The position numbers and the translations under genes were made by a program. Positions 1-34,946 of a DNA stretch of 34,946 bases are shown here, one piece after another (within the stretch, counting starts at the first letter, position 1; each line of letters starts with the position of its first letter). The notes below the pieces were generated by a model, which worked only from the letters and a program-made list of their open reading frames with translations, was not told where the DNA came from and made no database searches. This DNA is from Sulfuritalea hydrogenivorans sk43H (GTDB taxonomy: Bacteria > Pseudomonadota > Gammaproteobacteria > Burkholderiales > Rhodocyclaceae): the NCBI GenBank assembly GCA_945870205.1, contig CAMBRI010000017.1, positions 1-34,946 of the forward strand, given 5' to 3'.

Positions 1-25
1 ACCATCAACAGGAGTTTTACCGGCC

Positions 26-589
26 ATGGACATACTTCAGTACCTTGCCCCTTCGTTCGAGCATTACCTCACGCTTGAACGCGTACACCCGACCAGGACC
101 TACAGCTATGCCGCACGTGGCTATACGGGGTTGCCCGTCATCGAGGTCACACAGCATCGCCCAAAGTGCAAGATTGGCGAATCGTGGCTCTATGTTGCCG
201 CTCCAGCCACGGCACGCTTGAGTACTCTCGGTTCAGGTGAAAAGCTCTATGTTGGCGCGCAGACGCAAGACCGAATGTTCAGGGGAGATGGCATGGGAGG
301 GAGTAACTACCACCATGCCGAGATGCGCGCCGGTAAGGGCGACGACAATCCAGTCAGCTTTCTGAACACCGTCGGCAAAATAAGTATCCATCGAATTTCG
401 GCGGAAGCGATTGGCGTCATCGTGTCCAGGACTCCTGCTATGGCACCGCTTGCGAAATTGCTCCTACAACCAAGAACGTCAAGAAAGCATGTTGGCTACT
501 GGTTTGAGCAGTACATCCTTTCTCACGAACATTCGCAATGGCGCTGGAATACAGCAACCGCGGAAACGGGGATTCGCGGAATGCTTTGA
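26..589 (+). CDS. Uncharacterised protein, 187 aa
   Basis: I do not recognise this protein. It starts at an ATG about 11 nt after an AGGAG motif and has no signal peptide or membrane segment. It is soluble-looking with many aromatic and histidine residues (a GGSNYHHAE patch near residue 90) and no catalytic motif I can name. It is the first of three same-strand genes (26-1792) spaced by 48 and 102 nt that probably form one operon and end with a SRAP-like gene. The upstream context is cut by the window edge, so further operon members may precede it. Confidence 0.6.
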   Translation: MDILQYLAPSFEHYLTLERVHPTRTYSYAARGYTGLPVIEVTQHRPKCKIGESWLYVAAPATARLSTLGSGEKLYVGAQTQDRMFRGDGMGGSNYHHAEMRAGKGDDNPVSFLNTVGKISIHRISAEAIGVIVSRTPAMAPLAKLLLQPRTSRKHVGYWFEQYILSHEHSQWRWNTATAETGIRGML

Positions 590-637
590 ACTAATGCAAT
601 ACGATTGATGAAATCTTTCATCTGACAAGGAGCGAAC

Positions 638-994
638 ATGGACAACTCAGCTGTGGAAAAACGATTTGCACTGATTGCAAGTAATGGTGATGTACTCAAT
701 CCGTACATGAAAACGCAAAAGTCCACGGGACGGTACGGCTTTGCCCTGTCAAAGACTGGTGATCGGGATGCAAAGTCGGGTGGCGAGTATGTTGGAACAC
801 TAGAACAACTAGTTCGAAAGGTAGTCTTCGACGGCTACAAGGTGCGGGTCAAGACCACGAATAAACCGAATGAGCAGCGGGCAGGATCGCTAAAAATTGG
901 CGGGAGAGCGATTGTCGGCTATTGGGTCTCGGACGATTTGCGGCATTTGGTAGTTGGTGCACCTACTGCACCGAGGGAGCTTCCGAGATTCTGA
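638..994 (+). CDS. Uncharacterised protein, 118 aa
   Basis: No family is recognised. The ATG is preceded by a good ribosome binding site (AAGGAG about 6 nt upstream), which supports real translation. The protein is basic and has no membrane segment. A GGRAIVGYWVSDDLRHLVVG stretch near the C-terminus looks like a pair of beta strands. It lies between an unknown gene and a SRAP-like gene on the same strand, suggesting a common transcript, but nothing in the sequence shows a biochemical role. Confidence 0.6.
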   Translation: MDNSAVEKRFALIASNGDVLNPYMKTQKSTGRYGFALSKTGDRDAKSGGEYVGTLEQLVRKVVFDGYKVRVKTTNKPNEQRAGSLKIGGRAIVGYWVSDDLRHLVVGAPTAPRELPRF

Positions 995-1096
995 TCGACT
1001 GGAAATCAACCAGCGGCAATTCCCACATCGCAAAACTCTTGTGGACATTCGAAGAACTGGATAATATCCCAGTATCCTCAACACAGGAGACTGGTC

Positions 1097-1792
1097 GTGA
1101 CTGATTCTCTCGAACTGAACCTCACGGAAGGGCAGATCAAAGACCTATTCCCCAACTCGTATGTTGGCTCGAAGGAGCTTGCACCTGGAGTATTCCATCC
1201 CGGCGAACAAATTGGCATCGTCACGCGTAACAGTGATGGCGTTTTCAGCCAGAGCGCCCAGTGGGGGTTCATCCCCGGCCATCAGAGCGAACACTCCTTC
1301 CAGCCTCCGCATAGCCATGTGTATGCGAAGGACATTGCTCGACGTTGGACGTTCTCCAGAGCGTTTCAGTCCTGGCGCTGCCTGATCGTGGCGTCGTCCT
1401 ATGTGGTCGCCCCCGATGTTCTCGGCAGTACCACCTACTATCGCGTGCGCCATGCCGACGGGTCGCCGATGGCAATCGCGGGAGTCTATAACCCCAACAG
1501 CCACGGATGGGCATCGTCCGGCCCCTCTGCCGCAATGCTGATGGCTCCAGGACACATCCTGCTACCGGCAATGGGGCAGTGGATTCCGCAGGTGCTGGAT
1601 CGCCATGAATGGGATCAATGGTTGCGCTATGCGAACAACGTCCCGGCGGCAGTGAAGGACATGCTGAAGCCGAGGTCGGCAGAGAGAATGGAGTTCAGTA
1701 CGTTTGAGGGAGCGCCACCACCGGAAACGGTTGGGGATCGGAAGGGGCATATTCGGTTGTATTCGGCGCCAATTTCGAAGGCAGGACGTTAA
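1097..1792 (+). CDS. Divergent SRAP (HMCES/YedK-like) protein without catalytic residues
   Basis: SRAP proteins shield abasic sites in single-stranded DNA by a covalent bond through Cys2. Here the family blocks appear in order: WGFIPG (residues 56-61, usual WGLIPxW), YAKDIA (76-81, usual NARAET), FQSWRCLIVASSYV (90-103, usual RCLVPADGFYEW) and LLPAMGQWIPQVL (155-167, usual IHDRMPVIL), followed by an EWDQWL tail. The length of 231 aa is normal. The four positions that matter for catalysis differ: residue 2 is Thr rather than Cys, and the Asn, Glu and His of the other blocks are replaced. The GTG start at 1097 has a GGAG motif 7 nt upstream and no upstream MCG start exists. It may bind DNA without crosslinking, or have another role. 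The family call is by motif order only. Confidence 0.6.
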   Translation: MTDSLELNLTEGQIKDLFPNSYVGSKELAPGVFHPGEQIGIVTRNSDGVFSQSAQWGFIPGHQSEHSFQPPHSHVYAKDIARRWTFSRAFQSWRCLIVASSYVVAPDVLGSTTYYRVRHADGSPMAIAGVYNPNSHGWASSGPSAAMLMAPGHILLPAMGQWIPQVLDRHEWDQWLRYANNVPAAVKDMLKPRSAERMEFSTFEGAPPPETVGDRKGHIRLYSAPISKAGR

Positions 1793-1937
1793 TCTGTCGG
1801 AAACAATGGTAAAGATCTTGGTGTATTGGACGTTACATGTATGCTCTCGTCAAATCGGTGACATGTGAGCAGTCAATAGTGACACTCTCAACGCAAACAC
1901 CACTTCGTTGCATCCTGTTTTCTTGTTAAGGCGTCCC

Positions 1938-3065
1938 ATGTCCGATGACATCTTCAGCATCATTGCAAAAGAGATTGAGACGGGAAATACCAACACAGGA
2001 CTGTGGACGCGTGCGTTTGGCGAGTGTGATGGTGACCCAAATAGAACCAAGGCGCTCTACATTCGCCTACGACACGCTGAGCTAACTGCCGCACAATCAC
2101 CCCAAACAGTTGTACCACCACCTGGCGCCCCAATACCTTCGGATGGGCTAGGCATTCTTCGTCTTCGCTTAAAGAACAAGCTCACAGAGACAGGTAAGCA
2201 GTCGTTCTACAATCTTCTCGGCATTCCGCCTGATGTTAGCGATGCTGTTGTCGCAGCAGCGATTGTCCGATTGAACAGCCGTGCTTCCACCGGTGAAGCA
2301 CTTTCGCCAGAAATGCGTTATGCGATGGACGCGTTGGAAACCCCAGCAAAACGGGAGCAGTATGACCGACGTCTGTTTTCAATTCTGAACCCAGCACCGG
2401 TTCAGAAAGTCGAGAGTCTTCCGTTACTAGCCTTGGGTTCCAGCGATGGAATGCTTGATGGATGGAGGCGAACAAGGACTGGCCGGCTCATCCTCGTTGT
2501 GGCGAGCATGGCGTGTGTCGCCTTGTTGGTCGGCTATTTCAGCAAAGGAGCAAAGAAGTCGCCGAGTCAAACTGGCCCTGCGCTTGCGTCAAATCAACCG
2601 GGAATGAATTCGGCTGTGGCGGAACGCCAGCAACCTACACCCAGTCTGCCCGAGGACGCGCCCCAAAAGCAAAATGCCTCTGGCAATCTACCCCCGGAAG
2701 TGGTTGAACAGGCTCGGGCATTCTTAAGCGCACCTGCCCCTGAATCATTCCCAGGCATCAACCCGATGGATCGTGCAATTGCAGAAAATACATATCGCGC
2801 TCGTCGCGAGGAGAGCTTAGAGATACTCCGCATAGCAAGTGGTGTTAGCGGAAGTAACTCTGGACGAGCGTCAAAGGCAGCGCGAATGGAAGCCAAGGGC
2901 GATGCAGTAAGGGCACCGCAAACGCCAACCAATATGACTTCGTGCGATCCCGGGGGCTGCTGGGACAATCTCGGAAATCGTTACAACGGTAATGCTAACG
3001 GAACTATGTTTCGTACCGACGGCAAGATTTGCCAAAACATTGGCGGGATGGTTCAGTGCAACTGA
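1938..3065 (+). CDS. Membrane-anchored J-domain-like protein, 375 aa
   Basis: The chosen ATG at 1938 follows AAGGCG; an in-frame ATG at 1908 has no comparable site. Residues 1-50 form a small helical domain (GLWTRAFGECDGD...) of a type common at the N-terminus of proteobacterial membrane proteins. Residues about 89-146 resemble a J domain (FYNLLGIPPDV... then ALETPAKREQYDRRLF), but the HPD tripeptide needed to stimulate DnaK is absent. A transmembrane helix lies at about 184-201. A Pro/Gln-rich linker follows, ending in a four-cysteine domain (CDPGGCWDNLGNRY... CQNIGGMVQC) that would be on the far side of the membrane. This C-terminal motif occurs in many proteobacterial proteins of unknown role. 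Function is unknown; an HSP70 co-chaperone role is doubtful without HPD. Confidence 0.6.
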   Translation: MSDDIFSIIAKEIETGNTNTGLWTRAFGECDGDPNRTKALYIRLRHAELTAAQSPQTVVPPPGAPIPSDGLGILRLRLKNKLTETGKQSFYNLLGIPPDVSDAVVAAAIVRLNSRASTGEALSPEMRYAMDALETPAKREQYDRRLFSILNPAPVQKVESLPLLALGSSDGMLDGWRRTRTGRLILVVASMACVALLVGYFSKGAKKSPSQTGPALASNQPGMNSAVAERQQPTPSLPEDAPQKQNASGNLPPEVVEQARAFLSAPAPESFPGINPMDRAIAENTYRARREESLEILRIASGVSGSNSGRASKAARMEAKGDAVRAPQTPTNMTSCDPGGCWDNLGNRYNGNANGTMFRTDGKICQNIGGMVQCN

Positions 3066-3101
3066 GGCAGCCTGACCCTGCTCTGGTTGATCGCGGTGGT
3101 G

Positions 3102-3204
3102 AATGTAGGGATGTAGGGTTTGCCCCTTTTTTCTAACCCTTTCGCTAATGCGTGCGTTAAAGGAGAGAAGCTAAAAACAGGATCAAACCCTACATCCCTA
3201 CATT
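3102..3204. repeat. Perfect 21-bp inverted repeat enclosing 61 nt
   Basis: Arms at 3102-3122 and 3184-3204 are exact reverse complements; the core is AAACCCTACATCCCTACATT. Each arm itself contains two tandem CCCTACAT-type units. A 13-nt part (CAAACCCTACATC) recurs in direct orientation at 3691-3703, 15 nt before the small terminase start. The spacing is too long for an ordinary terminator. A protein-binding site for replication or packaging is possible but unproven. Confidence 0.7.
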
Positions 3205-3249
3205 GACGCCAACACCACCCGACCCCTCGGTCAGTGACAAACACACCGG

Positions 3250-3287
3250 TTTCCCATATACTGGATATAACACCAGTTATCGGGAAA
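3250..3287 (+). promoter_or_regulatory. Operator-like imperfect palindrome
   Basis: The outer arms TTTCCC/GGGAAA and inner arms ACTGG/CCAGT pair around an AT-rich centre (ATATAACA), with four mismatched bases between them. It ends 7 nt before the start codon of the zinc-ribbon gene, so a bound protein would block expression of the terminase-containing transcript. The binding protein is not known. Confidence 0.4.
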
Positions 3288-3294
3288 TGCGGCT

Positions 3295-3465
3295 ATGACC
3301 TACATTCTCTGCCCCTACTGCCACTGCTCCGCACTTGCCTCGGACTACCTGTTGTGTGACGGCCAGCGCGGCAGCCGCTTTGTTCTGTGCCCCGAGTGCG
3401 ACGCATGCATCCCCCTTCCAGCCACCGAGCATCATGAAGATTCTCCTGAGCTTGAGGCGGCTTAA
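3295..3465 (+). CDS. Small zinc-ribbon protein, 56 aa
   Basis: An ATG at 3295 opens a 56-residue frame with two CxxC pairs (CPYC at residues 6-9 and CPEC at about 32-35) plus further cysteines, a typical zinc-ribbon spacing. The C-terminus is acidic (EHHEDSPELEAA). It overlaps the start of the next gene (3434) by 32 nt in another frame and lies immediately behind an operator-like palindrome, so it is probably the first gene of a short transcript ending in the small terminase. Small zinc-ribbon proteins are common beside phage terminases, often with unknown roles. The call rests on the cysteine pattern, the position and the compact gene overlap. Confidence 0.55.
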   Translation: MTYILCPYCHCSALASDYLLCDGQRGSRFVLCPECDACIPLPATEHHEDSPELEAA

Positions 3466-3721
3466 CGGCAAGCGCCTTGCCTCTGACAGGGGCGATGTAC
3501 GCCACCGGCTGGTCGATTTTCGCCTGACCGCTGCCGATGGCTACCGCGTTGCCCGTGCTCAGTGCTGTGTCGGTGGCAGTGAGGTCGCCGTACTGTGGGA
3601 GCCGACCCTGGTTCGTGTTGATTCAGTTTCCCTTCTGTTCCAAGGCTTCGAGAAAGCCGGTGAGCAAACCGTCGTTCAGGAGTGGGTCGTCAAACCCTAC
3701 ATCGCAGGAGCAAGGCCATGA
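3434..3721 (+). CDS. Uncharacterised phage-type protein, 95 aa
   Basis: The open frame extends further upstream, but the ATG at 3434 (MKILLSLRRLNG...) is the sensible start because it overlaps the zinc-ribbon gene only slightly. No family is recognised. The sequence is mostly beta-strand-like (YRVARAQCCVGGSEVAVLWE). Its stop codon overlaps the start of the small terminase gene (ATGA at 3718-3721), implying translational coupling. The last codons contain a 13-nt copy of the repeat found at 3184-3196. Confidence 0.5.
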   Translation: MKILLSLRRLNGKRLASDRGDVRHRLVDFRLTAADGYRVARAQCCVGGSEVAVLWEPTLVRVDSVSLLFQGFEKAGEQTVVQEWVVKPYIAGARP

Positions 3722-4176
3722 CCAGTACCGCTTTATCTTCCCGCCAGAATCGCTTCGTCCAGGCCTACTGTGGGCACCTGAACGCCAGCCGTGCCGCCCG
3801 CGAGGCGGGTTATGCGGCCAGCAGCGGCGCGGACGCGGTTACGGGGCACAGGCTGCTAAGGAATGCTAAGGCTAGAAGGGCTATAGAGGCCCTACAGCGG
3901 GCTAAAGCGACCGAACTGGAGCTGGATCGAAACGCCATCATCCGGGCCATTCTGGGGGCTATAAAGACGGCTCAGGAACAGGGTGTGCCAGCCACGATGA
4001 TTCGGGGATGGGTCGAAATAGCGAAGATCACTGGCCTGGACAAGCCCGAGACGCCTTCGGCGCGGCGGAATGTGCCGCTGTCGGCGGGAGCGGAGCGCGT
4101 GAGGAACAGGTTCGAAGCGATGAGCACCGAGGAACTGCTGGAGATTCTAGCCGGGAAGGAAGCGGCTGCGGGGTAG
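3718..4176 (+). CDS. Phage terminase small subunit
   Basis: The N-terminal half matches the Terminase_2 pattern: SSRQNRFVQAYCGHLNAS, then ARAAREAGY-type helices and RLLRNAKARRAIEAL. This is the DNA-binding helix-turn-helix part that recognises the packaging site. The remaining residues form a helical oligomerisation and C-terminal region. The size (152 aa) fits the family. The ATG at 3718 overlaps the preceding stop and has GGAG upstream; an in-frame ATG at 3682 is less likely. No large terminase (ATPase/nuclease) follows. A lone small terminase is typical of phage satellites, which redirect the packaging motor of a helper phage, but may also be a relic of a deleted prophage. Confidence 0.75.
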   Translation: MTSTALSSRQNRFVQAYCGHLNASRAAREAGYAASSGADAVTGHRLLRNAKARRAIEALQRAKATELELDRNAIIRAILGAIKTAQEQGVPATMIRGWVEIAKITGLDKPETPSARRNVPLSAGAERVRNRFEAMSTEELLEILAGKEAAAG

Positions 4177-4497
4177 CGCCGGGCGCGGCTGCACTGGGGA
4201 GCACCGCTGAAATGGTGGCTTGGCTATGCCTGCAAAAGACTGATTGCGGACCTACCGCTTTTCAACTGATCCGGCGGCATCGTGCACAAAGCCGACGCTG
4301 AAGGGAAATGGAAGCGCCCATTCGCGACAACCCTCAGCTTCGCGGAAGCCGCCGTTCAAATTTCGATTTTGACTTTTCAGCCTGATGGACAGGCGTAACC
4401 GGCCAGCGATAACTTATAACTCTGAATTATCGCCCAAACATTGCTACGAACAGAACGTAGATTTCTGAGCATCCCAATTCCGCCAAATCGAGCGAAA
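4177..4497. other. Gene-free spacer between convergent genes
   Basis: No convincing gene is seen. The only open frame (to 4301, plus strand) is the out-of-frame shadow of the small terminase. A weak hairpin (GCGATAA at 4406-4412 with TTATCGC at 4427-4433, 14-nt loop) lies between the converging genes but has no clear T-run. If a large terminase was once present downstream, nothing recognisable remains. Confidence 0.4.
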
Positions 4498-5019
4498 TCA
4501 GCGATTAGACTTTTGTGCGTTTAGGAAACTGCGGCGTCCAATCATTAATTTGAAGTCATGGCCCCGTCTAATCCCCCATCGGGCGTAAAGCGTCGTGGCT
4601 GCTGCCGCAAACGGTAGTATGACTAGCCCATCCATCCAACCCGCGCCACCTATTCCTGACATCAGGAACGCTAATTCGTATTCGCCCTTTCGCCACTGAA
4701 AATAATTAAATGACAAGTCGGTCACCATCAAGCAGGAATAGGTTCCCGCCCAAGTAAGTGGCACCGAGGGTAGGTCAAATCGTCCGAACACGAGGTAAAT
4801 TATGACGAATAGGGGTAGCGCATGCGCAACAAGCCCCGGCCCGGCCCGCCCAAATTCCAAATAGACCGCCTGAATCTCAGGTCGGCCCTGAACTAGACTG
4901 AGCGCCGCGCTGAGTGTAAAAATCAGCCAGTTCACGTGCAGCTCATGCCTTTGCTTTATCAACACGAAAATACTTATCAGCGACAGACCAATGCCGATAA
5001 CAAGCGTATGCCACTGCAT
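4498..5019 (-). CDS. Small integral membrane protein in the prepilin operon, 173 aa
   Basis: Four to five hydrophobic helices are visible (for example TLVIGIGLSLISIFVLI at the N-terminus, a central AHALPLFVIIYLVFG and a late GLVILPFAAAATTLYA). The C-terminal tail is basic and probably cytoplasmic. It begins 3 nt after the stop of the prepilin-lectin gene, so the two are almost certainly co-transcribed and coupled. I do not recognise a family. It could serve assembly or anchoring of the pilin-like proteins, or immunity or signalling; nothing in the sequence decides. Confidence 0.55.
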   Translation of the reverse strand: MQWHTLVIGIGLSLISIFVLIKQRHELHVNWLIFTLSAALSLVQGRPEIQAVYLEFGRAGPGLVAHALPLFVIIYLVFGRFDLPSVPLTWAGTYSCLMVTDLSFNYFQWRKGEYELAFLMSGIGGAGWMDGLVILPFAAAATTLYARWGIRRGHDFKLMIGRRSFLNAQKSNR

Positions 5020-5022
5020 CGT

Positions 5023-6786
5023 CTAGTACGTACTAAACTGAAGCGAATTAATGTAAAGGTTTACAGTAGCGTTCGTATTGGCATTTGTCGTCGTCATGCC
5101 AAAGTAGATTGAGTCATAGGCATTGACGCTGGCTGGTGCCGGCAGGCAAGTTGTTAGGTAGGCGGTGCCAGTCGGGTAGTCTCCTTGCGTGGTACTTGCC
5201 GCTGTAGAGAGATTGGCGAGCGTTCCACAAATGGCTGAGTTAGCCGCGCAAATCGAATACTGCATAAGCCACGCACGCAGTTGAGGTGCCGCCCCCGCGC
5301 TGCAAGCTGCTGACCGGGGTTCGATCTCCATGCGTAGCAAATTACTACTTGATGAACCACTCCTCAGCCAATTCACGATATTGGGGTGAAAGCATGTCGC
5401 GCCCCAAGTTGTTGTGCGCGACGGACAAGCCGGTGCTTTCAACCCATCGTGATCAGTGCCTGCAAAAACAATACTGGAATGCGCATGCCTCGTACTTTGC
5501 GTCCCCGTTGGGTCGCTATACCCTGTGTTCCGGGTCAAATCGATCTCGACCGCGAACCGGTCAGTCGTTGCGAACGTACCTCCGCCCCACCCGATGTCAG
5601 CGCCGGTTGTGTTGCCTGTGCTGCTGCTTGATGTGCCGCAGGGGGTAGATGTTAGCGTCGATGCCCCGGACAAAATCCCAAGCACAAAACCATTCCCAAC
5701 GTCCCCGCTTGTGGGGTAGCCAAAGGTCATCACCGCCCTTAGGTTACGTTTTAGTGCTGTGCTTGGGAAGTACAGCTGTTGTTTATTCGGCCACCATAGG
5801 CAGCGCGAATAAGTCCCACTAGCCCCACCGACACGAAGCGTGTCACCGCTGGCTGTAAATGCCCCACTGCCTGAACTGGCAGCGAAACTATTCTGCCCTT
5901 CCGCAAACGTACCCATATTTGCCGTCGTTGCGGCACTTAGAGCGGTTGTCGTCGGGTCTGGTGGCTCGGGCCAATCTCTATCTTTAAGTCCGGTGCGTTC
6001 AATTAGTTCCGCTATTGCCATGTAGACAATTTGGTCATCAAAATGGTTAGCGTCGGAAGGCTCCACAGTGGTTGCGGCTTCGCGCTGATAGAACGTTAGT
6101 TGGGGATTGGCTTCAGAGTTGAACCATTCAAGGCTATTGGTCGCTGCCGATGTCATTCGCGCACCATTCGGACCCCATGATCCGTAGCCAGTTTTTCCAT
6201 GGTCAATTAGAACAAACGCAATACTCGGCAGTGATACGCCCATGTTATCAACCGTCAACCCTTTTCCAAGCATAAACTGACTCGGCGTGTGGTCGTGTGT
6301 GGTCAGACATAGTCCGGAGGTTGGCAATGTCGCTGGCGTTGGCTGCACGGTGTCGCAGTTAACCATGCTGGCTCCGTCGTCTTGCGTGAGACCCGTTACG
6401 CCGGCAAACACGCGATATGAAATCAGCCTACCCTGCGCGTTAGTTCTTGCGTCAATTGGAATATTTAGCGTGCTCCAGGGGACTACGCCAGTTGGACTGT
6501 TACATGTGGATGAACCTGTGGTTCGGTCTTCAACACCAGTCATTGCTGCGCCCGATGCGGGACAGGGTAGGCGCTTGTTCGTCGCTGCGAATACCACCAG
6601 CGCCTGCCGAATGAACTCCAGATTGTCTTTTTCTGCGCCGGCGCGCTGTACCTTGCCTTCTGCCACCTCAAGCAATTTGGCTGTTATGAAGGCCGTCACC
6701 AAAGCTAGTAGCCCGACCACCACCAGTAGCAAGGTGCCCCCGCCCTGATAACGTCCCGACCGCTTCTTAATGATTCCGTGGAGCAA
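5023..6786 (-). CDS. Prepilin-like protein with C-terminal lectin-like domain
   Basis: The N-terminus has a basic leader (KKRSGRYQ) followed by GGGTLLLVVVGLLALV, a type IV pilin-like helix that lacks the usual Glu5. The next roughly 270 residues parallel the upstream prepilin block by block: NKRLPCPASG, GVVPWSTLNIP, YRVFAGVTGLT, DHGKTGYGSW and NHFDDQIVYM. The last about 270 residues resemble a concanavalin A-like or L-type lectin fold (FAVEIDLTRN, HSSIVFAGTDHDG, YINSLQF), absent from the paralogue. No ATG starts the gene. TTG occurs at 6786 and 6840, and ATT at 6771 overlaps the stop of the upstream gene and would give an ideal short leader. None has a clear ribosome site, so coupling is likely. 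Probable role: surface adhesin assembled by host type IV pilus or type II secretion machinery. Confidence 0.6.
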   Translation of the reverse strand: MLHGIIKKRSGRYQGGGTLLLVVVGLLALVTAFITAKLLEVAEGKVQRAGAEKDNLEFIRQALVVFAATNKRLPCPASGAAMTGVEDRTTGSSTCNSPTGVVPWSTLNIPIDARTNAQGRLISYRVFAGVTGLTQDDGASMVNCDTVQPTPATLPTSGLCLTTHDHTPSQFMLGKGLTVDNMGVSLPSIAFVLIDHGKTGYGSWGPNGARMTSAATNSLEWFNSEANPQLTFYQREAATTVEPSDANHFDDQIVYMAIAELIERTGLKDRDWPEPPDPTTTALSAATTANMGTFAEGQNSFAASSGSGAFTASGDTLRVGGASGTYSRCLWWPNKQQLYFPSTALKRNLRAVMTFGYPTSGDVGNGFVLGILSGASTLTSTPCGTSSSSTGNTTGADIGWGGGTFATTDRFAVEIDLTRNTGYSDPTGTQSTRHAHSSIVFAGTDHDGLKAPACPSRTTTWGATCFHPNIVNWLRSGSSSSNLLRMEIEPRSAACSAGAAPQLRAWLMQYSICAANSAICGTLANLSTAASTTQGDYPTGTAYLTTCLPAPASVNAYDSIYFGMTTTNANTNATVNLYINSLQFSTY

Positions 6787-7627
6787 GATAGGCTCGATAC
6801 GCGACGCTGGAAATACTCGGTCGTGACACAAGATCGTCAAAATGACTTACTGAGACACCGTGGTTAACTTCATTGTCAATATACGTAGCTTGTACATCCC
6901 TGTTATTGACGTTTAACGCTTCTCTCGTTCCAGCCGCCGTGCCATTTCCGGCGCTTACAACTCCTTGGTTTGAATAGCCGCCTCCACCGTCACTCCCGTG
7001 ACTGATGATGACATAGGCTGCCCCGGTGTTGGATGCTGGGTCCATGAGAATATTGCCGGCGACATCTTCAATCCGTAGCCCCTTATTGGCAACAAATAAG
7101 GCGGGCGGAGTGCATGTCTCTAGATCGCCACTTGTGCAGTTCGAGTCACACGCCTGGGTCGTTGGTACTGCCACAGTACCCCTTCCGGCAGGGTCGCACG
7201 ATGACATATTCATGCCATTTGCAATTGTTAGCCCATTAGCCGCCGAGAAAACTCGGTACGTTAGGCGTGTATTCCACCCGTCTTCGGCTTCTACCTCCGG
7301 AATGCCTAACGTCACCCAAGGGACTACCCCATCGTTTTGATTAAGGGTGCATTCACCGGCTGCTGCCGGCAAACTTACACCGGCACCCGCCGCACCGGTC
7401 GCAATCGTTCCGTCAGCCGGACAAGGCAGGCGTCCATTCGTTGAAACGAACAGCGCGAGAGCGGCATCCACGGCCTGTATGCTGCTTCGCGTCATTTCAC
7501 GGGATTTGTTGCTTAGAAACACAGAACTTGCGCCCATGAAGAACGACATCAATAGGCCAAAAATCACCAAGACCACCGCCATCTCGATCAAGGAAAAGCC
7601 TCGCTGAAATCGCAGTATTCCGTTCAT
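6767..7627 (-). CDS. Type IV prepilin / pseudopilin-like protein, 286 aa
   Basis: The N-terminus MNGILRFQRG|FSLIEMAVVLVIFG is a classic class III prepilin signal: a short basic leader, Gly before the cleavage point, Phe at +1 and Glu at +5, then a hydrophobic helix used both for membrane insertion and fibre packing. The C-terminal globular part has the NGRLPCPADG and GVVPWVTLGIP blocks and several cysteines likely to form disulphides. Processing needs a prepilin peptidase and assembly ATPase, none of which is encoded in the window, so host machinery is presumed. It is the first gene of a minus-strand trio with the prepilin-lectin gene and a small membrane protein. The start ATG has no clear ribosome site. 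Confidence 0.75.
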   Translation of the reverse strand: MNGILRFQRGFSLIEMAVVLVIFGLLMSFFMGASSVFLSNKSREMTRSSIQAVDAALALFVSTNGRLPCPADGTIATGAAGAGVSLPAAAGECTLNQNDGVVPWVTLGIPEVEAEDGWNTRLTYRVFSAANGLTIANGMNMSSCDPAGRGTVAVPTTQACDSNCTSGDLETCTPPALFVANKGLRIEDVAGNILMDPASNTGAAYVIISHGSDGGGGYSNQGVVSAGNGTAAGTREALNVNNRDVQATYIDNEVNHGVSVSHFDDLVSRPSISSVAYRAYLAPRNH

Positions 7628-7841
7628 GACTGAATGATACGGCTATTTGCGTCTGATCTTGATGGATTGAATACGGGGCGAAACCGGTCTCTACCGCAAG
7701 CTATATGAACTACATAATGGCCGACAAAAAAATGCCCCGGAGGGTGCTTGGTGGCGTAGATAGTTCGTTTTGGCGATAACCGAACGTGAGCAGTTGGCCG
7801 GGGCCGAAGTAGTGCCCGTCGCCACCAATGGCCGCTCCCGC

Positions 7842-8206
7842 TGCATTGACGCCGGTGGCGGCAAGGTGGGCAAGCAGCCGTACTACATCCGACCTGCTGC
7901 CTAGGCTGGTTTCTTTGCCTTCGCCGGACTACTGGCGCGGTGGCGTGCGCCGGACGGCAGCGATCTGGTGACGACGTGCATCATCACGACGGCGGCGAAC
8001 GCGCTGATGACCCCGATCCACGTCCGCATGCCGGTCATCCTGGAGCCGGCGGCGTGGGATGGGTGGCTGACACCGGAGAAGGCCTCTATGGAGGCGCTGA
8101 AGGCGTTGCTGGGGCCGTGTGCGGCGGACGGGATGGCGGCGTACCCGGTGAGTACTGCGGTGAACAGGGCGAGGAGCTGATAGAGCCTGCCCCGACAATC
8201 GGGTAG
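7842..8206 (+). pseudogene. Decayed SRAP (YedK-like) gene, C-terminal half
   Basis: One frame reads GKQPYYIRPAA, then a stop at 7902-7904, then AGFFAFAGLLARWRAPDG, CIITTAANALMTPIHVRMP, VILEPAAWDGWLTPE and AYPVSTAVNRAR, ending at 8180. These are the conserved C-terminal blocks of SRAP proteins in the right order. The true family tail (QGEELIEPAPTIG) continues in another frame to 8206, so there is also a frameshift or small deletion near 8170. The N-terminal half with the catalytic Cys2 is missing or unrecognisable. The HDR motif reads HVR. The gene is therefore broken by a stop, a frameshift and truncation. It is a different lineage from the intact divergent SRAP gene at 1097-1792. Confidence 0.8.
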
Positions 8207-8217
8207 CCCAAACAGAC

Positions 8218-8249
8218 AAAACCCCCAGAACCTGAGTTCTGGGGGTTTT
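8218..8249. terminator. Bidirectional rho-independent terminator
   Basis: A perfect 14-bp stem (AAAACCCCCAGAAC at 8218-8231 with GTTCTGGGGGTTTT at 8236-8249) encloses a 4-nt loop, with A and T tracts on the two sides. It sits 19 nt beyond the stop of the minus-strand replication operon and just after the plus-strand SRAP remnant. Confidence 0.85.
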
Positions 8250-8268
8250 GGGGGTTGGTACTAGGTGC

Positions 8269-9840
8269 TTATTTGGGTTTCAGCGCCGGGTTTATGTTGT
8301 AGCTGGGCGACTGCGGACGTCCAGCACCTCTCTCGGCCTGAATGCGCCGTATCCATCCGTCCAACTCCAACTCGGCGCAGGCGGCATGAACGGTCTGCGC
8401 ATCCTTCAAGTGCGACCAACCCGACTTGTAGACGTCACGCTCGCTGAAGCCGTCGGCCAGACTGCCGGATTTCAGCTTGGCTGACAGCGCGCTTATTGCT
8501 GACTGGACCTGATCGAGAGCCAGTGAATAAATCCGATCCGCGTGCGATGACAGGTAGTCACCCCAAGCGATAGCGCGCTGCAATGCCTCTCTGGAGATTC
8601 CTTTGCGAGCGGGTTTGACGCCGGACGCCAAGTCAACCAAGTGGAAGATGAGTGCCAGCGCCGGAATGAGCTTCCGGTACTTGCCAATGTGCTCGGCGAG
8701 CACGGGGCTTTCGATCTTGCGGACATCCACTTCAAGTTGCGTGAGCCATTTGACAAACAGTTTCTGTGCACTGTCACAGAAATGGAAGTGCGGTATGTCG
8801 TGCTCATCCTCCTGCGTTGCACCCATGCTAACGAAGTCGGTTGAGGCGAGCTTCCGGAGAATGTCGATGACCTTGTTCTTCGCTTCAGAATCGGGCTTCT
8901 GGTCAACATACTTCCAGTCGCCAAATTCATCAGGGAATACCATCAGCTGGAAGCGTTGGAGCAGACCGTCGTTGTCGTAACCCATGACGGTTCCGTAGAT
9001 GTAGTCCTGCAGCTTGGCGGGCTGAATGCCGCCGAACAGTGACAGACACAGCCGAGCAACAACGATACTTCCGCGCCCTATACGGTCCACCGACATAGAG
9101 TTGCGGCCCACCCATGCTTCAAGGAAGAAGGCACGGTCACCTTCGTGTCCTTGCTTGTCGCAGCTTGCCAGCAGTCCAACCAGTTCATCCCGGATGTACA
9201 ACAAGCCGCGTGGGCTATCCCGAGCAAGCTCGCCGATCTTTTCCACGGTGGCGTCGTTGGTGCGGAAGCGGGTCAGCGTCGGCTCCTTGTCGGTTTGCTC
9301 GGCGAGCGTCACCTGGACAATGCGCTGCCGAACTTCCTCGGGACTGATCTGGAGCTTCGTATGTGCATTGTCGGATTTCAGCTGCTTCAGCTCCGTCGCA
9401 CGATCAACCTTCCGCATGAGGAATCTGTTCATATCTTCCTCATATGTGCGTTGTGCATCGCCTTCGATCCACGAAAGCGGTGCCATGCCTGCCGAGATTG
9501 CCGGAGTTTTGAGAGCACCCGGACGCCCAACGATGCCGCCCCAGAGGTTGGGGACCTCCGACCAGTCATCGAGTTTCTTGGGGTGTACCGAACACGCAGC
9601 CCCGATTACCGACCCGATCATAGTGAGGCAGGAGACCGCTACGAAATCCGGCGGACACTGCATGCGGTGGGCCGCATCCATGACGAAATTCGCCAGAACC
9701 TCGGGCAGCAGATTTCTCTCAAACGGTGCCACAGGCTCGAGATCGAACTGCAGTTCCTCCGGGTCGCTCCACGGTTCGTCACCGTCAATGCGCAAGGCCA
9801 GCAGGTCAAGCATGCTCTGGGGGATGTCAATGATGTTCAC
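8269..9840 (-). CDS. DUF3987-family helicase-like replication protein
   Basis: The protein (523 aa) has a Walker A-like loop IVGRPGALKTP at residues about 103-113 and a following GLLYIRDELVGLL segment, both characteristic of DUF3987 proteins, which accompany prim-pol domains in phages, plasmids and satellites and probably unwind DNA at the origin. The C-terminal about 120 residues look like a winged-helix region (SGLADGFSERDVYKSGW-like, then a basic tail). The true start is GTG at 9840: an AAGGAG motif lies 7 nt upstream and the GTGA overlaps the stop of the prim-pol gene. The longer upstream frame would overlap the prim-pol gene and is rejected. It is the last gene of the replication operon. 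Confidence 0.75.
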   Translation of the reverse strand: MNIIDIPQSMLDLLALRIDGDEPWSDPEELQFDLEPVAPFERNLLPEVLANFVMDAAHRMQCPPDFVAVSCLTMIGSVIGAACSVHPKKLDDWSEVPNLWGGIVGRPGALKTPAISAGMAPLSWIEGDAQRTYEEDMNRFLMRKVDRATELKQLKSDNAHTKLQISPEEVRQRIVQVTLAEQTDKEPTLTRFRTNDATVEKIGELARDSPRGLLYIRDELVGLLASCDKQGHEGDRAFFLEAWVGRNSMSVDRIGRGSIVVARLCLSLFGGIQPAKLQDYIYGTVMGYDNDGLLQRFQLMVFPDEFGDWKYVDQKPDSEAKNKVIDILRKLASTDFVSMGATQEDEHDIPHFHFCDSAQKLFVKWLTQLEVDVRKIESPVLAEHIGKYRKLIPALALIFHLVDLASGVKPARKGISREALQRAIAWGDYLSSHADRIYSLALDQVQSAISALSAKLKSGSLADGFSERDVYKSGWSHLKDAQTVHAACAELELDGWIRRIQAERGAGRPQSPSYNINPALKPK

Positions 9841-10397
9841 AGTGAAACTCCTTTCAACCATTCGTACGGTTTGTTTGTGTCGGGATGGATAGACGGCGGC
9901 AGCACGACGTTTTTTCCCGTAGACAGTACTTCGACCACATAGGCAGGCTTCGCTCCCTTGGTGCCGGGGCTGCATACTTGACCTTCGCGCACCCAGATGT
10001 CTGACTGGCGCAAGGTCGTTGCAGCCTTGTCAGGCGATGTGCCTTTTGCCGTGCGCAGATACTGGTGTCGTCCTACGCCGGAGCCGGATTTCACTTGCGG
10101 ATCGTATTGACCGCCGAGCACGGTTGCGGCCACGGCGTACGCTTCCTCCGCAAAGGGCTTGCCGCCACGTATGTCGATGTCGAGGACGATGATCTCGTGA
10201 CTGTCAACGACAGACCATTTGCCGGGTCGGAAGCCGACGTTATATCCATCTCGGAAAGTGGCCTCCAGTGCTGCGAGTGACGCGATCGGAGCATCTGCCC
10301 AGCCTGCGTCGATGGGTCGCTTCTCCTTGGGGATAAGCCAGTGGATGGCGAATCCCATCTCGCGCAAGGCGAGCGCTGTCTTGAGGGTCGGGTTCAT
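9837..10397 (-). CDS. Bifunctional primase/polymerase (prim-pol) domain protein
   Basis: This 186-residue protein carries the motifs of the archaeo-eukaryotic prim-pol fold used by mobile elements: GYNVGFRPG (51-59), VLDID with the metal-binding aspartates 73 and 75, SGSGVGRHQY (104-113) with the nucleotide-binding histidine, and VVLPPSIHPDTNKPYEW (164-180). The length is that of the catalytic domain alone. The zinc-binding and helicase parts are separate neighbouring genes. Its start overlaps the CHC2 gene (ATGA) and its stop overlaps the DUF3987 gene, so the three are translated together. Likely role: primer synthesis for element replication after excision. Confidence 0.8.
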   Translation of the reverse strand: MNPTLKTALALREMGFAIHWLIPKEKRPIDAGWADAPIASLAALEATFRDGYNVGFRPGKWSVVDSHEIIVLDIDIRGGKPFAEEAYAVAATVLGGQYDPQVKSGSGVGRHQYLRTAKGTSPDKAATTLRQSDIWVREGQVCSPGTKGAKPAYVVEVLSTGKNVVLPPSIHPDTNKPYEWLKGVSL

Positions 10398-10771
10398 GTC
10401 CGGCCCTCCAGAAAGCGGATCGCATCGGCTACGGAAAGCCCATCCCGCTCACTGACAAAACTGACAATACTCTTGCCGGTTGCGCCGCAGTTGGAGGACT
10501 TGCATGCATACCAGCCGGTGCGCAGGTTCATGCAAAGCGACGGATTGTGATCGTCGTGGAACGGGCAGCAGCCCCACGCCCAGTCGTTATCGCCTTCGTT
10601 GAAGCCTTGTATCTCTGCCGCATAGAATGCTGCCGGTGACGGCAGCGGTGCCGCGACCCTTCGCGTGGTCGATTTGGTATAGTGGCTGTACGCAGCGTGA
10701 CGCCCAAAGTTGTGCTGCTGGCCCAGCAGCCTCCTGCCAGAGGCGCTGGGCTTTGTCGTTTTCGGCTTCAT
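10394..10771 (-). CDS. CHC2 zinc-finger primase protein, 125 aa
   Basis: Residues 69-95 form a CHC2 finger: CPFH (Cys69, His72), then Cys90 and Cys95 in WYACKSSNCGATG, followed by SIVSFVSERDGLSVADAIRFLEG, as in the N-terminal domain of DnaG. In DnaG this module reads the template for priming. No TOPRIM catalytic domain follows, so the protein must act with the downstream prim-pol protein. Residues 1-45 are basic and low in complexity and may bind DNA or be disordered. GGAGGGG lies upstream of the ATG, and TAATG joins it to the preceding regulator gene. Confidence 0.75.
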   Translation of the reverse strand: MKPKTTKPSASGRRLLGQQHNFGRHAAYSHYTKSTTRRVAAPLPSPAAFYAAEIQGFNEGDNDWAWGCCPFHDDHNPSLCMNLRTGWYACKSSNCGATGKSIVSFVSERDGLSVADAIRFLEGRT

Positions 10772-10998
10772 TATTTGGCCCCTCCGTTAAGAAGGACTGC
10801 GGTCGGCACCACCGGCCAGAGAAGGCGGTTGCCGACTTTAACTGGCCGGATGCCGAAGCACTCACCCGTCAGGCAGTGGTTTTTCCGTACAGTTTGGTCG
10901 GCGTGGTCTGTCGCTTTAGCAAACTCGGATGTAGATATGTGGTCACGTCCTGCCGCCATTGCCGCCAGTGCATCGGGTATTACTGTTTTCGTAATCAT
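10771..10998 (-). CDS. Small helix-turn-helix (AlpA/excisionase-like) protein, 75 aa
   Basis: The ATG at 10998 (MITKTVIPDALAAM) is preferred over an in-frame GTG at 11025. The core HISTSEFAKATDHADQTVRK, followed by a GIRPVKVGNRLLWPV wing, matches the small DNA-binding proteins that precede primase genes in phages and satellites, some of which activate excision or the replication operon. It is the first gene of the replication operon and its stop overlaps the next start. A small palindrome at 11028-11048 about 30 nt upstream is a candidate autoregulatory site. Whether it is an AlpA-type activator, an excisionase or a replication accessory cannot be told. Confidence 0.6.
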   Translation of the reverse strand: MITKTVIPDALAAMAAGRDHISTSEFAKATDHADQTVRKNHCLTGECFGIRPVKVGNRLLWPVVPTAVLLNGGAK

Positions 10999-11027
10999 CT
11001 TTGTATACCTGTAGGTACGGCCCACGT

Positions 11028-11048
11028 CGCCGTGATTGATTCACGGTG
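11028..11048 (-). promoter_or_regulatory. Candidate operator upstream of the replication operon
   Basis: CCGTGA (11030-11035) and TCACGG (11041-11046) form a perfect 6-bp inverted repeat around TTGAT, with a further partly paired base on each side. It lies between the end of the integrase operon and the first replication gene, where a regulator of the operon would bind. Confidence 0.35.
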
Positions 11049-11111
11049 AAACGCGGGACAAAGACGGATTAAGAGTAGGGCGCTAAGTGGGGTGCAATGG
11101 GTCTTTTCCCC

Positions 11112-11765
11112 CTACTCCCTAGAATACTGTTCATGTTTTTCCATTCTGATCCGGCATTGCTTTACGGCCTCTTGCCACGCTTCCTTGAATGGATCATCGC
11201 CAACGCCGAAAAATTGCGTATAACTCTCCTTACATTCTTTTCCAATTTTCATCTTCCCGCCGTCAGGAATGGACAAACACTTGAACTGGAACTTACCTAC
11301 CAGGAACTCAATGATGCGAATTTGGCGTTCGCGCCTTCCAAGCCCTGTCTCTGTCCAGGGCTGAGCCGGCATCTCTGTAGTCGCTGACTCGTATTCCTCG
11401 ATCTCAATATTTGAACTTGTTAGATCGGCGGAAAATCCCGCGACTACTTCACTGTAATCAACCTTCTTGCTTAGCCATAATAGAAAACTGGCAGTGACGA
11501 TGCGAATATTCTTGGCATTATGTATTTCCGCTGTTGGTGACGAGCTTGGAGCGATTGCAATTTCATTGTCTTTCACTGCCTTAAATAGGGTTTTGATCTT
11601 TTCTTCTACGCGATAACCCATCTGATGGTTGTTGAAATTCTCCAAGTGCTCAGCGACGGAGGGAAACGCGTCCTTGTGGTGATCCGGGTCATCTCCCAGC
11701 ATCAAGAAGGCAGCTTCAAGGAGACTCAGGCTGGAAGCTTCCTTCCATTTCTCACGAATCATCAT
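11112..11765 (-). CDS. Uncharacterised protein coupled to the integrase, 217 aa
   Basis: No family is recognised. The protein is soluble and mostly helical, with charged segments (EYESATTEM, MKIGKECKES) and a C-terminal FKEAWQEAVKQCRIRMEKHE helix. The start codon overlaps the integrase stop (ATGATGA at 11759-11765), giving tight translational coupling, so it may take part in or regulate integration. Codon use is more AT-rich than in the chromosomal half of the window. Regulator or cargo roles are equally possible. Confidence 0.6.
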   Translation of the reverse strand: MMIREKWKEASSLSLLEAAFLMLGDDPDHHKDAFPSVAEHLENFNNHQMGYRVEEKIKTLFKAVKDNEIAIAPSSSPTAEIHNAKNIRIVTASFLLWLSKKVDYSEVVAGFSADLTSSNIEIEEYESATTEMPAQPWTETGLGRRERQIRIIEFLVGKFQFKCLSIPDGGKMKIGKECKESYTQFFGVGDDPFKEAWQEAVKQCRIRMEKHEQYSRE

Positions 11766-13225
11766 TTAGTGCTTACCCGCTTCGAGATTGCGACGGCCTT
11801 CTTACCAACAGGGCGCAACTTTGTGTTCGTGAGGTGCTTGAAGTCGATTCCTGCTTCCTCCAGAACCCACTCTTCTATCTTTTCGTGCCACATTCGCAAC
11901 ATATCGAGCGGGCGCACGGTGTAGTGCTTCTCTGCAGTCGCTGATGGCTTGTGGCCCATGATCTGGGCGACTACGCCGACGGGACACTCTATCCACTCCG
12001 TCAGGCTCTTGAATGACCTGCGCAAGCCATGCAATGTCAGGCCTTCGATTCCGGCGACCACAAGCGCCCGACTGTGCTGGTAGCGCGGCTCCTGCAAGTA
12101 ACCTTCGGCGGCTCTAGGGCTGGCAAATACCCAAGGCGATGGCGCCCATTCTAATTCGGTGGCTTTTTTGGCACGCAGCTTCCTCACCCTCGGCGGCGTC
12201 TCGTTACGGATCTTCAGGGTGCGTAGCAGATTTTCAACGTAGGGCGTAAGTGGCACGACTCGTAGCCCTTCTACCTTGTCTTTGATCGTTATCGATTTCC
12301 ATGCGAAGTCGATGTCAGACCACTTGAGCGGAGTCAGTTCTTCGCGTCGGCAGCCGAGCAGTAATAGGACTTGCAAATAGGCGCTGATGGTAGGGTTGCT
12401 GATCTGGCGGACTGCTGCAAACCAAACAGAAAGTTGTTCGCGCAAAAGCACGTCTTTCTTGGATCGCTTCGCCGGCAGCTTGTCCTTAACGTCTGAATGG
12501 GTGCAAGCATCCTGTGCTGCGATGTCTTTGTATTCCTGGCGCCCCTCACACCAACTCAAGAATGTACGAAAGTGTCCGTAGCCTAGGCGGGTCTGGGCTG
12601 GCCTGCTGACGGTTTCCTGCTCAAGCCATGCATGCATGGTTGCTGGGGTGATTTCGGACAGGTGAAGCGGCATCAGCGAAGCCAAAACCCCCGGCTTCGT
12701 CTTTCGCTTTCCTCGTTTTGCCGGCACTCCTCCTGGACTTGCAAGATTTTGGTGATCAAGCAGGTTGCGAGCACCCCATTTGCCACTCCTTTGGCGAGCC
12801 TCCACATAGGCGCTCCACGCGTCGCCGACGGTGATCTGAGTGCGGGACACTTCGATGCGCTTGCATTCTTCCTGCCGGAATCGCTCGTCGTTCTCAGCCA
12901 GTACTTCCAGTTTGGCGCGGCGGGGATCAATTCCCTGGTCGACCAAGGCCGATAGGCGGCGGGCCTCCTCTCGCGCACCCGGATGGTCCGGATCTTTGCT
13001 GCTGATAGGCCAGAGATTGACATCGCCGATGGCGGTACGGACGGTCTTGCCAGCAAGTTTCGACTCGAACACGTATGTCTTCGCGCCCGCCGCAGTTACC
13101 CGAACTGCCAGCTTGGGTACTTCAGTATCTCTGAGGAAGGCTTGGTCCTTCCCGGGAGGACATGTCAGACCAGCAATCCTCCCCTGCGTCAGTTTGACCC
13201 GATCCATGACCTCCAACCTTTCCAT
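11762..13225 (-). CDS. Tyrosine recombinase (P4-type integrase)
   Basis: The 487-aa protein has an N-terminal arm-binding domain (FLRDTEVPKLAVRVTAAG, then TYVFESKLAGKTVRTAIGDV), a core-binding domain at about 130-240 and a C-terminal catalytic domain. The catalytic set is complete: Arg293 (LLGCRREEL), His399 and Arg402 (HGLRRSF), His425 (MGHKPS) and the nucleophile Tyr435 (EKHYTVR). It cuts and joins DNA between the element and its tRNA target. It reads inward from the attachment site 150 nt away. ATG codons at 13225 and 13207 are both possible starts; neither has an ideally spaced ribosome site. The stop overlaps the start of the following 217-aa gene. Confidence 0.9.
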   Translation of the reverse strand: MERLEVMDRVKLTQGRIAGLTCPPGKDQAFLRDTEVPKLAVRVTAAGAKTYVFESKLAGKTVRTAIGDVNLWPISSKDPDHPGAREEARRLSALVDQGIDPRRAKLEVLAENDERFRQEECKRIEVSRTQITVGDAWSAYVEARQRSGKWGARNLLDHQNLASPGGVPAKRGKRKTKPGVLASLMPLHLSEITPATMHAWLEQETVSRPAQTRLGYGHFRTFLSWCEGRQEYKDIAAQDACTHSDVKDKLPAKRSKKDVLLREQLSVWFAAVRQISNPTISAYLQVLLLLGCRREELTPLKWSDIDFAWKSITIKDKVEGLRVVPLTPYVENLLRTLKIRNETPPRVRKLRAKKATELEWAPSPWVFASPRAAEGYLQEPRYQHSRALVVAGIEGLTLHGLRRSFKSLTEWIECPVGVVAQIMGHKPSATAEKHYTVRPLDMLRMWHEKIEEWVLEEAGIDFKHLTNTKLRPVGKKAVAISKRVSTK

Positions 13226-13374
13226 GTAGCCGCTATGTAGCCAGTCTACAGGAATATTTAGGAATCTTGATCAACGAGTGGTTTTGAGTTGAAATGCCTT
13301 GGAAGGCCACAGGACATGGATTCGCGAGGGTTTTAGGAGTGGCAATCAACATGCTGGAATCCTGTCTTTCCCGT

Positions 13375-13421
<47 letters not shown>

Positions 13422-13422
13422 C

Positions 13423-13461
13423 AAAGACAAGGGCTTATCTTCGGATAGGCCCTTTGTCTTT
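13423..13461 (+). terminator. Rho-independent terminator of the displaced tRNA-Met gene
   Basis: AAAGACAAGGGCTTATC pairs with GATAGGCCCTTTGTCTTT around a TTCG loop, with one bulged base and one G-T pair, ending in a T-rich run. It lies directly after the partial tRNA, where the original tRNA gene would have ended before integration. Confidence 0.75.
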
Positions 13462-13638
13462 CTGGCTGGGGTAGCACGGGGGTAGCAGTGGGTGCAAAAC
13501 AATGCACCGTTCTGCATTGGTTCAGCGCCCTATCTCGGCCGCAGGATCGCCGTACCACCAGCGCCTGGCAGCTCAAGCGTGTTCAGTAACCAGGAGGTCG
13601 CGCGTGATGGCACCAGCACCACTACCCGAGCACGCAGC

Positions 13639-13950
13639 TCAGCCGGGGCCGCCGTCTCTCTCGGCGTATCCCGCTTCGCGCTGACTGCGGATCGCCAGCA
13701 CGAAAACGATGTCCATCTCGGGGACATAGCGGTAGAACGCGAGATACCCGGTGGACCGGCGGCCGATGACTAGTTCGCGCTTGTTGTTTGCAACCGGGCG
13801 GCCGATCAGCGGGTTCTGCTCGAGCACATCCAGGGCAGCGATGATTTCCCCGATGCGACGCTCGGGGCTTTGCACCTGATACGTCGACAAGTGACCGAGA
13901 ATCCGATCGAAGTCTGCGGCGACTTCAGGTGCGAGTTCAACCCGGGCCAC
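13639..13950 (-). CDS. parE: ParE/RelE-family toxin
   Basis: The sequence ends with the RelE/ParE pattern: NPLIGRPVANNKRELVIGRRSTGYLAFYRYV, then MDIVFVLAIRSQREAGY. ParE proteins poison DNA gyrase, whereas RelE proteins cut mRNA; the LxNPxxGRP and R-E-L-V blocks fit ParE better, but this is inference. The start is taken as GTG at 13950, just after the antitoxin stop at 13952, giving 103 aa, the usual size. The frame also extends upstream to an ATG at 14013, which would overlap the antitoxin by 62 nt. Expression and neutralisation depend on the upstream antitoxin gene. Confidence 0.75.
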   Translation of the reverse strand: MARVELAPEVAADFDRILGHLSTYQVQSPERRIGEIIAALDVLEQNPLIGRPVANNKRELVIGRRSTGYLAFYRYVPEMDIVFVLAIRSQREAGYAERDGGPG

Positions 13951-13951
13951 T

Positions 13952-14236
13952 TCAGCGGGCCAGTTTTCGCGCGACGGGACGCTTGGCAGATTTGCCGGCG
14001 ATACGCGTTTCAAGATACTTGCGCATTTCGCTCCAGGAAATGGTTTCTCCCGAGGTCACAATGGCGGCGAAACGCTTTTCGGCTTCGGCATCGAGGTCTG
14101 TCCGGAGTTCGGCCTGTTGTGTCTTCTCCGCGATGGCCTCGAGGATAAAGCCGTGCGCTGTGGTTCCGGAGCGTTTGGCGGCGGCAGCCACCCGACTCTT
14201 GAGGTCTTCGGGCAGGCGGATGGTCGTGGTCGTCAT
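13952..14236 (-). CDS. parD: Ribbon-helix-helix (ParD/CopG-type) antitoxin
   Basis: The first 45 residues (TTTTIRLPEDLKSRVAAAAKRSGTTAHGFI) form a ribbon-helix-helix DNA-binding domain. The rest is a charged region (SWSEMRKYLETRIAGKSAKRP) that would wrap the toxin. It is 94 aa, with AGGA upstream of the ATG. It precedes the toxin gene and is followed by it after one nucleotide, the standard antitoxin-first order. A 7-bp inverted repeat at 14269-14286 in the promoter is the likely autorepression site. The pair lies outside the integrated element, immediately beyond the attachment site. Confidence 0.8.
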   Translation of the reverse strand: MTTTTIRLPEDLKSRVAAAAKRSGTTAHGFILEAIAEKTQQAELRTDLDAEAEKRFAAIVTSGETISWSEMRKYLETRIAGKSAKRPVARKLAR

Positions 14237-14261
14237 GGACGTTCCTAAATAGCAGGTCAGG

Positions 14262-14286
14262 GGCTATAGTAGCACTTATGTGCTAC
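14262..14286 (-). promoter_or_regulatory. Promoter/operator of the toxin-antitoxin pair
   Basis: GTAGCAC (14269-14275) and GTGCTAC (14280-14286) form a perfect inverted repeat with a 4-nt spacer. On the minus strand the right arm runs into TACTAT, a good -10 box, about 35 nt before the antitoxin ATG. This is where ribbon-helix-helix antitoxins bind to repress their own operon. Confidence 0.6.
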
Positions 14287-14860
14287 GCGGAGTTCGGCGA
14301 CTTTCAGATCCGCTCAAAATGATCTGGCGTGATAATCTAAACGCATAGTTCTGGCAGGCCTTGTATTGAAGTCCAACCCGCGGTCGGCGATTCTCAGTGG
14401 TAGACCGAAGGTCGAATTTCAAGGCTGTCGCACCCGGAGTCATTGCTGGAGTCGCTGTTAACGTGAAACAACATGTTCGGAGCACTTGGTGATGTCGAGC
14501 AAAGCGATCTGATCAGTAACCCCCCGCGAGGGGGGGAGGGGGGCGGGCGAATAGACGGCTTTTCGCGTGTTTCATCTTCTGCGGGTGGCTCTCGCTGCAA
14601 TGAGCGTTAGGTGCCGGGAGGCAAGTGTAGTTCCGACATTGCATCTTGCTGCTCGGCCAGCGTTGAGCAAGCCGCTAATTGGCGCATGAATTTGGAAATG
14701 CGTGGCCCGATCAAGGGCCGATTCACCGAGGGGAGTATCAGAGCCGCGCCGCAGCATGTTCGCTGGACAATCTCGGTTGGGTGCGGGTGACCGTGTTCCA
14801 AGTGCCGCACATGTAGCGCAGAACTAACGGTTTCCCAACCCGCTAATTCACGAGACCCAC
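14287..14860. other. Intergenic region, about 570 nt, mostly without recognisable content
   Basis: No gene could be supported. A minus-strand frame of 67 codons (14607-14810) has protein-like composition but no ribosome site or known family and may be a fragment. The region holds a GC-rich palindromic repeat at 14521-14547 related to one inside metG. The promoter of the following GlcG-like gene should lie near 14780-14860, but no convincing boxes were seen. Confidence 0.4.
14521..14547. repeat. GC-rich palindromic repeat, copy 1
   Basis: CCCCCGC and GGGGGGGAGGG, separated by GA, then a further run of G and GCGGG. The same core (separated by T) occurs at 30188-30206 inside metG. The shared sequence spans about 18 of 19 aligned bases, too long for chance similarity of simple G-tracts. 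Confidence 0.6.
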
Positions 14861-15250
14861 ATGCTCACACTCGAAGACGCACTTCGCATCACCCTGACCG
14901 CCCGCAGCGCAGCGACCGAAAACAACTGGAACGTGGTTGTTGCCGTCGACGACGACGGTGGCCACCTGATTACGCTGGAGCGGATGGACGGCAACCAGAA
15001 GGGCTCCGTGCGGGTCGCCGAGCAGAAGGCCAAGACCGCCATCCTGTTCAAGCAACCGACAAAATCCTTCGAGGAAATGGTGTTGCAGGGGCGTCCGGTG
15101 ATGATGACGATGCCCGACGTGATCTGCCTTGAGGGCGGCGTGCCACTGATCCGCGACGGCGTCTTTGTCGGCGCGATCGGTGTGTCCGGTGTAGAGTCAT
15201 CCGAAGACGGGATTGTTGCGGCGGCTGGCGCCGCCGCGCTGGGGGCATAG
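14861..15250 (+). CDS. GlcG/HbpS-family protein
   Basis: This 129-aa protein shows the full-length pattern of the GlcG/HbpS (DUF336) family: LTLEDALRITLTARSAA at the start, VVVAVDDDGGHLITLERMDG, AEQKAKTAILFKQPT, then GGVPLIRDGVFVGAIGVSG and a final alanine-rich stretch. Members bind haem or act with glycolate and other oxidation genes; the substrate here is unknown. No signal peptide is present. It stands alone on the plus strand and ends 18 nt before the convergent glutaredoxin-fold gene. Confidence 0.8.
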   Translation: MLTLEDALRITLTARSAATENNWNVVVAVDDDGGHLITLERMDGNQKGSVRVAEQKAKTAILFKQPTKSFEEMVLQGRPVMMTMPDVICLEGGVPLIRDGVFVGAIGVSGVESSEDGIVAAAGAAALGA

Positions 15251-15268
15251 CCAGCCGCGCGTATCGGG

Positions 15269-15637
15269 CTAGTCTGCAATCATCCGGGAGAATTCTCCGC
15301 TGCTGATCAGCCGCCTCAGTTCGCTGGCGCCGCCGATCAGAATTCCATTGACGAAAATCATGGGAAAGGTGGGCCAGCCGGTCCACATCTTGAGCGCGTT
15401 GCGGCGCCGCCACTGGTTCAGATAGCTTCCATACTCGAGGTACTTGTAGGGCGTGCCAAGCGCATCCAGCGCTTTGCGAGCTTGGCGCGGGAATGGATTC
15501 TGAGCCATGCCCACGACGACGACCTTGTTTCTGGCGATGGCGGCCAGCACTTCCTCCACGATATCCGCATGGTGGCCCGCAACCATCTGGCAAATGGCGG
15601 GATGAATATGGGCTTCGTCAAGAATGCTGCGACTCAT
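15269..15637 (-). CDS. Glutaredoxin-fold protein without active-site cysteine
   Basis: The 122-aa protein aligns with monothiol glutaredoxins: KVVVVGMAQNPFPRQARKALDALG (usual KGTPxxPxCGFSxxAVxIL), then WPTFPMIFVNGILIGGASEL, which carries the cis-proline glutathione-binding block. The redox CGFS motif is replaced by PFPR, and no cysteine lies nearby; the only Cys is in the N-terminal extension (HPAICQMV). So thiol chemistry or iron-sulphur cluster ligation by the usual residue is not possible. Such cysteine-less relatives occur in other betaproteobacteria, with unknown role. An N-terminal helical extension of about 35 residues (HADIVEEVLAAI) is extra. It is transcribed ahead of, and probably separately from, the acyltransferase. 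Confidence 0.7.
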   Translation of the reverse strand: MSRSILDEAHIHPAICQMVAGHHADIVEEVLAAIARNKVVVVGMAQNPFPRQARKALDALGTPYKYLEYGSYLNQWRRRNALKMWTGWPTFPMIFVNGILIGGASELRRLISSGEFSRMIAD

Positions 15638-15703
15638 GAGTGGCTCCTGTGCATTTAAGTTTCTTTCTACAATGATGGCGATCCTGCTGACCGGTGTATG
15701 CAG

Positions 15704-17128
15704 TCAGGCATTGGCGCCCAGATGTGAAATAGCGTTGGCATAGTAGTTTAGCGTCTCGATCTGCTCCGGCGCCGGGCGAAACAGGCCATCTTCTTCCAGC
15801 ACGATGCGACGCAGGGTAAGCATGCGCAAGCCCACGCCAAACGCATAGTCATGGTCGTGGCGTGGAATGTAGAGATGCGCGCCGCGCGCCTCCAACTCGC
15901 CCATCCGCGCATGGGCTGCCGCCTTTAGTTCGAGTTCGCTCAGGGCGCGAGACGGATCGCGCGCCAGAACGCTGGCCACCAGCGAAACCGGCAATACTGG
16001 AATTACGCTGCCGATGGCGTCCATCAGCCGCGCGGCGATGATCCCCACCTCGGCTCGCCGCTCGGCATCGTTCAGCGCAGGAAAGTGCAGGCCGCGTTCG
16101 CGCGCGTAGGAGCGCACCGAAAACGGTGTGCCGAAATTCACGCAGGCATAGCCGAAGCGATGCCATCCGCCGCGCAGTATCTGCGAGATGTTGTGCACAA
16201 AGAATCCGACGGTGATTACCAGTCCGCGCAATCGTCCCGGGCGCGGCGCATCGGGGTGCAGTTTGAGCAATTGGCTGCGGTCTTCCAGCACGCGGTCGTA
16301 GTTGAGGCCGACGGGAATGAAGACCAGGTCGCGCCGGCCGTCCTCCTCGCGTTCGTCGAAAGTCTTCAGCATGTAGTCGAGCAGGCCGAATTTCGGTGGC
16401 CGCAGGCGGCCATCCATGGTCAGTCCGCCTTCGGGAAATACCGCTTGGGTGACGCCAGCCTCGGAGGCCATCTGAACATAGCGGGAAAGTACGGTGCGGT
16501 ACAGGGGATCGCCGGAATTCCGGCGCACGAAATAGGCGCCCATCGCGCGGATCAACTGCTGCAGCGGCCAGATGCGGGCCCATTCGCCAACCGCGAAGGA
16601 AAGCGTGGCGCGCTCGGCGGCGAGGAAGGCCACCAGCACGTAATCCATGTTGCTGCGGTGATTGATGACGAAGACGATGGTCGATTTCGGATCGATCCGT
16701 GCTAGTGACTCTTCGTCCACGAAGCCGATGCGCACGCGGTAGAGGGCCCGCGCGGCAGCACGCGCCAGGGCATAGCCGACGCGGTAATAGATGTAGGCGT
16801 TGAACGAGGGCACGATCTCCCGCGCGTAGCGATCGATGCGCCGCCATACATCACCGAGAACCTCGTTGCTGATCACCGCATGGGCCGCGGCCGCCGCCTG
16901 AACCTTGTGGTCGTGGAACAGCCGGTCAATCAATACCTGCCGGCGTGTCAGCTTGAACGAGGGCAACTCGATGTTCAGGCGCCCGCCGATCTGGCGAATC
17001 ACCATCTTGATGCGGCGCCGGAAGAACCAGCGCATGCCGGGCACCAGCAGCAACACCAGCACCGCCCAGCCCGCAAGTCCGGCCAGAATAAGGAATACCC
17101 AGAGCGGTACTGTCACCGTGTCAGTCAT
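15704..17128 (-). CDS. PlsB-like glycerol-3-phosphate/lysophosphatidate acyltransferase
   Basis: The acyltransferase motifs are complete: NHRSNMD (His157, Asp162; the catalytic HxxxxD), GAYFVRRNSGDPLY (197-210, substrate-binding), FPEGG (231-235) and PVGLNYDRV (about 272-280). One transmembrane helix spans residues 8-30. At 474 aa it is shorter than E. coli PlsB (807 aa) and lacks its long N-terminal part, but motif spacing and the GLNYDRV block resemble PlsB more than PlsC. It would transfer an acyl chain to glycerol phosphate or a related acceptor at the inner membrane. A C-terminal region with unclear function follows. The gene stands alone on the minus strand. Confidence 0.75.
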   Translation of the reverse strand: MTDTVTVPLWVFLILAGLAGWAVLVLLLVPGMRWFFRRRIKMVIRQIGGRLNIELPSFKLTRRQVLIDRLFHDHKVQAAAAAHAVISNEVLGDVWRRIDRYAREIVPSFNAYIYYRVGYALARAAARALYRVRIGFVDEESLARIDPKSTIVFVINHRSNMDYVLVAFLAAERATLSFAVGEWARIWPLQQLIRAMGAYFVRRNSGDPLYRTVLSRYVQMASEAGVTQAVFPEGGLTMDGRLRPPKFGLLDYMLKTFDEREEDGRRDLVFIPVGLNYDRVLEDRSQLLKLHPDAPRPGRLRGLVITVGFFVHNISQILRGGWHRFGYACVNFGTPFSVRSYARERGLHFPALNDAERRAEVGIIAARLMDAIGSVIPVLPVSLVASVLARDPSRALSELELKAAAHARMGELEARGAHLYIPRHDHDYAFGVGLRMLTLRRIVLEEDGLFRPAPEQIETLNYYANAISHLGANA

Positions 17129-17314
17129 CGTGAATTTTCTCCGTCTTGCCGTTCGACAACCGAAGCCAGGTCAAATCCGCACCGCCTTTCACGGATCATA
17201 GCAGCCATCACTTTTTCCATTGCCGCGTCCGTGCGGCGAGGGGCTGATTGCCCGCCTGTCCGCTCGGCTGCGAAGCGTCCCGAAAGGGCGGGCCTGGGTA
17301 CGGCCGCGACAGAC

Positions 17315-17332
17315 TGCTCAAGCACTTGAGCA
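17315..17332. promoter_or_regulatory. 18-bp palindrome upstream of the OmpA-family gene
   Basis: TGCTCAAG and CTTGAGCA are perfect 8-bp arms around CA. It lies 80 nt before the GTG start and about 35 nt before a TATACT -10-like box (17367-17372), a spacing suited to a dimeric activator or repressor. The regulator is not identified. Confidence 0.4.
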
Positions 17333-17411
17333 TCTGGCGCAGGAAGGCAAAATTCCATGCGCAAGCTATACTTGGAGTGCAGGTTTATCAACTTTTCGTT
17401 TGGAGGTTATC

Positions 17412-17975
17412 GTGAAAACCGCAAAACAATTGGTACTGGCGGCTGCATTGAGTGGCCTGTTCGCCAGCGGCTTGGGATTTGCCGCGGAGCCAGAGCGGAA
17501 GACGGTGTCCATCAATGATCGCGTTCCCACGTCGCAGCAGGTCGCGGATGCCTTGTTTCCGAAGGAGATTCAGGATCTGAAAGCGGAGTGTGCGCAAGCC
17601 GAGAAGGCGGGTATGCGTTGCCAGAGCAGGATTCCGAAATCGTCGATGGATTCCGTGCTGGTTACCTTTGCACGGGGTTCGTCCAGCCTTACGCCGGACG
17701 CCAAGGAATTCCTCGCGGCCGTGGGGAAGGCATTGAAGAGCAAGGAGTCGCTGTGGACCTCGGTAACAATCGAGGGTCATACGGACGTTACCGGGACGCG
17801 TGAAGTAAATGAGCGCCTGTCCAAGGAGCGTGCTGACGTGGTGAAAGACTACCTGGCAACAAACTTCGGCCTGACCAGGATTGAAACCATCGGACGATCG
17901 AGTGATCAGCTCAAGAATCCGGCAGATCCGGCGGGCGCCGTGAATCGACGCATTGAGTTTCTCCCCGAATGGTAG
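17412..17975 (+). CDS. OmpA-family outer membrane/periplasmic protein
   Basis: The start is GTG at 17412, with GGAGGT 5 nt upstream; the frame is open further upstream but that part has no ribosome site. Residues 1-25 (KTAKQLVLAAALSGLFASGLGFAA) are a signal peptide. The C-terminal domain has the OmpA peptidoglycan-binding pattern: FARGSSSLTPDAKEFL, TIEGHTDVTG, NERLSKERADVVKDYL and a final NRRIEFLP. No beta-barrel or lipobox is present, so it is a short, soluble OmpA-like protein (187 aa) in the periplasm. It contains a pair of cysteines (C61, C71 region) that could form a disulphide. Confidence 0.8.
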   Translation: MKTAKQLVLAAALSGLFASGLGFAAEPERKTVSINDRVPTSQQVADALFPKEIQDLKAECAQAEKAGMRCQSRIPKSSMDSVLVTFARGSSSLTPDAKEFLAAVGKALKSKESLWTSVTIEGHTDVTGTREVNERLSKERADVVKDYLATNFGLTRIETIGRSSDQLKNPADPAGAVNRRIEFLPEW

Positions 17976-18000
17976 TGCGGACCTTGGTTGCAGGTTGGCG

Positions 18001-18900
18001 TTAGAGGCCAAGCACCCGAATTGGCCTGAGTCTTGCAGCATCGGGCGCTTCGATGGCTGCTCGAATTTCGGCGAGCAAGCGCGGTTTTTCGGCATTGAGT
18101 GTGCCTTTCAGAACCAGCCGGTTGGAGACATGGTCGCTGCGGAATACGGTTCGCCTGAGTTCCAGCGCCGAGATGAAAGTCTCCATTTCCATGAACAGTT
18201 CACGCTGATCACAGGCTTGCCATTCGGGGAACGCGCTGCGGAAACGGCTTTCGCCTTGAGGAAAGCTGACTACTAGCGTTGCTAGGTACTCGGGTTGCGT
18301 TTCATTGGCAAGCCGCGCTGAATTCGTGGCATGCAGAGTGGAGAGCGTTTTGCCGCCCAGGCCATTCAAGATCATCACCGAACGCTTGATCCCGGCCTGT
18401 TGCAGTTTGTCGAGCGCTTCACAGGTGGTGGCGAAGCTTTCCCCCTTGTGCACCCCGGCAAGCACCTCGTCATCGCCGGATTCAGCGCCGACGTAAGCCA
18501 TGGAAAGCCCGGCAGAGGCCAGTTCCGCTAGCTCGGCAGCAGATTTCTTGCGCAGATTGCGCGGCAGGCAGTAGCTGGAGATGCGGCGCACCGCCGGCAA
18601 GTGCTCACGGATCGCGACGAGAATCTCCAGCAGGCGCCGCGTCGGCAGCACCAGCGCGTCGCCATCGGCGAGAAACACGCGCCGGATATCGCTGCCGAAA
18701 CGCTCGCCGCAGCGACGAATTGCCTCATGCGTTTCATCTGCATCGCGGGCGCGGAATTGCTTCTGCGGCGCCGTGTACATCTCGCAGAAGGTGCATTTGT
18801 TCCATGAGCAGCCGTCGGTAACTGGCAGGATCAGGGATTCCGCTTCGCTGGGCGGGCGGAATACGGGATCGACATAGCGAATGGGGAAGCCGGCATTCAT
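18001..18900 (-). CDS. Radical SAM protein
   Basis: Residues 31-39 carry the iron-sulphur motif CSWNKCTFC (Cys31, Cys36, Cys39; Cx4Cx2C), followed by a TIM-barrel with a glycine-rich FLADGDALVLP strand, MAYVGAESGDDEVL and SVMILNGLGGK, typical of the Elp3/MiaB-like B12-independent radical SAM group with substrate unknown. The frame is open far upstream of 18900, but only from MNAGFPIRYVDPVF does the protein resemble the family. It is 299 aa and diverges from the exonuclease gene across a 64-nt intergenic stretch. No accessory domain tells its substrate. Confidence 0.8.
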   Translation of the reverse strand: MNAGFPIRYVDPVFRPPSEAESLILPVTDGCSWNKCTFCEMYTAPQKQFRARDADETHEAIRRCGERFGSDIRRVFLADGDALVLPTRRLLEILVAIREHLPAVRRISSYCLPRNLRKKSAAELAELASAGLSMAYVGAESGDDEVLAGVHKGESFATTCEALDKLQQAGIKRSVMILNGLGGKTLSTLHATNSARLANETQPEYLATLVVSFPQGESRFRSAFPEWQACDQRELFMEMETFISALELRRTVFRSDHVSNRLVLKGTLNAEKPRLLAEIRAAIEAPDAARLRPIRVLGL

Positions 18901-18964
18901 CTTTGCAATTATCGCAGGACGCGGCGCGGTATGATGCGACGCCCCCATGTACCGCACTCCTGTC

Positions 18965-20395
18965 ATGTCCTTTCCTCCCATTGCCTTTGTCGATCTCGAA
19001 ACCACGGGAGCCACGGCGACGGTCGACCGGATTACCGAGATCGGCATTGTCGAGGTCGATGAGAACGGTGCGCGTGAGTGGTCCTGCCTGGTCAATCCGG
19101 GTACCCCGATTTCCGGCTTCATCGAGCGCCTGACCGGAATTTCGAATGCGATGGTGGCGGGTGCACCGCCCTTCGAGGACGTTGCGAAAGAGGTCAAGGC
19201 GCGTCTCGAGGGGCGGCTTTTCATCGCCCACAATGCGCGCTTCGATTACGGCTTCCTGAAGAACGAATTCAAGCGCGCCGGCCATGATTTTCGCGCCACC
19301 GTGCTATGCACCGTGAAGCTCTCGCGCAAGCTGTTTCCGCAGCATGCCAAGCACAATCTGGACAGCCTGATAGCGCGCCACAATCTGACTGTCAGCAGCC
19401 GGCACCGGGCCTTGGGCGACGCCCGGCTGATCCACCAGTTCTGGGACCGGGTGCAGGCCGAAGTGGAGCCTGAATTGCTGGCGCAGGCGGTCAAGGCTCT
19501 GACGGCGCGCCCGAGTCTGCCCGCCAATCTGGATCCGTCTGCGATCGACAATCTGCCCGAGGGTCCGGGCGTTTACCTGTTCTATGGCGAGAACGACCTG
19601 CCGCTGTATGTCGGCAAGAGCAAGGAGCTGAAAAAACGCATCTTGTCCCACTTCGCTGCGGATCATGTGGCGGCCAGGGAGATGGATCTGGCGCGGCAGG
19701 TGCGGCGTATCGAGTGCATCGAAACCGGCGGCGAGATCGGCGCGCTGTTGAAGGAATCAGCGCTGATCAAGCAATTGCAGCCGATTCACAATCGTACCCT
19801 GCGCCGCAACGAGAACCTGTGTTTCTGGCAACTGACCGAGGCGCGTGCCGGCGAATGGCGGCCGCAGCTGATGCTCGCCAGCGATCTGGAGTTGCGTTGG
19901 CAGGAGCAACTTTATGGGCCATTCAAGAGCGCAAGGGAGGCCAAGCGCACGCTGACCGAACTGGCAAAGGAGCATGGCCTCTGCCATTCGCTGCTCGGGC
20001 TGGAGAAGCTCAAACCGGGCAAGCCGTGTTTTGCGCATCAGTTGCAGCAATGCAAGGGTGCCTGCGTCGACAAGGAGCCGGTGTGCTTCCACAGTGCTCG
20101 CCTGATGGCGGCGCTCGGCCGTCATCGGCTGGCGTCCTGGCCGTTCGCCGGACCGGCAAGTATCAGGGAGGGCGACGAGCTGCACCTTATCGACCATTGG
20201 CGTCATCTCGGCACGGCACGCATTGAGGCTGATCTGGAGGTCCTGCTGGACAAGCTACCTCCCGCGTTTGAGCGCGACAGCTATCGCATCCTGGTCAAGG
20301 CGCTCGAGCGGATGACGCCGCTGAGCGAGGCAGATTCGGCAGTCAGCGGGCGTCGGGCCCTGGCTTGGCGCGCAGGCGCGCCAGCCGATCCTTGA
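18965..20395 (+). CDS. DnaQ-like exonuclease fused to UvrC/Cho-type GIY-YIG nuclease
   Basis: Residues 1-170 form a DEDDh 3'-5' exonuclease: FVDLETTG (Asp10, Glu12), IAHNARFDYGFL and HRALGDARL supply the remaining acidic and His residues. Residues about 200-285 form a GIY-YIG nuclease: EGPGVYLFYGEND, LPLYVGKSKELKKRILSHF and a LLKESALIKQLQP helix, as in UvrC and Cho. A cysteine block (CFAHQLQQCKGAC) follows, as in UvrC. Both activities act on DNA ends or damaged strands, so a repair role is likely. The fusion is known in several proteobacteria. ATG at 18965 is preferred to 18947. The 3' end overlaps the convergent patatin gene by 53 nt. Confidence 0.85.
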   Translation: MSFPPIAFVDLETTGATATVDRITEIGIVEVDENGAREWSCLVNPGTPISGFIERLTGISNAMVAGAPPFEDVAKEVKARLEGRLFIAHNARFDYGFLKNEFKRAGHDFRATVLCTVKLSRKLFPQHAKHNLDSLIARHNLTVSSRHRALGDARLIHQFWDRVQAEVEPELLAQAVKALTARPSLPANLDPSAIDNLPEGPGVYLFYGENDLPLYVGKSKELKKRILSHFAADHVAAREMDLARQVRRIECIETGGEIGALLKESALIKQLQPIHNRTLRRNENLCFWQLTEARAGEWRPQLMLASDLELRWQEQLYGPFKSAREAKRTLTELAKEHGLCHSLLGLEKLKPGKPCFAHQLQQCKGACVDKEPVCFHSARLMAALGRHRLASWPFAGPASIREGDELHLIDHWRHLGTARIEADLEVLLDKLPPAFERDSYRILVKALERMTPLSEADSAVSGRRALAWRAGAPADP

Positions 20396-21233
20396 TGTCC
20401 GCCATTGCCGCGGCGGCAGCTTTTTCGCCTTCAAGAACGGCGCGGTGACGGCCGGCGAAATCGGTTGCCGGCAGTTCGGCGGTGATCGGGCGGATCACGA
20501 TATCGGCCTCTGCCTTTTCGTAGCGACTGATCGATTGGCCCATGATGGCGAAGGTCTGAAGCATTACGCCCAGCGTGCTGGAAGTGCGCGCGTCGCGCGG
20601 ATTGACCGAGATATCGACCGCGATCACGAAATTTGCGCCAAGACTGCGTGCGGCTCGGACCGGAACCGGACTGACCAGGCCGCCATCGACATATTCGTGG
20701 CCGTTGATGCTCACCGGCTGGAACACCCCGGGTACGGCGGATGATGCACGCACCGCCATGCCGGTATTGCCGGTCCGGAAAAGCACCGATTCGCCGCTCT
20801 TCAAGTCCGTGGCGACCACGGAAAAGTTGCGCGGCAGTTTCTCCAGTGGCCGGTTGGCTACTGCGCGATTGACGAAGTTCTGCAGCGCTTCGCCCTTGAA
20901 CACGCCGCGATCGGGCAGTGACCAGTCGCCGATTTGGGCTTCGTCGATGTCGAGCGCGACTTTCTGCAATTCGAAACCGGAAAGCCCGGATGCATAGAGG
21001 GCCCCAACCACGGCGCCGGCGCTGGTGCCGACGATGATGTCGGGCACGATGCCCTGTGCTTCGAGCGCCTTGATCACGCCGATGTGGGCGAAACCACGCG
21101 CTGCGCCCCCGCCCAGTGCCAGGCCTATCTTGACTGGCGCCGGCGGCGGTGTCGGTTTTTCACCGAGCAAGGCACAGCCGGACAGCAAAGCGAGAGTGAG
21201 GACCGCGAGTATGTGACGAGGATCAGGGAGCAT
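20343..21233 (-). CDS. Patatin-like phospholipase lipoprotein (RssA-type)
   Basis: A lipoprotein signal (ALLSGC near residues 17-22 from the ATG at 21233) is followed by the patatin fold: LALGGGAARGFAHIG (oxyanion hole), GTSAGA (catalytic Ser) and DGGL (catalytic Asp). A run of basic residues (DRLARLRAKPG) ends the protein. The family hydrolyses acyl esters; this one would sit on the periplasmic face of a membrane, so lipid remodelling there is likely. An earlier ATG at 21242 adds three residues. Its tail overlaps the exonuclease gene, so the two transcripts converge. Confidence 0.8.
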   Translation of the reverse strand: MLPDPRHILAVLTLALLSGCALLGEKPTPPPAPVKIGLALGGGAARGFAHIGVIKALEAQGIVPDIIVGTSAGAVVGALYASGLSGFELQKVALDIDEAQIGDWSLPDRGVFKGEALQNFVNRAVANRPLEKLPRNFSVVATDLKSGESVLFRTGNTGMAVRASSAVPGVFQPVSINGHEYVDGGLVSPVPVRAARSLGANFVIAVDISVNPRDARTSSTLGVMLQTFAIMGQSISRYEKAEADIVIRPITAELPATDFAGRHRAVLEGEKAAAAAMADIKDRLARLRAKPGPDAR

Positions 21234-21360
21234 GGCGCACACCGGCCGGATGCCTTGAGGGCATGCGGATACCCTTGGTTTTAGGGAAGAAGCGCATGCA
21301 GATCCACGTCACTCCGGAGGGCAAGGCTGCTTCCGGAGTGAGGAATATCGAATCGAATTG

Positions 21361-21606
21361 CTAGCTCGACGCGCCGGGTTTCCGGCCGGGGCTCTTGGGC
21401 GGAATGTATCCCGCAACGCGACAAAGTACGGCTTCGATCTTCTCGCCGTTGTTGAACCGCGTCACGCTGCACTTGGATATTTCGCCGCGAGCCGACAAGT
21501 CGGAAATCGAGCGGCGAACTTTCGCCAGCGAGAGTCCCGTTGCGGCAGCAATCTCCGAGTCGAAGCGCTGGCCGTTGTCTTTCAGGTATTGCATGATCTC
21601 TTGCAT
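21361..21606 (-). CDS. Winged helix-turn-helix DNA-binding protein, 81 aa
   Basis: From the ATG at 21606 (GGAG 8 nt upstream) the product begins MQEIMQYLKDNGQRFDSEIAA, followed by ATGLSLAKVRRSISDLSARG and a wing (KCSVTRFNNGEKIEAVLCRV). This is a winged helix fold, as in small regulators of the ArsR/MarR-like superfamily. The C-terminal PKSPGRKP tail is basic. The frame extends upstream to 21645, but without a ribosome site. Its targets are unknown; no operon partner is seen. Confidence 0.65.
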   Translation of the reverse strand: MQEIMQYLKDNGQRFDSEIAAATGLSLAKVRRSISDLSARGEISKCSVTRFNNGEKIEAVLCRVAGYIPPKSPGRKPGASS

Positions 21607-21739
21607 TTCAATTGCTCCGCTTGAAGGTGATAACACAGTAGCCACCGCCAGTCTTCAACAAAACAGCCTACGATTGTTTGCCATCGGGGATGGCAGCGAG
21701 TGAATCAGCTGCATTTTCTGCCACCTTTCATCAAAGTGC

Positions 21740-21815
21740 TGGTGGGCCCAGCGAGACTCGAACTCGCAACCAAAGGATTATGAGTCCTCTGCTCTAACCA
21801 TTGAGCTACAGGCCC
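21740..21815 (-). tRNA. tRNA with anticodon CAT (elongator Met or Ile2)
   Basis: The minus strand reads GGGCCTGTAGCTCAATGG... with a CTCATAA anticodon loop, GGTTGCGAGTTCGAGTCTCGC T arm and TGGGCCCACCA end, 76 nt including an encoded CCA. All four stems form. The anticodon CAT decodes AUG if unmodified; tRNA-Ile2 has the same anticodon with lysidine. A following sequence comparison with tRNA-Ile2 genes would decide. It is not the initiator tRNA, since G1-C72 pairs and the anticodon stem lacks the three G-C pairs. It lies next to rpoD. Confidence 0.9.
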
Positions 21816-21865
21816 TTCGTGGAACTGCAACGGCCCGCGTTGCCTGAGCCGTTGGTAATACGCAA

Positions 21866-24079
<2,214 letters not shown>

Positions 24080-24192
24080 GACTATCCTCGGCTAGAACGC
24101 GATTGCGACGCTATCTGTCATGCAAACGCCGCGACGGGCGCGGGTAGGCAGCATTGGCGCGCCGTGAAAGCGCTGGGGAACCGTTAAGTATA

Positions 24193-25950
24193 TCAGATCG
24201 GAGTGCCGGACGTCGAGGGTGGGCCGGGGCGCTTCCTTGCCAGCAGTTCCGTCAGCCGTTTCCGCTCATCCGCATTCAGGCCTTCTTGCTTGGCGCGGGC
24301 GTTGAGAACTTCGATTTCCGCAGTGAGGGCTGTTTGGCGCAAGCGCAGGATGGAATCGTTGAACATGCCCTCGAGGGCGCCCAGATCGACTTCTTCCACC
24401 ATGTTCGCGGCGATGGCGGCAATCAGCGCTTCGTGCGGGGTATCGCGGAAGAACTCGAGCAACATGCCGAAACCGCCGGCGGGCAACTCGCCATGGTCTA
24501 TCGCGTCAGCAATGGCGTTCAGCGCTTCGCCTTCGACGCGGTCGCGATCGATCAGTTCCAGTGGCAGGCGCGCCGTCCATTCCGGTTTGTGCAGCACGAT
24601 CTGCAGCAGCTTGTATTCGACCGAGGATGGTATCGGACGCTGCTTCATCTGTGCCGGTGCGTAGCGGCTGCGGGCCAGGGGCTTGAGGCCGCACTGGGCT
24701 TCGACCTCAGCCTGCGAGACCTGCGCGCGCTGGGCGACTTCCTTGGTCAGCTGAACCCTGAGGATGGGTGCGGACATCTTCTGCAGCAGCGGCTTGGCCG
24801 CGTGCACCAGCATGGCGCGGCCCTCGGCGGTGCTGGGGTTGGTTTGCTTGACCAGTTCGCGCAGGAGGAACTCGCTCAGTCGGGTGGCGCTGCGCGTCTG
24901 CCGCACGAAAGCCTCCCTGCCATGTTCGCGGATGAACTCGTCCGGATCCTGGTTGCCGGGCATTTGCAGGATTTCAACAAGCTTGTTGTCGGCCAGGTGG
25001 CTCAGGCTCACTTCCATGGCGCGCCACGCGGCACGATCGCCGGCGCTGTCGCGGTCGAAGCAGAACACCACCCGATTGGCCTGTTTCAGCAGCTTTTGCA
25101 CGTTGGCATCGGTGGCTGCGGTACCCAGGGTGGCGACCACGTTTTCGACGCCGCTTTGAACCAGCCCGACCACGTCCATGTAGCCCTCGACCACCAGGAC
25201 CGTGTCTTCTTCCTGGATGGCTTTGCGTGCCTGGGGCAGCCCGTAGAGCTCGCGACCTTTTTCAAACAGCGGAGTTTCCGGGGAATTCAGGTATTTCGGC
25301 TCGCCTTCGCCGATCACCCGACCGCCAAAGCCGATGACGTTGCCGCGCTGGTCGAGGATGGGGAACATCACCCGGTCGCGGAAGCGGTCGTAGCGGCGGC
25401 CTTGCTCATTGACGATGACCAGGCCGCATTCGACCAGTGCCGGGTCGTTGTAATCGGCGAAGACCTGCTGCAGGCCCTGCCAGCCGTCGGGGGCATAGCC
25501 GAGCGAGAACTTCGCGGCGATTTCGCCCGTCAGGCCGCGGCCCTTGAGGTAATCGACGGCCTTCGGCGATGCCTTCAGTTGCTCACGGTAAAAAACCATG
25601 GCGCGCGCCATCAGTTCGGTCAGGGGCGCCTTCTTTGCCCGCTCGACCCGGTTGCGTTCCTCGTGGGGTACCTGCAGTCCGGCCGACGAGGCCAGGTCCT
25701 CGACCGCCTCGATGAAGCCGATGCCGGCATGCTGCATCAGGAAGCCGATGGCGCTGCCGTGCGCACCGCAGCCGAAGCAGTGATAGAACTGCTTGCTTGG
25801 GCTGACCGTGAAAGACGGCGTTTTCTCGGAATGGAAGGGGCAGCAGGCGCTGTAGTTGGCACCAGCCTTGCGCAGAGGCACGTAGCGTTCGACCACATCG
25901 ACGATGTCGATGCGGGCAAGCAGTTCCTGGACGAAGCTCTCGGGGATCAC
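24193..25950 (-). CDS. dnaG: DNA primase DnaG
   Basis: The N-terminus has the CHC2 zinc finger (CCPFHSEKTPSF... FYHCFGCG, residues about 36-62). The TOPRIM catalytic core follows: IGFGGRVIG, NSPETPLFEKGRELYGL, VLVVEGYMDVVGL and CFDRDSAGDRAA. The C-terminal part from about 430 is the helicase-binding domain. DnaG makes RNA primers for replication together with DnaB. The length of 585 aa is normal. It begins 7 nt after yqeY, so the two are co-transcribed. Confidence 0.97.
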   Translation of the reverse strand: MIPESFVQELLARIDIVDVVERYVPLRKAGANYSACCPFHSEKTPSFTVSPSKQFYHCFGCGAHGSAIGFLMQHAGIGFIEAVEDLASSAGLQVPHEERNRVERAKKAPLTELMARAMVFYREQLKASPKAVDYLKGRGLTGEIAAKFSLGYAPDGWQGLQQVFADYNDPALVECGLVIVNEQGRRYDRFRDRVMFPILDQRGNVIGFGGRVIGEGEPKYLNSPETPLFEKGRELYGLPQARKAIQEEDTVLVVEGYMDVVGLVQSGVENVVATLGTAATDANVQKLLKQANRVVFCFDRDSAGDRAAWRAMEVSLSHLADNKLVEILQMPGNQDPDEFIREHGREAFVRQTRSATRLSEFLLRELVKQTNPSTAEGRAMLVHAAKPLLQKMSAPILRVQLTKEVAQRAQVSQAEVEAQCGLKPLARSRYAPAQMKQRPIPSSVEYKLLQIVLHKPEWTARLPLELIDRDRVEGEALNAIADAIDHGELPAGGFGMLLEFFRDTPHEALIAAIAANMVEEVDLGALEGMFNDSILRLRQTALTAEIEVLNARAKQEGLNADERKRLTELLARKRPGPPSTSGTPI

Positions 25951-25957
25951 CGGAGCA

Positions 25958-26407
25958 TTATGCGCCGGACAATTTTGCCTTGACCAGCTTCGAGACTTCG
26001 CCCATGTCGGCGCGGCCGGCCACTTGGGGCTTCACCAGCGCGATCACCTTGCCCATGTCGGAGGGCGCCTTGGCGCCGGACTCGGCGATGGCGGCGACGA
26101 CTATGGCTTCGATCTCGGCGGCACCAAGGCCCTGCGGCATATACGTGACGAGAACGGAAGATTCGAACTTTTCGACATCGGCCAGATCCTGGCGTTTGGC
26201 GGCTTCGTACTGGGTGATCGAATCCTTGCGCTGCTTGAGCATTTTCTCGATTACCGAGATCACGGCCGCGTCGTCGATTTCCACTTTCTCGTCGACCCGC
26301 TTTTGCTTGATGGCCGCGCGCAGCAGGCTCAAGGCGTCCTTGCGAGCTTTCTCGCCGGACTTCATGGCGGCCTTCCAGTCGTCGTCGATGCGCGTTTCGA
26401 GTGTCAT
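25958..26407 (-). CDS. yqeY: GatB/YqeY domain protein
   Basis: The protein (149 aa) is the standard YqeY type: LETRIDDDWKAAMKSGEKARKDALSLLRAAIKQ, then IEKMLKQRKDSITQYEAAKRQDLAD and a C-terminal PSDMGKVIALVKPQVAGRADMGEVSKLVK helical tail, which resembles the tRNA-binding domain of GatB. The exact biochemical role is unknown. The ATG at 26407 has AAGGAT upstream; the preceding TTG adds one codon only. It lies between rpsU and dnaG, an arrangement common in proteobacteria. Confidence 0.9.
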   Translation of the reverse strand: MTLETRIDDDWKAAMKSGEKARKDALSLLRAAIKQKRVDEKVEIDDAAVISVIEKMLKQRKDSITQYEAAKRQDLADVEKFESSVLVTYMPQGLGAAEIEAIVVAAIAESGAKAPSDMGKVIALVKPQVAGRADMGEVSKLVKAKLSGA

Positions 26408-26468
26408 CAAATCATCCTTTGCCTTACAGGGCTACCGTCCCCGGCTCGCGCCGCGGACATGAAACACA

Positions 26469-26490
26469 AAAACCGCCGGGAGGCGGTTTT
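26469..26490 (-). terminator. Rho-independent terminator or attenuator after rpsU
   Basis: AAAACCGCC (26469-26477) pairs with GGCGGTTTT (26482-26490) around a 4-nt loop, with a run of five T on the minus strand. It lies between rpsU and yqeY. In this block such a hairpin lets S21 be made in excess over primase and sigma factor. Confidence 0.85.
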
Positions 26491-26544
26491 CCTGATCAAG
26501 CGGTACAACCAAGGTTCGCCGGGAACAGCCGAACCAGGGCAGGC

Positions 26545-26757
26545 TCAATACATCTTTGGCGGCAGAAGCTGGCTGCGAATGCGCTTGTGATGGCGCTTGA
26601 CAGCGGCGGCGGCCTTGCGCTTGCGCTCGGTCGTGGGCTTCTCGTAGAACTCGCGTGCGCGCAGTTCGGTGAGCAGACCTGTCTTCTCGATGGCGCGCTT
26701 GAAGCGACGAATCGCGACTTCAAACGGCTCGTTTTCCTTGAGGCGAATACCCGGCAT
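26545..26757 (-). CDS. rpsU: 30S ribosomal protein S21
   Basis: The 70-aa product, [20 protein letters not shown]..., with a C-terminal [15 protein letters not shown] stretch, is a full-length S21, which joins the 30S subunit late and helps base pairing with the mRNA leader. AGGA lies 9 nt before the ATG. It is the first gene of the macromolecular synthesis block and is separated from yqeY by the hairpin at 26469-26490. Confidence 0.95.
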
Positions 26758-26835
26758 TGCAATAATCCTGGAGAGGCGGGAAAGGCGCGCATTCTAAACG
26801 CTTTGCCATTGATGTCAATTGTTTCGGCGTGCCGC

Positions 26836-27912
26836 TCAGGTCAGGCCCAAACTCCGCGCCATCCAGTGCGCCGCCTCGCCAGCCCCGCTGGCCGCCGGCA
26901 CGACCGGCGGCGGTGTCCTCCACAACCCTTGCAGCGTCTCGATAAAGTCGCCGGCCAGTAGTCGCTCGCGCGTCAGCACGGCGCAGCGGGCGTGGACAGC
27001 AAGCCATGCCGCGAGATGGGACGTCTCAGGCCAGTCGTCGCGTTGCAGGTACAGAATCGGGATGCCGCCGCAGGCTGCCTCGACGAAAGTACCATAGCCG
27101 GGCTTGGTCACTACCGCATCGACGCTGGCCAAAAGATCGGCGAATTTCAGGCCGGGGACATCGAAGCAGCGCACGTCTCCACGCGGCACATCCAGTTCGG
27201 CCGGTACCAGCCAGGTAAGGCCGGACACCGGTGGCCAGTCTTGTACCGGAAGGGGAAACCCGATACCGCCCATGGCGACAAGAATTAAGCGCTCACTCTC
27301 ATCAAGACCAAACTGTCGCAATACACTTTGACGGTCACGTCGGCCGATACCGGCGATCGGCGCAATGTCGTGGCGGCAGTGCAAGGCAGCCATTGGCAGG
27401 CCCGGGGTTACGCGCAGGAAGCCCTTGCACCCATTGTAGGCAGACAACATCTGGGCATGAATCTCCCCGGCCCATGGCTCGCCGCCGAAATAATGCGCGA
27501 ACAGGTCCGCCCAGTTAAGCGAACACAAGGCGGCGGCAGGAATGCCGGCCTGTGCAGCCCCTGCCAGCGGCAGGTAGGCGACATTGCAGAGCAGCGCATC
27601 GACCCGATGCCGTCGCAGCCAGTCGGCTTCGGCCGCGATACGTCGTGGCCAGTCGGCATGGAACTCGCGATAGCGTCGGGCGCTGGCGGCGAGGTCGATA
27701 TCTGCAGCGCTGTGCATGACAAAGCCAAAGTCGCGCTCTTCCGCCACATGCGTGAACCCGGTTTCAATGCGGCTCTCCAGGCGCGCGCGCGAATGCGAGC
27801 TGCGCACCGTCAGGCGCAACTTCGGAACCATTTCAGCCAGGGCGTTGAGTACCGGCGCGGCCTGTGCCAGGTGGCCAAGGCCGTGGGCCGAGATGTCGAC
27901 CAGCAGGTGCAT
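26836..27912 (-). CDS. Glycosyltransferase-like protein (MurG/GT-B fold type)
   Basis: The 358-aa protein opens with [23 protein letters not shown], the glycine-rich loop of GT-B fold enzymes, and has a C-terminal donor-binding half: [12 protein letters not shown], then [33 protein letters not shown], which resembles the MurG and related UDP-sugar binding signature (KPGYGT, EAxxxGxP). Sugar donor and acceptor cannot be told. Its ATG overlaps the stop of the receiver-like gene by one nucleotide (TGATG at 27910-27914), so the two are coupled. No secretion signal is present. Confidence 0.7.
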
Positions 27913-28229
27913 CAGCCGGGGAGTTTGAGCAGGCGTGCGACGCGCTTGTCGACAAAGCTGCGCGCCGCAAAATCAGTCGCCCCGGCCGCCTTGGCGGCTT
28001 CGACGGCGGCATCTTCGAAGCTCGCCGCGCAGCTGATGATGGCGACTGCCGGGTGCAGCAAGCGCAGTCGCGTGATTTCGGCCAGCGCATCGTTGCGCCC
28101 GAGGTCGATGACGATGCAATCCGGCGTGTCGCTGCTGGTCTTCTTGATCATTGTGACCCCGGCAGCGGACCAGACCGAATTCAGGCGCAGCAGGGTGGTC
28201 AGGTCGTGGCACAACAGCAATATTTTCAT
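27912..28229 (-). CDS. Degenerate response-regulator receiver-like protein, 105 aa
   Basis: The protein has the alternating pattern of a receiver domain: [17 protein letters not shown], then [35 protein letters not shown] and ATDFAARSF. The aspartate after the third strand (IDL, about residue 42) could be the phosphoacceptor, but the N-terminal acidic pair reads HD, and the invariant lysine before the last helix is replaced (AARSF). It may work without phosphorylation. There is no output domain. It is translationally coupled to the following glycosyltransferase-like gene, so it may regulate that enzyme. Confidence in the fold is moderate. Confidence 0.55.
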
Positions 28230-28467
28230 TTGTCATCCATTCTTCGCGCCAGGCCCGTTGCGCGCACCGCGCGCGGACGTTCGAAGCGGGATTCTGCCAT
28301 GGCGGTTTGTTCGCCGGGGCACGTTCCCTCATCTCACTTGCAATGGTGCTGCGGGTATCGGTGCCGGCGATGCGGCGCCGCACCCCGCGCTACCCCACCC
28401 CGGTACAATGCCCTCTTCAGATGCGGCAGGCCATGCGGTCGCCGCCAGCACCCGGAAAGACCGTGTC

Positions 28468-30564
28468 ATGACCCGCAAGATCCTCGTTACCAGCGCGCTC
28501 CCCTATGCCAATGGCGCAATCCATCTCGGCCACCTGGTCGAGTACATCCAGACCGACATCTGGACCCGCTTCCAGAAAATGCGCGGCCACGAATGCTGGT
28601 TCGTCTGCGCCGACGACACCCATGGCACACCGATCATGCTGCGCGCCGAAAAGGAAGGCCTCACGCCCGAGCAACTGATCGCCCGCGTGCATGCCGAGCA
28701 CTCGCGCGATTTCGCCGGTTTCCATGTTGCCTTCGACAATTACCACACCACGCACTCGGCCGAAACCCGCCACTATGCCGAAGACATCTACGGCAAACTC
28801 AAGGCTGCCGGCCTGATCGAGGTGCGCTCGATCGAGCAGCATTACGATCCGGTCAAGGAGATGTTCCTGCCCGACCGTTTCATCAAGGGCGAGTGTCCCA
28901 AGTGCGGGGCCAAGGACCAGTATGGAGATGCCTGCGAGTCCTGCGGCGCCGCCTATGCGCCGACCGAACTGAAGAATCCCTACTCGGCGGTGTCGGGCGC
29001 GCAGCCGGTGCTGAAGTCCTCCGACCATTATTTTTTCAAGCTGTCCGATCCGCGCTGCCAGGAGTTCCTGCGCCGCGCCACGCGCGAGGTGTGCAAGGAG
29101 CAGCCGGAGGCGATCAACAAGCTGCAGGAGTGGCTGGGTGAGCCCGGCGAGAACAAGCTCACCGACTGGGACATCTCGCGCGATGCGCCTTATTTCGGCT
29201 TCGAGATCCCTGGTGCGCCGGGAAAGTTCTTTTACGTCTGGCTCGATGCGCCAATCGGCTACATGGGTTCCTTCAAGAACTTCTGCGCGAAGAAGGGGCT
29301 CGATTTCGACGAGTTCTGGGGCAGGGATTCGCAGGCCGAGTTGTATCATTTCATCGGCAAGGACATCCTCTACTTCCATGCCCTGTTCTGGCCGGCCGAA
29401 CTGGAACACGCCGGTTACCGCATCCCCACCAGCGTCTTTGCCCACGGCTTCCTGACCGTCGACGGCGCCAAGATGTCAAAGTCGCGCGGCACCTTCATCA
29501 CCGCAGAGTCCTACCTTGCACAAGGGCTCAATCCGGAATGGCTGCGCTATTACTTTGCCGCCAAGCTGAACGGCAGCATGGAAGACATCGACCTCAATCT
29601 GGACGACTTCACCCAACGCGTCAATTCCGACCTGGTCGGCAAGTACATCAACATCGCCAGTCGCGCCGCCGGTTTCATCACCAAGCGCTTCGGCGGGCAA
29701 TTGCTGCATGGCCACCTCGCCGAACGTTTCCAGGCCGACCTGCCCGGTATCAGTGAGGCGGCGGAAGAGATCGCCGGCCATTATGAGGCGCGTGATTTCG
29801 CGCGTGCCCTGCGCCGCGTGATGGGGTTGGCCGACCAGATCAACCAGTACGTCGACAAGAACCAGCCCTGGGTGCTGGCCAAATCGGAAGAAAACGCGGA
29901 GCAGTTGCACGCCGTTTGTTCGGTGCTGATCAACGCCTTCCGCCTGCTCACCATCTACCTCAAGCCGGTGCTGCCCAAACTGGCGCAGCGCGCCGAGGAA
30001 TTCCTCAACGTGGCGCCGCTGCACTGGGGCGACGCCGGCCACCTGCTGCCACCGGCGCACCTGATCAATGGCTATGAGCATCTGATGCAGCGCATCGACC
30101 CGAAACAGATCGAGGCCCTGGTCGCCGCCAACCGCGAATCGCTGGAGCCGACCGTGGCGCCGGCCGTCACCCCCCCTCCCCAGCCCTCCCCCGCTGGGGG
30201 GGAGGGAAAAGTCGGCGGCGCATTCGCGCCGGTGATCGGGATGGACGACTTCAGCAAGGTCGATCTGCGCGTCGCACGCATCGCAGACGCGCAGCATGTC
30301 GAAGGCGCCGACAAGCTGATCCGCCTCACCCTCGACCTTGGCACCGAAACGCGCAACGTCTTCGCCGGAATAAAGACGGCTTACGATCCGGCGCAACTGG
30401 TCGGCCGGCTGACCGTTATGGTGGCGAACCTCGCGCCGCGCAAGATGAAATTCGGCATGTCCGAGGGCATGGTGCTTGCGGCCTCGGACGCCGAGGGCAA
30501 GTCGCCCGGGCTCTTCCTGCTCTCGCCCGACAGCGGTGCGACACCTGGAATGAAAGTGAAGTGA
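28468..30564 (+). CDS. metG: Methionyl-tRNA synthetase
   Basis: This is a class I synthetase: HLGH (19-22, the HIGH motif), zinc-binding CPKC and CESC (Cys143, 146, 156, 159) and KMSKS (335-339). The C-terminal tRNA-binding domain begins about residue 590 ([20 protein letters not shown]) and makes the dimer form. It joins methionine to initiator and elongator tRNA. The start ATG at 28468 has GGAAAG upstream; the frame is open upstream to 27328 but that part overlaps an opposite-strand gene. Between core and tail is a Pro/Gly linker (residues about 566-584) encoded by a GC-rich palindromic repeat. The acylphosphatase start overlaps its stop. Confidence 0.97.
30171..30209. repeat. GC-rich palindromic repeat inserted in metG, copy 2
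   Basis: CCCTCCCCC (30184-30192) and GGGGGAGGG (30198-30206) form an inverted repeat; with the flank CCCCCCTCCCCAG the unit is about 39 nt, a multiple of 3. It is translated [13 protein letters not shown] and lies in the linker between the two domains of MetG, where an insertion is tolerated. The core matches the intergenic copy at 14521-14540. Confidence 0.7.
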
Positions 30565-30836
30565 CCGAGGTCAAGCGCCTCGTCATCACCGGCGTGGTGC
30601 AAGGCGTCGGCTTCCGCTATGCAATGATGGCGCAGGCCCGCTTGCTGGGCGTCAATGGCTGGGTGCGCAACCGGCGCGATGGCAGCGTCGAGGCCATGAT
30701 TTCAGGTGACGCCGCGCGAGTCGGAGAAATGCTGGCCTGGAGCGGCATCGGGCCGGCTGGCAGCGCAGTCGACAAGCTCATGGTCGAGTCCGCGGTCGGG
30801 GAGTTCGTGGAGTTCGTGCTACGACCGACTGCCTGA
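30561..30836 (+). CDS. acyP: Acylphosphatase
   Basis: The 91-aa protein has the family signature [12 protein letters not shown] (Arg19, the phosphate-binding residue) and [14 protein letters not shown] (Asn37, catalytic), with the usual length. It hydrolyses acyl phosphates such as 1,3-bisphosphoglycerate or carbamoyl phosphate. The GTG start at 30561 overlaps the metG stop (GTGA), so it is coupled to metG. It ends with ordinary length; no fusion is present. Confidence 0.9.
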
Positions 30837-30961
30837 ATCGCGTCGCGGCCGCCACGGGCGTCGACGCAATCAACAGCCCATCCCGCATAGCCTGGCCGTC
30901 GAAGGCGGAAGCCGGCATCGGGGCGCCGTTCCCAGTCACAGCCCCATGCCATAATCGCCGC

Positions 30962-32734
30962 ATGTTCCCCCTGTCACGCGATATCCTGTTTGGTTTCCTG
31001 CTGCTGTGCGCCGCCGCCTGGGGCTTGATGGGAACGCGCACGCTGCGCTTTGCCGACCAGGCGCTCTACGATGCCCAGGCGCGCTGGATGCGCGCCAACG
31101 CACCGACGCCGCTGGCCCACGATGTGGTCGTCATCGGCATCGACGAGGCTGCCTACGAGGCCATTCCCGAACCTACAGCCCTCTGGCATGCCCATTTCGG
31201 CGCGCTGCTGGCCGGGCTCTCGTCAGCCCAGCCGGCGGTGGTCGGGCTGGCCATGCCGCTACCGGTGCGTTCCTACGACTTTCTGGTGAAGGACATCGAT
31301 TCCACGCTGCTCTCCGGAATCTACCGCCTGCGCAGTGCGGCGCCGTTGGTGGTCGGTCAGCCACCCGGCGTAGGCGGCCGCCTGCGCCCGATTTCGCCGG
31401 AACTTCTGGCCGCCATCGGCGAGGGCGCGGTGGCATCGTTGCTCATTTGCGAGGACACAGACGGCACCGTACGGCGCATCAACCAGCGCCGCTGCCAGTT
31501 GCAAGAGAAGCGCGAGCCGCTGGCCTCGGCCATGGCCAAGCATCTGGGTCGCCAGGGTTCGCCTACCGGCATGATCGACTACAGCGTCGGTGGCGCCATC
31601 GAGTACACGCCGGTGGGCAAGGTGCTCGACTGGGTTCGCCGCGGCGAGGACGAAAAACTGCGCGCTCTGGTACAAGGTCGTGCCGTTATTGTGGCCAGCC
31701 TGTTGCCCACCGAGCCCCGACATCGCCTGCCCGTTCAATTGGCCGGCTGGGAACCGGACAGTCGCACCGAACCGGGTGCGGTGGTGCACATCCAGGCCTT
31801 GCGCTCACTGCTCGGCCGTGGCCTTATCGAGCGCGTCCCGGAAAATCTTTCGCTGTTCCTGGCCGGGCTCGGCACACTGCTCTGGTTTGGTCGCGGCGGC
31901 TGGGCCAAGTCACTGCTGCTGGTCGTCGTAGTGGGTGGCTTCATTGCCGGGTCCACCTTCGCACTGTGGCATGGCAACTACCTGCCAGTAGCGAACATCG
32001 TGATCGTCACCTTGCTGGCCTTCAGCGCACGACAGGCATGGGACTACGCCCGCGGCTTTCGCGAAAAGCAGAACTTGCGCAACATGTTCGCCGGGCACGT
32101 CAGCCCGCAGGTAATGCGCGCCCTGCTCGGCGGCGAATTGCAGCTCGAGCAAAATGGCCAAAGACGCAGAGTCACGCTGCTTTTCGTTGGCATCCGCGGC
32201 TTTGCGGCACGTAACGCGCAGTCGCCCCCCGAAGCCATGATCAACCTGCTCAACCGCTTTCATACGGCTGCGGCGCTGGCTGTTCAAAACGGTGGCGGCG
32301 CGGTGGACAAGTACGTCGGCGACGGCCTGATGGCTACCTTCGGCCTGCCCCAACCGCTGCCTGCACCACAGCGCAATGCCCTGGAAGCGGCGCAGGATCT
32401 GCTTTTGCGCGTCGACCAGCTCAACGCCGAACTGGCCAGCGAACACCTTGAACCGATCAGGGTCGGCATCGGCATTCACTGCGGCGAAGTGCTCGCCGGC
32501 TATGTCGGTTCGAGAGAACGTCGCGAATTCTCGGTGATCGGCGACGCCGTCGGCATGGCCACCCGCCTTGAGGCCATGACCAAGGAATACGGGCATCCGG
32601 TGATTTGCTCGGAGGATGTCGCCGCCGCCGTCGGATATGCCGGAGGATTGGTGGACCTCGGCTTGCCGGCAGGTGGCGCGCCGCGTCTCTGGGGCTGGAC
32701 ACCTCCGCTGACGGCGGGCGGAGAGGCCAAATGA
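30962..32734 (+). CDS. CHASE2-domain adenylate/guanylate cyclase-like protein with altered active site
   Basis: A signal-anchor helix (residues 5-23) precedes a CHASE2 sensor domain (about 25-290; DVVVIGIDEAAYEAIPE), followed by transmembrane helices (about 300-360) and a class III cyclase domain (RVTLLFVGIRGFA to the end). Class III cyclases make cAMP or cGMP and bind two metal ions through two aspartates. Here the first aspartate of the DIRGF block is Gly410. The second (VGDGL, Asp454) is kept. The asparagine of the GDAVNLAARLE block is Gly531, while Arg535 is kept. So activity is doubtful or needs a partner subunit. The start ATG at 30962 begins the membrane helix; the stop overlaps the next gene (ATGA). 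Confidence 0.75.
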   Translation: MFPLSRDILFGFLLLCAAAWGLMGTRTLRFADQALYDAQARWMRANAPTPLAHDVVVIGIDEAAYEAIPEPTALWHAHFGALLAGLSSAQPAVVGLAMPLPVRSYDFLVKDIDSTLLSGIYRLRSAAPLVVGQPPGVGGRLRPISPELLAAIGEGAVASLLICEDTDGTVRRINQRRCQLQEKREPLASAMAKHLGRQGSPTGMIDYSVGGAIEYTPVGKVLDWVRRGEDEKLRALVQGRAVIVASLLPTEPRHRLPVQLAGWEPDSRTEPGAVVHIQALRSLLGRGLIERVPENLSLFLAGLGTLLWFGRGGWAKSLLLVVVVGGFIAGSTFALWHGNYLPVANIVIVTLLAFSARQAWDYARGFREKQNLRNMFAGHVSPQVMRALLGGELQLEQNGQRRRVTLLFVGIRGFAARNAQSPPEAMINLLNRFHTAAALAVQNGGGAVDKYVGDGLMATFGLPQPLPAPQRNALEAAQDLLLRVDQLNAELASEHLEPIRVGIGIHCGEVLAGYVGSRERREFSVIGDAVGMATRLEAMTKEYGHPVICSEDVAAAVGYAGGLVDLGLPAGGAPRLWGWTPPLTAGGEAK

Positions 32735-33480
32735 ACCTTCTCGCCGACACGCGTTTCGGCGCCTACCTGCAGCTCGCCTGGTTTGCCGGCAGCCGGCGGC
32801 ACGAGCTGCGCCGGCCGATGCTGCGCGAACAGTTGTTGCGGCAGGTCTACAGTGCCGGCGTCACGGCACTGCCGGTGATCGGCGTCATGGCCATGCTGAC
32901 CGGTGCCGCGGTCGTCACCCAGCTGTCCGCCCTGATCGGCGCCGACAGCGACCTGACCCAGCGCATGATCTTCCTCGGGCTTTTCGTCGAACTGGCGCCG
33001 CTGCTCTCGGCGCTGGTGGTGGTGGCGCGCAGCAGCGCCGGCATTGCCTCGGAACTCGCGGTGATGCACTTGCACGATGAATTCACGGCACTGCGCCGCC
33101 TGGGCGTGCCTGCCGCGGACTACTTGCTGCTGCCGCGCATTTTCGGCCTGATGATTGCGCTGCCGGCCGTGACGGCCTGCTTCCAGGCCTGCGCCCTGGG
33201 CAGTGGCTGGCTCACCATGGCAGTCCTCGAAGGCCGCCCGCTGGCCGAAACGGCGGGACGCTTTCTCGATCTGGCCGATCCCTGGCTGGTCCTGCTGAGC
33301 CTCTTCAAGAGCGTGCTGATGGGCGCTGCGGTAGGCATCATTGCGTGCCACCACGGTAGCACCGGCAAGGGGTCTACCCAGGCTATTTCCGGCGCCGCGA
33401 TCCAGGCCGTGGGTACCGGGCTGGTTGCCGTTTTCGTGGTGGATGTCGCATTTGCCATGCTGATCTACGCACTCAAATGA
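32731..33480 (+). CDS. MlaE-type ABC transporter permease
   Basis: The 249-aa protein has about six hydrophobic helices and the MlaE-family pattern: GVTALPVIGVMAMLTGAAVV, then ARSSAGIASELAVMHLHDEFTALRRLGV, a conserved cytoplasmic loop that meets the ATPase. MlaE permeases move phospholipid between the inner and outer membrane together with an MCE protein and an ATPase. ATG at 32731 overlaps the cyclase stop by four nucleotides. An open frame upstream (from 32605) overlaps the cyclase and is rejected. It is the first gene of the Mla-like unit and is directly followed by the ATPase-like gene. Confidence 0.8.
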   Translation: MNLLADTRFGAYLQLAWFAGSRRHELRRPMLREQLLRQVYSAGVTALPVIGVMAMLTGAAVVTQLSALIGADSDLTQRMIFLGLFVELAPLLSALVVVARSSAGIASELAVMHLHDEFTALRRLGVPAADYLLLPRIFGLMIALPAVTACFQACALGSGWLTMAVLEGRPLAETAGRFLDLADPWLVLLSLFKSVLMGAAVGIIACHHGSTGKGSTQAISGAAIQAVGTGLVAVFVVDVAFAMLIYALK

Positions 33481-34091
33481 GCCGATCCTTGCATGTTGCC
33501 CTCGACGGCCGCCGCCTTTCGCTGTTCGATGATCGTACAGAACGTCTCGTCTTGCCGCTCGACGAAGGCGGCCGCCATCGCCTGGTGGTTGCCGACTCCG
33601 CTACGGCGCAACTGGCGGTAAAGGCGTTCGAGCGCTGCGCCGGTGTCGGTGTGCTGCCCGCCGGCGGGGGGCTGCTCGGCGCCATGACCGTGGCGGAGAA
33701 TTTCGCGCTGGCCCTGCGCTACTACAGCGATGCCGACGAGCAACGCAACTGGGGACGTGACCTGGAAACCGCGCTCATGCTCTGCGGCTTCTCAGCGCAG
33801 CGTGTCGCCACGCTGGGCCGCGAGTTGCCGATGAACCTGGAACGCGGCGAACGCTGGACCGTGGGTTTCGCCGGCTGCCTGTTGCGTCCTCCGGAACTGC
33901 TGGTGATCGACCGCCTTTTTGCCGGCCTCAGCCGACGCCAGGCGGATGCGCTGATCGCCGTCGAAGCGGCTTATCACCGGCGCCATCCATTTCGCCCGGT
34001 GCTCTTCATCGACCTCGACAGCCACGAACTGCCGGTGCTGCCCGACTGTCGAACCCTGACCGAACTTGCGGAGAACCCATGTCACTGCTGA
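33477..34091 (+). CDS. Degenerate ABC ATPase-like subunit of the Mla-type transporter
   Basis: The start overlaps the permease stop (ATGA). The protein (204 aa) has the layout of an MlaF-type ATPase: MTVAENFALALRYY (70-83, the Q-loop region), LERGERWTVGFAGCLLRPPE (121-140; the signature and following helix) and LLVIDRLFAGLSRRQADAL (141-159; Walker B and D-loop). The Walker A loop (GPSGSGKST) is absent: the equivalent region reads LVVADSATAQLAVKAF. The LSGGQ signature reads LERGER and the catalytic glutamate after Walker B is Arg146. It therefore should not hydrolyse ATP by the usual mechanism. It may be a regulatory or structural subunit, or the true ATPase may be encoded elsewhere. The family call rests on gene context and motif order. 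Confidence 0.6.
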   Translation: MSRSLHVALDGRRLSLFDDRTERLVLPLDEGGRHRLVVADSATAQLAVKAFERCAGVGVLPAGGGLLGAMTVAENFALALRYYSDADEQRNWGRDLETALMLCGFSAQRVATLGRELPMNLERGERWTVGFAGCLLRPPELLVIDRLFAGLSRRQADALIAVEAAYHRRHPFRPVLFIDLDSHELPVLPDCRTLTELAENPCHC

Positions 34092-34946
34092 CCCAGAACG
34101 ACAGCGATGTCGCGGCCGCGCGTCGCGGTACCCGTCGCTTCCTGCTTTTCGCCGCATTGGTGACGCTGGCCCTGGTCGCCGCCATCATCGTGCGTCAGGG
34201 GCTGTTTCGCCAGACCACGAACTACAGTTTCGTTGCCGACAGCGCCCAGGACATTGTCAAGGGACAAGCGGTCAAGATCGCCGGGTTTCGCGTCGGATCG
34301 GTGGCCGAAGTCACCCTGAAGGACGATGGTCAGGTCGTGGTGACCCTGGAAGTCGATGCCGATCACATGCGTTTTGTCACCCACGATGCACGGGTTGAGC
34401 TGCGCAAGGAAGGACTGGTCGGTTCGCCCACGCTGGAAATCGTGCCCGGACGCGACAAGACTCGGCTCGCCGCGGCGCAGGGACGGCTTGCCTTCTCCCG
34501 CGCCGACGGCCTCGGTGCGCTGGCCAACCAGGTGCGTGAGGAGTTCATCCCCATTCTCAAGGACATCAAAGTGATTACCGGGGCGCTCGCCGATCCGCAA
34601 AATGGGCTGCCGGCTACCCTGGCCCAGGTGCGGGCGAGTTCAGAAGCCCTCAATACCCTGCTTGCCAACAGCAACCAGCAGGTGAGCGGCATAGGCGGCG
34701 CCGCCACCCGGGTGCTGGGCAAGGCGGAGGAAAACCTGAGCCAGCTGGGCCAGACCCTGGAGACTGCCAACAAGCGCCTGCCCGCCTTGATGGAACGCAC
34801 GCAACAGATCCTTGAACACGTCGACAAGATTGCCGTCGAAGTCGAGAGCAGCGTGCCATCCACCCTGCGCGACGGCAGCGCGGTAGCCGCCGACGTGCGC
34901 GAGATCGTCGGTGGCGCCAAGCAGGCCTGGCCGATCCGCAACTTTG
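34079..34946 (+). CDS. MCE-family (MlaD-like) substrate-binding protein, 3' end cut by the window
   Basis: The ATG at 34079 lies 13 nt before the stop of the ATPase-like gene. An N-terminal transmembrane helix (FLLFAALVTLALVAAIIV) is followed by the MCE domain: YSFVADSAQDIVKGQAVKIAGFRVGSVAEVTL, then VTLEVDADHMRFVTHDARVELRKEGLVGSPTLEI. From about residue 160 it continues as a long helical region with repeated heptads (AEENLSQLGQTLETANKRL) that in this family forms a periplasmic tube. It reads through to the right edge without a stop, so about 289 codons are seen. It belongs with the preceding permease and would carry lipids across the periplasm. Confidence 0.85.
   Translation, partial: MSLLTQNDSDVAAARRGTRRFLLFAALVTLALVAAIIVRQGLFRQTTNYSFVADSAQDIVKGQAVKIAGFRVGSVAEVTLKDDGQVVVTLEVDADHMRFVTHDARVELRKEGLVGSPTLEIVPGRDKTRLAAAQGRLAFSRADGLGALANQVREEFIPILKDIKVITGALADPQNGLPATLAQVRASSEALNTLLANSNQQVSGIGGAATRVLGKAEENLSQLGQTLETANKRLPALMERTQQILEHVDKIAVEVESSVPSTLRDGSAVAADVREIVGGAKQAWPIRNF

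Follow-up and report, generated by a model that had tools for sequence, protein, structure and literature searches.

A prepilin gene pair is probably cargo of an integrative element in tRNA-fMet

The window, by which we mean the whole 34,946-nt stretch of DNA analysed, contains three adjoining open frames, all on the minus strand, that encode in this order a canonical prepilin (P0003), a second, larger prepilin (P0002) and a membrane protein (P0001) (Table 1). The P0003 and P0002 frames overlap, and 3 nt (5020-5022) separate P0002 from P0001. Because TTG 6840, at which the 605-aa frame opens, lies far upstream of the prepilin leader, we prefer TTG 6786, within the end of the P0003 gene, as the probable start of P0002. 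The counts of promoter patterns (3 vs 2.6 in shuffled sequence) and terminator patterns (5 vs 4.2) were not above those of shuffles. A 15-pair terminator-like hairpin was noted at 8217-8250.

Table 1. Features of the trio and of the element that carries it
Feature	Coordinates	Strand	Evidence
Terminase small subunit-like gene, left part of element	3682..4176	+	Pfam Terminase_2 1.8e-11; PHROG 1.3e-14
P0001, membrane protein, 173 aa	4498..5019	-	3 nt after P0002; Pfam: none above cut-off
P0002, second prepilin, 605-aa frame, leader RYQGG/GTLLL without Glu5	5023..6840	-	Homology to P0003, shuffles, start codons
P0002 C-terminal module, residues 296-605	5023..5955	-	Model strands, Z scores, identity to G014 copy
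P0003, canonical prepilin, 286 aa, leader QRG/FSLIE with Glu5	6767..7627	-	Pfam N_methyl, TIGR02532
DUF3987 helicase-like replication protein	8269..9975	-	Pfam 6.9e-81; PHROG 'DNA helicase' 3.4e-32
Prim-Pol primase domain protein	9837..10397	-	Pfam 2.8e-14
CHC2 zinc-finger protein	10394..10771	-	Pfam Zn_ribbon_DnaG 8.4e-10
84-aa protein common to sibling elements	10771..11025	-	tblastn match in 7/12 sibling stretches; no Pfam family
Tyrosine integrase of element	11762..13225	-	Pfam Phage_integrase 6.3e-12
3´ part of tRNA-fMet, right attachment site	13372..13420	+	Match to intact tRNA-Met(CAT)

The integrase gene adjoins, on the chromosomal flank, the 3´ part of a tRNA-fMet gene, the arrangement that marks integration at a tRNA. 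Positions 13372-13425 match the intact tRNA-Met(CAT) of genome G025 at 53 of 54 bases, with 46 nt identical from 13375 on, and matches were also obtained with G029 and G002. No tRNA was found in 1-13371, and the upstream flank lies on a separate contig (C43) that ends 22 nt before tRNA-fMet; the window shows the right site alone. These features support the proposal of the preliminary description that the trio is carried as cargo, the element being one that occupies the 3´ end of tRNA-fMet. Four further products, the 217-aa protein at 11112-11765, the 84-aa protein and the frames at 638-994 and 3335-3721, belong to no Pfam family. The trio was found in none of the 12 sibling-element stretches, and its third-position G+C (0.51-0.56) is lower than that of four other element genes (0.64-0.70).

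The two prepilins are homologous and the second has no Glu5

P0003 has a class III leader and, after it, a hydrophobic helix, and is recognised by the prepilin profiles of Pfam (N_methyl, 5.5e-7) and NCBIfam (TIGR02532, 2.4e-7); its best NCBIfam model is GspG (1.3e-8), at 35 bits far under the 88.85 cut-off of that model. Neither Pfam nor NCBIfam, the GspK and PilX profiles included, gave a match to P0002 at E ≤ 1; P0002 is assigned to the type IV prepilins by its homology to P0003, its hydrophobic stretch (residues 31-60) and its leader glycine. The two proteins share 31% identity over the homologous region (E 5.1e-23), with a local score of 259, where 300 shuffles averaged 36 (sd 5.9) and none exceeded 60, and the blocks RLPCPA, GVVPW, YRVF and HFDD align in identical order in both, bearing out the earlier reading of a prepilin pair.

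The leader glycine of P0002 is followed by GTLLL, without the Glu5 of canonical prepilins, and Glu is missing within eight residues after this glycine in all 13 second copies of the pair that were compared. The absence of Glu5 is a mark of K-type (GspK/PilX) subunits, and P0002 may function like a K-type tip subunit without being a member of that family; P0003 is the sole prepilin beside it. From sequence comparison, we read P0003 as a canonical minor prepilin and P0002 as a minor prepilin of the modular type; the pilin part of P0002, as in K-type tip subunits, has no Glu5.

The C-terminal module of P0002 is under purifying selection and probably lectin-like

Beyond the part shared with P0003, P0002 extends for ~310 residues (296-605), an addition that is absent from a 274-aa relative (L041) and that no Pfam or NCBIfam profile recognises. 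The preliminary description had assigned to the second prepilin alone a lectin-like extension of about 270 residues; its presence on this protein alone stands and the module is all-beta in a weak model, but the length is ~310 and the fold is not established. The strands were modelled at low pLDDT (about 21-63 by block), and the Z scores of 8.0-8.6 to lectins and other sandwiches come from this low-confidence model and lie near the background level stated for the tool. In Foldseek the best E was 0.038 and the leading matches included picornavirus capsid jelly rolls, and the module folded alone on a two-row alignment gave an unusable model (pLDDT 29). We consider the module to be probably a ConA/L-type-lectin-like beta sandwich, as suggested by the model.

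A homologue of the module outside its own genome was found in a second genome of the same genus (G014), with 119 of 310 positions identical. At the fourfold sites of identical residues, 54 of 63 differ between the two copies (dN 0.84 vs dS 3.2). As residues have been kept while synonymous sites are near saturation, the module is under purifying selection. A class-wide search found the module in one of the 369 genomes drawn, its own, G014 evidently lying outside the draw. Comparison of the module profile (A3) with a profile of the large prepilins of MSHA-like loci (A4, six rows) gave a probability of 0.8% and E 0.075, leaving homology unproven; the aligned stretches are nevertheless similar, reading DIGW.GG..DRFAVEID in the one and LGYSG..KLAIEFD in the other. 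Sequence searches of solved structures with P0002 and A4 returned one unrelated weak match each (E 0.91 and 2).

The lineage of the second prepilin is older than the element

The module-bearing pair of G014 is situated behind another, unrelated integrase, at tRNA-Ser. Homologous pairs of a canonical and a Glu5-less prepilin were also found at chromosomal sites in other Betaproteobacteria (L026/L047, L043, L045, L046, L049-L051), some of them in pilus loci and some adjoining genes for an MshEN-type ATPase (T2SSE/MshEN) and T2SSF. In the tree, P0002 falls inside a clade of eight second copies (support 100/98), and the lineage of the second pilin is therefore older than the element, the duplication being old and not local. 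For the tandem duplication that had been suggested from the shared blocks, an origin inside the element is rejected by the tree and contradicted by the chromosomal pairs. The preliminary description had also regarded occurrence of the trio in chromosomal pilus loci as evidence against its reading; the genome survey found such occurrence for the pair, since homologous pairs sit at chromosomal sites, some in pilus loci, and not for the trio.

The third gene has a different distribution. Relatives of P0001 were found in two of 199 genomes of the family, namely P0001 itself and a protein with 25% identity, and phmmer, run on 2637 frames of the collected loci, returned its own copies and the same 25% relative only; as judged from these searches, P0001 is outside the conserved pair unit. 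Searches with P0001 and P0002 gave no match in phage or plasmid records, and the matches of P0003 to two plasmid records, of which one carries a GspG annotation, cover 22-23% of its length. A scan of IMG/VR with the A1 profile gave 13 stretches, none of which was confirmed.

A candidate pilus-tip cassette

The host genome has one Peptidase_A24 (PilD-type) match and eight matches to T2SSE, the family of pilus-type ATPases, seven over the cut-off, and a Pfam scan of 26 window proteins agreed with the preliminary description in finding no pilus assembly gene. We propose, as the likeliest reading though with the chances evenly balanced, that the prepilin pair is a pilus-tip cassette that borrows host PilD and motors and alters what host pili bind. 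After processing by host PilD, P0002 and P0003 would be built into a filament by a type IV or MSHA-like pilus machine of the host itself, with P0002 capping the filament and P0003 linking it to the filament body. The module would then be displayed at the tip, where it might bind sugar, and the element would thereby change the binding targets of host pili and, with them, adhesion.

The cassette could instead serve superinfection exclusion by capping or altering the pilus, such that pilus-dependent phages no longer adsorb, with P0001 perhaps jamming the machine. Inactivation of type IV pili by phage proteins has been described (PMC11436027), the P0001 relative (in G011) adjoins an MmeI-like enzyme and five defence-looking cargo proteins from three of the 12 sibling stretches match PADLOC, though these were hand-picked rather than sampled. 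P0001, P0002 and P0003 themselves match no PADLOC model at 1e-5, and mere blocking needs no conserved binding module; we therefore consider exclusion unlikely. We give still less credence to passive capture, in which the element picked up a chromosomal minor-pilin pair that is now neutral or decaying. Chromosomal pairs are common, the third positions of the trio are G+C-poor relative to four other element genes and the P0002 frame begins with TTG, but all three frames are open, pairs with this module occur behind two different integrases, one at tRNA-fMet and one at tRNA-Ser, and the residues of the module have been kept near synonymous saturation. Least probable is a type II-like secretion pseudopilus, rather than an adhesive pilus, in which the pair would act as extra pseudopilins that sort or push a substrate. 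In its favour, GspG is the best model of P0003, albeit far below cut-off, and Glu5 absence also marks the K pseudopilin (PMC9934059), but the MshEN-domain ATPases near the chromosomal relatives indicate MSHA-type pili and no secretion substrate was seen adjoining the trio.

The tip-cassette reading can be extended to a broader one, which we advance as a conjecture with the balance against it: elements may trade interchangeable tip cassettes, each an adaptor pilin plus a Glu5-less lectin-like cap with loops accepting repeat modules, and so reprogram pilus specificity without a pilus system of their own, either for holding on to partner cells and surfaces or for concealing the pilus from phages. 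Lectin-bearing modular pilins are already known, as are phages that shut pili down; in our literature searches, no title or abstract opening reported an integrative element carrying only minor pilins. If true, an element that supplies the tip pieces only, the host lending the rest, would be an economical rewriting of surface behaviour. Because one genus offers two such elements, at different tRNA genes, the cassette idea is testable.

Comparison with known systems

PICI-like phage satellites have a tRNA integrase, primase/helicase genes and a TerS-like gene. The element is like them in all of these and, among the window proteins scanned (Pfam, PHROG), in having no capsid or tail family; it differs in its pilin cargo, the likeness resting on genes within the window. 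The chromosomal pairs of Betaproteobacteria have the same gene order and both pilin parts homologous to P0003 and P0002, but their second copies, at 235-313 aa, are without the module.

K-type subunits, which have no Glu5 and are described as capping filaments (PMC9934059), resemble P0002 also in a hydrophobic N-terminal helix and in being larger than the neighbouring prepilin, whereas P0002 has no adjoining H, I or J partners and no match to the GspK model. Modular pilins, of which one survey reports more than 1,200 proteins in 264 architectures (PMC8179133), share with P0002 a pilin part joined to an unrelated C-terminal module. Inclusion in that survey called for an N-terminal motif that is recognised and an additional, defined domain (PMC8179133); Pfam and NCBIfam find neither of them in P0002.

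Modular pilins are the closest known kind, an example being PilC, which occurs with PilA and PilB in the type 4 pili of Streptococcus sanguinis and whose ConA-like module is reported to bind glycans (PMC9934059). Both PilC, as described, and P0002 are minor prepilins with a grafted C-terminal module that share an operon with other minor pilins and are proposed to sit at the tip (PMC9934059). PilC has Glu5 (PMC9934059) and P0002 does not, and the module of P0002, unlike that of PilC, escapes sequence recognition, its binding being putative. PilC belongs to the pil locus of its host (PMC9934059), whereas P0002 is carried on an integrative element.

The prepilin trio

Three genes lie in sequence on the minus strand: P0003 (a canonical prepilin), P0002 (a second prepilin with a C-terminal module, residues 296-605) and P0001 (a membrane protein). 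P0002 had no Pfam or NCBIfam matches at E <= 1, but over its first 300 residues it shows homology to P0003 (31% identity, E 5.1e-23; local score 259, compared with a maximum of 60 in 300 shuffles). The four shared blocks named in the preliminary description all aligned in the same order, and P0001 indeed starts 3 nt past P0002. Translation of P0002 likely begins at TTG 6786, within the end of the P0003 gene, which would give the leader ...RYQGG/GTLLL. Third codon positions have a lower G+C fraction in the trio (0.51-0.56) than in two chromosomal genes (0.76-0.77) or four further genes of the element (0.64-0.70), which suggests that the trio was acquired separately.

Features of the trio and of the integrase end of the element
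Feature	Position	Strand	Description
P0003	7627-6767	minus	286 aa, canonical prepilin N-terminus by profile matches
P0002	6840-5023	minus	605-aa frame
P0001	5019-4498	minus	173 aa
Integrase	11762-13225		
tRNA-fMet 3´ part	13372-13420		adjoins integrase

P0001 matched 2/199 family genomes, these being its own and G011, where a relative with 25% identity has the motif GG.GW.DGLV in common with it and adjoins an MmeI-like enzyme. No prepilin pattern was flagged in the 20-kb G011 stretch around this relative, and searches of phage and plasmid records with P0001 were negative.

An integrative element at tRNA-fMet

The window spans all of contig C17 of its genome. Positions 13372-13425 are identical at 53/54 bases to the intact tRNA-Met(CAT) of G025 (L079), a tRNA flanked by an S-adenosylhomocysteine hydrolase gene and by the chromosomal block found behind the window's fragment. 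The tRNA part and the sequence behind it also matched G029 (91%) and G002 (92%). The upstream flank in the window's own genome lies on contig C43, where the match ends at the contig end, 22 nt short of the tRNA. Since ARAGORN found no tRNA in window 1-13371, the other end of the element lies outside that stretch and the trio lies inside the element, which supports its earlier description as cargo. Further genes fitting a mobile element encode CHC2 zinc finger, Prim-Pol, DUF3987, TerS-like and SRAP proteins.

Several other features were observed. An inverted repeat at 3099-3207 has 34-nt arms (88% complementary, 41 nt spacing), with a partial third copy at 3690-3724. Just outside the element, 13639-14236 holds a frame for a ParE toxin (Pfam 1.9e-10), preceded by a frame of 94 aa, and similar DNA (68-73%) is found in several genus genomes. 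A ~154-bp repeat at 14458-14611, which matched no Rfam family at the gathering threshold, occurs several times in the window's own genome and, at 76-94% identity, in at least 20/31 genus genomes.

Integrases of this kind were detected in 34/229 family genomes (E <= 1e-30). Among 12 sibling stretches of 9-19 kb, taken from ten genomes besides the window's own and from two more places within the latter, none encoded a relative of P0001, P0002 or P0003 at 1e-4, seven encoded an 84-aa protein, and three contributed five cargo proteins, preselected as defence-like, that matched PADLOC models.

A second element with the module

In G014, a genome of the same genus, a 305-aa prepilin and a 1158-aa prepilin lacking Glu5 follow a different integrase, one not recovered by a search with the window's integrase. 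This G014 integrase adjoins the last ~14 bases of a tRNA-Ser, and in 3/5 relatives scanned (L107, L108 and L110) the same radical-SAM (YgiQ-like) gene has an intact tRNA-Ser(CGA) next to it. The 18-kb G014 stretch contains no tRNA, which places the pair on the element side, with only the integrase end inside the stretch. About 30 bp of the YgiQ-like gene (L023 ~11854-11889) recurs at many places among the genus genomes listed.

The 1158-aa protein (L023 1869-5345) carries the P0002 module, with 119/310 P0002 positions identical, and owes its greater length to five insertions (54, 57, 65, 67 and 236 residues), which sit between conserved segments and for the most part belong to a single repeated glycine-rich type. 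Repeated beta-rich modules between C-terminal segments occur both in this prepilin and in a large G031 prepilin (L027 5504-8986), the repeat type differing between the two.

Fold, conservation and rarity of the module

An AlphaFold model of P0002 (16 rows) had a mean pLDDT of 53.6, with ten-residue blocks at 41-88 in the pilin part and 21-63 in the extension, which was modelled at this low pLDDT with strands and two short helices. Foldseek gave 0/599 matches at E <= 0.001; the top match was a legume lectin (E 0.038), equalled by an enterovirus capsid protein and followed by several lectins and many picornavirus capsids. VIA-align returned Z 8.0-8.6 for its top 26 rows. Legume lectins, aligned over ~165-175 residues, made up most of them, with a gingipain adhesin domain first and MAM domains of meprins among the rows. 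Because the tool notes that models lacking a clear match typically reach a best Z of 7 to 8, we retain the earlier term lectin-like for the module and do not call it a lectin.

Selection on the module is clearer than its fold: where module residues are identical, 54/63 fourfold sites differ (dN 0.84, dS 3.2). The module is rare: it was present in 1/369 class genomes drawn (its own) plus G014, and L041, near G014 in the tree, stops after the pilin part.

Prepilin pairs in other genomes

P0002 matched 37/61 genomes at E <= 1e-3, mostly to its pilin part, and a genome collection search gave 22 loci, for the most part in Betaproteobacteria. Gene lists were examined for 17 stretches and 11 of the 22 loci; two more (G014 and G028) were already covered, and nine (L053-L061) lay outside the inspected set. 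Canonical-then-Glu5-less pairs were found between short-chain dehydrogenase and dienelactone hydrolase genes in Comamonas and Rhodoferax MAGs (Pfam check for L043 only). In a Sulfuricella MAG such a pair lies upstream of the gene for DNA polymerase III alpha, and in G028 and Undibacterium pairs have T2SSE/MshEN and T2SSF genes nearby. Glu5 was missing in 13/13 second copies and present by eye in 10/10 first copies; automated scoring, which took a later glycine in L024 (leader ASG/FTLVE), gave 9/10.

In a 28-row tree, P0002 fell in a clade of eight second copies (support 100/98) with those of G014, a Nitrosomonadales contig (L041), G057, G038 and Comamonadaceae pairs. The first/second split therefore predates the element, so that the proposed tandem duplication holds as homology of the two prepilins and is older than their present setting. 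Five other second copies were placed among first copies, which suggests that such pairs may have formed twice.

At the end of family and order MSHA-like loci (L027, L031, L033, L035 and L048) stands a large prepilin of 595-1160 aa, its neighbour being either a smaller prepilin or short frames of other kinds. Some large prepilins (L014, L017, L027 and L035) contain an AIEFDT-like motif, which is typical of L-type lectins.

A candidate pilus-tip cassette

Pilus assembly families were absent from the 26 window proteins scanned, a set that leaves aside small frames, as the preliminary description had stated. In the host genome, Peptidase_A24 was matched once and T2SSE eight times, seven of the latter above cut-off; contig C352 carries another relative of the pair, the third, beside other prepilins. 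Our best reading of the pair is a pilus-tip cassette, in which Glu5-less P0002 would cap the filament and expose the putative binding module, P0003 would act as adaptor, and the host would supply the remainder, PilD and motors. Phage exclusion, a role in keeping with the defence-like proteins that some sibling elements carry, is less favoured than adhesion, because mere blocking would need no conserved module.

The adhesive tip cassette that we favour has counterparts in known systems. Modular pilins are described as widespread (PMC8179133). Another article (PMC9934059) describes a ConA-like module that binds glycans on a minor pilin of S. sanguinis, a parallel to the predicted lectin-like module of P0002, and K subunits that lack Glu5 and cap filaments, as P0002, likewise without Glu5, is proposed to do.
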